A stretch of 64,000 nucleotides of DNA from a virus: IMG/VR virus record IMGVR_UViG_3300022562_001814, positions 104,738 to 168,737 of that record. The stretch is one strand, 5' to 3'. Position numbers and translations under genes: made by a program. Shown piece by piece: positions 1 through 64,000 of this stretch (the first letter of the stretch is position 1; every line of letters begins with the position of its first letter). Under the pieces are notes generated by a model, which was not told the origin of the DNA, ran no database searches, and saw nothing but the letters and a program-made list of their open reading frames with translations.

Positions 1-1
1 A

Positions 2-211
2 TTTCGTGGATATTTTAATAGTATGTCTTGGAAAGAATCTGTAGATAGATTAGGTATGTTTGATTACGATATACAGTTTACAGTAACTCAACGTCGTGGA
101 TATAGATATAATTATCTACCATTTCAACGTAGCGCTAATAATGGTCCAAGTAATAATTCTGAAGGTGGCGTACCATTAAGCTATGGAGTAGGACCTTCAT
201 TTGATAGGTAA
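2..211 (+). CDS. C-terminal end of a tail or baseplate structural protein (partial)
   Basis: The reading frame is open from the first bases of the window, so this is the last part of a gene that starts upstream; the ATG at 23 is probably only an internal methionine. The visible 69 residues are rich in Tyr, Arg, Asn and Gly and end with a stop at 209-211. No domain is recognisable in so short a piece. An HNH gene follows within 3 bases, and the next gene after that is a baseplate hub-like protein, so a virion structural role is inferred from position only. Confidence 0.55.
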   Translation, partial: FRGYFNSMSWKESVDRLGMFDYDIQFTVTQRRGYRYNYLPFQRSANNGPSNNSEGGVPLSYGVGPSFDR

Positions 212-213
212 AT

Positions 214-933
214 ATGAAAGAAGAATTAAAATATTGTAAATATTGTGACAGTATGCAAATATCAAATACATTTCGTTACTTAAAATGTAGTAAATGTGTG
301 AAATTACAAAAAAATAAAGTTTATACAATATATTATAAAAATAATAAGAAAAAAATACTTCAAGTTCGGAAAAAATACTGTGAAAATAATTCAGAAAAAA
401 TAAAATCATATTATGAAAAAAATAAAACTATTATACTTATAAAGAAAAAAATATATAAACAAAAAAATGCGGAAGCCATATCGATATATAATAAAAAATA
501 TAAAGAAAAAAATAGAGAAAAAATTAATAAACAAAGACAAGAGCGTTATCATAAAGATGTTTTTTATAGATTAAGAAATATAATATCTACTACCATTAGA
601 AGTTATTTATATTCAAATAAAAGTAATAATTCTATTTATAATTATTTACCGTTCACAATACAAGAATTAAAACAACATTTAGAATCTCAATTTGAATCTT
701 GGATGACGTGGGAAAATTATGGAAGATATAATATTAAAAATTGGAATGATAATGACTCTTCTACTTGGACCTGGAATATAGATCATATAATTCCACAATC
801 TAAGTTACCTTATATATCTATGGAAGATGATAATTTTAAACAATGCTGGTCACTCAATAATTTACGCCCATTAAGTGCGAAACAAAATTTTATTGATGGA
901 GTTACTTTAATACGTCATATAAAAGAGAAATAA
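214..933 (+). CDS. HNH homing-type endonuclease
   Basis: 239-residue free-standing HNH nuclease, expected to cut DNA with one metal ion. Visible features are two N-terminal CxxC pairs (CKYC near residue 8, CSKC near 26) that look like a zinc knuckle, a very Lys-rich linker of about residues 30-110, and the C-terminal nuclease core with DHIIPQ at about residue 190 and the NNLRPLSAKQN segment at about 215-225. It sits between two structural genes, 2 bases after one stop and immediately before the next ATG, as expected for a mobile endonuclease inserted without disrupting its neighbours. A close paralogue lies at 43049-43741 and a deleted relative at 39934-40110. Family assignment is firm; homing activity is inferred. 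Confidence 0.88.
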   Translation: MKEELKYCKYCDSMQISNTFRYLKCSKCVKLQKNKVYTIYYKNNKKKILQVRKKYCENNSEKIKSYYEKNKTIILIKKKIYKQKNAEAISIYNKKYKEKNREKINKQRQERYHKDVFYRLRNIISTTIRSYLYSNKSNNSIYNYLPFTIQELKQHLESQFESWMTWENYGRYNIKNWNDNDSSTWTWNIDHIIPQSKLPYISMEDDNFKQCWSLNNLRPLSAKQNFIDGVTLIRHIKEK

Positions 934-3900
934 ATGACAGATATTTTTGATACACTTGGTAATGTTTTAGAATCTCAATTTTCACTTGGTGAAAATAAAC
1001 TTCATAGTCTAGATATTGTTAGAAATGGGCATGCCGTTTCTTATGGGCGTCTTGGTGAATTCGCTGATAAATTTGATAAAAGCGCCGAACGTAGCTATAC
1101 AGAAGAGGGCTTTTATAGGACCGATTTGTTTAATCCAAGAGCGAAACAATTAGAAATCTGGATGCAAGAACCAGATGTTACTATTTTAGTTAAAAAACGT
1201 GCTTTTTCTTCATTAGTAGAGAATTATAAAAATGATTTATTAAATAAAGATGAGAGATTATTTATTAGAGCAAGTAAGTTTTTATTTCAAAATAAATGTA
1301 AACAAATTGCCGCCTATGAAAAATTAACTAAAATTTCTACTATCGCTACTGAAATTGGTGCCGTTGATTATCATTTATTACCTGTTTTATTTTCTACGAC
1401 AGATACTTTAGATTCAATTTTTGGTGGCACTAGCTCTTATCAATCTTTTAAACAAGTAGTTGATCGGGTAAGAACTATTACTAATTTATCTAAAGATAAT
1501 GTTTATACAACTTGGACCACAAATGTATTAAATTCATTTAGAACAGATTTGGGTGAAGGTACTGGTGTTATTGAATTTACAACGGCTGCCAGCATTAATA
1601 CAACTTCATCGATTCATTTTGGAGGTGGTAGTTGTAATATTACATTTGTAGATCCATACGAGCTAATGTTAATTACTCATAATGATATAGAGCAAGCTAT
1701 TGCAGATGCTACTAGTACAATTATGGGTAGTGCATTTACTCAGCTTGGATTAAGAGAATTAGAAAATGGTATACAATCGGACAAAACATTATTAAATAAA
1801 ATACGTGCTAGCAGAGGCGCAAATCCTATTAATTTTATTGTAAATCCAGATACTTTCTTAGGCAAAAGAGTTCGAGCTATTGTGGATGGGACTGGGCAAG
1901 AAATTAAATTTGACGGTTCATTATTTAAAGTTGATATTGACCCAGCATACATATTTCCGAGTGGCGGGCTTCTTGATGTAAATGGATTGAGTAATGGTAA
2001 ATTACCAAGCGGTGATTTAGCTAATGCAATAGATACAATATTTGATACTTCTATAGCTCAACCAAATACCGAAGTTAAAATTTTTGAAAGTATTGTTAAA
2101 CGTATATTTAATCAAATTCAAATTAATACTAATTCCAGAAAAGTTAGTAAAAAACATAATGCAAGTACCAATACTTTAAGAAAAAAATTAAGATTACATT
2201 ATGGTTCTAAATTAATTATTCAGCCTATGGATTCGGTGCATGTATTCATTAGCTCTAAAACTACGGTTGATAATAAAATTTTAGGGGGATTACAAGATTC
2301 TTTAAATGCTGTTGGATTTTTACAAACAGCAAATAAAGCTTTAATGAATTTACAGGATTTTTTTCATGCAGGAAAAGATAATTCAATTGAAAAAGCATTA
2401 TTTGTAGGCAAAGACTTTCCTAATTGGTTATGGCTTATGATGCGTAATCAAATTACAACGGATAAGAGTGGTACTCAAGTTTTTGCGGGGTTAGTAGAGA
2501 ATAATAGCTCTAATTATGATAATAATACTTTTACAGTTAACATAAGTGCTAAAGATAATTCTTCTTATTTTAATTTTGGAGTAGTGAATTATAAACCGGC
2601 ACTTGATGTTTGGAACGGTTCTCTTTTTGATCCTATCACTCCTTTTAATATTGAATTTGATCGAGCAACTGGGTTTCAAAAAGATCAAATACCAGAACTA
2701 TTACAAGAGAATCAAGATTTATTTAAATCGGCTTTTATTAAATATAAAAATGGAATATATGTAGGAAAAAAACCAACTGTAAATAATTTTGTACAAGATA
2801 CTGACACTATACAAAACGCTTCCGTAAGACGAATTTTTTATGATCCAGACGGAATGGTGTATAAATGGAAAGAAGGTATTGGTACATTAGTAATGTTTGG
2901 AAATAATTACGAAGAAAATCCGTCCACACATACTTCTACCCCACCAACTACTAATGATCCGTTTGCGGGACAAGATGTTATGAATGTTTTGTCTTTAATG
3001 GTAACTGGAGAGCCTTATAATTTTGCTACCTTCTATAAAGCGGCTTCGCAATTTGATAGTTTTGGGCGAGATCCTCATACGGGTGGAGATCCATCAACAT
3101 CATTTTTTAGAAATTTTCAAACAGATCTTAAAAAACGTAATTTATTATATGGTAATTTCGTTCCTTTTAAAAAATTAGTTACAGATACTGAAACTTATAA
3201 AAATGTTTTAAATGGAACTATTAGAACCGAAAGTTTTGAACGAGAATTAAATGAATTATTAGAACAGAGAGCCGATCTTATAGATAGACAAACTTATCTT
3301 GGCCCCGATAATATTAATGCTAGAAATTTACAACCTAGAATTAATGAATTAAATAAAAAAATAAGTGTAAAAAAACAAAAAATAGCAGATGAATTAAAAC
3401 AAATAAATAAACCTATTAGTTTGATAGGTAATGATGTCAGTTTGGATTATAGTTCAGATAATTTATTAGATGCAGGAAATAAAAATAATTTAAGTGATGC
3501 AGATAGATTAAATAGAGATTTAAGAAGAAGGATTCATTATCTTACTCGAAGATTATCTTGGAAAGTAAGAGCAAATGAAGATATTAATTTATTTATTGTA
3601 GATGACTCTTATGATAAAGATTATGATATTCAGGAATTTGAAAAATCATTCACCAATCCAGATCTTTTTAGAAGTGAATATACGACCGTTGATGAACAAA
3701 TTAAAAGAGTAAGCCAACTTCTAGATTTAGAAGTATTTGCTGACACTCAAGGACACATTAGAGTTCGTGTACCTCAATATAATAAAATACCAAGTAGCGT
3801 ATTTTATAGAATGATAAGATTGAAACAAGAATTTGATATTCAACTTTATCCTCAATTTTTAGAGGATCTTTATGTTACACAACTTACTAATATTTTAGAT

Positions 3901-5736
3901 AGATTAGAAATTATTGAAGATGAAATTCGTATGTATGGTTTAGCTCTGGGATTAAACACAGATGCTAAACTCGAACAATATATTTCTACTAAAGGTCCAA
4001 ATATTCCAGGTAATAAAGTTTTTACAACTTTTAAATTTATTTCAGACGAATCTACAGGCGCTACTTCCAGAATTATTTTAAAAGATTTATCATCAACTGA
4101 TAATCCTGATGAAGTTTTGCAATTATTTAGTAATGGATTAAATGCAAATAATTCTCTTAGCACACAAGCCACCGTTAATAATATTTTAAGTACATATTCA
4201 AGAGTTGATCTTTTAAGTCAAACGACTCAAGCATTTATTGGTAAAGATGTTAATAGTATAACTTCTAATGAAGGAGATCTGAATAGAAAAGAAAAAATTG
4301 CAGATAGATTGTATCAAAAATCCGGACAAGAATTCGATTTAAAACAACTATTTACCAATAGTAATAAATTATTGGGAGGAAAATCTGTTAGTCAAGGAGA
4401 TTTATTAAAAGTTTTAAATGAAATTTCAACTAGAATTTCTGAAAGACAACGTATTATTAAAATTGCGGCAAAAGCATTACAAAATGCTCAAGAAGGTGTA
4501 TCTTTAATTCAAAATAAAGGACAAATAGCAAATAAATTAATCACTCCAGGATTATTAAATAATAGTCAAATTCCACAAGGCTTTGAAGGCATTATTGAAG
4601 ATGAAAGTTATGATGATTATGGTCCTGGGTCTGGAAAACGTTACATTATTAAACCACAACATATTAAAAGTATGTCTATTACAGAACATGCTCCATCATT
4701 TACAAGTGTTGAAGTATCTGGAAAATTTGGTGATAATTATATAAATAATTTACCTGATAGCTTAAATGGATTTACTGGTCCTGGAAATGCATTAACTACC
4801 GCGCTTGCAGTTGATTATGATTTATGGCGTATGTATGGTGTTAGAATACCACAATCAATAAATGCACCATATTTAACCGATCCACAAACTCAATGTGCTC
4901 CGTTCGCAGTTGCTTTACTTAATAAAGCAAGAAAACAAATTCATGATGGTTCCACAATTAATATATTTGGTAATGAATATATGCAACCGGGAGAAGTAAT
5001 TTATATAGAACATCTTGATAATTTATTTTATGTAGAAAGTGTTCAGCATCGTATTAATTATGGTAGAGAATTTTCTACTTCATTAAATGTATCTTATGGT
5101 CATATGCCGGGACAATATATTCCAACTTATCTAGATACTGTTGGAAAAATTCTATACAAAAATAAAGATATTACTAATTTTGTTAATATTAGACAGGATA
5201 ATGTTAATAATGAACAACATATTGGTACTATTATTGGTAGTTCTGATGGTACATTTACTAGTCCAAGCGATCAAATCAGTAAAGGCATTTATGCACAGTT
5301 AAATAGACAGACATTGAATGATATATTGCAAGCAGCTGATTCTGCTTTTAGTGTTGCTGGAGCTAATTATCAACCAACTCTTGAATTAAGAATTTATTAT
5401 GCTTCTAGTTCGGGTTTTAGTTCTTTCAGTCCTAATGCGCAAGCGCTAGCAGAAGCGATAAAACAATTTCTTATTGGTGCTCAAAATGGCTTATCAGAAT
5501 CATTTAAATTAAAACAACCTAGTTCATTTCTTAAAAATCAACAAGATTTTATTAATGTGGTGTCAATTGATTCCGATGATCCTGAAGAAAATAGATCTCC
5601 TTCCTCTCAAGCTTATAATATGGCTCGAGTTACACTTGATAAAAAATCAACAAGAAATGAAGCCAATGCTAACAAAGTAGATACAGTGATATATAAATAC
5701 GTAGTCGATTGTTGGATAAATTTTACAAGTGATTAA
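934..5736 (+). CDS. Large baseplate hub-like structural protein
   Basis: 1600-residue protein starting directly after the HNH stop codon. The segment at about residues 1345-1390 (NEYMQPGEVIYIEHLDN, then YVESVQHRINYG) resembles the C-terminal part of hub proteins of the gpD/gp27/XkdQ type, where a small beta domain reads 'x-PG-x-V-I-x-I... YYV-x-V-x-H-x-I'. A Lys/Glu/Gln-rich stretch at about residues 770-830 should form a coiled coil. It is far longer than typical hubs (about 350-500 residues), so it probably carries extra domains. A spike-like gene follows after 6 bases and gp25- and J-like genes lie further down, which supports a baseplate role. No lysozyme motif was seen. The function call rests on context plus a weak motif. 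Confidence 0.6.
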   Translation: MTDIFDTLGNVLESQFSLGENKLHSLDIVRNGHAVSYGRLGEFADKFDKSAERSYTEEGFYRTDLFNPRAKQLEIWMQEPDVTILVKKRAFSSLVENYKNDLLNKDERLFIRASKFLFQNKCKQIAAYEKLTKISTIATEIGAVDYHLLPVLFSTTDTLDSIFGGTSSYQSFKQVVDRVRTITNLSKDNVYTTWTTNVLNSFRTDLGEGTGVIEFTTAASINTTSSIHFGGGSCNITFVDPYELMLITHNDIEQAIADATSTIMGSAFTQLGLRELENGIQSDKTLLNKIRASRGANPINFIVNPDTFLGKRVRAIVDGTGQEIKFDGSLFKVDIDPAYIFPSGGLLDVNGLSNGKLPSGDLANAIDTIFDTSIAQPNTEVKIFESIVKRIFNQIQINTNSRKVSKKHNASTNTLRKKLRLHYGSKLIIQPMDSVHVFISSKTTVDNKILGGLQDSLNAVGFLQTANKALMNLQDFFHAGKDNSIEKALFVGKDFPNWLWLMMRNQITTDKSGTQVFAGLVENNSSNYDNNTFTVNISAKDNSSYFNFGVVNYKPALDVWNGSLFDPITPFNIEFDRATGFQKDQIPELLQENQDLFKSAFIKYKNGIYVGKKPTVNNFVQDTDTIQNASVRRIFYDPDGMVYKWKEGIGTLVMFGNNYEENPSTHTSTPPTTNDPFAGQDVMNVLSLMVTGEPYNFATFYKAASQFDSFGRDPHTGGDPSTSFFRNFQTDLKKRNLLYGNFVPFKKLVTDTETYKNVLNGTIRTESFERELNELLEQRADLIDRQTYLGPDNINARNLQPRINELNKKISVKKQKIADELKQINKPISLIGNDVSLDYSSDNLLDAGNKNNLSDADRLNRDLRRRIHYLTRRLSWKVRANEDINLFIVDDSYDKDYDIQEFEKSFTNPDLFRSEYTTVDEQIKRVSQLLDLEVFADTQGHIRVRVPQYNKIPSSVFYRMIRLKQEFDIQLYPQFLEDLYVTQLTNILDRLEIIEDEIRMYGLALGLNTDAKLEQYISTKGPNIPGNKVFTTFKFISDESTGATSRIILKDLSSTDNPDEVLQLFSNGLNANNSLSTQATVNNILSTYSRVDLLSQTTQAFIGKDVNSITSNEGDLNRKEKIADRLYQKSGQEFDLKQLFTNSNKLLGGKSVSQGDLLKVLNEISTRISERQRIIKIAAKALQNAQEGVSLIQNKGQIANKLITPGLLNNSQIPQGFEGIIEDESYDDYGPGSGKRYIIKPQHIKSMSITEHAPSFTSVEVSGKFGDNYINNLPDSLNGFTGPGNALTTALAVDYDLWRMYGVRIPQSINAPYLTDPQTQCAPFAVALLNKARKQIHDGSTINIFGNEYMQPGEVIYIEHLDNLFYVESVQHRINYGREFSTSLNVSYGHMPGQYIPTYLDTVGKILYKNKDITNFVNIRQDNVNNEQHIGTIIGSSDGTFTSPSDQISKGIYAQLNRQTLNDILQAADSAFSVAGANYQPTLELRIYYASSSGFSSFSPNAQALAEAIKQFLIGAQNGLSESFKLKQPSSFLKNQQDFINVVSIDSDDPEENRSPSSQAYNMARVTLDKKSTRNEANANKVDTVIYKYVVDCWINFTSD

Positions 5737-5742
5737 GGACCA

Positions 5743-7785
5743 ATGGTAGGAACGAGTCAAACAACAATAGGTCGTGTACCCGGTTTATTAAGACTAGGAG
5801 TTATTTTATCTTTTGATTCTGATGTTCTTGGTGTACAAGTTTATATTGGTTCTTTAAAAGAATATAATGCAATACGGCAAGATATTAATAATATTGTTTT
5901 AGCACAATTGCCAGTTAATTATTTTGCTGTTGGTAAACGTCCTCCAAAAAAAGCTTTTGTAGGCGGATATCCAGAAAGTGGTACCCCAGTATTAGTTGCA
6001 CAAGCAGATGGTGGACAATGGTACATTGTTACTATATTAGCTAAAGATCCTGCAGCATTAAATACTGTTATACCTTCAGTTCCAGAGCTAAATTCTGGCT
6101 CTTATATTCTCCAATATAATGATAATTATATTAAATTAGATCAAAATGACGGTATTACATTAGGAGAAGATAATAACAGTCTTATTTTAGATACAGGCAG
6201 GGACGTCTTTGTTGACACTTTTGATAATAAATATGTTTTTACAGAAGCTTCCCGTACTGTTGAAGGTATTATTAAAAGAGATGTGGAACCCAAAGAAGCT
6301 TATGCCTCTTCTTTAAGAGAATCAAATCCACAATATGATGATACACTTAAAAAAATTGGATTAGATCCTATAGCTGCTCAAAATTGGTCAAATATCGGTT
6401 CTTCAATTCGTAATCCATTACGAACTGAAAAAAGAGAAATTGTATATGAATTTGGGCGAAGTTTTAATATATTAGATGATGAGAAAGAGTTTTTATCATA
6501 TAAAGATAGTGCTAATATCAAGATAAGCGATATTTTAAATAGACGTGAAAGTCGTGCTGATGCTTTAAGTTTAAGTTTAGTTTCTCCTAATTATTTGATG
6601 GAAACGATAAAAGGTACCGTTGTTGATATTTATGGTAATGTATTAGATATTAACAGATCTGTTATTCCATTAGGAAAAATAGAAAAATTATCAATTAAAA
6701 AAATTAAAACAAATTTACAAGAACAAGATCCATTAGGAAATGTATTTCAAAATATTAAAGCTTTAGAAAGAAGAGAAATTGCTTATCATTTTGAGTTAAA
6801 TGCAAAGAAAAATGTTTTAGGTCCACCCGATGCCACAAAACGAGATGATTACGCTAGAGATCGTAGTAGATTTTTCTTAGATATTGATAAAGAGGGTGTA
6901 TTTAAACTAAATGTACCAGCGTCCAGTGAAACTGGTAACGTTCCATTATTAACTAGATATGAAAATTTTTCTACTATTACGCCAAATGAAAAAACTAAAG
7001 ATCCTAATGATTTAGTTTTTAATCAAAATACTCAAGATATTTTAATTGAATCTTTTATTGGTGATAATGCTGTTGTTGAAATAATAGATGAACTTAATGG
7101 CAATGCTTCTCCTTTAGATAGATTTTCATCTGAAAATAATCCTACTTATATTAAACACGGCACTGTTTATCATAATATAGCTGATACATGCAGTACGTTT
7201 CAGCAAAATAATATTATTTATGAACGAATAGTAACGACCAATTTGGCAACTGGACGAGTTGCTGATAAAGTAGATATTATAAAACAACAAATTAAAATTT
7301 CCGGAGATGATGCTGATGGTGGCGGAAGAAGCGGAAGTTTAAATTTTGATGGCTCTATAGAGGTTAATATTGGAGCCAATACTGTTGACCGTCATTCTGT
7401 TTGGCTTGATTTACAAGGCGCTTTAATTGGTAATGTTGGTAGAGATTTGCGTAATAATATTTCAGCAGCACTTCAATTTGACGGAGAAGTATTAATACAA
7501 AGTGGCGGTACCACGCCTAATAATGATAGTAGATTTATAAAATCAGGTATTAATAATGGTAGAAAACCGGGCGTAATAGATTTACGGGTTATTAATCAAT
7601 CGGGAAAAGTTAATGTAATAAGAATAGATAATGAAGGTATTACAATTCACGCTGAAAGTAGATTTACAGTGTATTCTCATGGAGATATAATGATGAGAAA
7701 TACTGGTACATTTAATATTGAATCTGATAATTTATTACTAAATGGACGCAAAGTACGTAAAGATACGGGGCTCGGTTCAATTTAA
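5743..7785 (+). CDS. Baseplate spike-like protein with N-terminal OB-fold
   Basis: 680 residues. The N-terminal 115 residues read like the OB-fold of baseplate spike proteins (gpV/gp5 type): repeated short beta segments ending in GTPVLVAQADGGQWYIVTIL near residue 100. The C-terminal 80 residues show short alternating beta motifs with a 'HGDIMMRN..GTFNIESDNLLLNG' pattern (about 645-670), typical of the beta-prism or beta-helix that forms the puncturing tip. The start has an AAGGA ribosome site overlapping the upstream stop. The gene directly follows the hub-like gene, the usual order. The middle 400 residues are unassigned. The role is membrane piercing and central tail plug, inferred from family resemblance and order. 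Confidence 0.62.
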   Translation: MVGTSQTTIGRVPGLLRLGVILSFDSDVLGVQVYIGSLKEYNAIRQDINNIVLAQLPVNYFAVGKRPPKKAFVGGYPESGTPVLVAQADGGQWYIVTILAKDPAALNTVIPSVPELNSGSYILQYNDNYIKLDQNDGITLGEDNNSLILDTGRDVFVDTFDNKYVFTEASRTVEGIIKRDVEPKEAYASSLRESNPQYDDTLKKIGLDPIAAQNWSNIGSSIRNPLRTEKREIVYEFGRSFNILDDEKEFLSYKDSANIKISDILNRRESRADALSLSLVSPNYLMETIKGTVVDIYGNVLDINRSVIPLGKIEKLSIKKIKTNLQEQDPLGNVFQNIKALERREIAYHFELNAKKNVLGPPDATKRDDYARDRSRFFLDIDKEGVFKLNVPASSETGNVPLLTRYENFSTITPNEKTKDPNDLVFNQNTQDILIESFIGDNAVVEIIDELNGNASPLDRFSSENNPTYIKHGTVYHNIADTCSTFQQNNIIYERIVTTNLATGRVADKVDIIKQQIKISGDDADGGGRSGSLNFDGSIEVNIGANTVDRHSVWLDLQGALIGNVGRDLRNNISAALQFDGEVLIQSGGTTPNNDSRFIKSGINNGRKPGVIDLRVINQSGKVNVIRIDNEGITIHAESRFTVYSHGDIMMRNTGTFNIESDNLLLNGRKVRKDTGLGSI

Positions 7786-7804
7786 TAAATAATAATTAGA
7801 TGTT

Positions 7805-7816
7805 AAAATTAATTTT
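7805..7816. repeat. AT-rich palindrome AAAATTAATTTT in an intergenic gap
   Basis: A perfect 12-base palindrome in the 67-base gap between the spike-like gene and the next gene. It is followed by the AT-rich string TATATATAAG. It could be a weak regulatory site or chance in AT-rich DNA; nothing further supports it. Confidence 0.25.
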
Positions 7817-7852
7817 GTTGATGGTATATATAAGCATAAGAAGAAATAAATA

Positions 7853-9949
7853 ATGCCTTGTAACCCCATCGACGATTCAGACGTAATACTTCCTGATTTA
7901 CCATCAGACTTTAACGGTTTGGCAGTCCCGCAATTACCTCCTTTTGATATTCCGTTTCCTAATTTACCTATTGAGGACTTATTAGATCTTTTTAATACAT
8001 TAAATATGATTTTGCCTCCAGGAATTTTGAGACCAAACTTATCTCCTCAATTTTCTAAAAATGTTTTGGATGCGATTTTATCATTATTAGAAAAATTTAT
8101 GCCATTTTTAATGTTGTATACATTTTTCATGCCAATTTTGAATATGATTTTATGTATAATTGAAGTATTATGTTCAATTAATAATCCATTTAAACTTATT
8201 AAAGCAATTATTAGATTATTTAGAGTTTGTATTCCCGAATTTTTGTCTTTATTTCCATTTTTGGCGTTAATAATGATGATAATTTCTTTATTATTGTTAA
8301 TTTTAGCATTAATTCTTTATTTAATAGAACGTATTATTGCTTTAATTAAACAAATTATCGAAAATATAAGAATTTTATCAGAAGCGGTTGCTTCAGCGGA
8401 CAATGATAGCGTTATTGCAATTACAATTAAGTTAGGGGATTTGCTTTGTATATTTCAAAACTTATTTGTATTATTAGGTGTAATAATTTTAATCTTTCAA
8501 CTAATTGAAAGATTATTAAATCTTAGTTTTAAATTACCACCATGCGATGATGATGATGGCAGTGATGATGGGTGTTGTACCACCGATGTTTGCCCTTCAT
8601 TTATTAAAAATAATAAAGAAATCACTTCAACCGGCACTTTACAATATTTTAATAAAGTTATAGAAACTGGAAGTATATTTGGTTCAGAAACTTTGCGAGA
8701 ATCTAGTTATCAATTATATGATGAAGCGGCAAGCACTGCATTAGCATTTAATAATATTACGCATGCATTCGATTTACCTAATGGTGTATCTCAAGTTTTC
8801 TTTCCCGAAGGTAAAACATATACATCAACATCTAATTCTAATGGAGTTCCTTACTTAGCCGATATAAGATTTTATTATGATCCATTAATTTTCGGACGTA
8901 ATGATACGTTAGGTGCAAGATTTATCAGAATTAAAAATTGTATTGTATTACAGGCTCCAGTTGATGGTGTTTATGATTATCAAAATAATTTAATAGAACC
9001 ATTTAATGGAACATTATCATTAGGTGGTGGTACAGCCTATGAAGATGATGGAATTACTGTTATGAAAGTATCTTCTTCTGACGCAGGTGCGGGAACTTTG
9101 AATACAGTTATCACATTGCCTGATACTGTTTCTGATAATCCAGTATTATCACCAACAGATGGATTAAAATTTGAACAAATAACATATACTTTTAAAATTA
9201 ATCACACAATTTTGGTTGCAGAAGATTTAATTACATTAGGATGCCATCCGGATGTTGCTTTAAATAAAAACTTTATGAATAGCACGATAGCGTCTAGATT
9301 AAATACAAATGCAGCTATTTTAAGAGGTATTACCTTACCAAATGTTCAAGACACACAAGATTGTATTTTAAATGCAGTAAATAAATTTAGACAAAGTGTT
9401 TCAGTAGAATCTGCTGAAACTCTACAATCTGAATGTATAGATTGTTTACATAATTTACAATCACAAGTCAATCAAGTACTAGGAGAAGTTATTGATGCTG
9501 GATTTGATCCTTATAATAGTGATTTTGAATTAGATCCGAGCATTCAATTTACTACAAAACCAATTAATGTATTAGTTACGCTAAATGAATCAAGTGGTAA
9601 TAATATAGCAACGAATTTGCCAGCTGAAGTTGGCTCCGATCTTGCGACCAATTTAAGTGCAGATATTACGTTAGGAAATATAACCGATTTTAGTTATGAT
9701 GGTTCTAGTCAATTTGTTGCACAAATTACAAGCTCTCAAGCCGGTAATGGTGTGATTAAAGTTGCTTATAACAATCAATTTATTAGTATTTTAAATAATC
9801 CTGCAGATACCACCCAAACGCCTAGCGTAACAACTAAAGAATTATTATATACATTTGTTCAATCTTCATCTGCTGCAACAGGAATTGGCGGAGATTCAGG
9901 AGCTGTAAGACGCGATGAAAGTGATGTAGCTAGAGATAATGGAGAATAA
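7853..9949 (+). CDS. Hydrophobic virion-associated protein in the baseplate module
   Basis: 698 residues, not matched to a named family. The first 75 residues are Pro/Leu/Asp-rich (LPDLPSDF, PQLPPFDIPFPNLP). Residues of about 80-165 and 195-225 hold a series of strongly hydrophobic Ile/Leu/Phe segments that look membrane-embedded or deeply buried. An acidic, Cys-rich turn follows (CDDDDGSDDGCC at about 228-239), then about 450 residues of soluble, beta-rich sequence. A hydrophobic tail-module protein might be a tail-tip component that inserts in the host envelope, or a tape-measure-like protein. The former is suggested by the location next to the spike gene, but this is inference. The start ATG follows AGAAGAAATAA. 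Confidence 0.5.
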   Translation: MPCNPIDDSDVILPDLPSDFNGLAVPQLPPFDIPFPNLPIEDLLDLFNTLNMILPPGILRPNLSPQFSKNVLDAILSLLEKFMPFLMLYTFFMPILNMILCIIEVLCSINNPFKLIKAIIRLFRVCIPEFLSLFPFLALIMMIISLLLLILALILYLIERIIALIKQIIENIRILSEAVASADNDSVIAITIKLGDLLCIFQNLFVLLGVIILIFQLIERLLNLSFKLPPCDDDDGSDDGCCTTDVCPSFIKNNKEITSTGTLQYFNKVIETGSIFGSETLRESSYQLYDEAASTALAFNNITHAFDLPNGVSQVFFPEGKTYTSTSNSNGVPYLADIRFYYDPLIFGRNDTLGARFIRIKNCIVLQAPVDGVYDYQNNLIEPFNGTLSLGGGTAYEDDGITVMKVSSSDAGAGTLNTVITLPDTVSDNPVLSPTDGLKFEQITYTFKINHTILVAEDLITLGCHPDVALNKNFMNSTIASRLNTNAAILRGITLPNVQDTQDCILNAVNKFRQSVSVESAETLQSECIDCLHNLQSQVNQVLGEVIDAGFDPYNSDFELDPSIQFTTKPINVLVTLNESSGNNIATNLPAEVGSDLATNLSADITLGNITDFSYDGSSQFVAQITSSQAGNGVIKVAYNNQFISILNNPADTTQTPSVTTKELLYTFVQSSSAATGIGGDSGAVRRDESDVARDNGE

Positions 9950-9951
9950 TA

Positions 9952-11568
9952 TTGGTTACTGATGCACAAAGAAAATATTTCAATACTAATGATATTGTTG
10001 CGCCAGACATTGATCAATATTATTCTAAAATTATTGTAACTATTGATTCTTTTAGAAGTAAATTTAATGTTTTAAATTCTAATTTACATAAAACTATTGG
10101 TCTACAAAATTTAGATGATATTTTTGTAAGAAATGAATCTAATTCATTAAATTTTCAAGAAAGTCGATGTTCTGCCTTTTACAGAATGGTCGGATTTCCA
10201 ATTGTTAATGGTGAGGGAACAGATTTTTATAGCCCAGGATTTAATCCGTATGTAAATAAAGATAGTAAAAAACAAAATGATCGGTTAGCAATAGCTAACT
10301 CTTTATTAAATAAAAGAAAAGGTATATTAAATGATCGAGAAAGATATGGTATATCAAATTCTTTTATATTTAGAGCACAAGACGATAGTGCTAGTGCCTT
10401 AGCAATATCTTCTATTTTTACTAGAAATTTTGATAAACAATTAAAACAAAATATAGGACCATTAGAATTAGATAGGCAGGTATTTGAAGTACCAGATAGG
10501 GCAAATCTTAGTTTAAATTTTCCGGACTTATCATCTTTAATTACTATAAGTACACATATTTTAAAGCCGTTTGTTGTAGATCCTAGAATAGATCTAACCG
10601 TTATGCCTGCTGCCAATCGTATTTGTGCACCATTTTTGTTTGATAAATCAAAAACAAAATTATCAAATAATATAACATTAAAGCGTCCCTATATTGAAAA
10701 AGTTATTACTATTAGATTTAAAAACGCAAATGTACTTGAGAACCCCACTCAAGAAACAAATATTAATCAATTTCTCAGAGATTCTATTAATTTTATTAAA
10801 GATAATTCTGATATAACTGATATTTCATTGGTTGAGAGCATACCTAATGCTTCTAAAAATTTACACGGTTCTGAAATAAATATGTTTTTTAAATTTATAA
10901 GACAGATAGAAGCATTATTAGAAGAGTTGGCTAAAGCATTTATTGAAATTTCAAAAATTAGAACAACTATTAATTGGAAACCTATTCCAAGCACAAATGG
11001 TCCTGAATTCGGAAGTACGTTAAAAGACGTTGATAAAAATGACAAAGACAATAATCAACAAAAAGAACTTGATATTATCAAATTAGAGCTTAATAAAGTT
11101 ATTGCTAAAACAGAATTGGATTTGGGTCTTTCAACGCCAGATTTGGGAGATTATGTATTTTCTGATATTGATGATATGGCTTTAAATACTGCCCAAAATG
11201 ATTATCAATTTTACGATACTCAACTTAAAACATTATATAAACAAAGAAATGCATATGGTAATAGAGCAAATGAATTATTAAAAAATATAGAAATTATAAC
11301 AGGAGAATTTAGCGGTTTAGGTTTATTAGATATTTTTGCTATTCAGGCCGCTCTTTGGTCTATGAGTCCAGAGGGCATTATAGGATTAATAGATGAAGAC
11401 GCTCGTAATAGAGCAGATGAAAATACAATAAAAGGGAAAATTGATATAGTATTACCAGATTCTAGTAAACCAATATTAGAAGCGCTTACTGAATTTGAAA
11501 AAAAACTTTCAGAAATTTATGCTTTTATGGGCGGATATTATCAGGCATTATTTAATGAAGGAAGATAA
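9952..11568 (+). CDS. Unknown structural protein of the baseplate module
   Basis: 538 residues, family not recognised. It uses a TTG start two bases after the upstream stop; the GGAG at 9941-9944 is well placed for that codon, and no ATG is available nearby. The sequence is mixed alpha/beta and polar, with a likely coiled-coil stretch at about residues 355-395 (rich in Lys, Asp, Glu, Leu). It has no signal peptide or membrane segment. Its place between the spike-like gene and the gp25-like gene, in a tightly packed block, argues for a baseplate component. Confidence 0.5.
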   Translation: MVTDAQRKYFNTNDIVAPDIDQYYSKIIVTIDSFRSKFNVLNSNLHKTIGLQNLDDIFVRNESNSLNFQESRCSAFYRMVGFPIVNGEGTDFYSPGFNPYVNKDSKKQNDRLAIANSLLNKRKGILNDRERYGISNSFIFRAQDDSASALAISSIFTRNFDKQLKQNIGPLELDRQVFEVPDRANLSLNFPDLSSLITISTHILKPFVVDPRIDLTVMPAANRICAPFLFDKSKTKLSNNITLKRPYIEKVITIRFKNANVLENPTQETNINQFLRDSINFIKDNSDITDISLVESIPNASKNLHGSEINMFFKFIRQIEALLEELAKAFIEISKIRTTINWKPIPSTNGPEFGSTLKDVDKNDKDNNQQKELDIIKLELNKVIAKTELDLGLSTPDLGDYVFSDIDDMALNTAQNDYQFYDTQLKTLYKQRNAYGNRANELLKNIEIITGEFSGLGLLDIFAIQAALWSMSPEGIIGLIDEDARNRADENTIKGKIDIVLPDSSKPILEALTEFEKKLSEIYAFMGGYYQALFNEGR

Positions 11569-11629
11569 ATAATCAATAAAATCAATAAGTTAAATGTTTG
11601 CAATAATATTGCATTGGAAAAGGATTATT

Positions 11630-12055
11630 ATGTCTTCAGATCTAAGAATTGTTAATGGCGATTTTATATTAAAAAATGGTGATTTAGAACAAATTACGGG
11701 ACAAAATAAATTAATTCAAGATATATTAAAAATATGTTTAACAGCTGCCGGATCTAATATTTATCAACCTTGGTATGGTTCTTTCATTTCTAAAACACTT
11801 ATTGGTTCGCATTTATCAACCGATATTACACTTACAATCGCTCAGAGTCAATTACAAAATGCATTAGAAAACCTTAAAAAATTGCAACAATTACAGCTAA
11901 ATAGTACATTACAACAAGTAACCCCAGATGAGCATATAGCAGGTATTAAAGAAGTTAAAGTAAGTAGAAATCAAATAGACCCAAGACTTTTTGAAGTAAT
12001 GATAAAGGTATTAAATAGAGAATTTAAGCAAACAATTGTTACTTTTAGTCCTTAA
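11630..12055 (+). CDS. gp25/gpW-like baseplate wedge protein
   Basis: 141 residues from the ATG at 11630. That start is preferred over the in-frame ATG at 11594 because AAAAGG lies just upstream and because the family begins with a short polar segment leading to 'DLRIVNGDFILKNGDLEQITG'. The gp25/gpW-like fold is indicated by the 'G-D-F...G-D...I-x-G...L-x-Q-D-I-L' pattern, a 'NIYQPWYGS' segment near residue 50 and a central helix. In T4, gp25 is a sheath-initiating wedge protein. The J-like wedge gene follows at once, the typical gp25-gp6 pairing, so the call is well supported. Confidence 0.8.
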   Translation: MSSDLRIVNGDFILKNGDLEQITGQNKLIQDILKICLTAAGSNIYQPWYGSFISKTLIGSHLSTDITLTIAQSQLQNALENLKKLQQLQLNSTLQQVTPDEHIAGIKEVKVSRNQIDPRLFEVMIKVLNREFKQTIVTFSP

Positions 12056-12078
12056 CAGGATATATTAATAAGGTAGAT

Positions 12079-15000
12079 ATGGTAGTTATTAGATCAGCCG
12101 ACGAAATTATATTAAATATGATTGAATTGCTAAAAGCAATCAGACCATCAGCTGATAGCAAACCAGGCACTGTAATAAGAGATTTATTTATAGAATTACC
12201 TGCCTCCCAATTGAGTTTATTATATGATACAGTTGCAGATGTATCTGATTTACAATCATTAAGATTAGTTTCTGGATCTGATTTAGATAATTTGCTTTCT
12301 AATTATGGATTATCAAGAAAATCGGCTAGTAAATCGTCAGGATTGGCTTTATTCACATTTAGCTCTATTCCTGCTTCAATTGCCATTAATAAGGGGGATT
12401 TTATATATTCTTCTGGCGGTGACTCATTTGCTGTTGCAAATGGTATAAGTGTTATTCCATCAAATAGCAATTTATATCGTTCAATTGCCACTAAATATAA
12501 AAATGATTTAGATTTTTTGGGTATTTCTGACCAATTTGCAGTTGAAGTCACGGTTCAAGCTACTACTCCAGGTACTGCGGGCAATATATCTAAATATTCT
12601 ATTAATAGTACTTCAACCCCAGGTGTTTCTAATGCTACTAATGTATTTGCTTTTTCTGGAGGAACAGATCAAGAAGATGACGCTTCATTTAGAAATCGTG
12701 GATTAGCCATTTTTAGTGGTTCAAGTACTGGAACATCTTTGGGTTATCGTAATGCGGCATTAACAGATAGCAATGTCATAGACGTGCTGGTTGTAGAACC
12801 AGGTAATCCTTTAATGACAAGAGATGGTACTGTAGTTGTAAAAAATGATGATGGTACATTTACTATTATCTCTGAAGGTACAGGAAATAAAGTAGATATT
12901 ATTATTTTAGGCACTAATTTATCTGAATATACAGATAGTTTTATTTATCAAGACAAAAGTAATAATAATGATCCAACAGATGACAAAAATATTTATGTAT
13001 TGGGACAAATTTCTGGAGATGAAAATAAAACTATTAATCGTCGTCGAATAGATAATATTGCTAATGGTGTTTTACCGGCGCAACCAGTTGAAGAAATATT
13101 AGAAGTTACAGGTTCATTAAGTGGTTCAAATTTCGTTGAAAAAAATGTAGATAGTCTTGGTAGAATTACTGGAAATTATGAATTAATTAAAGATACCGGC
13201 AATGTATCAGGCAGCCCCTTCGGGTTTGATAAATTTCACTGGATAAATGATCGTGTTGAATTATTTGAAGAAGATCGCGTTAAATCAAGATTCAATGGAC
13301 AAGATAATTTAACTTTTACAGATGTCATTCAAATTCCTCAAATTCAACAAAATATTTCTATTACTAATGAAAATAGCTTAGTATCTTCAGGAGATAAGTC
13401 CATTATTCAATTATTACATACTCCTTCAACCAATGTAACAAGAGTATTTAATGTTAATACTGGAGAACGTTATATCGTTACAGATCAAAGCGTTGATGGA
13501 GACGATTCTATTAATACTACTGGAAGAATAAGGATTACAGGTAATACTTTGCCGTCTGTAAGTGATGTTTTACAAGTAGATTATACGTGGGTCGTTGATT
13601 TCGATCCGTTCGTTGACTACGATGGTAAAATTATTAACAGTAATCCCCGTATATCGGATGATAGTATTGATTGGGGATTATCTAATGCTATTAGAAATGA
13701 ATCAGCACTTTTTACTATTAGTGATGATGGCGCTTTCTATAGTGGAAATGTAAAACACCCTGTAGGTGTTATTTTAAGTGCAGAAAAATTTCAACAAGCC
13801 GATTCTTTTATTACTGAAGTATCAACGGGAAATTTTATTGGTAGATTATCTGTAATTATAGAAGAATTATTAGAACCTGTAGATACTGTAAGTGCTATTA
13901 TTTTACAAAACTCCACTTTAGGTGTTTTTAATACCACTGATGCTGATAGTATTATTACAAATGAACGCGTTATTGTAGGATCTGAAATTAAATATAATTG
14001 TACAATAATTTTACCTTCTGATACTCCGGCAACTGAAGGTGCTGCTGTAACTGTATATTTTAATCAATCAGATGTTTTTACAGTAAGCGGTTCTGCAGGA
14101 AATTTTACAGCAAATCAAATTACTATTCCTTCAACTAATGTCGACGTTGTAAATGATACTGTTATTTTGCGTGTTACCTATTTGGCAAATATTCAAGAAG
14201 CTTTAACTGCAAGCATAACTAATTTGCCACTTAGTAGAGTTGGAAATAGTTTTAATAATAATAGTACTACCGGATTTACAAATAATTCTGTATCTAATAT
14301 CATTAGAAGAGAAAATCAAACAATTCAATTAAGTGATGCTAATGATTTAATAGTTACATTAAATATTAATGCTTCTGATTTTGAATTTGCTTCCGATAAG
14401 GTATTACTAGTTGTTAATTTGACAGATAAACAAGAAATTTGGAATCAAGATAATATAGGAACAGTTAGTGTAGATGATGATAACTATTATGTATTAACAT
14501 TTACTGGATATAACACGCCAACTGTTGGAGATAATGTTGGTATTTTTTATACAGCCGATGATATTAAACGGACACAGCCATTTACATTTGATAATTCTCT
14601 TATCAACAAAAGTGTTCAAACATTACAATATGATTCGATTAATGATCAATTGTTTATTGACATTCATTCTTTTATAGATGATTCTGTCAGTTTTTCAATT
14701 ATAGACCCAACTAATGACGTAACCATTGTTGCAAGTACTGGTACGCTTACGGCGAGCACTGCTGATGCAACATTATCCAGCGGGTTTGTAGTATTTGGTG
14801 CTTTAGATGAAGTATTACTTAAAAAGGTAAAAATAGAAAATTCTATTTACCCTAATAATAATGGAATTTATGATATTGTTTCTATTAATACTATTAGCAA
14901 TACTATAACTTTTACAAATGAACTCGGGAATATTAATTCTAATCAAATTAGTATAGTAAGGTTATTAGATAATAAAGAATTATGGACAGATAACGGTGAA

Positions 15001-16146
15001 ATCGATTTAACTGATAATAAATTAATATTACCTTCAACTGCTAATGCAAATGAAAATGACGATGTTGTTGTATTACTTTTTGTTTCTAATAATTTAAGAC
15101 AGGCACCATCTAAATTAGCAATAACTGTTGCTGATCAAATTAATAATACTGGCATAATTACAATTTCTGGCACCAGTATGACTAAAATTAAAGAAATAAT
15201 TTTTACTGCTACTAATACCGGATTTAAACAAACTATTGCTGAAGCTGTTAGAAAAACATTAGGTCTAGCATCTGCTTCTAGCATTCCTTCAACTGTTAAA
15301 TTAGCCAGAATAACAAAATTAGAAAAAGTTACTACTACAACTGGAGGCGAAGTTTTATCTTCAGATGTAACTTATGATATTTTAGGATCTTCCATCAAAA
15401 ATAATATTTATTATGCTAATGAAATGATAGATAATGATACTTTATCTAATTTAGAATTTATTTTACCCAACACTACTAATAATTTAACAAATAGCCCCAA
15501 AATAGGAGATCAGTTTAGGATTACTTGTTATTTTACTACAGATCTAGATAGTGAGAGCTTGTCCTTCACACGTAATGGCACTTTATATACAAATAAACTA
15601 TTTACTTTAATAGATAAGATGTTTGTTTCAAGTGGATTCAATTCGACATCTGTAAGATTTATAGTGTCTTATTTTAATCAACCTGCTACTGGAAGTCGTT
15701 ATAAAGCTTTCTATGATTATACGGCACCAAAACAAAATGAAAGAATTACTATTAAATTTAATTATAATAAATTAATTTCTGATACAACATTTACTATAGA
15801 AGAAGCTCGACCAATTAATGCGGACGTGCTTGTAAAAGCTGCTCAACAGCTATTGGTAGATATCACTATGTATATAGTAATAGATTCAAATTATACTGAT
15901 TCATCAGATACTGTATTACAAAATCTAAAAGATCGGTTAACTACAGCTATTAATACTAATAAATTAGGTGATATTTTAGATGCTTCTGATTTAGTAACAG
16001 TTGCACAAGGTGTAGATGGAGTAGATCGTGCTCGAGTAGTATATTTTAATGAAAATGGTCAAGTTGGACAAGTATTATCGTTAGTTGCCCAAGAAAATCA
16101 ATATTTTGTAGCAAATAATGTTTTAGTGGATCAAGAAGTTAGATAA
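12079..16146 (+). CDS. Baseplate J-like (gp6-type) wedge protein
   Basis: 1355 residues. The N-terminus has the Baseplate_J pattern: RSADEIILNMIELLKAIRP, then PGTVIRDLFIELPA at about residues 29-42, then DLQSLRLVSGSDLDNLLSNY and RKSASKSSGLALFTF. A 'PGTAGNIS' motif occurs at about residue 170 and the EDDASFRNRGLAIF segment at about 200-215. The C-terminal end repeats the family's closing block (DVLVKAAQQLLVDI at about 1252-1265, then LGDILDASDLV). The middle 900 residues, made of beta-rich repeats, are a large expansion over the usual 300-600 residues. It probably forms the inner wedge ring with the gp25-like protein upstream. AAGG precedes the ATG. Confidence 0.85.
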   Translation: MVVIRSADEIILNMIELLKAIRPSADSKPGTVIRDLFIELPASQLSLLYDTVADVSDLQSLRLVSGSDLDNLLSNYGLSRKSASKSSGLALFTFSSIPASIAINKGDFIYSSGGDSFAVANGISVIPSNSNLYRSIATKYKNDLDFLGISDQFAVEVTVQATTPGTAGNISKYSINSTSTPGVSNATNVFAFSGGTDQEDDASFRNRGLAIFSGSSTGTSLGYRNAALTDSNVIDVLVVEPGNPLMTRDGTVVVKNDDGTFTIISEGTGNKVDIIILGTNLSEYTDSFIYQDKSNNNDPTDDKNIYVLGQISGDENKTINRRRIDNIANGVLPAQPVEEILEVTGSLSGSNFVEKNVDSLGRITGNYELIKDTGNVSGSPFGFDKFHWINDRVELFEEDRVKSRFNGQDNLTFTDVIQIPQIQQNISITNENSLVSSGDKSIIQLLHTPSTNVTRVFNVNTGERYIVTDQSVDGDDSINTTGRIRITGNTLPSVSDVLQVDYTWVVDFDPFVDYDGKIINSNPRISDDSIDWGLSNAIRNESALFTISDDGAFYSGNVKHPVGVILSAEKFQQADSFITEVSTGNFIGRLSVIIEELLEPVDTVSAIILQNSTLGVFNTTDADSIITNERVIVGSEIKYNCTIILPSDTPATEGAAVTVYFNQSDVFTVSGSAGNFTANQITIPSTNVDVVNDTVILRVTYLANIQEALTASITNLPLSRVGNSFNNNSTTGFTNNSVSNIIRRENQTIQLSDANDLIVTLNINASDFEFASDKVLLVVNLTDKQEIWNQDNIGTVSVDDDNYYVLTFTGYNTPTVGDNVGIFYTADDIKRTQPFTFDNSLINKSVQTLQYDSINDQLFIDIHSFIDDSVSFSIIDPTNDVTIVASTGTLTASTADATLSSGFVVFGALDEVLLKKVKIENSIYPNNNGIYDIVSINTISNTITFTNELGNINSNQISIVRLLDNKELWTDNGEIDLTDNKLILPSTANANENDDVVVLLFVSNNLRQAPSKLAITVADQINNTGIITISGTSMTKIKEIIFTATNTGFKQTIAEAVRKTLGLASASSIPSTVKLARITKLEKVTTTTGGEVLSSDVTYDILGSSIKNNIYYANEMIDNDTLSNLEFILPNTTNNLTNSPKIGDQFRITCYFTTDLDSESLSFTRNGTLYTNKLFTLIDKMFVSSGFNSTSVRFIVSYFNQPATGSRYKAFYDYTAPKQNERITIKFNYNKLISDTTFTIEEARPINADVLVKAAQQLLVDITMYIVIDSNYTDSSDTVLQNLKDRLTTAINTNKLGDILDASDLVTVAQGVDGVDRARVVYFNENGQVGQVLSLVAQENQYFVANNVLVDQEVR

Positions 16147-16156
16147 TTGGATGTAG

Positions 16157-19100
16157 ATGACAAATAATCTTAGAGCTTTATCTATAAATGTTGTAAACAG
16201 CGTATCAGTTAAGGTATTATTTACTGATTCTTTAATTACAACTATTAATGCAGATAATATTACAATCGTATCACAAACGCCTGGCGTACCATCGCCTCAA
16301 GTGTTAAAGGTAAGAGTATTAGATAATATTTTAGAAATTACAACACAACCTTTAACAAGTTTGGCTGGATACTTTATTACATTTGCATCAACAGATACTA
16401 CATTATTTAAATCTTTAAATGGGACTTCGATTTTATTCGAAGACGGTATTGCAAATAAATTATTTTTCTTAGGACCAGTAGAATCTACAAATCCTGTTAA
16501 AGAATATTTTTTAAATTATTTAAGCGAAAATGTATATAATACTGACTCTGGTACTATTTTACATGATTATTTAAATATTTTATCTACTTTATTTGTAAAA
16601 GCTTTATATGATATTAGACAAGCCAAAAATGACAATTATTTATCTATTACCATCACAGATGAAAGAAAGACCCGCGGTGAAACGCCTTTTGATCATTTAA
16701 ATGAAGAAGGGGCTTATGAAATAATTAGGGTTGGTAAGACAGCAACTAATGCTATTTCTAGTTTAAATTTATCTATTGATGAATTTAATACCGATCCAAT
16801 TAGTTTATTACAAGCAGATTTTTCTGAAAGCCTTACAATTAATTCGATTGATAGTGAGGGTATATTTAATATTAATAGTTTTATATTAAATTTATCTAAA
16901 AATTTTGTTATTAAATTAGAATCCGTTACATTTACATATAGTAATGGACATCTTCCATATTCATATGATATTTCAACATATGGTTACCAAATTTTAGACC
17001 AAAAATATGATAGTGCATATGCCTTTAAATATCTGTTATTAGAAAATAACCAAATCAAATTAAGTGATAAAATTTTGGAAGATCCAAATTTCTCCTCTGA
17101 AGAAATTTTTCAAGTTCAAGTTTCTTATAAATATAAAGATACTGGGAGAGTAATTGATTTTGATACTGTAGAAGTGCATAGCGTTGATTCTTCTGGAAGA
17201 GAAGTATTGCCTCCACTATTAAATGTATTTAATTTAAAACACGCTCCAGTTGTTACTAGTGGAAATAAAATTGGAACTATCGGAGATGTAAGTTTTGTAG
17301 ATCAAAACACATTACCAATTTTAAATCAACAACATCCAGCATTCACAACAGAACTAAAATTTAGATTGGATTTCCTTCCCTCATCAATTGGAGAATATTC
17401 AATTGATTATGAAACTGGTACTGTATACGTATTTGGAGAATCTTCAGCAAATGATGGTACTGGTGCTACCCCCCCACTTGCAATATATAATTATCGTCAA
17501 GTCTTTAAAGAAGATATTGATTGGGTTGTGGATACAAGCACGAGTGATTTAGTTGCTTTAACAGCTGGTAGTTTAATTGGTAATGAAGCTGATATTATTT
17601 TTAATTTTGAACAAGTGCTTGCACAAGATATTGATTATAAGGCGCAAATTCATATTGAAGTATTGGATGAAAGAATTGATAATAATTTATTAGCACTTAA
17701 TGTATTAAGTGTTCAAAACCCCCCAATCACGAATGTATTTAGAGTGTATAATGAAACTACTGGAGAAATTTATCCAGTTTCTCGTTGGAATGATAGTAAA
17801 GTATTTTTTACATATAATAATCCGCCAAATATAGAAGAATTTTTAGGCGAAAGAGCTTCGTTTGAAGAAGTTAATAATGAAATTATGTTTGTTAATACCG
17901 TACTTGATACGGTTGTACCCACGATTAAAATATTTAAAATCATATTAAATAATAATAATATAATTGCTCAATCTGAAGATTGTATTGGAGCATCATTTAA
18001 TACAAGTGTTTCTTTGTCTAATAATGAAATATTTACTACAGAATTATATTTTGATGGACTCCAATCAGAAACATTAAATTTATCTAGATTAACAACTGTA
18101 GGGTATTATTTTATTGATTACCAAAATGGTATCGTATATTTAACTGTTAGTAGCGATCAAGATTTTAACATAGGAACTATTTCTTATAAACGTGGATACA
18201 TAGCAACAAATTATCCTCATATTACAAGTGTAGAAGATATTTATTATCGTATCACTACATTATCTGCTAAAAATAAAACTTTCGAATATACTGATTTTGA
18301 TGATGGGTTTATTTTACCAAAATCTTTTGATTTAGCTGATGAGCAAATTTTATCCCAAGATACTAATGTTTCATATATTGTTTCATCAAATAAAATTGGG
18401 GCTTTAGTTGATTCTGAATTTGTACACACTGTTACAGATGATATTTTATTTATCAGATCTATATATGAAATAGAAGATTTATTAAATAATATTTCCCCTC
18501 TTAATTTTACTGAGGCGGCAAGTTTTACAAATCGTTCGATTACAATAACTCCAATAGAAAAACAAGAATATCACACAGTAGAATATGATGGTTATGATGG
18601 TTATCATTTATATTTAAATACCGGATTACAATACTTATCATCAAATATCACTCTTGATGTTCAGGTAGTTAGATTAACAGATCAGGCAGATCTGTGGGGA
18701 GGTATTGGAACTGTTGTTTTAGGTAATTTAGTAAAACTTATACTACCAGGCATTAATTCTCCGGCTATTGGTGATTCGGTGTTAGTTACATACAGTTATA
18801 CTATAAACGATTTATCACATGTGGTTGTTGATTATAATAAAGGAGAATATTATATAGATTATACCGCCTTAACTGATGAAATTATAGTTAGTTATGAATA
18901 CGGTGCTAATGCATTAGATTTTAGAGAATCAAGTGCGTTAAATGCCGGTGATACTTATTATGTGAGTTATAAAGTTGGAGCACTTCGAGATGCATTGCTT
19001 AAAAATTTTGGAAGTTTAATAGATATTGATATTTTAAATGTATTTGATGTTACTTTCTCTAGAGAAAGATATCGAGATGCTATTACAGCTGCTATGCATT

Positions 19101-22100
19101 CTTTTTCAAAAGGACCCACTGTTGCTGCGATAGAAAATATCGGATCTATTATATCTCATTTACCAGCAGAAGTAAACGAATCGGTATTTGAAAATTGGTC
19201 GCTGGGCGAAAGTTTACTAAATCCACGCAAATTTAATTTAACAGGTAATTTTGATTTAGAAGTAACAAAATATAATGAAGGTATACTTATTGATCAAAAA
19301 GATCAGTCTATTAGTTTACCAGCCATATCTAATTTAAAATTGGATGAAGGTACGTTTGAAACGTGGATTAGGCCGCACTGGGACGGATTAGATAATCTTG
19401 CAGAATTAAAAATTGTTCCACTAAAGGACGGGTATTTAATATCTGAATTGGAAATTTTTATTGGAGCATTAGAATATCATCCAACTTATGAAACCGATTT
19501 AGATACTGGAGAACAATTCTTTACGTTAGATAAATTCAAGCAGGTCGGAGGTATCCCGAATAAAAATAAAGATGGTGTATATTTTTATTATGATCGAGAT
19601 CCAGTTGGTAATTTCAATAGATGGTTTGTTGAAATTATAGACGGATATGCTAATGACGGATATGTTATAGATGGTTATGTAAGTAAAAAATATAGTTTAA
19701 CACTACATACTAATGGTAGGTTTTATGATATTAAATCAACTACAGACCTTCAACCAAGTACGACCAAAATTACAAGTGGTACCAACAAATTATCTTTTGT
19801 AGTTAATTCTGTATTTCCTAATGAAGGAATTACTTTTGTGGCTGATTTGCCGCATTATATAATAGATTATGCGGAAGAAGAAAATAAAAATAGATTTTCT
19901 ATTTTTAAAGATGAGTCTGGTTATTTAAATTTTAAAATTTTTGATAAATTTAAAACTAGTTATACTATAAGTGCCAATGTATCTGATTGGATACATGATG
20001 AATTACATCATGTGGCGGCTTCTTGGAAACTGAATACAAAAATGGGTAGAGATGAATTGCATCTATTTATAGATGGGTTCGAGGTTCCAAATATTATAAG
20101 ATATGGAGATCGTATTAAGCCATATTTACATGAAAAATTTAGAACAATTAATCCAGAAGAAGTTGTTGGAGCTATTACTAGTAATATTGTTTCATCTAAT
20201 GATTTAACAACTATAGTTGGTTCCACACAAGTTATATCTTCTCTTAATTTCAGCGCGTACGGTATCGTTATTGGGGATATTATTTATATAGAAGAGCCAG
20301 GATTTGATGAAAATGGATATTTAATTACTTTCGTAAATGGTAATACTTTAACTTTAGATACGGTTATGCCAGTAACTATTACTGATGGGACATTTTCCGT
20401 TAATAAAACCGCATTTGATGTATCTACTGAAATAGATGTATTTCCGAATTTCACGGTTTCTTTACTACATTCATTTTTTAATTATAATGATTTAGAAACT
20501 GTAATTGGATCTAATATAGTAACTAGTTCTACAGTTGACTTTGTAGCAAATAATGTTGTTCCTGGAGATTTAATTCGTATTAATGATTCATCATTTGAAA
20601 AACATTATATAATTTTAGATGTAAACCCAAATTCATTAATTTTAAATGATGATATGCCGAACAGTTTGTCCGGGTTGTCATATAATATTTATCATAATGA
20701 AGAAGAAGAAATTCCCGGATTGCGTGCCCTTTATCCTTCATATGAGTTATCTAAATCCACTGATGGATATTTTACAAATATACTTACTATTAGAAATGAT
20801 GCACTTATAGATGATTTGGTACTAATTAGAACCTTGGGAATCAACCATAGAAAAGTAAAAAGACGTTATTATGTTTGGGGTAATCAAAGCAATATTCTTA
20901 AAACAAAATTACCAACTCCAATTTCACTAGATGAAGTAAAAATTAATAAAATATTAATACCCACAACATTTATTGGTCCGAGTAATTCTACTTTAATGGG
21001 TGGAATATTTACTTCTAATAATATTTTATCTGATTTAACTTCTAATGGTGTAAGCGGAAGGACTTTATCAGTATCAATTCAGGGAGATAATATTGATTTT
21101 ACCACCTCAACGACTGTTGATATAAATGGTGTTGTTGTTGATACTGCAGGAGTCCCTTCTGTTATTACAGAAACGCTTACGTTTACGGAACGTGGGATAC
21201 AAGATACATTAAATTTATTTGCTCAAGTCAATTATGTAATCGTGACTTGTAAGCCAATTAAAACAACATCTAATGCAGCTGTTCTAGAAATTAAAGAAAA
21301 ATATCCCATTACCAAAGCAGAAAATGTAGACTGGTTTGTTATTTCATCAAGTAATATACCACAAGCGATCGTACGATACAGTTATCAGGTAGGTGTAGGC
21401 AATAGTTTATATAGTGATGGTTATCAATTAGGTGATGGATATTCTGTAACAGATGATAATAATTTTTTCTCTAGCAGTGTTGTTGGGGATTATTTGATTA
21501 TTCATAATCCTCTATCAGTGGCTGGATTTTATAAAATTATTGACGTGTCTGATGATCATACAACTTTAACATTAGATCCTAATACTACTGGAAGTTTACC
21601 ACTAACATCTTTTACAGATGGGTATTATGAAATTTTAAATACAATTGATTTTAGAAGCGGACTACAGAATGGATATTTTACTTTTGAATATCTTGCGCTT
21701 CCCGGTGAACCATATTTCTTAACCGAAGGTTTATATGAGTTAGATTATTATACCTATTTATCAATTCCTTTTGATTTGCGTCCTGATGATATGTACATTG
21801 GTAGTAATTTTAATGGTAAATTACAATTAAATGGTGTAATAGATGAATTACAAATTTTAAATATTAAGCTTACTGATACGAGAGTTGGGGAAACTGCGGC
21901 TAAAAGCCAACGTACTATTACTAAAGAATTTAATTCATTGAAAGCATCGGAAACGGACGCAAATTCATTAGTATTATCACATTTTGATACTGTTCCACCA
22001 ATTAATGAAGCTGATGTTTATCGATATGCCGATCAAAATATCATTCAATCTGGTGAAGTAATTAATGATAATTTTACTCAAAGCATTTGTTTAATTGATA

Positions 22101-23140
22101 ATCCGCTTGTAATAGATAATGACGGAATTTTAGATGTTAAAAAACAAGCTACTATAGAATTTTGGGTTAATCCAATTTTTGATACAAATAACGATCCCAA
22201 TTATAGATTTTATTTTGATGCCTTCGGTGAGGTATCAGAGCATTTGGTAAGCACTAACAATGTTACTATTGATTTAAAGGGAACTGCATCTGAAGTGTTA
22301 GGTGTACGTTTAGAAGTAGATGGGCAAAATATTGATTATTTTGCGGGAGGAGAACTTATAAATAACGGGTCTACTATTTTGTTACACAAAGCATTGCCAA
22401 ATCAAAATACCAATGTTATTGTATCATATATACCCAAGGGTCTAAAAGGTGATAGAATTTCTATATTTAAAGATCCTTATGGATATATGAACTTTAATAT
22501 AAGAGCTAATGAGGTTGACTATCAAGTTAGGTCTCCAATATTCTGGGTTAGAAATACTTGGCATCGTGTTAAAGTTAGTTATAAAATCAATGGTGGTACG
22601 ACCGCAGATGAACTTCATCTATTTTTGGATGGATATGAACGAGGTAATATATTATTTGGTAGTGATTTATTGTTTGGTCAGGGATTGATATACGGCTCTT
22701 CATTTGCGGGCCCAAATCAAGTTAAATATAATATTAAATTTACAGATGCTATTAATCAATTTTTTATCGGTTCAGATTATAATCGTGGTAATTCAGCTTA
22801 TTGTTTGATAGATAACTTAAGAATTAGTAATATTTCTAGACCATTATATCAACCTTTTGGTGAACCATTAGATCCAAATTATTCTAGTAATACTACAATG
22901 ATATATCCTATTACCGAAGATCTTAATACAACTTTACTACTTAATTTTGACACATTAATTAGTAAAAACGAAGATTTTGTTACTCTTAATAATAGAGCTT
23001 CTGGATTAGCTGATTTTTCAGTTACTATATCGGATTCATTAGATATAATAGATGATAATAGTAAAATTAAAGAAGTTTTAGAAACATTAATTAAATCTTT
23101 TAAACCGGCAAATTCAAGGTGTTATATAATATATAATTAG
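16157..23140 (+). CDS. Giant tail protein with two LamG-like domains
   Basis: 2327 residues, the largest gene in the window. Two concanavalin/LamG-like domains are visible. The first is at about residues 1055-1310, opening with GTFETWIRPHWDG and closing with HHVAASWKLN...ELHLFIDG. The second is at about 1990-2250, opening with ATIEFWVNP and closing with WHRVKVSYKI...ELHLFLDG. Between them lie at least three copies of a short beta module (starting near 1348, 1443 and 1752) with a 'GD-x-I-x-I...G-x-Y-x-I...L-x-L-D' pattern. The N-terminal 1000 residues are beta-rich and unassigned. LamG-like domains commonly bind glycans, so a host-contact or baseplate-periphery role is likely. The gene starts 10 bases after the J-like gene, in the position of the T4 gp7/gp8 block. 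Confidence 0.68.
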   Translation: MTNNLRALSINVVNSVSVKVLFTDSLITTINADNITIVSQTPGVPSPQVLKVRVLDNILEITTQPLTSLAGYFITFASTDTTLFKSLNGTSILFEDGIANKLFFLGPVESTNPVKEYFLNYLSENVYNTDSGTILHDYLNILSTLFVKALYDIRQAKNDNYLSITITDERKTRGETPFDHLNEEGAYEIIRVGKTATNAISSLNLSIDEFNTDPISLLQADFSESLTINSIDSEGIFNINSFILNLSKNFVIKLESVTFTYSNGHLPYSYDISTYGYQILDQKYDSAYAFKYLLLENNQIKLSDKILEDPNFSSEEIFQVQVSYKYKDTGRVIDFDTVEVHSVDSSGREVLPPLLNVFNLKHAPVVTSGNKIGTIGDVSFVDQNTLPILNQQHPAFTTELKFRLDFLPSSIGEYSIDYETGTVYVFGESSANDGTGATPPLAIYNYRQVFKEDIDWVVDTSTSDLVALTAGSLIGNEADIIFNFEQVLAQDIDYKAQIHIEVLDERIDNNLLALNVLSVQNPPITNVFRVYNETTGEIYPVSRWNDSKVFFTYNNPPNIEEFLGERASFEEVNNEIMFVNTVLDTVVPTIKIFKIILNNNNIIAQSEDCIGASFNTSVSLSNNEIFTTELYFDGLQSETLNLSRLTTVGYYFIDYQNGIVYLTVSSDQDFNIGTISYKRGYIATNYPHITSVEDIYYRITTLSAKNKTFEYTDFDDGFILPKSFDLADEQILSQDTNVSYIVSSNKIGALVDSEFVHTVTDDILFIRSIYEIEDLLNNISPLNFTEAASFTNRSITITPIEKQEYHTVEYDGYDGYHLYLNTGLQYLSSNITLDVQVVRLTDQADLWGGIGTVVLGNLVKLILPGINSPAIGDSVLVTYSYTINDLSHVVVDYNKGEYYIDYTALTDEIIVSYEYGANALDFRESSALNAGDTYYVSYKVGALRDALLKNFGSLIDIDILNVFDVTFSRERYRDAITAAMHSFSKGPTVAAIENIGSIISHLPAEVNESVFENWSLGESLLNPRKFNLTGNFDLEVTKYNEGILIDQKDQSISLPAISNLKLDEGTFETWIRPHWDGLDNLAELKIVPLKDGYLISELEIFIGALEYHPTYETDLDTGEQFFTLDKFKQVGGIPNKNKDGVYFYYDRDPVGNFNRWFVEIIDGYANDGYVIDGYVSKKYSLTLHTNGRFYDIKSTTDLQPSTTKITSGTNKLSFVVNSVFPNEGITFVADLPHYIIDYAEEENKNRFSIFKDESGYLNFKIFDKFKTSYTISANVSDWIHDELHHVAASWKLNTKMGRDELHLFIDGFEVPNIIRYGDRIKPYLHEKFRTINPEEVVGAITSNIVSSNDLTTIVGSTQVISSLNFSAYGIVIGDIIYIEEPGFDENGYLITFVNGNTLTLDTVMPVTITDGTFSVNKTAFDVSTEIDVFPNFTVSLLHSFFNYNDLETVIGSNIVTSSTVDFVANNVVPGDLIRINDSSFEKHYIILDVNPNSLILNDDMPNSLSGLSYNIYHNEEEEIPGLRALYPSYELSKSTDGYFTNILTIRNDALIDDLVLIRTLGINHRKVKRRYYVWGNQSNILKTKLPTPISLDEVKINKILIPTTFIGPSNSTLMGGIFTSNNILSDLTSNGVSGRTLSVSIQGDNIDFTTSTTVDINGVVVDTAGVPSVITETLTFTERGIQDTLNLFAQVNYVIVTCKPIKTTSNAAVLEIKEKYPITKAENVDWFVISSSNIPQAIVRYSYQVGVGNSLYSDGYQLGDGYSVTDDNNFFSSSVVGDYLIIHNPLSVAGFYKIIDVSDDHTTLTLDPNTTGSLPLTSFTDGYYEILNTIDFRSGLQNGYFTFEYLALPGEPYFLTEGLYELDYYTYLSIPFDLRPDDMYIGSNFNGKLQLNGVIDELQILNIKLTDTRVGETAAKSQRTITKEFNSLKASETDANSLVLSHFDTVPPINEADVYRYADQNIIQSGEVINDNFTQSICLIDNPLVIDNDGILDVKKQATIEFWVNPIFDTNNDPNYRFYFDAFGEVSEHLVSTNNVTIDLKGTASEVLGVRLEVDGQNIDYFAGGELINNGSTILLHKALPNQNTNVIVSYIPKGLKGDRISIFKDPYGYMNFNIRANEVDYQVRSPIFWVRNTWHRVKVSYKINGGTTADELHLFLDGYERGNILFGSDLLFGQGLIYGSSFAGPNQVKYNIKFTDAINQFFIGSDYNRGNSAYCLIDNLRISNISRPLYQPFGEPLDPNYSSNTTMIYPITEDLNTTLLLNFDTLISKNEDFVTLNNRASGLADFSVTISDSLDIIDDNSKIKEVLETLIKSFKPANSRCYIIYN

Positions 23141-23152
23141 AAGGTACGTATA

Positions 23153-26100
23153 ATGAGAAAACCAATAAGCGCTAAACAAAATATTTGGTTTAATGGACAA
23201 GCAGTCGATAATAGCGATCTTACATTAGAGCAAGATTATAATAATCTAATCCAAACCGGTTTGATTCATAATCACTTAGGTACTGGTATTTTATTAGAAG
23301 ATTTAACACAAAATACTTTATTTGATTCTGATTTAGCTTCTGGATTATTAGATGGGAAGGCCACTGATGTTCAGTTACAACCCAATGATAGTAATTATGG
23401 TAATCAATTAGAAATAGAATTACAAAATTCCGAAGCTGCTGGAAAACGTAATTTTAAATTACTTATTATAGGTATTGATTTTGATAATAATTTACAATAT
23501 GACACGTTTGTATTTAATAGAAACGAAAAACAATTAAGTAAAAAACATTATACAAAAATTCTTAAAATATTATTTAATGATTTTATAGGCGATCCAACAG
23601 AATCTTTTAATTTAGGTGGTAGATTTACTATTAAAGAAGCCAAACCTTGTAGTTTAAGTAGAGATTGTGTTATGGTTGCTCAAGATTTACAACCTAATAT
23701 CTTTTTCAGAGATTTCTTTGTTGGTTCTGGTAGCAGTTTAAATACAGTATTAACTCTTGCATTACCTAGTTATAATATTGATACTTTAAATATTACTTCA
23801 GATTATAAACAATTAAGAGAATTAACCGAAGATGATGTAAGTTCTCAAATAGGTCAAAAATTTCAAGCAACAACTAATAATATTCAAAAAATAACATTAC
23901 TATTAGCAGTAACCAATTCCGTTGATCCTAATGATTTGGAATGGTCCGGAGATTTAATTATTAGCATATTTCAATTACAATCAGCACTTGATTGCCCATT
24001 AGATATTGCCCCAGGAACAGCTATTGAATTTGATCCTTCTAACATTCCATTAGCACAATTAAGTTTTAATTATAATAGTTTGTTAGATAAGGGAATACAA
24101 TTAGGAGAAACGCCACAACCGGTAGATTTTATTTTTAGTAACACTCCGGTTGGAAATGGAAGTATTATTAAAAACGGTAGCTATTATGTGGTTACTATGA
24201 AAAGAGCAGGTTCTGCAGATAAATGTACCATTCAAGCTGCTACGGGGGCTAATAGATTAGATAATTCTACAATTACATTTTTTAATGGTGCTATTTGGGT
24301 AGACGTACCAGATGAAGATTTATGGTTTCAAGTATGGACTGATTCGGCTAAAGTATCGGATGGACAAGCTTACGAATCGGGGCATGGAGTTATAATACCT
24401 AAAACTAACATTAATAATACAACGGGATTAACAGAAGATTATTCATTAGATGATATTCAATTTGTTAGAAATGATGTTTATTATGGTATCGTAGAGGCTA
24501 TAACAGAACAAAGCGTATTAGTTCAAGATCAAAGAACCGGAGAATCGGTAGTTTCACAACAACAGTTTATTCCAGAAATTTCATTACTAACAGCAACCCA
24601 ATTAGTTGAAAGAGAAAAAGTATCCGATCCTCTTATACTCGGTAGTATAACAGATAAAAATGCAAAATCAGTAAATGCTGGCACCGCCGACGTGTCTGCA
24701 AGCTTTCATCATTTCTCAATGATTAATAATAAATGCATTCTTAAAGTTATTGATGACCCGTCAGATGGGTATAGATATGATTTAAATGTTTTAAATTTGA
24801 TTACTGAATTAACCGGTAGCGGAGGCGTCTCTAACATTAATGGATTACTAAATGGTAAAATAGTTATAAACGATTTAGATACCTCTACTTTTTATCGTAT
24901 TGCTGACACCGAAATAATTTCTATGATTTATGGCGATTTAAATGGGGATGGGGTTGTAGATGATAATGATTTGTCAGAAATGTTAGATCTTTTAGATAGC
25001 GATTTAAATACAGTTCCAACATATGATGAATATATTACTCTTACCACTCTGTTCAAAGATGATAATAGCTTAACTTGGGAATTATTAGATGATGATTTAG
25101 TTACCGTTATTGCTTCTGGTTCAGATGGTATGATAACAGCTGATCCTCAAGATAGTACTAGAGCAATTTTTACTAGTGCTAGTGCCACCTTCACGGCGTT
25201 TTTATCATTAAGTACTAAAAGGCTTCGTATATTAAATGATATTAGTAATCCAGGTAATAACGGTTCGTTTAAAATTACTGGCTTAATTGATGATTATAAT
25301 ATAAATATTAGAAAAATATATTATAATTCTGATACTATTCTTAAAATTTTAAGAGCAGATATTAATGGGGATATGGTTGTAGACGCAACAGACGTAACTT
25401 TGATGACTAATTACATTGATAAAGTGGCTCCATTTCCTGCAACAACATCGCCTGCTAATAAAATTGGAACTAAATTTACAGCAATACGATTTACTTTGGA
25501 ACAATATATCGATAGAGCAGATGAATATACAGCTTCGTCCGAGCGCGGCATCGATGTACATCCTTTACCTGATATGTTGGTAGATGGTTATCTGGCTGGA
25601 TATTCTTTGTTTGGCATAGATTTAACGAATAGTCCGGTGGATTTTACAATCACCAAACAACTCAATTGGTTTAATTATTTGGTTAATACAAATTCTAATC
25701 CCAAATTAGTACCTATTTCTTTTAATTATCAAGAGGGCTTTAATATTAATGATTGTTCTTTAGACGGCATAGTTAATGATAAATATCCATTACCACCTAG
25801 TTTTGATCCGGGTAGAAATGATATGTTTTTACCAAATAATATAGTTGTTAATTATGGGGGAGAACTAGTACGTCCTGATGGATATTTTATGAAAATGGAT
25901 TTCGAGGTAGGAAATATAGTATTTGAAATTCCAGCAATATCATTTAGTGCTGAAAAAACTATTAACATTTTTACAGATTTTGTTGTAGATTATAGTGGTG
26001 ATGGGCATACTAGATTAGGTTATGAAGCCATGCGATTTGCTGATTGTTCATTTGTTGATTTGGATGCACTAAATAAAGAACAAGTTAGATTTACTGTGGC

Positions 26101-26359
26101 GGTCAGATCTTTTAGCCCCCAAATTGATGGCATAGATATTAATGATCTTGAAGGCGTTATTGTTGATGGTAGAATTGGAGTAGCAATAGATGCTTCTACC
26201 GGACTTTTAACTCTCAATTTCTCCAATCTATATGAAGACCCTATTTTACAAACTTTAAAAACAAGGGTACAAATAACTGTTTTCTTAAAAAAAGCTGGAT
26301 TTAATAACGATACTGTTATTATTAGTTCAACCAAAGTCAAAAATTTACTAGGATTGTAA
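23153..26359 (+). CDS. Tail or baseplate protein with two dockerin-like calcium loops
   Basis: 1068 residues. The opening 'KQNIWFNGQAVDNSDLTLEQDYNN' type segment resembles the start of several phage baseplate-periphery proteins. Two calcium-loop motifs typical of dockerin type I half-repeats are visible: GDLNGDGVVDDNDLSEMLDL at about residues 594-613, and ADINGDMVVDATDVTLMTNY at about 735-754. Each has Asp/Asn at loop positions 1, 3, 5, 9 and 12 followed by a hydrophobic helix. A normal dockerin pair is adjacent; here about 120 residues separate them, including a beta module. The start has AGAAGG at 23141-23146. The protein closes the tail module and could tether fibres or a receptor-binding partner; this is inference. 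Confidence 0.6.
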   Translation: MRKPISAKQNIWFNGQAVDNSDLTLEQDYNNLIQTGLIHNHLGTGILLEDLTQNTLFDSDLASGLLDGKATDVQLQPNDSNYGNQLEIELQNSEAAGKRNFKLLIIGIDFDNNLQYDTFVFNRNEKQLSKKHYTKILKILFNDFIGDPTESFNLGGRFTIKEAKPCSLSRDCVMVAQDLQPNIFFRDFFVGSGSSLNTVLTLALPSYNIDTLNITSDYKQLRELTEDDVSSQIGQKFQATTNNIQKITLLLAVTNSVDPNDLEWSGDLIISIFQLQSALDCPLDIAPGTAIEFDPSNIPLAQLSFNYNSLLDKGIQLGETPQPVDFIFSNTPVGNGSIIKNGSYYVVTMKRAGSADKCTIQAATGANRLDNSTITFFNGAIWVDVPDEDLWFQVWTDSAKVSDGQAYESGHGVIIPKTNINNTTGLTEDYSLDDIQFVRNDVYYGIVEAITEQSVLVQDQRTGESVVSQQQFIPEISLLTATQLVEREKVSDPLILGSITDKNAKSVNAGTADVSASFHHFSMINNKCILKVIDDPSDGYRYDLNVLNLITELTGSGGVSNINGLLNGKIVINDLDTSTFYRIADTEIISMIYGDLNGDGVVDDNDLSEMLDLLDSDLNTVPTYDEYITLTTLFKDDNSLTWELLDDDLVTVIASGSDGMITADPQDSTRAIFTSASATFTAFLSLSTKRLRILNDISNPGNNGSFKITGLIDDYNINIRKIYYNSDTILKILRADINGDMVVDATDVTLMTNYIDKVAPFPATTSPANKIGTKFTAIRFTLEQYIDRADEYTASSERGIDVHPLPDMLVDGYLAGYSLFGIDLTNSPVDFTITKQLNWFNYLVNTNSNPKLVPISFNYQEGFNINDCSLDGIVNDKYPLPPSFDPGRNDMFLPNNIVVNYGGELVRPDGYFMKMDFEVGNIVFEIPAISFSAEKTINIFTDFVVDYSGDGHTRLGYEAMRFADCSFVDLDALNKEQVRFTVAVRSFSPQIDGIDINDLEGVIVDGRIGVAIDASTGLLTLNFSNLYEDPILQTLKTRVQITVFLKKAGFNNDTVIISSTKVKNLLGL

Positions 26360-26378
26360 TTTCAAAATACCTAAAAAT

Positions 26379-26418
26379 TTATCAATAGTATTGATATATA
26401 TTAAACGAATATTGATAA
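26379..26418. promoter_or_regulatory. Nested inverted repeats between tail and sugar modules
   Basis: In the 75-base gap, TTATCAATA (26379-26387) and TATTGATAA (26410-26418) form a perfect 9-base inverted repeat. A third ATTGAT at 26390-26395 allows an alternative short hairpin with ATCAAT at 26381-26386. There is no T-run after the distal arm, so an operator or antitermination element is as likely as a terminator. Confidence 0.4.
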
Positions 26419-26434
26419 TGAAAGCCAGGTATCA

Positions 26435-27559
26435 ATGAAAGTATTGCTACAACAATTTTTAAGTTCTAATCATAGTTGGTCGATAGTTGGACAAAATATA
26501 GCGCGTTCTTTAATTAAAAAAGGACATGATGTAGAATTGTTTTCTACTAATGGTATTAAACATTTTCCAGAAGATCTTCGTTCCAATTTAATTGGATATT
26601 GTGATGAAAAGCAAATTTTTGGTGAATCACCAAAAGATTTATACGATATGCAAATTAGTTATACCGCTTTTAAAAATTTTCCATTTTATTTATCTCACGG
26701 TTCTAAGAATAGGTTTGGTTTGTGGACATTTGAATTTGCCGGGAAAAATGCCCTTCCAGATGGATTTGCTAAACATTATAAATTTTCTGATAAAATTTTA
26801 CCACCATCTAATTTCGCTAAACAAGTGTTTATGGACTCTGGTGTACCAGAGGATCATATGATGGTAATACCTCACGGTATTGATTTTAATCAGGCTGATA
26901 CGGCAGAACCTTATAAATTACAAACCAAGAAAAATAATATTATTTTAGCAGTAATAGCACAGGTACATAGACGAAAAAATCTAGCAGGTATGCTAGAGAT
27001 GTATGGTAAGGCTTTTACTAAAGATGATGATGTTTGTTTGGTGATAAAAATACAAGATAGACCACCAGTTCATCATTTTGAATTATCATTTAAACAAATT
27101 TTTGATTCATTTAAAGATAAATTCAAAAATCACGCAGAAATAGAAATTATAAAAGAATTTGTTCCTAATATATTTTCCCTTTATAAATCTTGTGATATTG
27201 TATTTTCGGCTTCCCATTGTGAAGGTTTTGGTATTACAGCATTAGACGCTCATGCTTTTGGTAAAATTAATGTTGCTTCTAATTATGGTGGGTTCTTAGA
27301 TTTTTTAAATAAGGACAATGCTTTATTAATTGATGGTAAAGAATTTATCGTGCCTGCAAATTTTTTGTATTGGACACACAAGATTAAAACCAGGGCTTTT
27401 ATGCCAGATATAGACTCTGGAGTAGAACAACTACGATATGCTGTTAAAAATAAAGATATGTTATTAGAGCACTACAAAAAAAATATAACATTAGCTAAAA
27501 CAACCTATAATTGGGATATCGTTACTTCTCAAATTTTGGAGTTAACTAAAAATGTCTAA
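26435..27559 (+). CDS. GT4-family glycosyltransferase
   Basis: 374 residues with the two Rossmann lobes of GT-B enzymes. The N-terminal lobe includes SWSIVGQNIARSLIKKGHDV. The hinge is followed by VIPHGIDFN near residue 145 and by IAQVHRRKNLAGMLEMY (about 174-190). The nucleotide-sugar site SHCEGFGITALDAHAFGK is present, but the usual EX7E reads E263-x7-D271, a conservative change. No membrane segment was seen. It opens the carbohydrate module and overlaps the next gene by 8 bases. The enzyme should transfer a sugar from a nucleotide donor to an unknown acceptor, either a virion protein or a host glycan. The start follows CCAGG. The family call is firm and the substrate unknown. Confidence 0.84.
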   Translation: MKVLLQQFLSSNHSWSIVGQNIARSLIKKGHDVELFSTNGIKHFPEDLRSNLIGYCDEKQIFGESPKDLYDMQISYTAFKNFPFYLSHGSKNRFGLWTFEFAGKNALPDGFAKHYKFSDKILPPSNFAKQVFMDSGVPEDHMMVIPHGIDFNQADTAEPYKLQTKKNNIILAVIAQVHRRKNLAGMLEMYGKAFTKDDDVCLVIKIQDRPPVHHFELSFKQIFDSFKDKFKNHAEIEIIKEFVPNIFSLYKSCDIVFSASHCEGFGITALDAHAFGKINVASNYGGFLDFLNKDNALLIDGKEFIVPANFLYWTHKIKTRAFMPDIDSGVEQLRYAVKNKDMLLEHYKKNITLAKTTYNWDIVTSQILELTKNV

Positions 27560-28943
27560 CTATGATTTTACATTGGATATGGAAACTGATAATTCAAATT
27601 CATTAATATTAAGACAAATAAAACCTAACACAAAAATATTAGAATTTGGACCTGCCCACGGAAGAATGACCAAATATTTAAAAGAGGTTTTAAATTGTGA
27701 GGTTTATGTTGTAGAAAAAGATGAAGAATCTGGAAAGATGGCAGACCAATATGCTGTTCATAGCTGGATTGGTAAGGAGTTCGGTGAAATTGAAGGATAT
27801 GGCTATTGGTTTCTTGATAGTAAGAGAGATGAGTTAAAATTTGATTACATTATTTTTGCGGACGTTCTAGAACATTTAGTACAACCAGATGAGATATTAA
27901 AACTTTCATTACAATTGCTTACAGATGAGGGATCTATATTGATTTCAATTCCCAACATAGGTCATAATGCTTTATTGATTGATTTATTACAAAATAAATT
28001 TGATTACAGGGAAACTGGCATTCTTGATAAAACACATTTAAGATTTTTTACTCACGATTCTTTAAAGAAAATGATATCGTCGGTAGGATTAACTATATCG
28101 AAAGAAATCAATGCAATTAATGCTGTTGAAAATACAGAATTTAAAAATGCTTATCAACAATTGCCATCTGAAGTGAGCGCCTTTCTTAAAGAACGTGAAT
28201 ACGGGGAAGTATATCAATTTATTTGGAAATTAGTAAAAACTGAATTCAAGCTTAGTATTGTTATACCAGTATTCAATCAGTGGAATTTTACTAAAAGCTG
28301 TTTAACAGATCTGTTGAAATTAGATCCTTCACAAGTTGAAATTATTATTGTTAATAATGCTAGTACAGATAATACTGCAGAATTTCTTAAACAATATAGA
28401 GCCACAAATCCTAATTTAGTAGTTATTAATAATGAGGTAAATTTGGGCTTTGGCAAAGCTTGTAATATAGGTTATACAAATGCTAAAGCCGACACCGTTA
28501 TGTTTTTAAATAATGATATACGTGTAAAAAATGAATTTGATAGTTGGATTAATCGCGTGTTAGATAAATGTACTGATAACAATTTAGTTGGACCGACTGG
28601 TGGTAAAGTAGATCCCAACAACAATTTTCAATTTTTATATGAAACTAACGATCCCAAGAAGGATATTAATTATTTAAGTGGATGGTGTATTACTGCTAAA
28701 AAAATGGTCTGGAACAAATTAATTGAAGAACAAAACATATTTAAAGGACCTTTTTCTGAACAATATTTTTGTTATTTTGAAGACACGCATTTATCATTTT
28801 CAGCAAAAAAAATAGGCATTGAGTTTTGCGTGACTGAATTGCCAGTAGTTCATTTTGGTAAAATGAGTAGCAAGCAAATAAATACTTTTGGACTCTATAG
28901 TGCATCAAGATCAACGTTTATTAATAATTGGAAACGAAAATAA
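27552..28943 (+). CDS. Bifunctional SAM methyltransferase-GT2 glycosyltransferase
   Basis: 463 residues made of two enzymes. Residues 1-220 form a class I methyltransferase: motif I is ILEFGPAHGRM at 29-39, an acidic residue follows in VVEKDEE, and FADVLEHL plus ISIPNIGH mark later motifs. Residues 234-463 form a GT2 (GT-A) glycosyltransferase: LSIVIPVFNQ at about 234, VNNASTDNT at about 273, and the metal-binding NND at 320-322, with a rhamnosyltransferase-like C-terminal part. It overlaps the GT4 gene by 8 bases, so the two are probably translationally coupled. Such fusions occur in bacterial O-antigen clusters, so the module may have been acquired from a host. It likely adds and caps or methylates a sugar; the acceptor is unknown. 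Confidence 0.85.
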   Translation: MSNYDFTLDMETDNSNSLILRQIKPNTKILEFGPAHGRMTKYLKEVLNCEVYVVEKDEESGKMADQYAVHSWIGKEFGEIEGYGYWFLDSKRDELKFDYIIFADVLEHLVQPDEILKLSLQLLTDEGSILISIPNIGHNALLIDLLQNKFDYRETGILDKTHLRFFTHDSLKKMISSVGLTISKEINAINAVENTEFKNAYQQLPSEVSAFLKEREYGEVYQFIWKLVKTEFKLSIVIPVFNQWNFTKSCLTDLLKLDPSQVEIIIVNNASTDNTAEFLKQYRATNPNLVVINNEVNLGFGKACNIGYTNAKADTVMFLNNDIRVKNEFDSWINRVLDKCTDNNLVGPTGGKVDPNNNFQFLYETNDPKKDINYLSGWCITAKKMVWNKLIEEQNIFKGPFSEQYFCYFEDTHLSFSAKKIGIEFCVTELPVVHFGKMSSKQINTFGLYSASRSTFINNWKRK

Positions 28944-29022
28944 TTTTATTCGTACTTTTCTTAAATAAAAACATAATTATATTGTGCGCGTAAACCGAAA
29001 CCTTAAATTCAGGAAATTTCAC

Positions 29023-30003
29023 ATGTCCCTTTCAACAAAAATATTAATGACTTTGGTAGCTATCGCGCTTATTTGTGTGAGCGGATTTATTGTTTTTAAA
29101 CAAATTGAAAATGCTAATCGATTAGATGATATTCAACAATCAATAGTTGAACAAAAACAACTTCTTGACAACATTTCGAGAGCACAAGCTCAATATGCAT
29201 CAAAAGAAGATTTAGAAGCATATGCAAAACAACAAAACATTAATCTTGATGTAATTAAAAAAGATTTGGAAACTTTAAACGCTCAAGTTAAAGCTATTAA
29301 TGGTGTGGTGGTCACTAGTAGATCTCAAAATAATACAAATGTACCATCAACAGGTACCACACCTAGAATTGACCCACCAAACGTTGATCCTAAAACAGAT
29401 CCATATGGTTATTTAACTAATACTCAAAAATTAAAATTGAATGAAAAATTCTCAAATGTGGAAATTCCTTTTGGTGAAATCGGGTTTAGTGCTTGGAAAC
29501 AAAAACCATGGGATATTAATATTGCAGAAAGAAAATATTCTGTTACTTCGGTATTAGGACAAGATGAAAGCGGTAGGCATTATAGTTATTCCAAATTTGC
29601 AATTCAAACGGGCGGAAAAACTTATGATGTTAAAATTGATGAAAATAAATTTTTAGAAGAATATCCACAAGCCAAATTACACTGGTTTAATCCGAGACTT
29701 TATATGTTTGCTAATGGTGGCGTAGGAGTTTCAAAAGCGCCCGTGACTGGTGAATTTACGCCTGGTGTATCTGTTGGTATCATGTCTTATGGAAAAACTA
29801 AAACAAATCCGGATCTTAGTATTTTACAATTAGGCGCCGGATATGGGGTGGTCAATAAAACTTTAGAGCTTTCTGTATCTCCTATCCAATATAATATAGG
29901 ACAGCATTTGCCTTTAATGAATAATACTTATGTTGGACCGACAGTACAGGTTAATACTATTGGAGGAGTTACTGTAGGTGGGGGAGTAAGTGTCGGATTC
30001 TAG
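29023..30003 (+). CDS. Membrane-anchored protein with coiled coil and beta-rich tail
   Basis: 326 residues from the ATG at 29023, which has AGGAA 12 bases before it; an upstream GTG at 28984 is less likely. A single strong transmembrane segment lies at about residues 6-27 (ILMTLVAIALICVSGFIVF). A Gln/Lys-rich coiled coil follows at about 30-105, then a Pro/Thr-rich linker at about 110-135, then a beta-rich domain. The last 90 residues are Gly-rich with alternating polar and hydrophobic residues and end in Phe, which recalls a porin-like C-terminal strand, but this is only suggestive. The family is unknown. It lies among sugar genes, so an inner-membrane partner of that module or an envelope-disrupting protein are both possible. 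Confidence 0.5.
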   Translation: MSLSTKILMTLVAIALICVSGFIVFKQIENANRLDDIQQSIVEQKQLLDNISRAQAQYASKEDLEAYAKQQNINLDVIKKDLETLNAQVKAINGVVVTSRSQNNTNVPSTGTTPRIDPPNVDPKTDPYGYLTNTQKLKLNEKFSNVEIPFGEIGFSAWKQKPWDINIAERKYSVTSVLGQDESGRHYSYSKFAIQTGGKTYDVKIDENKFLEEYPQAKLHWFNPRLYMFANGGVGVSKAPVTGEFTPGVSVGIMSYGKTKTNPDLSILQLGAGYGVVNKTLELSVSPIQYNIGQHLPLMNNTYVGPTVQVNTIGGVTVGGGVSVGF

Positions 30004-30023
30004 TGATATATAAAGGATAGATT

Positions 30024-30869
30024 ATGACTGTACACGTATTAACATTAAATTGGCAGGGCAAAGACAAAATTAGTAAATTAAAGGAGAGTTTTCGCCCAGC
30101 TATAAAAGATATAGATTATGTTTGGCATATTAAAGATAATGGTTCAACAGATGGATCGGTTGAAGAAATTAAAAATTGGAATGATGTTAAATATAATTTA
30201 ATTGAATACCCAAATAATAGACAAAGTTATTCCCAGGGTATGAATCTTTTGTTTAAGGAAGCGTGTCCAAAAGATGATGATATTATATTAACTCTTAATA
30301 ATGATGTCATTTTTAATGATACAGTGTCATTAAAAAATATGATCAAATTATTAAAAGAAGATAATGATATTGGCATTGTTGGAGCCAAACTTAATTACAC
30401 AGATACGGATAAAATTCAACATTGTGGGGTCTTATTTCATAAGACAAATGGGTTGCCATATCATTATAGAGTTGGTGCTACAGAAACTGCGAGAGATACA
30501 ATTAATAGATATTATCCAGTAGTTACTGGGGCTGTTTCAATACTTCGCGCAGATACTTTTGCAAATTGTTTTACCAATAAATCTGGTTTTAAAGGTTTTA
30601 GGGAAGATTATTTCTTTGCTTTTGAAGATGTTGATATGTGTATGCGTATTAATAATCATTTAAATAAAAAAGTGTTGTATTGTGGTAAAACTAATATTTT
30701 TCATGAAGAAAGCGCATCTCTAAAGAAAAATCCGGTCCATAAAATGTTTATGAATAAAAATTCTAAATTATTTTTAGAGAGTTGGCATAAATATATAAAT
30801 GTTTTACTTTGTGAAAAATATGATGATCCTAATTATAATGTTTATGAAGTGAAAGAATTTAAAGAATAA
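30024..30869 (+). CDS. GT2-family glycosyltransferase
   Basis: 281 residues with a GT-A fold. It begins MTVHVLTLNWQG, has DNGSTDGS at 38-45 and the metal-binding LNNDV with Asp94, then GVVTGAV-type strands and the FAFEDVDMCMRI segment near residue 205 that is typical of rhamnosyl/GT2 enzymes. No membrane segments. AAGGA precedes the ATG. It is related to the C-terminal half of the 27552-28943 protein. It probably extends the same glycan as the other enzymes in this cluster; donor and acceptor cannot be told from sequence. Confidence 0.83.
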   Translation: MTVHVLTLNWQGKDKISKLKESFRPAIKDIDYVWHIKDNGSTDGSVEEIKNWNDVKYNLIEYPNNRQSYSQGMNLLFKEACPKDDDIILTLNNDVIFNDTVSLKNMIKLLKEDNDIGIVGAKLNYTDTDKIQHCGVLFHKTNGLPYHYRVGATETARDTINRYYPVVTGAVSILRADTFANCFTNKSGFKGFREDYFFAFEDVDMCMRINNHLNKKVLYCGKTNIFHEESASLKKNPVHKMFMNKNSKLFLESWHKYINVLLCEKYDDPNYNVYEVKEFKE

Positions 30870-30886
30870 ATATTAGGAATGTATAG

Positions 30887-31849
30887 ATGGATAAACGTCG
30901 TTTATTAATTACTGGTTCGGCAGGTTTCATAGGCTCGAATTTTATTCGTAAGACTATTTATGAAAAACACCCATACGAAATTTCAAGTGTGGATAAAATA
31001 GTTAATTCATCTATGTTGAATAATATTTATCAACATAAATTGCATGACTTTTATATAGCGGATATATGTGATCAACACATTATGGATAAAATTTTTGAAT
31101 ATGTAAAACCAGAAATTGTTATACATATGGCGGCTGAATCGGCAGTAGATAAGTCGATACATGATCCTGATGTTTTTATGAAATCAAATATATTGGGTAC
31201 ACAAAATTTAATCAATTTATCTTTAAAATATGATGTAAAATGTTTTTTGTATCAAAGTACTGATGAAGTCTATGGCGCCTTATCATCTAATGAGGATACT
31301 GCGTGGACAGAAGAATCGCCTTTAATTCCTAAAAACCCGTACTCTGCAAGTAAAGCGGCAGGAGAATTATTAATAAAGGCAGCTGCAAATACACATAATT
31401 TACCATTTATAATAGTCAGATCTTGTAATAATTATGGACCTAGACAAACGCCAGATAAATTAATTCCAAGAACCATTAAATGTTTATTAGAAAATAAACA
31501 AATTCCTGTTTATGGACAAGGATTACAAATTAGAGATTGGCTACATACACAAGATAATTGCGCTGCCATCCTTAAAATTTTACGTTCTGGAAAAGTTGGA
31601 GAAACATATAATATTTCCGCCAATCAAGAATTTACAAATATTGAAGTAGTTAAAATGATCTGTGATATAATGGATAAGAGCTATGATCATATCGATCATA
31701 TAACCGATCCAAGACCGGGTCACGATTTTAGATATAGTGTGAATTCAACAAAATTAAGAAATATGGGTTGGTTGCCAAGTTATAAATTTAAAGAAGGATT
31801 GCAACAAACAGTTGAATGGTTTTTAATGAATTCATTTTTTCTTAAATAG
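30887..31849 (+). CDS. dTDP-glucose 4,6-dehydratase-like SDR enzyme (RmlB-like)
   Basis: 320 residues, an extended short-chain dehydrogenase. The NAD-binding ITGSAGFIGS lies at 8-17, HMAAESAVDKS at 80-90, and the STDEVYG motif at 124-130 carries the Thr125-Asp126-Glu127 triad used by 4,6-dehydratases. The catalytic Tyr152 and Lys156 are in PYSASKAAGE. The length matches the family (about 310-360 residues). In bacteria RmlB converts dTDP-glucose to the 4-keto-6-deoxy sugar that feeds rhamnose and related pathways. No RmlA, C or D gene was seen in the window, so the rest of the pathway would come from the host or from elsewhere in the phage. AGGA lies upstream of the ATG. Confidence 0.84.
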   Translation: MDKRRLLITGSAGFIGSNFIRKTIYEKHPYEISSVDKIVNSSMLNNIYQHKLHDFYIADICDQHIMDKIFEYVKPEIVIHMAAESAVDKSIHDPDVFMKSNILGTQNLINLSLKYDVKCFLYQSTDEVYGALSSNEDTAWTEESPLIPKNPYSASKAAGELLIKAAANTHNLPFIIVRSCNNYGPRQTPDKLIPRTIKCLLENKQIPVYGQGLQIRDWLHTQDNCAAILKILRSGKVGETYNISANQEFTNIEVVKMICDIMDKSYDHIDHITDPRPGHDFRYSVNSTKLRNMGWLPSYKFKEGLQQTVEWFLMNSFFLK

Positions 31850-31857
31850 GAATAAAT

Positions 31858-33231
31858 ATGACAGTAAAAAATAGTATCTTGATTTTGCCTAAAGAGGACG
31901 TTATGGATGATTTAAATAAAGAAAATAAAACCGAAGAAAATGTATCAGCTGTTGATGTTGATAATGATAAATTAGCACAATTAAAAGCAAAATTAGAAGC
32001 AAAAAAAGAACAAGAGATGCCAAAAAGTAAAATAATTGAGAAAGTACGCTCCATAAATTTTGGAGTTGTTGGTAGTGGACAATGTGGTAGTAGATTAGCA
32101 GAATCATTTTATAAATTGGGATATGATGCTGTTGCTATAAATACTGCACAACAAGATTTAAAATTTATAGATTTGCCAGAAAGTAATAAGCTTTTATTAA
32201 ATTATGGTTTGGGTGGTGCAGCCAAGTCTTTAGAAATTGGTCGTGATGCAGCAGAAACACATAAAGAACAAATTGCAGAATTAGTAAATAATCAATTGGC
32301 TGATTCACAAATTTTTATATTTTGCACAAGTTTGGGTGGTGGTTCTGGAGCCGGATCAACCGAAACTATTATTGATATTTTAGCAAATATTGGTAAGCCT
32401 ATTTTGGTTATTACTGTTTTGCCAATGGATGCTGAAGATGTGCAGGCTAAACACAATGCATTGCAAACTTTAGAAAAATTACTTAAAGAAGTAAAAGCCA
32501 AGCGTATTCATAATTTGGTTTGTGTGGATAATGCAAAAATAGAAACAATTTATCGAGACGTTGGGCAAATGAACTTTTTCCATGTGGCGAATAGTGCAAT
32601 TGTTGATCCGTTAAATGTATTTAATTGTCAAAGCGCAAGACCGAGCCCTTCTAAAAGCCTCGATCCCATGGAATTAAGTAAGCTATTAATTGACGGTGAG
32701 GGATTAACGGTATACGGTACTTTTAATGTTGATAATTATCAAGAAGATACTGCCTTAGCTGAAGCCGTAATCAATAATTTAAATTCTAATTTGCTCGCCG
32801 GAGGATTTGATATTAAACAATCTAAATATGTTGGATTTATGTTATGTGCTTCAAAAGAAGTATGGAATAAAATACCGGCATCTAGTATTAATTATGCAAA
32901 CGCTATGATCGCTGATCAATGTGGTAGTCCATTGGGAATTTTCCGTGGTATTTATGAAATTGATACCAATGAAGATTGTGTTAAAGTATATTCTATGTTT
33001 AGCGGATTAGGGTTACCTACTATGCGCGTAGAACAGTTAACCAAAGAAACAAAAGAACATATGAATGTTGTGAAAAATAAAGATGCACAACGTAATTTAT
33101 CTTTAAATCTTGATTTAGGTAAAGATCAGGTTGTTTCTGACGCGCAAAAAGTAAAAGAAAAAATAGCACAAAAATCTTCTGCATTTGGTAAATTCTTAAA
33201 TCAAAACGTTGTAGATAGAAGAAAATCATAG
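31858..33231 (+). CDS. Tubulin/FtsZ-family GTPase
   Basis: 457 residues. The nucleotide-binding GVVGSGQCGSR lies at 69-79 and the tubulin signature loop appears as GGGSGAGS at about 160-167 (consensus GGGTGSG). VITVLPM follows near 183, and a candidate T7 loop is at about 268-282 (LDPMELSKLLIDGEG), with acidic residues that could act in GTP hydrolysis. A Lys/Glu-rich, probably helical extension of about 65 residues precedes the core, and the tail ends in a basic segment. The start at 31858 has AGGA; an ATG at 31903 behind AAGAGG is an alternative. Phage tubulins (PhuZ, TubZ type) form filaments that centre DNA or transport capsids. Which subgroup this belongs to cannot be decided by eye. Confidence 0.82.
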   Translation: MTVKNSILILPKEDVMDDLNKENKTEENVSAVDVDNDKLAQLKAKLEAKKEQEMPKSKIIEKVRSINFGVVGSGQCGSRLAESFYKLGYDAVAINTAQQDLKFIDLPESNKLLLNYGLGGAAKSLEIGRDAAETHKEQIAELVNNQLADSQIFIFCTSLGGGSGAGSTETIIDILANIGKPILVITVLPMDAEDVQAKHNALQTLEKLLKEVKAKRIHNLVCVDNAKIETIYRDVGQMNFFHVANSAIVDPLNVFNCQSARPSPSKSLDPMELSKLLIDGEGLTVYGTFNVDNYQEDTALAEAVINNLNSNLLAGGFDIKQSKYVGFMLCASKEVWNKIPASSINYANAMIADQCGSPLGIFRGIYEIDTNEDCVKVYSMFSGLGLPTMRVEQLTKETKEHMNVVKNKDAQRNLSLNLDLGKDQVVSDAQKVKEKIAQKSSAFGKFLNQNVVDRRKS

Positions 33232-33238
33232 GATCAAA

Positions 33239-33940
33239 ATGTTAGTACGAGTCCCCACTATTAAAACCAATTTCACAGTGAATGATTTTGTAAGAACATT
33301 AATAGGTGCTTGGAATAAATTATATAATAGCTTTCCGAATAAACAGCAAATAGCCGTTTTATATTCTCAATGGGGGGTAGAGACTGGTATTGGCAAATAT
33401 TGCTGGAATAATAATATTTCCAATATCAAGGCTGTTGATACGCCCGGTGTTGTTATTGAATATTGCGTTTTAAATGGTGCTTGGGAAATTATTAATGGTA
33501 AAAAAGTTTTTCTTAAACCAGAAAACCCTGGCTCTTGGTTTCGTTCTTTTCGTAAACTAGAAGATGGTATGGAATTCTATCTTAACTTTTTAAGAAACAA
33601 ACGTTATAAAATTGCCTGGACTGCAGTTGAACAAGGGGATTATCGCTTATTTGCTAAATTATTAAGGCAACAAGGATATTACACAGCATCAGAAGCAGCT
33701 TATGCTAATGCTATGAGTTATCATTTTAATAAATTCATGAAAGATAATATTTTTGAAAATGAACTCTTAATAGCTGTAAATGAAATTAGTTTTCCAAGTG
33801 ATTGGGAACCGGTAAATTTTGATGTCAAAGAGAATGTTTTTACTAAGCCAGATAATCCTGTCTTACCAAATCCACCAGCCCCTAAACAAAGTATTTTTGA
33901 TGTAGCTTTTTCTAAAATAAGAAAGATAATTAATAAATAA
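33239..33940 (+). CDS. Glucosaminidase/lysozyme-like cell wall hydrolase (endolysin candidate)
   Basis: 233 residues. Residues of about 25-190 read like the lysozyme-like glucosaminidase fold: LYSQWGVETGIGKYCWNNN with the likely catalytic Glu48, followed by NIKA, a 'SWFRSFRKLEDGMEFYLNFL' block and YYTASEAAYANAM. These parts match the E-x-G...N-x-x-x-N-x-K pattern of peptidoglycan N-acetylglucosaminidases. No signal peptide or membrane segment is present, so export would need a holin, which was not identified nearby. The Pro-rich C-terminus (about 205-220) may be a linker. It could be the lytic enzyme or a virion-borne wall hydrolase. It starts 7 bases after the tubulin gene with AGGA. Confidence 0.7.
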   Translation: MLVRVPTIKTNFTVNDFVRTLIGAWNKLYNSFPNKQQIAVLYSQWGVETGIGKYCWNNNISNIKAVDTPGVVIEYCVLNGAWEIINGKKVFLKPENPGSWFRSFRKLEDGMEFYLNFLRNKRYKIAWTAVEQGDYRLFAKLLRQQGYYTASEAAYANAMSYHFNKFMKDNIFENELLIAVNEISFPSDWEPVNFDVKENVFTKPDNPVLPNPPAPKQSIFDVAFSKIRKIINK

Positions 33941-34398
33941 TGTTATTTAAAGTAAGTTGTGAAACTCAGGTAATTAAATATATTTCTTTTTGTATTTCTA
34001 ATGAAGATATTATTACCGGTCAAGTGGCAAACAAAATCTCAGATGAGATACAAAAACGTGATATTTTAGATTTAAAACATCTTTCATCATATTGTTATAA
34101 TTGGCAAGATTCCAGAAATTGTGCTATTGAATGTTTTGCAAGTTTTAATCGTAAATATATTGTATTTAAAGAAATACTTTCTAAAAAAAGATTAGAAGAA
34201 ATTAAAAGATATAAAAACCAAGCCGCCGCCATTAATACTTCTAGCGTTTTTGATGGATATTTTTCAACCCCATTATCTACTAATGCTTCTACGGCTTCTA
34301 CAGCTTCTACAGCTTATTATACTTATACCTATACGCTCAGTAACAATTATTTTTCTGACGGCTATTATAATATAATTGGCAATACTATTCGAAGGTAA
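33940..34398 (+). CDS. Unknown protein, paralogue of the next gene
   Basis: 152 residues, family not recognised. It starts in a TAATG overlap with the wall hydrolase. The N-terminal 75 residues share a pattern with the following gene (M-[LI]-F-K-V at the start, a Cys in an I-S-x-C-type strand near 18-29, an 'IT' helix, then a 'C...F' strand), so the two look like a diverged tandem duplication. The C-terminal part is low complexity, with a Ser-Thr-Ala run near residue 115 and then Tyr/Thr-rich sequence. No membrane segment. Function unknown. Confidence 0.6.
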   Translation: MLFKVSCETQVIKYISFCISNEDIITGQVANKISDEIQKRDILDLKHLSSYCYNWQDSRNCAIECFASFNRKYIVFKEILSKKRLEEIKRYKNQAAAINTSSVFDGYFSTPLSTNASTASTASTAYYTYTYTLSNNYFSDGYYNIIGNTIRR

Positions 34399-34400
34399 AA

Positions 34401-35042
34401 ATGATTTTTAAAGTTAATAGCAAGTCAATAGCAATTAAAGATCAAAATACATATATTTCAGTTTGTGCAAATAAATTATACGATCACGATATTACTAATA
34501 TTATTTATAAAAATTTATTTGATAAAAAAATAATTGAAATACCACGTCATATTTTTTCTTGTGAGGTTTTTGCCCAACCCCCATTTGTTATTAAGTGTTA
34601 TTTTTATAAATCTGGAAAAAATAAATCTATTTGTAAATTACACGAATTAACTTCTAAAACATATTCTATATTTAATTCAATTCCTATCGATTCATATGTT
34701 TTACCAAATATTAAAAAAACAATAAGAATCGGTAGTTGGGTAGATGCTTTAGAAGATCCTTGGGATAACTCTTTTTCTACTAATATTAGATTAACATATA
34801 GACCTGTAGATAATAATATATTTGCTAATATGAATCCAAATATAGAAAATGAAATTGTGCAATCTGCTACCGTTAATATAGCTGAAGAAATAGATCAGCA
34901 AATGTTAGATGAGTTAAATTATATAGTTGATGCACCAGTAGAAGTTCAGCCAGAAGTTCAGCCAGAAGTTCAGGAAGTTCAGCCAGAAAATGGAATAACG
35001 CATTTCATTAATTTTCAATTTCCTAGAACTCAACAAATATGA
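34401..35042 (+). CDS. Unknown protein with a Glu-Val-Gln-Pro repeat
   Basis: 213 residues, unrecognised. The first 75 residues resemble the start of the preceding gene. Residues of about 165-195 are acidic, and near the C-terminus there is a short repeat built from the unit E-V-Q-P (DNA 34939-34986, unit gaagttcagcca), probably a flexible linker. It ends in an ATGA overlap with the helicase gene, so it is likely co-translated with replication genes. AAGG overlaps the upstream stop. Function unknown. Confidence 0.6.
   Translation: MIFKVNSKSIAIKDQNTYISVCANKLYDHDITNIIYKNLFDKKIIEIPRHIFSCEVFAQPPFVIKCYFYKSGKNKSICKLHELTSKTYSIFNSIPIDSYVLPNIKKTIRIGSWVDALEDPWDNSFSTNIRLTYRPVDNNIFANMNPNIENEIVQSATVNIAEEIDQQMLDELNYIVDAPVEVQPEVQPEVQEVQPENGITHFINFQFPRTQQI
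34939..34986 (+). repeat. Short 12-base tandem repeat inside a coding region
   Basis: The unit gaagttcagcca is repeated about three and a half times with one shortened copy, coding for an E-V-Q-P repeat. Such runs expand and contract by slippage. Confidence 0.7.
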
Positions 35043-36502
35043 ATCAATTAATTATACAAAATAATAAAATTTGTAATATTAAATTGCCGGATAATCCCGA
35101 ATGTTTAATTGAATTAAAACATTTGCTCTCGTTTAAAATGATTGGGGTAGAATATACGCAGGCTTTTAAAAACGGATGGGATGGATTTACTTATCTTTTA
35201 GATAAAAAGGGTAATTTTCCATTAGGTCTTTTATCAAAAGTAAAAGATTTTCTAACTGATAGAAATATTAATTTTACTATTATAGATAAAAGAGTTAAAT
35301 TACAAATTAATCCAGAAATAGATATTTCTCAAAATTTAAAATTAATTAATAAGGAACCGAGAGATTATCAACAGGCTATAGTTGATGCGGCTGTTGTAAA
35401 TCAAAAAGGTATTATTAGAGCATGTACCGGTTCAGGAAAGACGCTCGCGGCCGCCCTAATAACCGCAAAATTAAATAAACCGACTATTATTTACGTTATC
35501 GGGCTAGATTTACTTCAACAATTTCATCAAACATTTTCTGAAATCTTTAAACAACCAATTGGATTTATTGGAAATGGTGTATGTGATATTCAAAATATTA
35601 ATATCGTAAGTATTTGGACAGTAGGTAAAGCTTTAGATATTAAATTTAAAATGTTTGATGAAGATGAAATAGAAAAAGAAAAATTCGATATTGTTAATAA
35701 ATTTAAAATTCAACAACTACTTAAAAAAACCGAATTACATATATTTGATGAATGCCATATTGCCGCTTGTGATACTATAAAAGAAATTTATAAACATATA
35801 GATCCTATACATATTTATGGTATGAGCGGTACTCCTTACAGAGATGATGGTTCGGATTTACTAATTAATGGTATGCTTGGAGAACAAATTATAAATGTTA
35901 CTGCATCAGATTTAATTGAAAGAAAAATACTCTCTCAACCAATTATTAAATTTATAAATGTTCCAGCAATTCCGGTATATTCTAGAACTTATGCAGAGGT
36001 GTATAATGAATACATTGTTGAAAATGATGTAAGAAATCATTTAATTATACAAGAGTCTAAAAATTTGCTTGAAAAAGGTTATCAAGTTTTAGTATTATTT
36101 AGACATATTAAACATGGTAAAAATTTATATAAATTATTTAAAGAAAATAAAATAAAATGTGAAATATTGCATGGGGCACACGATTTAGAATATCGTACAG
36201 AAATTAAAAATCGACTTTTAGCAAAAGATATAGATTTAATTTTAGCATCTACTGTATATGATATTGGTATTGATATAGGCAGCTTGAATGGTTTAGTGTT
36301 AGCTGGTAGTGGCAAAAGTAGTATTAAAGCACTTCAACGTATAGGTCGGGTCATTCGAGGTTATCCTGGTAAAAATTTTTCAGCAATTGTAGATTTTGTA
36401 GATAATGTGAGATTTCTTAAAAAACATTCAGAAGCTAGATATAAAGTATATGCTTCAGAAAAAGGTTTCATAGTCAAATGGCCAAAACAAAGTTACATGT
36501 AG
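35039..36502 (+). CDS. uvsW: UvsW-like superfamily 2 DNA helicase
   Basis: 487 residues. Helicase motif I is CTGSGKT at 129-135, motif II is DECH at 237-240, motif III is SGTPYRDDGSD, motif V is ASTVYDIGIDI and motif VI is QRIGRVIRG. The N-terminal 110 residues form a small domain ahead of motif I, as in T4 UvsW. T4 UvsW remodels recombination and stalled-fork structures, unwinds R-loops and shifts replication from origin to recombination mode. Length matches (T4 UvsW is about 500 residues). It starts in an ATGA overlap and its end overlaps the next gene by 25 bases. The gene is in a replication cluster with a DnaC-like loader and a DnaB-like helicase. The call is firm at family level. Confidence 0.85.
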   Translation: MNQLIIQNNKICNIKLPDNPECLIELKHLLSFKMIGVEYTQAFKNGWDGFTYLLDKKGNFPLGLLSKVKDFLTDRNINFTIIDKRVKLQINPEIDISQNLKLINKEPRDYQQAIVDAAVVNQKGIIRACTGSGKTLAAALITAKLNKPTIIYVIGLDLLQQFHQTFSEIFKQPIGFIGNGVCDIQNINIVSIWTVGKALDIKFKMFDEDEIEKEKFDIVNKFKIQQLLKKTELHIFDECHIAACDTIKEIYKHIDPIHIYGMSGTPYRDDGSDLLINGMLGEQIINVTASDLIERKILSQPIIKFINVPAIPVYSRTYAEVYNEYIVENDVRNHLIIQESKNLLEKGYQVLVLFRHIKHGKNLYKLFKENKIKCEILHGAHDLEYRTEIKNRLLAKDIDLILASTVYDIGIDIGSLNGLVLAGSGKSSIKALQRIGRVIRGYPGKNFSAIVDFVDNVRFLKKHSEARYKVYASEKGFIVKWPKQSYM

Positions 36503-37065
36503 ATAAAGATCCTCTTTTAACTGACAATGTTTCCGAACATTATAAAAAATTTTTTAATAAATTTGAAGAAATAAATAGTTTACCGATAACAGAATGGAAA
36601 GTTGTTCATTTACTCGGTTATTTATGTGCTAAATACGAAGCATATTATAATTTAAAATATTCTTTTAAATTTAACAATCCAGCTCCATCAAAATCATATG
36701 AAGTGTATCAGATTAAAAAATTATCTAATATGCTTAGTTCTGATCCCACAATATTAAAACAATATTTGGACTGGGTATTCGATAAAAAAATTATAGAAAA
36801 AAATAAAAGAATCACTTCATTAGGGTATTTTACCCATTTAGATATAATAAATGAATTTAAATTTAAATTTTTATTTAACAAAAAAACAATTATTAGAACT
36901 GATAATCTACCAGATTCGATTATTAATATATGTTCTAAATATGGAGTTAGTATATCAAATTACGCGGAGTTAGCTTTCGTAAAAAAAATGCCAGACAAAT
37001 CGGATTTAATTAATGAAATTAAAGATACTGGATTTGATTTAAATATTTTGGATAAAATAGCATGA
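36478..37065 (+). CDS. Unknown replication-module protein
   Basis: 195 residues, basic and helix-rich, not recognised. It overlaps the UvsW-like gene by 25 bases and the next gene by 4 (ATGA). The sequence has no cysteine pairs, Walker motif or membrane segment. Position between two helicase-related genes suggests a replication accessory protein, but there is no motif to support a specific role. Confidence 0.6.
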   Translation: MAKTKLHVDKDPLLTDNVSEHYKKFFNKFEEINSLPITEWKVVHLLGYLCAKYEAYYNLKYSFKFNNPAPSKSYEVYQIKKLSNMLSSDPTILKQYLDWVFDKKIIEKNKRITSLGYFTHLDIINEFKFKFLFNKKTIIRTDNLPDSIINICSKYGVSISNYAELAFVKKMPDKSDLINEIKDTGFDLNILDKIA

Positions 37066-37577
37066 ACCCCGAAAAAGGACAAAAAGTACAAGTTAGATTT
37101 AATAATGGTATTTATTTTGATGCCATAGTAGAAGAGTGGACTGACAATAAATCCAAATTAATTCTTATGGACGGAGAACAGGTAATTATTCAAAAAACTT
37201 TACAAGATGTTTTGTTAGTAAAAATTATTGAACAAACCAAAACCACTTTAGATTCTGAAGTAAAAAGTGAGATAAAACCAAAATTAGATAAACCAGTTTT
37301 AATAGATAAATTAGAAAAAATTAGAAATAATCTTAAAGACGAATTGGCTCTTAAAGAAATGGCAGAACTCAAAGATGAATTAAATAAAATAGAAAGACAA
37401 GAAACATTTAATTCAATGGATAAATTTAAAGATACTGGATTGAAAGAAGTACATTATGCTTTCCCAAGAAATATACAGATCGACAGCCCTACACAATATT
37501 CCAAGCAAAAAATTACACCAACAAATTCTGAATTTGATTCAGAGCTGCAAAGTTTGTTCAAGCAAAAACATAAATAA
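37062..37577 (+). CDS. Unknown protein with an SH3/Sm-like N-terminus
   Basis: 171 residues. The first 60 residues form a strand-rich pattern (GQKVQVRFNNGIYFDAIVEE, then a second hairpin LILMDGEQVII) that looks like a small SH3- or Sm-like barrel. A long Lys/Glu-rich helix follows at about 65-110, then a disordered Ser/Thr/Gln-rich tail. The start lies in an ATGA overlap. The last 122 bases overlap the proposed start of the helicase-loader gene in another frame. Function unknown, possibly nucleic-acid or protein binding. Confidence 0.58.
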   Translation: MNPEKGQKVQVRFNNGIYFDAIVEEWTDNKSKLILMDGEQVIIQKTLQDVLLVKIIEQTKTTLDSEVKSEIKPKLDKPVLIDKLEKIRNNLKDELALKEMAELKDELNKIERQETFNSMDKFKDTGLKEVHYAFPRNIQIDSPTQYSKQKITPTNSEFDSELQSLFKQKHK

Positions 37578-38313
37578 TATAAAAGATGTGCCTAATAATG
37601 GATTATGTTCTTATTGTTCGATAAAAATATCATTATTTCATGAATACTATAATGCTAATATTCCTGTTAATTATTGGAATTTGAAAATGCCAATAAATCT
37701 TGCGTTAGAAAAATTAGATAATAAATCTCAACGTATTTTGGCAATAGAAACAATTAGAAAAATATCTAAACTACCAAATTATGAGCCTATAGAATCATTG
37801 CTTAATCATAAGTTAATGGAAATTGATAAAATTTATGTAGAAAGTATTGGTAACGTGAAAAATTCATATAATAATGGTTTATCATATTGTTTGGCCGGAC
37901 CTCATGGTACTGGAAAAACACTGTCTGTTACAAGTATTTTAAAAAGCATTATACAGCAGAAATTTACAGGATTATATACCACGCTAAGTGATGTTGTAAA
38001 TGTTTTAACCACCGCTACAAGTGAAGATAAATTTTTAGCTAGAAAAGAATTGTTGGAAATTGATTTTCTTATTATAGATGAATTCGATTCTAGATTTATC
38101 GGCACAGAGAACGCAGCCGATTTATTTGGAAGGACTCTTGAAAATATTTTAAGAACTAGATTGCAAAATAAATTACCAATCATTCTTGTAAGCAATAGTC
38201 CAAATCCCATTGAAACATTTCATGGTCCTCTAAAACAAAGTTTAGAAAGTTTGATGAACCAGGTGCCTTTAAAAGTTGTTATAGGACAAGACTATCGAAA
38301 ACAATTGGTTTAA
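37456..38313 (+). CDS. DnaC-like helicase loader ATPase with N-terminal zinc finger
   Basis: 285 residues. An N-terminal zinc finger CKVC...CSYC (about residues 31-54) is followed by a helical linker and a AAA+ core: Walker A AGPHGTGKT at 147-155 and Walker B LIIDEFDSR at 205-213. VSNSPNP near 247 is a likely sensor 1 region. The layout matches DnaC/IstB-type loaders that place the replicative helicase on DNA, and a DnaB-like gene follows. The ATG at 37456 gives a 122-base overlap with the upstream gene; an in-frame TTG at 37534 would keep the zinc finger with less overlap but lacks a clear ribosome site, so the start is uncertain. Confidence 0.8.
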   Translation: MLSQEIYRSTALHNIPSKKLHQQILNLIQSCKVCSSKNINNIKDVPNNGLCSYCSIKISLFHEYYNANIPVNYWNLKMPINLALEKLDNKSQRILAIETIRKISKLPNYEPIESLLNHKLMEIDKIYVESIGNVKNSYNNGLSYCLAGPHGTGKTLSVTSILKSIIQQKFTGLYTTLSDVVNVLTTATSEDKFLARKELLEIDFLIIDEFDSRFIGTENAADLFGRTLENILRTRLQNKLPIILVSNSPNPIETFHGPLKQSLESLMNQVPLKVVIGQDYRKQLV

Positions 38314-38318
38314 ACCAA
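38305..38318. promoter_or_regulatory. Perfect 14-base palindrome before the DnaB-like gene
   Basis: TTGGTTTAAACCAA at the end of the loader gene includes its stop codon. Flanking ACAA and TTGT extend the stem with a small bulge. It may be a hairpin separating the two genes or a protein-binding site. Confidence 0.45.
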
Positions 38319-38320
38319 AG

Positions 38321-38351
38321 TTGTCTATATTAAAATTATCCTTATTATAAT
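38321..38351 (+). promoter_or_regulatory. Candidate promoter of the DnaB-like gene
   Basis: TATAAT at 38346-38351 is a perfect -10 box. TTGTCT at 38321-38326 is a possible -35 box at a long 19-base spacing. It lies in the only sizeable gap of this replication cluster, with GGAAG and the ATG at 38370 downstream. AT-rich DNA makes chance hits common. Confidence 0.4.
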
Positions 38352-38369
38352 GATACGCGGGAAGAATAT

Positions 38370-39758
38370 ATGACTTATCAAGAATTAGATTTAATAATAC
38401 TTAAACATATTTTATTTAATAAAAAAAATGCTTTAGAATTCATTCATGATTGTAATGAAAAAATTTTTGTTCCAGATATTTGGAGATTTGCTAAAATTAT
38501 TCTTGATTATGTTCGCATTTATAAAGAAATTCCCACCAGAAAAGTAATTAATGAAAGAAATAAAAAAAATGAAACTTTAATTAATTATATTAATCAGATT
38601 TGGGATGATTTAGATAAAATAAATATAGATGAAAAAGAATATAAACACGATTTAGAAAAAATTAAAAACAGGTTTGTAGAAAAATTAATTTATGATTTAA
38701 GAGAGCATTTAGTTGAAGAAGACGGTAGGGTTAACTTAACGAAAAGTATTAGTGAATTAAATTCTACAGTAAATCATATTAAAGGTATTAATCAAATTAA
38801 AGCCTATGAACAAAAAACTTTAAAAGAATCTTTGGAAGATTTTAAAAATAGATACGTGGCTAAGATGCATGATCCTAATTTAGGCGTCGGGCTTAAAACA
38901 GGATATGGGTTTCTTGATTTTGTTATGGGCGGACTCAGAAAACAAGAGCTTTTACTTATTGGTGCTGAAACGGGGATTGGTAAAAGCCTTTTAATGATGA
39001 ACATAGGTCTCAATATGTGGTTAGGAGAAAATGAATTAACTACTACAGAAGATTTTAAGCCAGGATGTGATATTTTATATTTTTCATTAGAAATGCCTCA
39101 TGCTGATATGTTAGAAAGAGTATTAGCTTGTATTGCTAAGGTACCACAAACCGCAATTCGTGATGCTACTTTAACTAAAGAACAAGCACAACAATTAAAA
39201 GAAGCCTTGCAATTTATTGATAAATATCCACACGATTTTACAATAGTAGACATTCCACGGGGAGCTACTATGGAAAGTATCGAATTAATATTTAATGATA
39301 TTGTGGCAACCAAAAATAAAAAACCACAAGTTATAATAATTGATTATTTAGCACTATTATCACATGATCAAAAGGACGTTGCCGATTGGTTACAATTAAA
39401 TTATTTAAGTGAAGCTTTTCACGAAATGATCAGAACACACGATGTTGCTGGCATAACAGCTACTCAATTAAATAGACCGGCAGCCAATAAAGGTGGTTCA
39501 GACCAAACCGGTCTTCATAGATTGAGCCGTTCAGCTTTGCAGGCAGCAAATTCTAATTTTGTACTCTTAATTGATAAACGTCCAAATGAACAAGAATTGC
39601 CAAATATGCAGTTACATTTAGTAAAATCAAGACGTACGCCACTTGTAAGTGGTACGATTTATAAACAGCTTTCCTGTTGCGCATTGCTTAATAGTCCTAC
39701 GGAAGAACATATGGAAAGTTGTGTTGATATATCTGAATCAGAAGTAGAAAATTTATAG
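38370..39758 (+). CDS. DnaB-like replicative helicase
   Basis: 462 residues. An N-terminal helical domain (about 1-160) is followed by the RecA-like DnaB core: TGYGFLDFVMGGLRKQELLLIGAE, Walker A GAETGIGKS at 198-206, FSLEMP near 237 with the conserved Glu, Walker B VIIIDYLALL at 321-330, then ATQLNRPA and KSRRTP. This matches DnaB/T4 gp41 helicases, which unwind DNA 5' to 3' ahead of the polymerase as a hexamer. The loader gene lies just upstream. GGAAG precedes the ATG. Length is typical. Confidence 0.9.
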   Translation: MTYQELDLIILKHILFNKKNALEFIHDCNEKIFVPDIWRFAKIILDYVRIYKEIPTRKVINERNKKNETLINYINQIWDDLDKINIDEKEYKHDLEKIKNRFVEKLIYDLREHLVEEDGRVNLTKSISELNSTVNHIKGINQIKAYEQKTLKESLEDFKNRYVAKMHDPNLGVGLKTGYGFLDFVMGGLRKQELLLIGAETGIGKSLLMMNIGLNMWLGENELTTTEDFKPGCDILYFSLEMPHADMLERVLACIAKVPQTAIRDATLTKEQAQQLKEALQFIDKYPHDFTIVDIPRGATMESIELIFNDIVATKNKKPQVIIIDYLALLSHDQKDVADWLQLNYLSEAFHEMIRTHDVAGITATQLNRPAANKGGSDQTGLHRLSRSALQAANSNFVLLIDKRPNEQELPNMQLHLVKSRRTPLVSGTIYKQLSCCALLNSPTEEHMESCVDISESEVENL

Positions 39759-39933
39759 AAGAAAAGGTTTTGAAAAATTAGCATAACTTATCCAAAACAA
39801 TAATGAGATAAAAGTGGTAGTAAATAAATATAGTGAAGTTTATGGTAATGGTTTTATAGTTTAATTAGATTGTGGCAATGAGGTTGCTTCTATCCTCAAG
39901 AATACCAAATAGATTATGTAATTAGAGCGGTAT
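39759..39933. other. Non-coding stretch after the DnaB-like gene
   Basis: 175 bases with stops in all frames of the + strand and no recognisable RNA gene. Short open pieces (for example around 39810-39850) could be debris of a lost gene, since the next gene is itself a deleted HNH relative. No strong promoter is seen. Confidence 0.4.
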
Positions 39934-40110
39934 ATGTCGGTTTTACAAGATAAACAATGTATTGATTGCAAAGAGATTAAAACTTTGAGTGATTTTGAAT
40001 TGCGTCAGGAATTTAGGGATTGTTGGGCGCTGTCTAATTTACGGCCTTATTCTGCAAAACAAAATCAACTTGACGGTGCAACAAAATTAAGACATAAAAA
40101 GGGAAAATAA
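39934..40110 (+). pseudogene. HNH endonuclease remnant with the nuclease core deleted
   Basis: 58-codon open frame. Residues 9-24 (CIDCKEIKTLSDFELR) match the N-terminal zinc-knuckle segment of the HNH protein at 43049 (CTKCNISKSLDYFTKR). They run straight into 'DCWALSNLRPYSAKQN', which matches the C-terminal end of that same protein. The linker and the DHIIP part of the active site are missing, as expected from an internal deletion. The frame is intact and ends in a TAATG overlap with the next gene, so a small zinc-knuckle peptide might still be made, but nuclease activity is not expected. Confidence 0.75.
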
Positions 40111-40418
40111 TGCCATCATATGAGTATTTGTGTGAAGTTGTAAATGAAGAATTTGAGGCGGAACACTCAATTAAAATTGTTTTAGATGAATGTTTGCTTT
40201 GCAAAACGGCAGGTCGCTCCCCACATGTGCCTAAACGTTTGATCTCGGGCGGTTCGGGTAAAGGGATCGTAGAGAAATCTTTTAATGAAATGAAAGAATC
40301 ATTCGCTAGCGATGTAGCAAAAATGAGAAAAGATGTCCTTGGTTCGGAAAAAAAATTGGCGAACGTCATAGGAGAGTCCAAATATCATAATAACGAATTA
40401 TCTAGAACAAGAAGATGA
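40110..40418 (+). CDS. FmdB-like small zinc-ribbon protein
   Basis: 102 residues. It begins MPSYEYLCEVVNEEFEAEHS, the typical start of FmdB-type zinc ribbons, with a CLLC pair near residue 29 and KRLISGGSG marking the end of the family domain. The second cysteine of the first pair is missing, so zinc binding may be impaired. The C-terminal half is a charged helix. A smaller relative lies at 40960-41148. FmdB-like proteins are common in phages and bacteria; their role is unclear. Confidence 0.7.
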   Translation: MPSYEYLCEVVNEEFEAEHSIKIVLDECLLCKTAGRSPHVPKRLISGGSGKGIVEKSFNEMKESFASDVAKMRKDVLGSEKKLANVIGESKYHNNELSRTRR

Positions 40419-40427
40419 GAGGAAGAT

Positions 40428-40655
40428 ATGTCAAATCAAAATTCACAAGATCAACTTATTAATTTTGCCGTGAAAGAATTACATAAAGTGCTTAATGATC
40501 TTAAGCAAGGTAAAGAGCCAAACATGTCTCCTGCCATCCAAAAACTTTCTTTAGAATTAGAAACAGCAAAAGAAAAAAAAGCAAAAATGTCCGAATCAGA
40601 AATTAAAGAATGGGCGGAACGTATTGTTAAAGAAGTTTCTAATTTAGGAGAATAA
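40428..40655 (+). CDS. Small helical protein of unknown function
   Basis: 75 residues, polar, Lys/Glu/Gln-rich and predicted to be almost entirely helical. A strong GAGGAAG ribosome site lies 9 bases downstream of the previous stop. No motif recognised. Confidence 0.55.
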   Translation: MSNQNSQDQLINFAVKELHKVLNDLKQGKEPNMSPAIQKLSLELETAKEKKAKMSESEIKEWAERIVKEVSNLGE

Positions 40656-40656
40656 A

Positions 40657-40776
40657 ATGAATATTAATTTATCTGAAAATATTATTTTATTATTAAATAA
40701 TATTAAACATAAAACAATTCATTCTAAACAAAAAGATTTATGTAATATAAAAGTATGTCAAGTATGGATATTTTAA
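40657..40776 (+). CDS. Possible 39-residue small protein
   Basis: Open frame of 39 codons starting one base after the previous stop, with GGAG upstream (40648-40651). The peptide has a hydrophobic Ile/Leu stretch followed by a Lys/Cys-rich part (CNIKVC). It overlaps the start of the TGA-broken gene in another frame, so it may not be real. Function unknown. Confidence 0.35.
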   Translation: MNINLSENIILLLNNIKHKTIHSKQKDLCNIKVCQVWIF

Positions 40777-40949
40777 AAAATGGAATTAATATTACTGATT
40801 CACCTTACGAATTAGCCGGATGATTAGCATCAAGAAAATGGGAACATTTATATTTTGATGAAAACAGTCAAAGTTGGGTAGTTATACCTTTGGGTAGTTA
40901 TACTATTACGAAAATAACAGAAGAACAGGTCAATGAATTATTAAAATAA
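40755..40949 (+). pseudogene. Small gene interrupted by an in-frame TGA
   Basis: The frame from ATG 40755 to TAA 40947-40949 is 64 sense codons long apart from a TGA at 40821-40823 (codon 23), inside '...SPYELAG-stop-LASRKWEHLYF...'. The downstream part has coding-like composition and the same 'I-T-x-E-Q-x-x-E-L' ending as small proteins elsewhere in the window (for example 48677-48850). TGG (Trp) would restore the frame by one base. TGA is used as a normal stop elsewhere in this genome, so a nonsense mutation or an assembly error are the likely explanations. Confidence 0.5.
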
Positions 40950-40959
40950 GAGATATAAA

Positions 40960-41148
40960 ATGCCACTATACGAATATATGTGTCCAAAACATAATGAATT
41001 TGAAGTTCAACAATCTATTAAAGACGACCCTCTAGAATTTTGTCCTCAATGTAAAGAAGAAGGAGCAGACACTCCAGTTAAAAAATTAATTTCACAATCT
41101 TCTTTCGTCTTAATGGGTGGCGGTTGGGCTGCTGATAATTATAAATGA
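40960..41148 (+). CDS. FmdB-like zinc-ribbon protein (short form)
   Basis: 62 residues. MPLYEYMCPKHNEFEVQQSI starts the family motif with C-x-x-H in place of the first CxxC, and CPQC follows near residue 28. PVKKLIS leads to a Gly-rich end (MGGGWAADNYK). The metal-binding set is therefore C-H-C-C. It ends in an ATGA overlap with the next small gene. Related to the 102-residue protein at 40110. Confidence 0.75.
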   Translation: MPLYEYMCPKHNEFEVQQSIKDDPLEFCPQCKEEGADTPVKKLISQSSFVLMGGGWAADNYK

Positions 41149-41303
41149 TAGACCCTAATAAATCAGATAAAACAAAAAAAATGCAACAAATTATTAAGTT
41201 GCTTAAATTTTTGTTAACTCTAGATGATATGGAGATCATTAAAAATACTTTAGAATCTGTAATTGAAATTTTAGAAGAAGAAAATAATAATAACGAATCA
41301 TAG
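41145..41303 (+). CDS. Small unknown protein
   Basis: 52 residues, starting in an ATGA overlap with the FmdB-like gene. It has a helical Lys/Leu/Ile-rich middle and an acidic Glu/Asn-rich C-terminus. No motif recognised. The overlap and continuous coding composition support it as real. Confidence 0.55.
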   Translation: MIDPNKSDKTKKMQQIIKLLKFLLTLDDMEIIKNTLESVIEILEEENNNNES

Positions 41304-41373
41304 CAATAGTGAAGCATATTTTTACTACAAAAGAAATATTAAGTTGTGCCGTTTAAAAATAAAGGGTTAACGC

Positions 41374-42000
41374 ATGAGTATCGATGAAGCTCAAGATTTG
41401 ATGAAACAATTAATTAAATATCGTGAAAAGGCAAATAAAACAAAAGCATCAAAAGATGTTCGTAGTTTTAAAAATCATGAACGTCTTTGTATTGAAAAAT
41501 TTAAATATTTAGTAATGGGTAAAGTGGCTAAATATAGAAATTTTAGTAATTATGAGGACTTAGTGCAAGATGGTTTAGAAGCTTTAACGAAAGCAATGAG
41601 AAATTATAATCCAGAAAAAGGTATTTTTTTCTGGTGGGCTCATAAATATATTGATACTTGTATAGCGCGTCGCGCTAATTTACATACAACTATTAGGTTT
41701 CCTTTAAAATATGCTAAAAAAGTTGCCCCTCATAGAGAATCCGTTTTACCCGTATTAATTGATCAGTTATCCGGACCTCATGATATTTTAGAACGAAATG
41801 AAGCATTGAGAGCGGTTAATAAGAATTTTTCTAATTTATCCACAAATCAAAAGAAAGTTGTTCAGATGCTATTTGGTATAGATAATGAACAACCACAATC
41901 TATTTCAAAAGTTTGTCAACGTTTACGTATTTCTAGGCCGACTTGTGTGAAATTATTAGATCAAGTTTTTACTATTTTAAGAAAAAACGTTCAGTTGTAA
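41374..42000 (+). CDS. Sigma-70-family factor (gp55-like)
   Basis: 208 residues. Region 2 is visible at about residues 56-100: NYEDLVQDGLEALTKAMRNY, then NPEKG, FFWWAHKYI and a basic segment, which is the core-binding and -10-recognition block. Region 4-like helices with a helix-turn-helix (SISKVCQRLRISRPTCVKLL) are at about 176-195. Region 1.1 and most of region 3 are absent, as in short phage sigma factors such as T4 gp55. It should bind host RNA polymerase and direct a class of phage promoters. AAAGGG lies upstream of the ATG. A TATAAATA box at 52804 is a possible target. Confidence 0.8.
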   Translation: MSIDEAQDLMKQLIKYREKANKTKASKDVRSFKNHERLCIEKFKYLVMGKVAKYRNFSNYEDLVQDGLEALTKAMRNYNPEKGIFFWWAHKYIDTCIARRANLHTTIRFPLKYAKKVAPHRESVLPVLIDQLSGPHDILERNEALRAVNKNFSNLSTNQKKVVQMLFGIDNEQPQSISKVCQRLRISRPTCVKLLDQVFTILRKNVQL

Positions 42001-42029
42001 ATTGAATTGAAACTAAATAAATTGTTACA

Positions 42030-42061
42030 CACTTTATAAATTAAAGTGACAGGATTTTTTT
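42030..42061 (+). terminator. Hairpin with trailing T-run before nrdB
   Basis: CACTTTA (42030-42036) and TAAAGTG (42042-42048) form a perfect 7-base stem with loop TAAAT. A run of seven T follows at 42055-42061 after a six-base gap. It could terminate sigma-gene transcripts, though the stem is AT-rich. The loop region also reads TATAAAT, so a promoter role is possible. Confidence 0.45.
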
Positions 42062-42086
42062 ACCCAAATTATCGATAAGAGAGACT

Positions 42087-43052
42087 ATGCCTTTATTAAC
42101 ACCGCGTCCTACATATGCCCCTTTTGAATATGAGCAAGCATACAAATATTGGGAATTGCAACAACAATCACACTGGTTACCAAGTGAGGTAAGCATGTCA
42201 TCCGATATTAATGATTGGAAAATGAATTTAACTGACACAGAGCGAAATTTAATCGGTCATATTTTAAAAGGATTTACTCAATCAGAGGTATTTATTCAAG
42301 AGTATTGGGGGCAAATGATTGGAAAATGGTTCAAAAAACCTGAAATACAAATGATGGCAGCCACATTTTCGGCATTTGAAAGCATACATGCCGTTGCTTA
42401 TGCATTATTAAATCAATCACTTGGGTTGGAAGATTTTGATGCTTTTTTGCACGAACCAAGCGCTAAAGCAAAGATTGATCGTTTAATTAATACCAAAGGC
42501 AAAACCAAAGAAGATATAGCTCGCAGTTTGGCTGTATTTTCTGCATTTAATGAAGGCGTTAATTTATTCAGTAGTTTTGCCGTTCTGCTAAATTTTTCCA
42601 GATTTAATAAACTTAAAGGAATTAGTCAAATTATTGCTTGGAGCATTCGTGATGAAAGCCTTCATTCAGAGGCTGGGTGTTGGTTATTTAAGACTTTAAT
42701 TTCAGAATATCCCGATATCTGGACAGATGAATTAAAAAAAGATATTTATGATGCTGCTCGGATTACAATAGAATTAGAAGATGCATTTATTTCTAAAGCC
42801 TTTTCTTTTGGAGAAATAGAAGGAATAACAGAAGCAGAATTGAAAAATTTTATTAGATTTAGAGCTAACACCAAATTAGAAGATTTAGGATTAAAAAAGA
42901 ATTGGAAAAATATAGACAAACAATTATTAGATAAAATGGGTTGGTTTGATGTTTTATCAAGCGGGGTGGCAATGCAAGATTTTTTTGCCGGAAGAGTAGC
43001 GGATTATTCTAAAGGAACAATTGATTTTAGTATGATTTGGGATGATAAATGA
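42087..43052 (+). CDS. nrdB: Ribonucleotide reductase class Ia small subunit
   Basis: 321 residues. The diiron ligands are all visible: Glu67 (FTQSEVF), Glu98 and His101 (FESIHAVAY), Glu156 (FNEGVNL), Glu190 and His193 (RDESLHSE). The radical tyrosine is present as Tyr105 at the position expected four residues after the histidine. With NrdA it makes deoxynucleotides from ribonucleotides for phage DNA synthesis. The gene ends in an ATGA overlap with an inserted HNH gene, and nrdA follows. The usual order is A then B; here the small subunit comes first. Confidence 0.93.
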   Translation: MPLLTPRPTYAPFEYEQAYKYWELQQQSHWLPSEVSMSSDINDWKMNLTDTERNLIGHILKGFTQSEVFIQEYWGQMIGKWFKKPEIQMMAATFSAFESIHAVAYALLNQSLGLEDFDAFLHEPSAKAKIDRLINTKGKTKEDIARSLAVFSAFNEGVNLFSSFAVLLNFSRFNKLKGISQIIAWSIRDESLHSEAGCWLFKTLISEYPDIWTDELKKDIYDAARITIELEDAFISKAFSFGEIEGITEAELKNFIRFRANTKLEDLGLKKNWKNIDKQLLDKMGWFDVLSSGVAMQDFFAGRVADYSKGTIDFSMIWDDK

Positions 43053-43741
43053 AGAAATGCACAAAATGCAATATATCTAAATCATTGGATTATTTTACAA
43101 AAAGGAAATCCAACAAAGACGGTTTAATGTATATATGTAAAGATTGTAGAAGATTTCAACGACAACAGCTTAGGCTTAAAAATATAGAGGCGTGTAGAGA
43201 AAAAGATAAAGAATATTATCAAAAGAATAAAGAAAAAATAAAATTAGAAAAAAAACAATATAGGGAAGAAAATAAAGAAAAATTACGCACAAATCGAAAA
43301 TCAGAAGAAAATCGAAAAAAAAGAAGAATTAAAAAGAAAATAATGAAAGAAAATAATCCTCTTTTTAAATTAAGGGATAGAATTTCTAACGCCATATATC
43401 AAGCTTTAAAAATAAAAAACGGACACAAAAATAAGAAATCTATTTTAAAATTTTTACCATATACTATTCAAGAGTTAAAGTATCATTTGGAATTTCAATT
43501 TGAACCTTGGATGAATTGGAATAATCACGGCATATATGATAATTTAAATTGGGACGATAATAATCCATTAACGTGGAAATGGCAAATTGATCATATCATC
43601 CCGCACTCAACATTTAAATATGTATCAATGGAAAGTGATGATTTTAAAAAATGCTGGGCATTAGAAAATTTAAGACCATATTCTGCTAAACAGAATATTA
43701 TGGATGGTGTAAGTAGAATAAGACATGTGGGTGATTTATGA
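43049..43741 (+). CDS. HNH homing-type endonuclease inserted between nrdB and nrdA
   Basis: 230 residues. N-terminal zinc knuckle CTKCNISKSLDYF...CKDC at about 4-28, a Lys/Glu-rich linker at about 50-100, then the nuclease core: DHIIPHS from Asp181-His182 and CWALENLRPYSAKQN near 205-219. It is a clear paralogue of the 214-933 gene and the source family of the remnant at 39934. It overlaps nrdB and nrdA by 4 bases each, so it sits between the two RNR genes without a gap. RNR genes are favoured insertion sites for homing endonucleases in many phages. Confidence 0.9.
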   Translation: MKKCTKCNISKSLDYFTKRKSNKDGLMYICKDCRRFQRQQLRLKNIEACREKDKEYYQKNKEKIKLEKKQYREENKEKLRTNRKSEENRKKRRIKKKIMKENNPLFKLRDRISNAIYQALKIKNGHKNKKSILKFLPYTIQELKYHLEFQFEPWMNWNNHGIYDNLNWDDNNPLTWKWQIDHIIPHSTFKYVSMESDDFKKCWALENLRPYSAKQNIMDGVSRIRHVGDL

Positions 43742-45435
43742 AAAATTTTAAAGAATTAAAAGAGGCTTTAGAAATTCCAAAATGGATGGATGAAAATGGG
43801 TTTAAGACATTATCTAACGGGTATTTGTTAGAAAATGAAACCCCAAAAGAGATGTATAAAAGAGTATCAAAAGCATGCGCATCATATTATACAGATGCTG
43901 GTAAATGGGAAGAAAAATTTTTCAATGTTTTATGGAATAATTGGGTCGGGGTCGCTTCACCCATATTATCCAATATGGGCACAAAACGTGGTTTACCAAT
44001 TTCATGCAACTCAATTCATATTGCTGATAGTATTGATAATATTTTTATAAAAAATCATGAATTGGCCATGCTATCTAAACATGGCGCTGGTGTTGGGATA
44101 TATATCGGAGATATTCGTGCAAGGGGGGCCAATATTAATGGTAATGGTTTTTCTGATGGTGTTATAGGTTGGTGTAAAAATTATGATAGTACAATTGTTA
44201 GTGTATCTCAGGGTTCAACTAGACGCGGCGCAGCAGCTGTTTATCTACCAATAGATCATGGTGATATAGATGAATTTTTAAATTTACGTAGACCAACTGG
44301 TGATCTTAATAGGCGTTGTCAAAATCTTAACCATGGTGTATGCATTGATGATGGTTGGATGAAAGCAATGTTGTCCGGAGATAAGGAAAAAAGACAACGC
44401 TGGCAATCTTTACTTTTGAATCGTATTGAAACGGGAGAGCCTTATATATTTTTTACTGATAATGTTAATAATCAAAATCCAGAATGTTATATATCAAATA
44501 AGTTAGATGTAAAAACCTCTAATATTTGTACTGAAATATTTTTATATACTGACCCAGAGCATTCTTTTGTTTGTTGTTTATCATCATTAAATTTAACAAA
44601 ATGGGATGAATGGAAAGATACTGATACTGTTGAAGTAATAACGCGATTTTTAGACGCCGTTATACAAGAATATATAGTTAAATCAGAGGGAATCCCGGGA
44701 TTAGAGTGCTCACGTCGTTCTGCTATTAAGGGTCGAGCAATTGGTATTGGTGTTTTAGGTTGGCACACACTATTGCAACAAAATATGATACCTTTTGATA
44801 GCTTTGAAGCTATGCGGCTTAATAATGAAATATTTAAAACTATAAGAGAAAGGGCAGAAAAAGAAACAGCTATTCTTGCAAAAGAATTGGGTGAGCCAGA
44901 ATGGTGCAAGGGGCACAATAGACGCAATAGTCATTTACTAGCTGTGGCCCCTACGGTTTCTAATTCACTTATTTCTGGTGGATATAGCCCTGGTATTGAA
45001 CCTATTGCGGCTAATATTTATTCACAAAAATCCGCCAAAGGCACTTTTATTAGAAAAAATCCAACTCTCGAACAACTATTAGAAAAAAAAGAAAAGAATA
45101 CAATCGAAGTTTGGAAATCAATCAATGAAAAAACCGGTAGTGTTCAGCATCTTAATTTTCTAACTAAAGAAGAAAAAGAAGTATTTCTTACCGCTCGGGA
45201 AATAAATCAACACGCAATTATAAAGCAAGCCGCCCAGCGTCAACGTTGGATTGATCAGGGGCAATCCGTTAATCTATTTTTTGCTTCCAATTCTGATCCT
45301 AAATACATACACGAAGTGCATATTGCAGCCTGGGAAAGCGGATTAAAAACATTATATTATTGTAGATCCGAAGGTGTTATCAGGGGCGATTTAGCATCAC
45401 GTTCCAAAGAAGAGTGTAGCGCTTGTGAAGGATAA
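43738..45435 (+). CDS. nrdA: Ribonucleotide reductase class Ia large subunit
   Basis: 565 residues. The key residues are visible: redox Cys90 in ISCNSIH, the catalytic block NICTE at 262-266 (Asn262, Cys264, Glu266), a second redox Cys in FVCCLSS, the radical-transfer Tyr540-Tyr541 in LYYC, and the C-terminal CxxC shuttle (Cys560, Cys563) in CSACEG. It is shorter than E. coli NrdA (about 760) and starts without an ATP-cone, so allosteric activity control through that domain is absent. It begins in an ATGA overlap with the HNH gene. Confidence 0.93.
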   Translation: MKNFKELKEALEIPKWMDENGFKTLSNGYLLENETPKEMYKRVSKACASYYTDAGKWEEKFFNVLWNNWVGVASPILSNMGTKRGLPISCNSIHIADSIDNIFIKNHELAMLSKHGAGVGIYIGDIRARGANINGNGFSDGVIGWCKNYDSTIVSVSQGSTRRGAAAVYLPIDHGDIDEFLNLRRPTGDLNRRCQNLNHGVCIDDGWMKAMLSGDKEKRQRWQSLLLNRIETGEPYIFFTDNVNNQNPECYISNKLDVKTSNICTEIFLYTDPEHSFVCCLSSLNLTKWDEWKDTDTVEVITRFLDAVIQEYIVKSEGIPGLECSRRSAIKGRAIGIGVLGWHTLLQQNMIPFDSFEAMRLNNEIFKTIRERAEKETAILAKELGEPEWCKGHNRRNSHLLAVAPTVSNSLISGGYSPGIEPIAANIYSQKSAKGTFIRKNPTLEQLLEKKEKNTIEVWKSINEKTGSVQHLNFLTKEEKEVFLTAREINQHAIIKQAAQRQRWIDQGQSVNLFFASNSDPKYIHEVHIAAWESGLKTLYYCRSEGVIRGDLASRSKEECSACEG

Positions 45436-45459
45436 TTTCATATTTTTGCATTTTAGGGT

Positions 45460-45819
45460 ATGGAATATACAATTTTGCTAGATAAAAACGCTAAAATTAG
45501 AGAAATTGAAGCGGAAGAACAGACTAGATTTGTAGTTTCAATAATAGAGGCTTTAGAAATTCCATTCGAATGGGATTCTAATCAAACATTTACAATATTA
45601 GATAAAGTTAGATTGAGAAAACTTTTAAATCAATATAATATATCGGTTATAGATGATATGGAGGGAGGTTTAAAAATATTTTTAGAACGTGAGCTAATTG
45701 CTGAATGGAAAAAACCATTTTATGTTCTCAGAGAGGATCCATCCCAAATAGATCCTAAAAAAAAGTTGTATATTGAAATGAAATGTTCATTTTCAAGTAT
45801 GTTTGAAAATGAAACTTAA
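45460..45819 (+). CDS. Unknown protein upstream of the PhoH-like gene
   Basis: 119 residues, acidic, alpha/beta, no motif recognised. AGGG precedes the ATG, and the 3' end overlaps the PhoH-like gene by 17 bases. Its place in the RNR-PhoH block is the only hint about its job. Confidence 0.6.
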   Translation: MEYTILLDKNAKIREIEAEEQTRFVVSIIEALEIPFEWDSNQTFTILDKVRLRKLLNQYNISVIDDMEGGLKIFLERELIAEWKKPFYVLREDPSQIDPKKKLYIEMKCSFSSMFENET

Positions 45820-47176
45820 CATCGGAATTAATGTGAACAAAATTTATATACTTGATACTTCAACAATAATTTATCATCCATTTTGTTATAAAAGTTTTAA
45901 AAAAAATACGGTAGTTATACCTGTTCCAGTTTTAGAAGAATTGGATAAGTTAAAATCTTATCACGATGAAACTGGAAAAAATGCGAGAACTTTTATTAGA
46001 TTATTAGATAATCTTATTAAAACTTCAAAAGAAGAAATTCATTCGGGAATTAAAATTGAAGATGATATAATTTTAAAAATTGAAACTAATATTCATTTTA
46101 ATGAAGATTTTGGTTCACCTTTATATGGTGATAATAGAATTTTATCTTATGTATCACACGCAACTAAATCCAGCAAATCTAAAAAAGCAATTTTAGTTAG
46201 CAAAGATATTGGATTAAGGGTAAGAGCAAGATCGTATGGGTTATTGGCAGAAGATTATATTAAAGACAATTATAATATCAATGATGTTCCAACCAATCAT
46301 AAATATTTATCTATTGATGAATTAGAAATTAACGATTATTATAAATATAATATATTAGATGTATCTGATGAGATAATTAATAAATTGCAATTAAAAGCAA
46401 ATGATTTTGTTTCATTAAAAGATCCATCAGGTCAAGAAATTGGGCACACTCGATATTTTGCTCAAAATAAATCATTAAAACCGGTAAATAGGATTAAAAA
46501 TATATTTGGTATTAATGCTAAGAATTTAGAGCAACAATTTGCTATAGATTTATTGTTGGATAATGATGTTAAATTGGTTATGTTGTCCGGACCCAGTGGA
46601 ACCGGTAAAAGCCTTCTCACCATAGCTACAGGGCTTTATAATTTAATGGAGAGGACTGATAAGAAATATGAAAAATTAATGATTATGAAACCAATAATAA
46701 GCGTTGGTAAAGATCTTGGTATTCTTCCAGGATCGAAGGAAGAAAAGTTAAGCCCGTATTTGGCGTCTTATTATGATAATATTAATTTCTTAATGAAAAA
46801 TTCTAAACAGTCTAGAAATAATAAGATGGGTAATATGGACCCATATCTTTCTTTAATGATGGAAAATGGTATGATTGAAATAGAAGCAATTTCTTATCTT
46901 CGTGGTAGATCGTTACCCAATTCTTTTATTATTATAGATGAAATTCAAAATAGCTCAATGCATGAATTAAAAACTATATTAACTAGAATAGGAGAGGGTT
47001 CAAAAATTGTATTAATTGGTGATGAATCACAAATTGATAATATGAGTTTATCTTTTGGTTCCAATGCATTGGCTACAGCTGTTAATAAATTCGTGAATCA
47101 TCCGATAGCAGGACATGTATTATTAACAAAAGGTGAAAGAAGCGAATTGGCGACTTTAGCTGCTAAAATTTTATAA
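45803..47176 (+). CDS. phoH: PIN-PhoH fusion ATPase
   Basis: 457 residues. An N-terminal PIN nuclease-like domain (YILDTSTIIYHP with Asp near residue 17, VPVLEELDKL, then DNRILSY and ILVSKDIGLRVRA) occupies about 10-150. A linker follows, then the PhoH ATPase: Walker A SGPSGTGKS at 262-270, IIIDEIQNSS with Asp379-Glu380, and LTRIGEGSKIVLIGDESQID. This PIN-PhoH (PhoH2/YlaK-like) layout is linked to RNA handling in bacteria. PhoH genes are very common in phages, with no settled role. An ATG at 45809 is a possible start too. Confidence 0.87.
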   Translation: MKMKLNIGINVNKIYILDTSTIIYHPFCYKSFKKNTVVIPVPVLEELDKLKSYHDETGKNARTFIRLLDNLIKTSKEEIHSGIKIEDDIILKIETNIHFNEDFGSPLYGDNRILSYVSHATKSSKSKKAILVSKDIGLRVRARSYGLLAEDYIKDNYNINDVPTNHKYLSIDELEINDYYKYNILDVSDEIINKLQLKANDFVSLKDPSGQEIGHTRYFAQNKSLKPVNRIKNIFGINAKNLEQQFAIDLLLDNDVKLVMLSGPSGTGKSLLTIATGLYNLMERTDKKYEKLMIMKPIISVGKDLGILPGSKEEKLSPYLASYYDNINFLMKNSKQSRNNKMGNMDPYLSLMMENGMIEIEAISYLRGRSLPNSFIIIDEIQNSSMHELKTILTRIGEGSKIVLIGDESQIDNMSLSFGSNALATAVNKFVNHPIAGHVLLTKGERSELATLAAKIL

Positions 47177-47218
47177 ATTTATATACTTGATGATATATAT
47201 TGACGCAAGAGGAAAAAA

Positions 47219-47467
47219 ATGGCAGGTCAAGATACAGTAAAAGAATATTTATCAGAACAAGATAAACATGCCTTAGATTTAGTAAAAATGAAAAGAGCTT
47301 TAGCTTTAGCTAATGCGGAAAAGGCTTTGGCTCAAAATGAAAGTGCTGAATTAGCTTATAATAATTTAGTCTTACAAATTTCTTTTAAATATGGTTTAAA
47401 AGAAAAAGACTTAATTAATGAACAAGGCGAAATTATTCGTTCCCAGAATCAAGAATCTGTTGAATAA
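47219..47467 (+). CDS. Small helical protein of unknown function
   Basis: 82 residues, Ala/Lys/Glu/Leu-rich, almost entirely helical. AGAGGA precedes the ATG by a good distance. The gene follows the PhoH-like gene after a 42-base gap. No motif recognised; small helical proteins like this are common in large phage genomes. Confidence 0.55.
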   Translation: MAGQDTVKEYLSEQDKHALDLVKMKRALALANAEKALAQNESAELAYNNLVLQISFKYGLKEKDLINEQGEIIRSQNQESVE

Positions 47468-47484
47468 TAAATAAAGGATTTATA

Positions 47485-47697
47485 ATGAAAGTTCAAGATA
47501 TATCCGCATTGATAGCGGTACGGGAATTTACTTTTCGTTCCATAGATAATATTTTAATTAAAATGTCAAAAGAAGAAGTGGCATTGCTTCAACGAAAATT
47601 GTCTTTAATGGATCAAAAAATTATTGAAGGTATAATTAAATTAAATTTAGATTCTTTGCAAGAAAAAGAAAATTTAAAAAATGAGAATTCAAAATAA
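47485..47697 (+). CDS. Small protein of unknown function
   Basis: 70 residues, helical, mostly Leu/Lys/Ile/Glu. AAGGA lies upstream of the ATG. The last 17 bases overlap the aminopeptidase gene, suggesting coupled translation. No motif recognised. Confidence 0.55.
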   Translation: MKVQDISALIAVREFTFRSIDNILIKMSKEEVALLQRKLSLMDQKIIEGIIKLNLDSLQEKENLKNENSK

Positions 47698-48484
47698 TTC
47701 TGAAAAATTACAAAACCATTTTGTTCATTTACACGATGATGATTGGTTAAATAAACAGCGTGTTGCAGGACATTGTTGGTATGAGGTTTTTTCGTTATTA
47801 TTAGATTTTATTAAAAATGAAAAAGAATTTACTCTAAAAGAATTAGATGATTTTGGTGGTAATGAAATCAGAAAACGTGATTGCATCCCTACCTTTTTGA
47901 ATTATCGCGGGTTCCCAAATAATTTATGTTTATCTGTTAATAAGGAATTGGTGCATGGCATTGGCAATAAATATAAATTACAATCTGGCGATTTATTGAG
48001 TATTGATTTTGGCGCTACCTATAAGGGGGCGATTGCCGATGCGGCGTCCACCATTATTTATGGTGAACCAAAATCAGAAGAACATATTAAATTAATTCAA
48101 ACAACAAAAGAATGTTTAAAGAATGCAATTAATATAATTAAACCGGAAGTTCGTATAGGTGCGATTGGGCATGCAATTTATCGAACGGCTAAAAAACAGG
48201 GATTTAATGTTATAAATAATTTTGGTGGACATTCATTAGATTGGAATCGTCCTCACGCTTTTCTATTTATTCCTAATAGATCAGAGCCAGATGATGGAAT
48301 AATGATACAGTCAGGTTTAACATTAGCTATAGAGCCTTTATTAGTGCCCGGTAATTGTAGTACAAAACATAAACTCGAACCAGATGGTTGGACAATTAAA
48401 ACAGATGAAATTGGTGCTCACGAAGAGGCAACAATTTTTGTGCATCAAGATAAAGTAGAAATAATTGCCGGATTGATAGATTAA
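47681..48484 (+). CDS. map: Methionine aminopeptidase type I
   Basis: 267 residues. The pita-bread fold metal ligands are all present: Asp109 (SIDFGATY), Asp120 (AIADAAS), His184 (FGGHSL), Glu218 (LAIEPLL) and Glu249 (AHEEATI), plus the substrate-contact His92 (LVHGIGN). It should remove initiator methionine from new proteins. The sequence is otherwise divergent from bacterial Map. A phage copy may process phage proteins late in infection. It overlaps the upstream small gene by 17 bases. Confidence 0.9.
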   Translation: MRIQNNSEKLQNHFVHLHDDDWLNKQRVAGHCWYEVFSLLLDFIKNEKEFTLKELDDFGGNEIRKRDCIPTFLNYRGFPNNLCLSVNKELVHGIGNKYKLQSGDLLSIDFGATYKGAIADAASTIIYGEPKSEEHIKLIQTTKECLKNAINIIKPEVRIGAIGHAIYRTAKKQGFNVINNFGGHSLDWNRPHAFLFIPNRSEPDDGIMIQSGLTLAIEPLLVPGNCSTKHKLEPDGWTIKTDEIGAHEEATIFVHQDKVEIIAGLID

Positions 48485-48492
48485 GGTATTAA

Positions 48493-48672
48493 ATGGGTAA
48501 AACTGATGCTAAAATTATAACAATTGATGATCAAATATTAATAACTGAATACGATGATTGGGATCAGGCATTCAAATATTTATTAGAATTCACACAAAAT
48601 ATTCATTATAAATCAGCCACATTAATTGATGTAGAAACAGGAAACGAAGTAGTTTCATTAAGAAAATTATAA
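48493..48672 (+). CDS. Small unknown protein
   Basis: 59 residues, strand-rich with acidic patches. AAGG (48484-48487) precedes the ATG at a good distance, and the gene starts 8 bases after the aminopeptidase stop. No motif recognised. It is followed closely by another small gene of similar size. Confidence 0.55.
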   Translation: MGKTDAKIITIDDQILITEYDDWDQAFKYLLEFTQNIHYKSATLIDVETGNEVVSLRKL

Positions 48673-48676
48673 TAAA

Positions 48677-48850
48677 ATGAAAATAACATTTGAAGATAAC
48701 AGTTATATAGAAGTTGTAAAATCTAACGCTCCTAATAAAGTATTTGTTACTGTTGCGGCTAAAAGTATAGAGAATTCTAAAAAATTGATAATTAATTGTG
48801 TTGAACTCACAACAGAACAATTATTGGCTTTATTTAAATCTAGTTCATAA
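48677..48850 (+). CDS. Small unknown protein
   Basis: 57 residues starting 4 bases after the previous stop. The sequence is strand-rich, then ends in a helix with 'VELTTEQLLALF', resembling the end of the TGA-broken gene at 40755-40949 ('ITEEQVNELL'). The two may belong to one family of small phage proteins. Function unknown. Confidence 0.5.
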   Translation: MKITFEDNSYIEVVKSNAPNKVFVTVAAKSIENSKKLIINCVELTTEQLLALFKSSS

Positions 48851-48863
48851 TTATTTATAATTA

Positions 48864-48894
48864 TTGACGATTTAATGGGCGATTAAACGGTCAA
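48864..48894. terminator. Strong imperfect stem-loop before the fibre module
   Basis: Arms at 48864-48876 and 48882-48894 pair in 11 of 13 positions (TTGAC and TTTAAT against ATTAAA and GTCAA, with a two-base internal mismatch) around the loop GGGCG. There is no T-run after it. It stands between the aminopeptidase cluster and the first fibre gene, where transcription units probably change. An operator or RNA-processing role is also possible. Confidence 0.5.
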
Positions 48895-48913
48895 ATATTT
48901 GGCATATTAATAA

Positions 48914-51346
48914 ATGGCTTCTCGTTACCCTGCCCAAATAGATTCATCTTCTAATTTGCCTACTATTGTGGATAATTTTACGCCAGTTTCGGCTGTTGCG
49001 GTAAATAATTTACGTGATGCTATAATTAATGTTCAAACAGAATTAGGTATAAAACCAAGCGGTACATCTGGCACCTTAAAATCAAGATTAGATCAAAGTG
49101 ATATTTTAGTTGCCGGGGCAGTAACTGATAGTTTAACGGCTCTAACCGCTGTTAACAACATTCTTGCTAATGGTGTAGACAAAATAAATGGTGCTACGGT
49201 TCCTATTGCCGGTTCTTTAGTAGTAGGCACCGTATTGCGTGTCATTGGAACCAGTGCTCTTGACTATGGGGCAGTAGATTTAGCTAATGTTTCGGCAGTT
49301 ACTGGAATTTTACCCGCTATTAATCAAGCTAATCAAACTTTAGGATTAGACTTATCCGGCACCACTGATGCTGCAGCTGTAGAAGCGTTAACAGGAAATT
49401 CTAACATTGTAATTATAAGATCAACTGCCAAAATATTACAGTGGGAAGCGAGTACGGTAACACCAACAATTACTCAGGCAGATAAAACAATTGCCAGTGA
49501 TACTGGCGAAAGTTTAATTATTCATGCACAAAATGAAACCGGAACTACATCTACTGGTGGGGCGATAATATTACAGTCTGGCACAGGCACTAGTGCTGAC
49601 GGTTATATATCAATGTATACGGGCAGTAATGTTCGGTTTACAGTAAATGCTACGGGTATAATCACGATTACTAATTTAGGCACAGGAATCGTGCATGCAG
49701 ATTCATCCGGCAATTTAACAAGCAGTGAAATTGTCAATGCGGATGTGTCTGCAACAGCTGCTATTGTTGGTACGAAAATTACACCTAATTTTGGTTCACA
49801 GGCAATTACTACTTCAAGCTCACTATCTGCAAATGATATTTCTGCAACCACTACAATTAGTGGTAATGCTTTATCAGCCACCACTTCTCTAACTGCTGCC
49901 ACAGCGGATATTACTACATCGGTGGAAATTGGCACCACTCCTTCAACAACAGGAACTATTAGATTAGCTAGTGGGTTTTCTATAGAAAGTAGAGATAATG
50001 GTGATACTGCAAATTTAACAGCATTAACTTCTAATGCTTCTGATGAATTATTTTTGGGCACCGATTCATCTTACACAAGCGCTTTTCAATATGCTAATGT
50101 ACGTATTTATCCTTCTGGTAGTGTTTTATTAGGCAAGGGTTCTACAACTTATGCCCAATTAGGCGCCGCCGCATCTGATTTCATTGCGTTAGGTGCAACC
50201 CCTGCAACTACAGGATTTATACGAATTCCTTATAATGGGGGTTCTGCGGTTCCCATAATAGTAGGTAAGGCTGCAGACACTTCTGATAATGCTTTTCTTA
50301 CATATGGTTCAGGAAATCAATGGTATATTGGTGCTACAACATATACTCATAATATATTTTTAAACGCTATTTCTATACAAAACGTTGCAAATGGTGGAAC
50401 TTATACTAATTATCATACCGGCGGGTTTGATGTTTATAATTATACTAATGCAGCATATGATTATAGAATTAATTCCACCGGATTTAATTTAGTTACAAAA
50501 CCTGGCGGTCGCGCAGCTGATAAAAAAAATATAGGTTTAAGATTAACCTTAACAACTGGAACCCCGGTCACAACATCAGATGTTACTGCAGCTAGTACAT
50601 TGTATTTGACACCTTATTTATCTCAACAAATTGCATTATTTGACGGAACTGATTGGTGGGAATATCAAACAACAGAAATTTCCTTATCTTTGTCTAGTTT
50701 AACTAGTGGTAAAAATTATGATGTTTTTGCTTATTGGACCGGCTCTGTTGTAGCATTAGAATTATCTGCTGCATGGAGTACCGATACAGCACGTACGGAC
50801 GCATTAACAACACAAGATGGTGTTTTGGTTAAATCAGGTGTAACAACACGTAGATATTTGGGTACAATTCGTACAACAAGTACTACTACAACAGAAGATA
50901 GTTATGCAAAGCGTTTTGTTTGGAATTATTATAACCGTACACGTCGTCCTATGAAAGTTATAGAATCAGCGAATAGCTGGACGTATAGCGGAGTAGCACG
51001 ACCATACAACAACAATACCGCAAATGCTATTGCATATGTGTGTGGGGAGATAATTCACGTTCACGCATCTGCACGTGGAATGGCATTTTACACGGCAGCT
51101 AACTGGGGCGCCGCAGTAGATATAGGGGTAGATTCTACCTCGACTGGAAGTGCGATCACGAAGACGGGAGGGTACACTTTAGCCAGCGCTTATAATTGGC
51201 CTGAGGCAGAATATCATGGGGCTCCGGGTCTTGGATATCATAATCTAACTATGTTGGAAAGAAGTGGGAATAGTGTCAATTTTTACGGAGATAATAATGA
51301 TCCAACTTATTTTCAAGCAGGCATCATAGGAACCGTATTCGGATAA
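48914..51346 (+). CDS. Tail fibre-like protein with shared N-terminal module
   Basis: 810 residues. The first 58 residues (from YPAQIDS through ELGIKPSG and LKSRLD) match the starts of the genes at 51393 and 52830. The middle is Ser/Thr/Ala-rich with repeated short beta units, including 'EIGTTPSTTGTIRLAS' near residue 338 and 'LGATPATTGFIRIP' near 428, as expected of a trimeric fibre shaft. The C-terminal 250 residues are Tyr/Trp/Gly-rich and may form a receptor-binding tip. Its role as a host-recognition fibre is inferred from composition and layout. The N-terminal module probably attaches the fibre to the virion. Confidence 0.68.
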   Translation: MASRYPAQIDSSSNLPTIVDNFTPVSAVAVNNLRDAIINVQTELGIKPSGTSGTLKSRLDQSDILVAGAVTDSLTALTAVNNILANGVDKINGATVPIAGSLVVGTVLRVIGTSALDYGAVDLANVSAVTGILPAINQANQTLGLDLSGTTDAAAVEALTGNSNIVIIRSTAKILQWEASTVTPTITQADKTIASDTGESLIIHAQNETGTTSTGGAIILQSGTGTSADGYISMYTGSNVRFTVNATGIITITNLGTGIVHADSSGNLTSSEIVNADVSATAAIVGTKITPNFGSQAITTSSSLSANDISATTTISGNALSATTSLTAATADITTSVEIGTTPSTTGTIRLASGFSIESRDNGDTANLTALTSNASDELFLGTDSSYTSAFQYANVRIYPSGSVLLGKGSTTYAQLGAAASDFIALGATPATTGFIRIPYNGGSAVPIIVGKAADTSDNAFLTYGSGNQWYIGATTYTHNIFLNAISIQNVANGGTYTNYHTGGFDVYNYTNAAYDYRINSTGFNLVTKPGGRAADKKNIGLRLTLTTGTPVTTSDVTAASTLYLTPYLSQQIALFDGTDWWEYQTTEISLSLSSLTSGKNYDVFAYWTGSVVALELSAAWSTDTARTDALTTQDGVLVKSGVTTRRYLGTIRTTSTTTTEDSYAKRFVWNYYNRTRRPMKVIESANSWTYSGVARPYNNNTANAIAYVCGEIIHVHASARGMAFYTAANWGAAVDIGVDSTSTGSAITKTGGYTLASAYNWPEAEYHGAPGLGYHNLTMLERSGNSVNFYGDNNDPTYFQAGIIGTVFG

Positions 51347-51392
51347 TAAAATGAAACAAACAAGAATAAATTAATATAACAATGGAATTTAA

Positions 51393-52739
51393 ATGACAAT
51401 TTATCCGAACGGCATAGACTCAATATTACAATTACCAACAGTAGCTGGAATTACCGATGAAGCCATTGCTATAAATGCTTTACGTGAATCAGTAATAGCG
51501 GTGGAAACCGAATTGGGATTAACTCCACATGGAATTTATTCTGATGTAGCTACTAGATTGTCAGTACTTGAAAGTAGGGTGGGTCCAGGACCTGGAATTA
51601 CTGGTGGTAGTATAGATATCAATGATGCTAACTTAACTGGAGTATTAAATATTGCCCGAGGTGGTACTGCTTTAAATGCCGTTGGTTCTTTACATACTGT
51701 ACTTACTTCTACTGGCACTACACTTTTCTATAAATTATTAGATGATAATAATATTGATGCAGCGGCTGCAATATTAGGGACCAAACTTTTTCCAGATTTT
51801 GGAAGTCAAGATGTTTATACGGATGGATATATAAGGGGAGCCTCTTTAGTAATAGGTAGCGGTGGTCCGAGCATTACTGTTGGTACTGGCGTACCAATCA
51901 GTTCAGAACCTGATGGTTCTGTATTTTTAAGAACAGATGGTAGTGTTAGTGCTGGAGTATATACTCGTCAAAGCAGTGTTTGGTCCGCACTAGGTGGTGC
52001 GCCAGGTGGTAGTGATGGTTATATTCAATTCAATGATGCCGGTTCATTTAATGGAGACCCAGGACTCACTTATGATAAAAATACAAATGTATTATCTATT
52101 AGCGATGCGCTTGAAATTGGACTTACAACAGCTACTACGGGTGCTATTAGATTAGCAAATACCGCTTCTATTCAAGCTCGTGATACTGGCGATATAAATG
52201 ATTATAATTTAATTAATTTAGATAATTCTGATTATGTTACAATTGGAAACATCTCTCAGAGTTTTATTCAATTAGGTGCTGCAACAGCGGATTGGCTTGT
52301 ATCTGTAGACGGTTATCAGGTTATGAGGGCTGTGAGCGGTATCCTTAATGTAAGTATAGATACAACGAATGATAGTAATTCTAAAACAACAGTAAATGAT
52401 GTAGTTAGAAATGTGCAAACTACTGATGCTACTCCCACGACGATTTATTCTTATACTGCAACGGATGAGGCAGTAACAATGGTTGATGCTGCTATTACTG
52501 GTATTACAAGTGATGGTAGTGTGGTAGCTGGATATAAACGCGGTGCGTTGTTTAAACGTGATGGTGGTGTTCTTTCACAAATAGGTTCTACAGTATCTAA
52601 TTATACTGAAGAAGAAAGTGCGGCATGGGATGTTGGTCTTTCTGCTTCCGGAACAAGCATTTTAGTTACTGTTACAGGAGAAAATGCAACTACAATTCAA
52701 TGGCAAGCAGTTATTAGATCTCAGATTGGGATTCCATAA
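51393..52739 (+). CDS. Tail fibre-like protein with shared N-terminal module
   Basis: 448 residues. The first 60 residues (YPNGIDSILQLP, ETELGLTPHG, ATRLSVLESRV) match the 48914 and 52830 starts. It also shares a second segment with the 810-residue protein: 'AAAILGTKLFPDFGSQ' near 120 and 'EIGLTTATTGAIRLAN' near 241. Residues of about 190-220 hold a 'GGAPGGSDGYIQFND' Gly-rich turn common in phage fibres. The C-terminal 100 residues form a beta-rich domain ending in QWQAVIRSQIG. Likely a second fibre or a fibre-tip protein. Confidence 0.66.
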   Translation: MTIYPNGIDSILQLPTVAGITDEAIAINALRESVIAVETELGLTPHGIYSDVATRLSVLESRVGPGPGITGGSIDINDANLTGVLNIARGGTALNAVGSLHTVLTSTGTTLFYKLLDDNNIDAAAAILGTKLFPDFGSQDVYTDGYIRGASLVIGSGGPSITVGTGVPISSEPDGSVFLRTDGSVSAGVYTRQSSVWSALGGAPGGSDGYIQFNDAGSFNGDPGLTYDKNTNVLSISDALEIGLTTATTGAIRLANTASIQARDTGDINDYNLINLDNSDYVTIGNISQSFIQLGAATADWLVSVDGYQVMRAVSGILNVSIDTTNDSNSKTTVNDVVRNVQTTDATPTTIYSYTATDEAVTMVDAAITGITSDGSVVAGYKRGALFKRDGGVLSQIGSTVSNYTEEESAAWDVGLSASGTSILVTVTGENATTIQWQAVIRSQIGIP

Positions 52740-52771
52740 GGATAAAATACGGTATTTGGTTTATCTATAAT

Positions 52772-52798
52772 AGATTATGCCAATGTTGTACATAATCT
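52772..52798. terminator. Stem-loop between fibre genes
   Basis: AGATTATG (52772-52779) and CATAATCT (52791-52798) form a perfect 8-base stem around an 11-base loop. No T-run follows. It lies in the 90-base gap between two fibre genes and just before a late-promoter-like box, which fits an end-then-restart arrangement. Confidence 0.45.
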
Positions 52799-52803
52799 TA
52801 GCT

Positions 52804-52811
52804 TATAAATA
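52804..52811 (+). promoter_or_regulatory. TATAAATA late-promoter-like box
   Basis: TATAAATA is identical to the T4 late promoter -10 core recognised with the gp55 sigma factor. It lies 18 bases before the ATG at 52830, and a gp55-like gene is present at 41374. The leader would be very short. In AT-rich DNA an 8-base match can be chance. Confidence 0.4.
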
Positions 52812-52829
52812 CGTATATAGATAGGTCAA

Positions 52830-53606
52830 ATGATCAAATATCCTGCATCAATAGATTCAACAATAGAATTGCCGTACATAGTTGATAATAGCACCCCTGT
52901 TAAAGGTGATATTATTAATAATTTACGTGATGCAGTTGTTGCATTAGAAACAGAATTAGGTATTAAACCTAGTGGTATTTATGCTAATGTAAGAACTAGA
53001 TTAAATGCTATTGAATCTATTGTTAATGATTTACAGCTTGGAATAGTTACTTTTGGCGGAGATCTTAGCTCTATCGATTCGGTTACTCAAAAAGTAACAG
53101 GTTTACAAGGTAGATCGATAAGTAGCGCAACCCCTTCTGTCAATCAAACCTATATATGGAGCGGTACAGAATGGGCTCCGGGAGATGTATCTAGCGTTAC
53201 TAGTGTACAAGATGGATATAATTACGGAAAAACTTTAATAATTGTTGGATTTGCTAATACAACTAATACTGATTCTAGCGTTTTTACTAATGCGGCAACT
53301 TTTAGGCTAGATCCAACCATATTAACTTCAGCTAATGGTACTCGAACAATTAAAATGAGAGTATTATCAAATACTACTGGACCACTAATGACTATGCAAT
53401 TATATAATTTAACTGATGCTTTAGTAGTTCCTAATACCACCTTAACTACATCTTCGACTATACCAGACGAGCAAATTACTGTGGATTTAAGTGGTGATTT
53501 TACTAGCGGTCCTGCAATTTATCAATTACAAATTAAAATGGCTGCAGGATCTCCATCAGATCGTGTTATATTAGAATACGCAGTATTAGAAGTAGAGTGG
53601 TCTTAA
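52830..53606 (+). CDS. Short fibre-like protein with shared N-terminal module
   Basis: 258 residues. The first 58 residues (YPASIDSTIELP, NNLRDAVVALETELGIKPSG, RTRLNAIESIV) match the starts of the 48914 and 51393 proteins most clearly of the three. The rest is a beta-sandwich-like domain with a 'VNQTYIWSGTEWAPGDV' segment near 105-121 and a C-terminal 110-residue jelly-roll-like region. AGG precedes the ATG. It probably attaches at the same virion site as the other two or caps the same structure. Confidence 0.66.
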   Translation: MIKYPASIDSTIELPYIVDNSTPVKGDIINNLRDAVVALETELGIKPSGIYANVRTRLNAIESIVNDLQLGIVTFGGDLSSIDSVTQKVTGLQGRSISSATPSVNQTYIWSGTEWAPGDVSSVTSVQDGYNYGKTLIIVGFANTTNTDSSVFTNAATFRLDPTILTSANGTRTIKMRVLSNTTGPLMTMQLYNLTDALVVPNTTLTTSSTIPDEQITVDLSGDFTSGPAIYQLQIKMAAGSPSDRVILEYAVLEVEWS

Positions 53607-53617
53607 ATGAGGAATAA

Positions 53618-55039
53618 ATGGCAACAGTAGTAATAACAAATCAAGCACTTGCGGGTACAAGTAATACCGTTAAAACTATGTGGCATTTAACCAGAGTTAT
53701 GAAAAAGGCTGGTTGGAATGTGGTAGCTCATAGTGATGGAACTACTAAAACATCAGCTGGTACCAATGCAAATGATTCCTGGGGTAATAATTCCGATCCT
53801 TTATTAGATTCTTATCCTTCTGGTTTTGATTCCGCTTACATATGGATTGTAATGCAAGGACCATCTACTTTAAAAATTCCACTCAATAATGCTCCATCTG
53901 GCGCTCCTTTAAGAGGCGAAACGGTTACCCAATCTGCTACAGGAGCCGAGGGTGAATTACTCGGTTATGTATGGGATTCATCTGGTATGTCTGGATGGAT
54001 GGTTGTTGCACCTCGCGTGGGCACATTTAATGTATCCACGGATCTTGTTGGATCTACAAGTTCAGCATCTTTAACTCCTACTGGCACAATTGTGACTTAT
54101 GTACGAGAGTTTATGTTTTCAAAAGTACAAAGTTCTAATAATTATGATTCGAATATATATTATATTTGTGCAGATGTTTCCGGAGAAAGCGCTCAATTGT
54201 ATTCTGCTTTAGCTTCTTCTGCCGGCTGTACAGCAACCGTTCCTCCTGGTTCTGGTGGAACGAGTAATAGTTTTCCTACTTTGGGTCTTGCTATTCGTGG
54301 TGCAGGAGATAGTGCTACAACTACCGGCGGGGGCTTTATGGCCTCTTATTCAAGCGGTTATGTGGGTAGTTATCATGCCGGTTGTGTCAATGCCACTGTA
54401 TCTAGTGGGGTAACAGCTGATGGAAGTTTTTATGTTTTAGCAAGTAATAGTAATTTATCTGGAATATTATCCGGATGGATATTTACTAGAGTAGATGATC
54501 AGGATCCGGGTGATGTAGATCCTTATGTAATATGTCATGTAAATGGTGGCGCAATTAGTTCAAGCTGGACTAGATTGTCAAGTACAAGTTATGGTTCGAG
54601 TCCAGCCCCACTTGCAGGTGTAAATCAAGTATCATTAAGTTCGTATAGCGTTTATTCCGGATATCAAGCAAGAGGATGTCCAGTAACAGCTCGTGATATA
54701 CCGATCCCATATACCGCTGGAGGATCTTATTCTTCAACTAACGGTAATACCACCTTTCATGTTGCATCATACCCTTCTGTTACTCGTCTTGTAAATCATC
54801 CAGCGACTACACCACCAATGCAACGTGAAAGCGTATTAATTCATCAAATTGGTGCCGGAGTAAGCGGAGCCGCGCTTAAACACGTGAAAGGTCGGTGTCG
54901 TTGGATACAATTAGCCAGTCAAGGCAGCGCGTTAGATACTGCAGATAATAAATCATGGATTTGCGTTTCTTCTGTAACAAGTAATTACGCGGCAATTTTA
55001 ATTGGACCTTGGGATGGTTCTACAACACCGAGCGCATAA
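53618..55039 (+). CDS. Fibre-module structural protein
   Basis: 473 residues, not recognised. It lacks the shared N-terminal module. Residues 1-60 hold 'GTSNTVKTMWHLTRVMKKAGWNVVAHSDG', a segment seen in phage tail-associated proteins. The rest is Ser/Gly/Thr/Tyr-rich with regular beta composition, typical of virion surface proteins. GAGGA precedes the ATG. It lies 12 bases after the third fibre gene and overlaps the next gene in TAATG, so it belongs to the fibre operon. Confidence 0.55.
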   Translation: MATVVITNQALAGTSNTVKTMWHLTRVMKKAGWNVVAHSDGTTKTSAGTNANDSWGNNSDPLLDSYPSGFDSAYIWIVMQGPSTLKIPLNNAPSGAPLRGETVTQSATGAEGELLGYVWDSSGMSGWMVVAPRVGTFNVSTDLVGSTSSASLTPTGTIVTYVREFMFSKVQSSNNYDSNIYYICADVSGESAQLYSALASSAGCTATVPPGSGGTSNSFPTLGLAIRGAGDSATTTGGGFMASYSSGYVGSYHAGCVNATVSSGVTADGSFYVLASNSNLSGILSGWIFTRVDDQDPGDVDPYVICHVNGGAISSSWTRLSSTSYGSSPAPLAGVNQVSLSSYSVYSGYQARGCPVTARDIPIPYTAGGSYSSTNGNTTFHVASYPSVTRLVNHPATTPPMQRESVLIHQIGAGVSGAALKHVKGRCRWIQLASQGSALDTADNKSWICVSSVTSNYAAILIGPWDGSTTPSA

Positions 55040-55374
55040 TGAGTGATTTGGGTCAAACTATTAATTATGACAATCGAGAATCTTACGGATTTGCTGAAGG
55101 TAATTATGGTATACCGGATGGTTATTCGGATTTGTATACATTTACTGGATTTACAGTGTCGGGGTATATTGAAACAGAAAAAGGTGATACTGCACCAATT
55201 AACCCAAATACAAGTTCTTTTTTAGTTGAAGGATCCGTGCGCTACTATAATTTACGTGGTTATTATACTGTTGGTACTGTATTTGAATCTTGGGTGAGTC
55301 AAGATCCTGCCAGTACCCCACCATCAGGGCATTCATTAACTAATATTACGATAGTTAGTAGTTGGGTCGTGTAA
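55039..55374 (+). CDS. Small structural protein of the fibre module
   Basis: 111 residues from the ATG at 55039 in a TAATG overlap; an upstream TTG at 55009 in the same frame is less likely. The sequence is Tyr/Gly/Ser/Thr-rich and strand-rich throughout, ending in ITIVSSWVV, which suggests a single beta domain. No named family. Close linkage with the 473-residue protein suggests they work together in the virion. Confidence 0.55.
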   Translation: MSDLGQTINYDNRESYGFAEGNYGIPDGYSDLYTFTGFTVSGYIETEKGDTAPINPNTSSFLVEGSVRYYNLRGYYTVGTVFESWVSQDPASTPPSGHSLTNITIVSSWVV

Positions 55375-55391
55375 TATAAAGGAATAATACT

Positions 55392-55799
55392 ATGAATCTT
55401 AAAAAATTAGCAAATAAATTTGAACAAATTTTAAAACAATCAAGTCGAACTGCCGCGGCAGGTGAAATTGAATCAGTTCTAAAAGATGGACGAATATGGG
55501 GAACGCCTGAAGTGCTATTTCCTTTAGCAGATGCGGCTGGATTGCCCGATAATTTCAAGGTACAATTCCAAATAGTTGTTAATCCTGATTTAAGCGTTTC
55601 GTTCCGCACTAATCCTCCAGCTCATCATCAGGCTGTGACTAAAATGCTTAAATTAATGAAAAGTGAATTTGGTGCTAAAATGCAACAAATTCTTAAAACG
55701 ATTCCAATAAAAGAAAGAGATGATTCGGGAAAAGTTATTAGCCAAAGACCGGTACAAGTTGTAAATCCGGTTGTTGTTGGTTGGCATTCTTTGAAATAA
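55392..55799 (+). CDS. Unknown protein ending the fibre module
   Basis: 135 residues. An N-terminal helix (about 1-30) is followed by a mixed domain with 'LADAAGLPDNFKVQFQIVVNPDLSVSF' and a helix ending in a basic tail. No motif recognised. AAGGA precedes the ATG. The gene is followed by a strong stem-loop, so it appears to be the last of its unit. Confidence 0.55.
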   Translation: MNLKKLANKFEQILKQSSRTAAAGEIESVLKDGRIWGTPEVLFPLADAAGLPDNFKVQFQIVVNPDLSVSFRTNPPAHHQAVTKMLKLMKSEFGAKMQQILKTIPIKERDDSGKVISQRPVQVVNPVVVGWHSLK

Positions 55800-55803
55800 T
55801 TAA

Positions 55804-55829
55804 CGTTTAGATATCTAAATATCTAAACG
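55804..55829. terminator. Perfect 11-base stem-loop after the fibre module
   Basis: CGTTTAGATAT (55804-55814) and ATATCTAAACG (55819-55829) pair perfectly around the loop CTAA, starting 4 bases after the stop codon. The stem is AT-rich and lacks a T-run, so it may act as a terminator, an RNA-processing site or a DNA operator. Confidence 0.55.
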
Positions 55830-55874
55830 TCTAAAACTCTTGATATAACTATATCTAGTAGCTAAAGGATATTA

Positions 55875-57089
55875 ATGGTGTCTAATCAATATGATATTGG
55901 TATAGTTGGTGCTGGAGTTGCTGGAGCTTTTGCTTTACAAAAAATTTTAAAAAGCAATAAAAATTTAAAAATAGCAGTTTTTGATGCTGGGCGACCACCA
56001 CTTAAACGAAGACATCAAGTATGGGGATTTTTGGGTTGCTTGCCTGGTTCTGATGGTAAATTATATGTTAACGATTTAGCTTCAGTTTCAGAGATAGCCG
56101 GATACAGACGCACCAATACTGCTAATAAGTGGGTAATGGGAGAGTTTTCTCAGGTTGCTAATTTAAAATTAATTAAAGATAAAAGACCATCTATAACGGC
56201 TGAAAAAAGATTACGTAAATATGGAATGGATATAGAATTAAATAATTATTATCAATTATATCCTCGTGACATTCATGCTTTTTCTAGATCTGTTGTTAAT
56301 GAATTAGATATACAAAATAATACATTACAAAGCTTTGATAATGAAGTATTTAAAATTTTAAAACATAAAAATTATTTTTCTATAATTAGTAGTGCCGGTG
56401 ATTTTCAATGTAAAAAGATTCTTGTTAGTGTTGGTAGGGGCGGTTGGCGTTGGGTTAGTGAATTATTTTCTAATTTCGGTATAGTAGAAAATAATGATAT
56501 TACAAGATTTGGAATTAGAGCCGAAATGCCAACGACATATATGAAAGATTTTAATCAATCTAATTGTTCATTATTACATAATTTAGTTAAAGTAGGGCCA
56601 TTATCTTGGGGTGGTACTGTCATACCTGAAGATCATATTGATTTAGCGATTACTTCTTTTAGATCTAATGAAGGAAGATGGAATTCAGATAAAGTATCTT
56701 TTAATATTATAGCAGAACAAAATTTTACAGAAAATGGGTATCAGCAAACAGATCGTATTGGTAAATTAACATTCATTTTAGCTAATGACCGTGTCATGAA
56801 AGAAAAATTATCCACTTTGATGGGTAAAAGAAGTAAGTTATCAATTATGCCGGAATATAATTGGTTACTACAAGAATTAGAAGAATTAAATGGAGCTATA
56901 CCCGATCTATTAAACAAAGGTTCTTTTTATGCGCCATGTATCATTCCTATGGCTTCAAAAATAAATATTAAAAGTGATTTTTCAACAGAAGTAAAAGATA
57001 TGTTTGTGGCTGGTGAATCTGCCGGGGTTTCTGGTATTTTAGGTGCGGCAGTAAGTGGTACTATTGCCAGTGAAGGTTTAATGAAATAG
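55875..57089 (+). CDS. FAD-dependent oxidoreductase
   Basis: 404 residues. The N-terminal dinucleotide-binding motif GIVGAGVAGAFA lies at 9-20, and FDAGRPP at about 41-47 supplies the acidic strand end. A C-terminal FAD-contact block FVAGESAGVSGILGAAVSG is near 378-396. The overall layout resembles uncharacterised bacterial FAD-dependent dehydrogenases (COG2509-like). No membrane segment or iron-sulfur motif was seen. AAGGA precedes the ATG. Reaction and substrate cannot be told. Flavoenzymes of this size are unusual in phages, so it may be an acquired metabolic or tRNA/nucleotide-modifying gene; that is speculation. Confidence 0.78.
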   Translation: MVSNQYDIGIVGAGVAGAFALQKILKSNKNLKIAVFDAGRPPLKRRHQVWGFLGCLPGSDGKLYVNDLASVSEIAGYRRTNTANKWVMGEFSQVANLKLIKDKRPSITAEKRLRKYGMDIELNNYYQLYPRDIHAFSRSVVNELDIQNNTLQSFDNEVFKILKHKNYFSIISSAGDFQCKKILVSVGRGGWRWVSELFSNFGIVENNDITRFGIRAEMPTTYMKDFNQSNCSLLHNLVKVGPLSWGGTVIPEDHIDLAITSFRSNEGRWNSDKVSFNIIAEQNFTENGYQQTDRIGKLTFILANDRVMKEKLSTLMGKRSKLSIMPEYNWLLQELEELNGAIPDLLNKGSFYAPCIIPMASKINIKSDFSTEVKDMFVAGESAGVSGILGAAVSGTIASEGLMK

Positions 57090-57096
57090 GATTAAT

Positions 57097-57450
57097 ATGA
57101 AAGACAGATACGATGACAACAATCAATTATACGATGCTTTGCAGCAAGGTGATTATAAAGATAATTTTAAATACCCGTTGAGTAAATTCGATAGCGAATT
57201 ATATGATGAAGCAAAAGCAACACCAGCGCGTATGGTTAGAGTCAAAAGAATTAGTAGTAATGCCAAAGGTGAGAGATGGCGCATTTTCGATGGCGATGAA
57301 TTGAAATTCGTTTTAGATGGAAATAAATTAACTAAAAAGGAAAAAACTTTCCTTCGCACTTTAGATGGAGTAAGATTTTTAATAGATGAATTTAAAGTCG
57401 GATTCAAATCATTTAATGAATTACGTGGTAGATTAAAACAAAAAGTGTAA
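57097..57450 (+). CDS. Unknown protein after the oxidoreductase
   Basis: 117 residues, charged, alpha/beta. AGGA precedes the ATG, 7 bases after the oxidoreductase stop. A 'RWRIFDGDELKFVLDGNKLTKKEKTFLRTLDGVRFLI' type region suggests a small compact domain with a helix. No motif recognised. The stop codon overlaps a stem-loop, so it is likely the last gene of its unit. Confidence 0.57.
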   Translation: MKDRYDDNNQLYDALQQGDYKDNFKYPLSKFDSELYDEAKATPARMVRVKRISSNAKGERWRIFDGDELKFVLDGNKLTKKEKTFLRTLDGVRFLIDEFKVGFKSFNELRGRLKQKV

Positions 57451-57489
57451 TACTGAATTTACAATATTATTAAGAGATATTACAGTATT
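57449..57489. terminator. Stem-loop after the oxidoreductase unit
   Basis: AATACTG (57449-57455) pairs with CAGTATT (57483-57489), and the interior AATAT with ATATT extends the stem with a bulge. It begins within the stop codon of the upstream gene. No T-run follows. It fits the pattern of AT-rich stem-loops at unit ends in this window. Confidence 0.45.
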
Positions 57490-57591
57490 GGATACTATAT
57501 AACAGATATCAAATTAAGATTTGTTAGTAGAAATACTATGAATTTTATGAGTATAATTTATGAAAATTCAAATTATCAGTCAAATTATCAC

Positions 57592-57620
57592 TTGACAAGA
57601 AAATATTAAATATATAAACT
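57592..57620 (+). promoter_or_regulatory. Host-like promoter of the last operon
   Basis: TTGACA at 57592-57597 is a perfect -35 box. At a 17-base spacing, TAAACT (57615-57620) gives four of six -10 matches; TATAAA at 57613 is an alternative at 15. It stands in a 200-base gap before about 17 tightly packed genes, so it probably drives them with host RNA polymerase early in infection. The 57451-57591 part of the gap holds only the stem-loop above. Confidence 0.6.
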
Positions 57621-57631
57621 GTGGAAATCTT

Positions 57632-57659
57632 GGGTGTAGCACGCCCTCCATGTATGAGG
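57632..57659 (+). promoter_or_regulatory. Two-state leader hairpins covering the ribosome site
   Basis: GGGTG (57632-57636) pairs with CGCCC (57642-57646) around TAGCA. CCTC (57645-57648) can instead pair with GAGG (57656-57659), the ribosome site of the next gene, around a 7-base loop. The two stems share bases 57645-57646, so they exclude each other. This could switch translation, but the stems are short. Confidence 0.4.
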
Positions 57660-57664
57660 AAGCA

Positions 57665-58267
57665 ATGAGTAACAGTGGGTTTGTAATTTATTTCGCAGAT
57701 ACTGAAACAAGCGGACTTGAAGTTGATAATGAAATTATCGAGCTATCATTATATAGATTATCAGACGATCAGCAAAGAACTTGGTGTCTTAAACCTAAAA
57801 GATATGATAATATAAGTCAAGATGCTTTACGTATCAATGGACATAAATTAGAAGATTTAAAACATTTAACAAAATTTGGACAAGAAACATATATCCAACC
57901 AGCAAAAGCGATTGCTGAAATTGAAATGTGGATGTTAGAAGATGGTGTATCATCTGAAGATCGGATTCTTTGCGGGCAAAATGTAAAATTTGATTTAGGT
58001 ATGCTTCAAAGATTATGGGAACAAGAAAACTGTAAAGACACCTTTCCTTTTGGATCAAGACCATTTATGCAAGATACAAGAGAAATAGCCTTGTTCCTTG
58101 ATTTAGCATTTGGGAAAAGGAGTAAATATTATAATCTTGGCTCTTTGATTAAAGAATATAATATTAAAAATACAAAAGCTCATTCAGCCGCAGCGGATAC
58201 TTTAGCTACAAAAGAATTATTTTTAGCTCAGTTAAAAACGGTACAAGATTTGATTAAACAACCATAA
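57665..58267 (+). CDS. DnaQ-like DEDDh 3'-5' exonuclease
   Basis: 200 residues from the ATG at 57665, which has GAGG 5 bases upstream; the in-frame ATG at 57650 lies within the leader loop and lacks such a site. Exo I is FADTETSGLE with Asp12 and Glu14. Exo II is GQNVKFDLGML near 100. Exo III is AHSAAADTLAT with His and Asp near 177-183. These are the full DEDDh metal and base residues. The enzyme should remove 3' nucleotides from DNA or RNA. It is separate from any polymerase, as in T4 DexA. It ends in a TAATG overlap with the next gene. Confidence 0.85.
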   Translation: MSNSGFVIYFADTETSGLEVDNEIIELSLYRLSDDQQRTWCLKPKRYDNISQDALRINGHKLEDLKHLTKFGQETYIQPAKAIAEIEMWMLEDGVSSEDRILCGQNVKFDLGMLQRLWEQENCKDTFPFGSRPFMQDTREIALFLDLAFGKRSKYYNLGSLIKEYNIKNTKAHSAAADTLATKELFLAQLKTVQDLIKQP

Positions 58268-58497
58268 TGTGGTACGTTTATTTATTGCTTTGTTCAAATA
58301 AATCTGTTTATACAGGCATTACCACTGATATAGAACGCAGAGTAAAGCAACATAATAAAGGAACAGCATCAAAATATACTCGCTCCCGCCGTCCCGTAAC
58401 TCTTATTAAATATTTTAAAGTAAATTCCAAATCGGAAGCGTTAAGATTAGAATATAAAATTAAACAATTATCTAAGAAACATAAACTATTATTATAG
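58267..58497 (+). CDS. GIY-YIG nuclease-fold protein (YhbQ/UPF0213-like)
   Basis: 76 residues. WYVYLLLCSNKSVYTGIT carries the VYL (GIY-equivalent) and YTG (YIG-equivalent) motifs. ERRVKQHNKG follows with the conserved Arg, and EALRLEYKIKQL carries the conserved Glu. The size and motifs match the small stand-alone YhbQ-like family, whose members have a nuclease fold but a poorly defined role. It overlaps the exonuclease gene by one base (TAATG), which suggests joint expression in DNA repair or degradation. Confidence 0.87.
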   Translation: MWYVYLLLCSNKSVYTGITTDIERRVKQHNKGTASKYTRSRRPVTLIKYFKVNSKSEALRLEYKIKQLSKKHKLLL

Positions 58498-58505
58498 GTA
58501 TTAAC

Positions 58506-58838
58506 ATGGCTAAAGAAAAAAAGACAAATAAAACAAAAGAAAAATCTAAAACAAAAAAGACAAAAGAAAAATCAAAGAAAAAAGAAAAGAAAATTGGTAG
58601 AGATTCTGGTACCGGAAAATTCGTGACTGTTGAAAAAGCCAAGAAAAATCCAAAAACAACTACCGTTGAAAAAATTAAAAAGAAGGATAAGGATAAGGAT
58701 AAGTCAGGAAAGAAAACCAAGATAGGAAGAGATTCTGGAACAGGAAAATTTATTCCAGTTGAAAAAGCTAAAAAACAACCCAAAACAACCACAGTTGAGA
58801 CAATTAAACATAAATCAAAGAAGGGTAGTACAAAATGA
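58506..58838 (+). CDS. Lys-rich protein with two RDSGTGKF repeats
   Basis: 110 residues, about 40 percent Lys. Two copies of a 29-residue unit occur at about 30-58 and 73-101: each reads IGRDSGTGKF, then VEKAKK, a Pro-Lys-Thr-Thr-Thr-Val-Glu block and Ile-Lys. Single copies of this motif occur in many small basic bacterial and phage proteins of unknown function. The charge suggests binding of nucleic acid. AGG precedes the ATG. It ends in an ATGA overlap with the next gene. Confidence 0.68.
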   Translation: MAKEKKTNKTKEKSKTKKTKEKSKKKEKKIGRDSGTGKFVTVEKAKKNPKTTTVEKIKKKDKDKDKSGKKTKIGRDSGTGKFIPVEKAKKQPKTTTVETIKHKSKKGSTK

Positions 58839-59116
58839 ATTTTATGACTGTTGATTTTGCATTTTTAGCAGCTTTTATTTTTGGTGCCGTATTTTTTATT
58901 GTTGGTTTAGTTGTTGGTGTTAGACATGCAAAGCGCGATTCTGTTTCTGCCTTATCTGTAAATAATATGCTAGTAAGTGCTATTACTGGATGGCTGCGAA
59001 GCGATAAAACAAGAATTATTGAAGAAATGCAAGTGCGAAACCAAGATATATTTTCATCAGTAGATAAGGTTGCAAATGAAATAGAACATAGATTCATTCG
59101 CAAGGGAGTCAAGTGA
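58835..59116 (+). CDS. Small membrane protein, paralogue of the gene at 60016
   Basis: 93 residues. One strong transmembrane segment at about 8-32 (FLAAFIFGAVFFIVGLVVGV) is followed by a charged cytoplasmic-type domain with a 'GW' core and an 'NEIEHRF' end. The layout and end motif are shared with the 60016-60309 protein. Starts in an ATGA overlap and ends in GTGA. Function unknown. Confidence 0.62.
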   Translation: MNFMTVDFAFLAAFIFGAVFFIVGLVVGVRHAKRDSVSALSVNNMLVSAITGWLRSDKTRIIEEMQVRNQDIFSSVDKVANEIEHRFIRKGVK

Positions 59117-59544
59117 TTCCGCCAGTTGTTCATACCTGCTGTCACACCCCGTGTTTTCAAGAATACGAAGATCAAGAAAATTTCCCCTGTTGGGGAAATA
59201 TTAGCTGCGTGAACACTGAATTAATTGATGATGGTGATGGCGGATTTGACGAATATAGATATGGGGCATGTCAAGGACATTATGATATGTATTCAGATTA
59301 TGATAAATCAAAATATATTTCTCCACCCCCAATGAATATTTGGATTCAAGAAAATGATAATTACCATATTATGTATGGTGAAAAAGGAACCGTTGGCGTA
59401 TTTAAAATTGCTGATGATAAATGGCGTTGGACCATTCATAAATATAAAAAATCGCCTTTAAATAAACGTGATGGTTGGTGGGGCATTTGTAATACAAAAG
59501 AGATTGCACAAAAAACCGGCGAAAAAAGATTAGGTAGTAGATGA
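59113..59544 (+). CDS. Cys- and aromatic-rich unknown protein
   Basis: 143 residues from a GTG start in a GTGA overlap. The N-terminal 60 residues hold seven Cys (HTCCHTPC, FPCWG, ISCVN, GACQG), possibly metal binding. The C-terminal half is Trp/Tyr/Lys-rich. No named family. It overlaps the next gene by 4 bases. Confidence 0.58.
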   Translation: MIPPVVHTCCHTPCFQEYEDQENFPCWGNISCVNTELIDDGDGGFDEYRYGACQGHYDMYSDYDKSKYISPPPMNIWIQENDNYHIMYGEKGTVGVFKIADDKWRWTIHKYKKSPLNKRDGWWGICNTKEIAQKTGEKRLGSR

Positions 59545-60011
59545 GGCAACATAAATCAACTTTAAAAAAGAATTTAGATGATTTTTTGAAACGATCAGAT
59601 TTTACAGAATTATATAATACTTGGAATATTTCGGAATGGAGATCAACATATGTTCCAGATCGTATTAGAAAATTTGAAGATGATCCAGAAAATCCTTACG
59701 AAAAAATGGAAGTCACCCCACTACATAAAACACAGATTATTGATTTTAAATTAAAATGTGTTAATCATAAAAATTTTGATTTTTATATTTATGAAGATTA
59801 TGAAAATAAAGATTTAATCTATTTCAAACCAGCTGTCTATTACTATGGTAATTACATCAAAGATTATGTTTATTATTTAATTGCTGGTGGAGAATTATAC
59901 GCCCCATTCGAACAATATTGTCGTAATCTAGCTCAACAAAGTGATAATTTTGCAATGCATAATTATAAGATAGATATGGAAACCGTTGAGAAATTTAATT
60001 TAATGAGATAA
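59541..60011 (+). CDS. Unknown protein
   Basis: 156 residues, Tyr/Asp/Lys-rich, with no cysteine motif or membrane segment. It starts in an ATGA overlap with the previous gene. Family unknown. It sits in a run of small genes that appear to form one operon. Confidence 0.57.
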   Translation: MRQHKSTLKKNLDDFLKRSDFTELYNTWNISEWRSTYVPDRIRKFEDDPENPYEKMEVTPLHKTQIIDFKLKCVNHKNFDFYIYEDYENKDLIYFKPAVYYYGNYIKDYVYYLIAGGELYAPFEQYCRNLAQQSDNFAMHNYKIDMETVEKFNLMR

Positions 60012-60015
60012 AATA

Positions 60016-60309
60016 ATGGATATTAATTTTGGATTTTTGTGTTTAATATTTATACTTACTATGCCAGTGACTTTTACAATTGGTGTATGGTTAGGCATAG
60101 ATCATATGAATAAATTGTTTTCAAAAACAAGACATAAAATTTATGAAAAAGGTGTGCTCGATGTAGTTCAATGGTTTAAAAATAAAGATAATCAAAATTA
60201 TGTTAATGAATGTATGGCTCCTTATTACGGATCAACTCAAGAATTAGTAGAACGGCTAGGCACAGAAATTGAAATACAATTTAATGTTAAGGTCGAAGAT
60301 GAAAGATAA
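60016..60309 (+). CDS. Small membrane protein, paralogue of the gene at 58835
   Basis: 97 residues. A transmembrane segment at about 5-27 is followed by 'GVWLGIDHMNK', a 'VVQWFKN' core and a 'LGTEIEIQF' end. The order (helix, GV-x-x-G-x-x-H, Trp, 'E-I-E' end) is the same as in the 58835 protein, so the two look like diverged copies. Function unknown. Confidence 0.6.
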   Translation: MDINFGFLCLIFILTMPVTFTIGVWLGIDHMNKLFSKTRHKIYEKGVLDVVQWFKNKDNQNYVNECMAPYYGSTQELVERLGTEIEIQFNVKVEDER

Positions 60310-60688
60310 AGAGTATGAGATTACTAATTTCATATCGTTAGAAAATTCCTTGATACAAAAAGCTAAAAGATATGATGAAGATATTAGATATTTATTAAAT
60401 TTATTATACGATGAACGTAGACGTCATTCTCAATGCGAAGAAGATTTGATGGTGTATGCAAATCCAGCAAATATATCAAAAGTTCAAAGATTGGAGCTTT
60501 TAGATAGAGTTGTTGAAACCATCAGTTGTGATTGGGGAAATAAAAACCCATTTGTTAATTATAATGATTTAGAAGATTTTAATTGCTACACAGATAAACT
60601 TATTGATAGTAATTGTCCAGAAAAAATAATATTAGGTAAAATATATAAATTATTTATAGAACATTTCAATAGACCATCGGCATGTTAA
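60299..60688 (+). CDS. Unknown small protein
   Basis: 129 residues from the ATG at 60299, preferred over ATG 60269 because AAGG lies upstream and the overlap with the previous gene falls to 11 bases. The protein is charged and helical with several Cys. No motif recognised. It overlaps the next gene by 7 bases. Confidence 0.55.
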   Translation: MKDKEYEITNFISLENSLIQKAKRYDEDIRYLLNLLYDERRRHSQCEEDLMVYANPANISKVQRLELLDRVVETISCDWGNKNPFVNYNDLEDFNCYTDKLIDSNCPEKIILGKIYKLFIEHFNRPSAC

Positions 60689-61101
60689 GATTTTGGAAAA
60701 AAATTAAAAGATTTTTATTTGGACCCAAAACAGAATTAGAGTTTGTTCGAAGGTCGTTAAAACGAAATAAAGATTTATTATCTGATATAGAGGAGAGATT
60801 CGATCCTGCTTACGATTGCTGTCAAGATTGTATGACGGCAGGATATTATTCAAAATTAATTGATAAAATAGAAAGAATGGAAAAGCATATAAAGGGCTTG
60901 GAAAGAAGAGAAGAAAGAAAACTTCAAATGAAAAAGAAACAGAAGCCAAGACAAAATTCGATATATTGTATTAATTTTCCAAGTAAAGAATCTGCTATTC
61001 AATATGAAAAAGAAATGGAAAAATTGGGATTTCATTCAATGACCATTGGTCCGACCATTAATATGAATGAATTAAAAAAACGCAGATTTAATAATGAATA
61101 A
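60682..61101 (+). CDS. Coiled-coil protein of unknown function
   Basis: 139 residues. A basic N-terminus (KKIKRFLFGPK) is followed by a helical region with a CCQDC group near residue 50 and a long Lys/Glu/Arg coiled coil at about 60-95. The C-terminal 40 residues look like a small alpha/beta domain. It overlaps both neighbours. Function unknown. Confidence 0.56.
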   Translation: MLRFWKKIKRFLFGPKTELEFVRRSLKRNKDLLSDIEERFDPAYDCCQDCMTAGYYSKLIDKIERMEKHIKGLERREERKLQMKKKQKPRQNSIYCINFPSKESAIQYEKEMEKLGFHSMTIGPTINMNELKKRRFNNE

Positions 61102-61522
61102 TTTTAAATTAGATACAATCAAATTAATTGATGAGTTAAAGTTTAAATTAAAAAATCGTGATAAAAACGATCGAATGGCAAACGCTTTAAATAATTATCT
61201 AGATCATATTATTAACATATTTGTTCTCGATCAAGATCCTCACGCATTTGCCACATCTCCCAAAGATTTACCAGAAAAATTAAAACAACCCCAAGATCAA
61301 GAATGGGGGCAGGCTTTTATGAATTTTTATAATCAAGTTTATAAATGGATTCCCGATCATCAAATAAAAATATATGATTTTATACAACGTTGTGAACATA
61401 ACACGATTTATGTATGTGGTTGTACAAGAACATTATCTGGAGATGTAAAATCAGCATTATTGTCTTTAAAAGAACAAGGGAAAATAAATATTACAGATGA
61501 TGGGTTAATAGTGAAATTATAA
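61094..61522 (+). CDS. Unknown protein
   Basis: 142 residues, mixed alpha/beta. CEHNTIYVCGCTRTL near residue 101 holds three Cys; no clear zinc motif results. It overlaps the previous gene by 8 bases. A possible winged-helix-like end (LLSLKEQGKINITDDGLIVKL) could bind DNA, but this is a guess from pattern. Confidence 0.55.
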   Translation: MNNFKLDTIKLIDELKFKLKNRDKNDRMANALNNYLDHIINIFVLDQDPHAFATSPKDLPEKLKQPQDQEWGQAFMNFYNQVYKWIPDHQIKIYDFIQRCEHNTIYVCGCTRTLSGDVKSALLSLKEQGKINITDDGLIVKL

Positions 61523-61524
61523 AT

Positions 61525-62095
61525 ATGTTATATAATTTATCTTTTAAACACGAGATACCTAAAAATAGTATTGTTATAGATTGTACTTCTAACTCCAATT
61601 CTGATGGAAAATGGTTTTCTCCTTTTTTTCTTGGTCCAATGGAATTATATGATGGGTACACTGCGACTAGTATAGAAAATGGATACCAATTTGCTAAATT
61701 ATATGTAGAACATGCAGATGAAGATGGAAATCCTTTACAATCTTATTGGAATTGGGCTCAAGCCGGATGGAATAACCCCAAACCAATTAAACATCCGCTA
61801 GGTGCTTGGAGAACTCCACTTTATCATTTATGGAAGGGTCGTAGATTAAATAGATTGCAAGCACAAAATGAAATATTCGTTCCCGCCTATGTTGAACTTG
61901 TGGCAAAAACAAAAGATTTTCTAAATTAAAAAAATTATATGAAAATACAGAAAAAATATAATCTTGCAGGATTATGAGGGCTTTGATAATCGTTTATTAG
62001 AATTAGATTGGAGCCAAGTATTAAATCACCCTGACTATCCGATAGGACAGGGTTTTGTTTTGTGTATGATGCTCGAAGGATTTCTTAAATATTAA
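61525..62095 (+). pseudogene. Conserved phage/bacterial unknown gene broken by two frameshifts
   Basis: The first 134 codons (stop at 61927-61929) include WFSPFFLGP, a 'NGYQFAKLYVEHAD' segment and 'YHLWKGRRL', typical of a conserved uncharacterised family (I believe DUF6939). The rest of the family domain continues out of frame: a -1 shift gives 'LKKLYENTEKI' (61926-61956), and a second -1 shift gives 'LQDYEGFDNRLLELDW' and 'GFVLCMMLEG' up to the TAA at 62093-62095. Both shift points lie in A/T-rich runs. So the gene is either decayed or misread at homopolymers. A truncated 134-residue product remains possible. Confidence 0.62.
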
Positions 62096-62106
62096 ATGTT
62101 AAATAA

Positions 62107-62565
62107 ATGAAACCAATAACTCAAGTTTTACTAAATCGTAGATCAGATATTCTTAATGAATATTATATGGTAGATGCTCAAATTCAAAAACGAATTAGTT
62201 ATATAATTACTTATATTTTTGATACTTGCGGATATATTGTTCACGACTGGCAGCTATTTAATGAAGGAGAAGATATTTGTAATATAATTAAAACAAATTC
62301 ATTAGATACTTCCGGTATTAATTTTAATTTAGAAAAATTGCGAGAAGACGCAGATCCCTTTTTAATTATTAACAATAAATTGGTTTGTATATATAGAAGA
62401 TTACCAAAACGTTGGTTATTTGAATCATTTGAAAAAGAAATAATAAATGCTAATTCGCCATTTAATAGACAATTAATACAACAAATTAAAAATAAATTTA
62501 CCACCGCTGAAAAAATAATGTATGAGTCGTGGGAAGAAAATATTGAAATGCAGGAAGAAATATAG
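62107..62565 (+). CDS. Unknown protein
   Basis: 152 residues, helical and charged, no motif recognised. It follows the broken gene; the stretch before it (62096-62106) has no strong ribosome site. It ends just before the preferred start of the next gene. Function unknown. Confidence 0.52.
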   Translation: MKPITQVLLNRRSDILNEYYMVDAQIQKRISYIITYIFDTCGYIVHDWQLFNEGEDICNIIKTNSLDTSGINFNLEKLREDADPFLIINNKLVCIYRRLPKRWLFESFEKEIINANSPFNRQLIQQIKNKFTTAEKIMYESWEENIEMQEEI

Positions 62566-62566
62566 A

Positions 62567-63205
62567 ATGATAATTCAATATCTTAAAAATAGATTTACTG
62601 ATTATAAAATGTCATTTGACAAGACGTGTAAAAATATTTCTGATACAACAGAATTATATACTGATTATGAAATTTATTATAATGATCTATTGGTTGATGC
62701 TTTTTCTATGTCTCAAAAAGAAATCGAAGATAATTTTATTTATAATTTGCTTTCTAATTTGACAGAAGTATTAGAAATTAATAGAGCGTATTTAAAATTT
62801 TCTCACAGTAGTAATGATATAATATATGTAGAAGTTGATTTTGACAAAAATAATCAATGGGTTAAATTGGAAGTTAAAGAAATTAAAAATGCCACCGAAA
62901 CCATATTTGATGGTGAACATATGAAATCATCTTTAGATACTGATATATATGATCCATATAAAGATGGTGGTTGGCAAAATACGCCCTGGTTCTGTATTAG
63001 ATGTGGATCAAAATTAAAAGCTATCTCAAAACATGACAAGCGTTGGGGTTATTTGTGGGCTTGCATGGATCGTAATAGTTCTATTTATTATTTATGTTCC
63101 AACCAAAAATGTTGTCATTCAGATGCTCCGCTTTTATTATTTAATTCTACAGGAGATTATAATTCACATCCGGGTGATAATTATGCAATAGGTTGGATAA
63201 AATAA
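62567..63205 (+). CDS. Unknown protein with C-terminal zinc ribbon
   Basis: 212 residues from the ATG at 62567, one base after the previous stop; an upstream ATG at 62522 in the same frame would overlap by 44 bases and is less likely. AGGAAG lies upstream. The N-terminal half is helical. CIRCG and a distal CSNQKCC near residues 143 and 182 could form a zinc ribbon. Function unknown. Confidence 0.57.
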   Translation: MIIQYLKNRFTDYKMSFDKTCKNISDTTELYTDYEIYYNDLLVDAFSMSQKEIEDNFIYNLLSNLTEVLEINRAYLKFSHSSNDIIYVEVDFDKNNQWVKLEVKEIKNATETIFDGEHMKSSLDTDIYDPYKDGGWQNTPWFCIRCGSKLKAISKHDKRWGYLWACMDRNSSIYYLCSNQKCCHSDAPLLLFNSTGDYNSHPGDNYAIGWIK

Positions 63206-63218
63206 TTTAAGGTAAAAT

Positions 63219-63743
63219 ATGATTGTTAAAATAATTGCTGCAGTATCTAAAAATGGTGTGATTGGTGATGCTCATTCAAACGATATTCCTTGGAAAGGAC
63301 GTTATCCGGAAGATTTTAAATTTTTTCGTCAAATGACTTCGGGTGGAGCTGTTATATTTGGACGAAAAACATTTGAATCAATTGGCAAACCGTTACCTAA
63401 AAGAGCTAATATAGTAATTACTCGTCAAGAAAAAATAGAAGGTGCTTATTGTTATGATTCTTTAGACACTTGGTATAGGCGAATGAGTTTAGTGCTGGAA
63501 GACGCTATGACTACAAAATGGATTTGTGGTGGCGCCAATATTTATCGAGAAGCAATGTTATTAGAAGGTTGTAATAATATGCCTGTAGTATCGGAAATTT
63601 ATTTGACTTTAATTCCAGAAGTAGTAAAAACAGATAGTCCGGTTTATTTTCCTTGGATCGATCCTACAAGATTTGAACCTTCTGAAATAATTAATTTGGA
63701 AAATTCAGAATTAAAAGTAATGAAATATGTCAGCAAAATATAA
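63219..63743 (+). CDS. Dihydrofolate reductase
   Basis: 174 residues. The DHFR pattern is clear: IIAAVSKNGVIG at the start, IPWKGRYPEDFKFFR with Trp25 and the substrate-binding acid Asp32, FGRKTFESIGKPLPKR, and WICGGANIYREAM. It reduces dihydrofolate to tetrahydrofolate and thus supports thymidylate synthesis; no thymidylate synthase gene was seen in the window. AAGG precedes the ATG. It overlaps the next gene by 17 bases. Confidence 0.92.
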   Translation: MIVKIIAAVSKNGVIGDAHSNDIPWKGRYPEDFKFFRQMTSGGAVIFGRKTFESIGKPLPKRANIVITRQEKIEGAYCYDSLDTWYRRMSLVLEDAMTTKWICGGANIYREAMLLEGCNNMPVVSEIYLTLIPEVVKTDSPVYFPWIDPTRFEPSEIINLENSELKVMKYVSKI

Positions 63744-63954
63744 TTGTCGTAGATGTGCCAAATTAGCAATTTGGATGTACTTACCATCCTCGTCTTGTGA
63801 ACGTGAAGATAAATTCTACTGTGATGAATGTGTTCCAAGAGGATGTTCTTGTAATATCGATCCTGTGACTTTAATAGAAGATACAGATGATTTAGGAAGA
63901 TTTTATCCTTGTTGTGAATATTTATGGGATGATCGCGGGTTTGAAAAGGATTAA
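63727..63954 (+). CDS. Cys-rich zinc-binding-like small protein
   Basis: 75 residues with nine Cys: CRRC at 7-10, CERE, CDEC at 32-35, CSC and CC near 40 and 61. This suggests one or two zinc sites. It overlaps DHFR by 17 bases. Small zinc proteins of this type are common in phage early regions. Function unknown. Confidence 0.6.
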   Translation: MSAKYNCRRCAKLAIWMYLPSSSCEREDKFYCDECVPRGCSCNIDPVTLIEDTDDLGRFYPCCEYLWDDRGFEKD

Positions 63955-64000
63955 ATGTTTCAAAGTATACATATAATGTGGAATGAAGGAAAACATTATG
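63955..64000 (+). CDS. Start of a further gene (runs off the window)
   Basis: ATG one base after the previous stop, with AAAAGGA upstream. Fifteen codons are visible before the window ends, beginning MFQSIHIMWNEG. Too short to identify. Confidence 0.45.
   Translation, partial: MFQSIHIMWNEGKHY

Follow-up and report, generated by a model that had tools for sequence, protein, structure and literature searches.

A TubZ-like tubulin linked to the DNA-replication genes of jumbo phages in which no nucleus shell gene is detected

What is the role of a phage tubulin when there is no phage nucleus to centre? A 2021 overview distinguishes two types of phage FtsZ/tubulin, one for segregation and one for compartments (PMC7824862), and a survey of huge phages mentions tubulin homologues as PhuZ (PMC7162821). 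A 2025 survey presents tubulin as a function that sets the Chimalliviridae apart, a few scattered exceptions aside (PMC11835377). The window analyzed here, a stretch of 64,000 nucleotides, corresponds to bases 104738–168737 of a 200,737-bp virus record and encodes a 457-residue protein of the tubulin superfamily (Table 1). The closest relatives of this protein, referred to as clade A, comprise 59 non-redundant sequences (less than 90% identical to each other) that are 40–64% identical to the window protein and are found only in uncultured phage contigs; given this number in one public collection, and records of up to 481 kb, the lineage is probably common. The reading proposed, with a probability of roughly 0.55, is that the protein is a GTP-dependent, filament-forming, TubZ-like tubulin at the core of the DNA-replication programme of probably virulent, nucleus-less jumbo phages. 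If true, this would be a different way of organizing viral DNA in the cell, without a protein nucleus.

The initial annotation described a tubulin/FtsZ-family GTPase, and both sequence and structure bear this out. The PF00091 (Tubulin) model gives the protein 65.4 bits (cut-off 33), and the gene is the only one in the 200,737-bp record to match it. Bacillus cereus TubZ is the best solved relative in a single-sequence phmmer search (1.4e-14), a match that rises to 3.2e-21 in a profile search. The AlphaFold2 model has a pLDDT of 81, with most of the GTPase core above 90, and contains the C-terminal (second) domain of tubulins as well as the GTPase domain. Foldseek aligns the model over about 400 columns and returns TubZ-Bt protofilament structures first, followed by FtsZ and CetZ; ranks 1–21 are all TubZ. 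The loops named in the annotation are present at residues 69–79 (T1), 160–167 (T4), and 268–277 (T7). In the T7 loop, D269 is invariant (100%) across the 59 relatives and E272 is conserved in over 90% of them. The protein most likely forms filaments as TubZ does, a claim that is strong at the level of the fold.

Table 1. Features of the tubulin locus, its neighbours, and related intein-bearing genes (window coordinates unless a locus is named)
Feature	Coordinates	Strand	Basis
Sheath-initiator-like protein	11594-12055		match just below cut-off
Baseplate_J protein	12079-16146		8e-22
GDP-mannose 4,6-dehydratase/epimerase-type gene, directly upstream of tubulin, in the place where TubR is absent	30887..31849	+	PF16363 2.9e-62
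Ribosome-binding site (AGGA) that shares bases with the stop codon of the epimerase gene before it	31848..31851	+	read from sequence
Tubulin/FtsZ-superfamily GTPase, TubZ-like phage tubulin (ATG start, 457 codons, 457 aa)	31858..33231	+	PF00091 1.1e-17; AF2 model; Foldseek TubZ 3.4e-25
N-terminal extension, residues 1-65, disordered except one helix	31858..32052	+	AF2 models, column conservation
T1 nucleotide-binding loop GVVGSGQCGSR; intein site in relatives L191 and L212	32062..32094	+	sequence, alignment
T4 signature loop GGGSGAGS	32335..32358	+	sequence, alignment
T7 catalytic loop LDPMELSKLL (residues 268-277)	32659..32688	+	D269, E272 conservation
Long C-terminal helix, H11-like, residues 388-418	33019..33111	+	AF2 models
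Basic, low-confidence C-terminal tail, residues 401-457	33058..33228	+	two models, alignment, charge count
Glucosaminidase-type endolysin-like gene, variable insert between tubulin and UvsW	33239..33940	+	PF01832 1.2e-8
UvsW-like DNA helicase, fixed downstream partner	35039..36502	+	phrog_16 5.9e-69; synteny
195-aa protein without a match to any family; its place between UvsW and the DnaC-like loader is conserved across the lineage	36478..37065	+	synteny
171-aa protein, no family assigned, in most module copies	37062..37577	+	synteny
DnaC-like helicase loader	37456..38313	+	phrog_50 1.1e-16
DnaB-like replicative helicase	38370..39758	+	phrog_19 3e-54
Intein-bearing tubulin genes	L191:2893-5664; L212:2-1957		Pfam for L191, sequence for L212

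The T1 loop is interrupted by inteins in two relatives. In L191, the loop is split (GSGQAG, C...HN, SRLAE), and Pfam detects intein splicing and LAGLIDADG domains; L212 has the same C-terminal junction, with the intein read from the sequence. Inteins usually occupy conserved active sites of proteins that are indispensable to the host of the element. The placement of inteins in the T1 loop therefore supports a functional nucleotide site in the phage tubulin and suggests that the tubulin matters to the phage. No report of an intein in a gene of the tubulin superfamily stood out in the literature searched, which was covered in part.

The ends of the protein differ in how well they match the initial annotation. 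The N-terminal extension, described as 65 helical residues, is instead mostly disordered in the models, with a single predicted helix at residues 36–50/51; mean column conservation in the 59 sequences is 0.49 for residues 1–34 and 0.66 for residues 35–51. At the C-terminus, residues 401–457 are mostly of low confidence in two structure models, and since a deeper alignment left the tail unfolded in the second model, it is taken to be a linear motif of flexible structure. Conservation of residues 422–457 is nonetheless 0.69–0.73 in the 59 sequences, against 0.71 for the core. Two motifs, RNLxLNLDxG and KSSAFGKxxxxVxDRRK, are conserved across clade A, and R412, S441, D453, and R455 are conserved at 98–100%. 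The last 35 residues have a net charge of +4 to +11 in 59/59 relatives, in contrast with the acidic patches that end six PhuZ proteins examined, and the tail is thus basic and unlike PhuZ, as had been noted.

The relationship to host FtsZ is one of superfamily and fold (TM-score of about 0.75–0.8, normalized by target). In a maximum-likelihood tree, clade A forms one group (support 100/99) and FtsZ forms its own clade (100/100), which places the window protein outside host FtsZ. Clade A also holds, with a support of 98, when the longest branches are removed; its exact sister is unsettled because the plasmid TubZ and PhuZ rows are very long branches. The curated NCBIfam ftsZ model scores the protein at 63.6 bits, below its cut-off of 295.2, and similarity to the PhuZ and canonical FtsZ references is hardly detectable. 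Phages are known to target FtsZ, and a phage protein of the same superfamily might mix with or mimic FtsZ to block cytokinesis and provide a longer cell for a large phage. Such interference with host division is quite improbable here: the best FtsZ match is 31% over 135 residues (E = 0.004), the tail lacks the FtsZ C-terminal partner peptide and has a different motif, the full catalytic set is retained, and the gene is linked to replication genes. One member of the family is already deposited: by sequence, with 57% identity across 457 alignment columns, UniProt A0A6J5RW92 belongs to it, and this protein is known only by its database name, 'FtsZ Cell division GTPase [uncultured Caudovirales phage]'. 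Neither a study of A0A6J5RW92 nor a description of the tubulin of this lineage was found in the literature searched, the latter in partial coverage.

Like the window protein, PhuZ of the Chimalliviridae (phiKZ gp39) is a tubulin homologue encoded by jumbo phages, and the window protein has a weak match to the PHROG PhuZ family (phrog_4733, 1.9e-5). A comparable role would be to form a spindle by which a proteinaceous nucleus is centred and supplied with capsids. The evidence makes this highly improbable. The PhuZ of phiKZ is only 22% identical to the window protein over 211 residues (E = 0.005), and PhuZ forms a separate clade (100/100) on a very long branch, apart from clade A. PhuZ proteins are about 320–345 residues in length, compared with 457 in the window protein, and their C-terminus is an acidic knuckle rather than the basic tail of clade A. 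The absence of a nucleus shell gene, first noted within the window, extends to the whole 200.7-kb record, which may be incomplete and has no member of the chimallin family (phrog_4795), and to 35 other phage records of 42–481 kb, which may likewise be incomplete and consist of tubulin-bearing phages and one tubulin-less relative; phiKZ was positive in these searches. Phmmer searches with the phiKZ chimallin, PhuZ, and RNA polymerase proteins gave no match, and the Rpb2-type RNA polymerase subunit family is absent from 16 records, which may be incomplete. Since this lineage keeps a tubulin in a fixed place while the shell gene is missing, phage tubulin is separable from the nucleus.

Among the known systems, TubZ, represented by Bacillus, Priestia, and Paenibacillus plasmids and by gp138 of phage G, is the best fold match and shares with the window protein the GTPase loops and a long H11-like helix. 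Its C-terminal domain is also related, as relative L191, the only one to do so and unlike the window protein itself, matches PF22453 (TubZ-like_C) above cut-off (36.8 compared with 26 bits). The plasmid TubZ references, which are from other plasmids than pXO1 and do not include the TubZ of phage C-st, and phage G gp138 are 21–25% identical to the window protein over full-length matches. A type III partition system (TubZRC) that maintains the phage in a carrier state like a plasmid, of the kind known from phage C-st and from Bacillus plasmids, would agree with the plasmid TubZ proteins being the closest solved structures and with the basic, flexible tail that several of them have. The partner components are missing, however. 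Small genes at the TubR position precede most of the plasmid TubZ genes examined; clade A tubulins lie in a phage replication module without TubR. With a TubR profile, candidates turn up next to the tubulin in the bacterial loci L101 (3.4e-6) and L115 (2.2e-4), and gp137 of phage G resembles plasmid TubR, but no TubR-like gene is present beside the tubulin in any clade A locus or anywhere in the record of the window. A repeat search on three stretches within 30700–41400 revealed no tubC-like iteron array near the gene, and no tyrosine integrase was found in eight records, which may be incomplete. A carrier-state partition system is therefore unlikely, and the lineage consists probably of virulent phages. 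Because the TubR and tubC tests are negative, the protein is not considered a member of a TubZRC system, and it belongs to neither PhuZ nor FtsZ.

In the place of TubR, the window has an epimerase-type gene, and the overlap of the AGGA site with its stop codon suggests that the tubulin is co-transcribed with it. In Bacillus phage G, gp137 (L004:14713-15009) lies directly before the tubulin gene and resembles two plasmid TubR-position proteins (pairwise about 1e-7); phage G may for this reason carry a TubRZ pair. In the phage G record, the small protein is named only gp137.

The clade A gene occupies a fixed position. In the nearest relatives, the tubulin is followed by a UvsW-like helicase, a 195-residue protein, mostly a small gene of no assigned function, a DnaC-like loader, and DnaB. 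So that the choice of loci would not depend on the tubulin, a DnaB alignment was used to scan the collection; the best 80 of 377 candidates were taken, and the loci chosen therefore represent near kin only. UvsW is in view in 72 of the 78 loci that resulted, and in 69/72, some of which are near-duplicates, the tubulin lies on the same strand upstream of UvsW at a distance of −19 to 2,849 bp (median 484). The genes between the two turn over among the kin loci. The exceptions are L165, a truncated contig, and the pair L178 and L180, apparently from one phage; the fragmentary 61-kb record of L178 (G228) has the replication module and no tubulin. L178 and L180 could represent a natural loss of tubulin within the lineage and could reveal a replacement. 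Each of 19 kin records of 204–481 kb has a single tubulin copy, including two whose tubulin match is broken up by an intein. Inteins occur in the replication genes as well: one is detected by Pfam in a UvsW helicase (L018:9598-12279), a second UvsW is similarly enlarged (L022:9977-12745, 922 aa), and a DnaC-like loader contains a LAGLIDADG insert (L022:13708-15453). The replication module of this lineage looks like an intein hot spot.

The initial annotation had suggested a role in DNA or virion placement. The DNA half of this suggestion is strengthened by the analysis: because the gene is fixed beside replication genes in 69/72 kin loci, DNA placement is the best-supported role, and it is held to be somewhat more probable than not, with the reminder that a gene neighbourhood is an association and not a mechanism. 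In the proposed mechanism, subunits would polymerize head to tail, with the T7 loop (D269, E272) of one subunit completing the GTPase site of its neighbour. Through the basic tail, the filament would be attached to the DNA of the phage or to a protein of its replication machinery, a direct substitute for the TubR-tubC link of plasmid TubZ. Growth or treadmilling of the filament may then position or spread the phage DNA within the cell as it replicates. The C-tail of plasmid TubZ is a binding site for partner proteins and also contributes to assembly (PMC5322520), while the acidic knuckle of PhuZ serves polymerization (PMC3678025). From these precedents, a tether to DNA or the replisome is the favoured reading of the basic tail; by analogy with PhuZ, the tail could also act in polymerization only.

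The phage itself was initially described as one with T4-type baseplate genes. The description is only partly correct: a contractile tail is indicated by Baseplate_J, the sheath-initiator-like protein, and a weak tail sheath match, but the phage as a whole is not T4-like given its terminase (phrog_675; the closest isolates are Bacillus siphophages at about 24% identity) and its DNA polymerase (phrog_405, with DNA polymerase III alpha-like matches). Further phage genes include a class I ribonucleotide reductase, a sigma factor, PhoH, and an endonuclease VII-like gene. The baseplate genes are followed at 23153–26359 of the window by a gene for a 1068-residue protein with a dockerin-type stretch (PF00404, 3.5e-7).

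More distant tubulins are found in a second group of phages (group B; 28–35% identity), whose proteins lack the C-terminal tail. The main distant group has its tubulin gene beside the terminase; elsewhere it is found close to T4-type portal and head genes, and another group (L069, L089) has it between UvsX and DnaB. DNA-handling neighbours are present in each tubulin phage group and were counted for a DNA role. The location near the terminase in this main distant group, and near the portal and major head protein genes in L077, would also suit filaments that transport capsids or deliver genomes to the sites of packaging. For clade A, such a packaging track is unlikely, as none of the loci examined has the gene next to packaging genes and its linkage is to replication. 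In a large set of environmental phages (L060, L023, L029, and other group B loci), the tubulin gene comes shortly after the terminase and one further gene of ∼650 residues, and the tubulin has a conserved N-terminal DIxxPDIxxP motif.

The family is not confined to phages. A profile of three sequences gave no relative on genome contigs and a broader profile gave 20 bacterial loci, and the idea of a phage-only family was dropped. Tubulin-like genes are present on bacterial chromosomes, chiefly those of Phycisphaerae and Omnitrophota (L100, L102–L107, L111–L114, and L118), and the encoded proteins are 29–34% identical to the window protein, above the TubZ, PhuZ, and FtsZ references over full-length matches. 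Unlike clade A, these are cellular genes beside metabolic genes, and their products are without the C-tail. Many have Lys/Arg-rich, histone-like N-terminal tails with a net charge of up to +84. Going by names assigned from their sequences, the neighbours that recur between genomes form the order GAPDH-PGK-ribulose-phosphate epimerase-tubulin-accD in some cases and comprise signal peptidase I with a pseudouridine synthase in others. An origin from prophages or misbinned contigs was rejected for most of these loci on account of the metabolic neighbours shared between genomes. L116 does resemble a phage contig, and TubR-like genes lie next to the tubulin in L101 and L115.

The link to these chromosomal relatives provides a second opening. 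Planctomycetes are reported to be without FtsZ, and Phycisphaerae nonetheless divide by binary fission (PMC5147048). The chromosomal tubulins are candidate cytoskeletal or nucleoid proteins in FtsZ-lacking bacteria. As a tentative and rather doubtful extension, nucleus-less jumbo phages may have a tubulin cytoskeleton of their own that is an essential part of the replication core, is tied to DNA by a basic tail instead of TubR or a shell, and belongs to a family shared with a little-known tubulin on the chromosomes of FtsZ-lacking Phycisphaerae. The Phycisphaerae-type genomes examined encode no Pfam Tubulin protein other than the chromosomal tubulin and, in some cases, a single paralogue of it. 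The genomes of L101, L113, and L115 have a second Pfam Tubulin match of FtsZ strength, and a Pfam Tubulin match of any kind occurs in 5 of 199 sampled Planctomycetota genomes.
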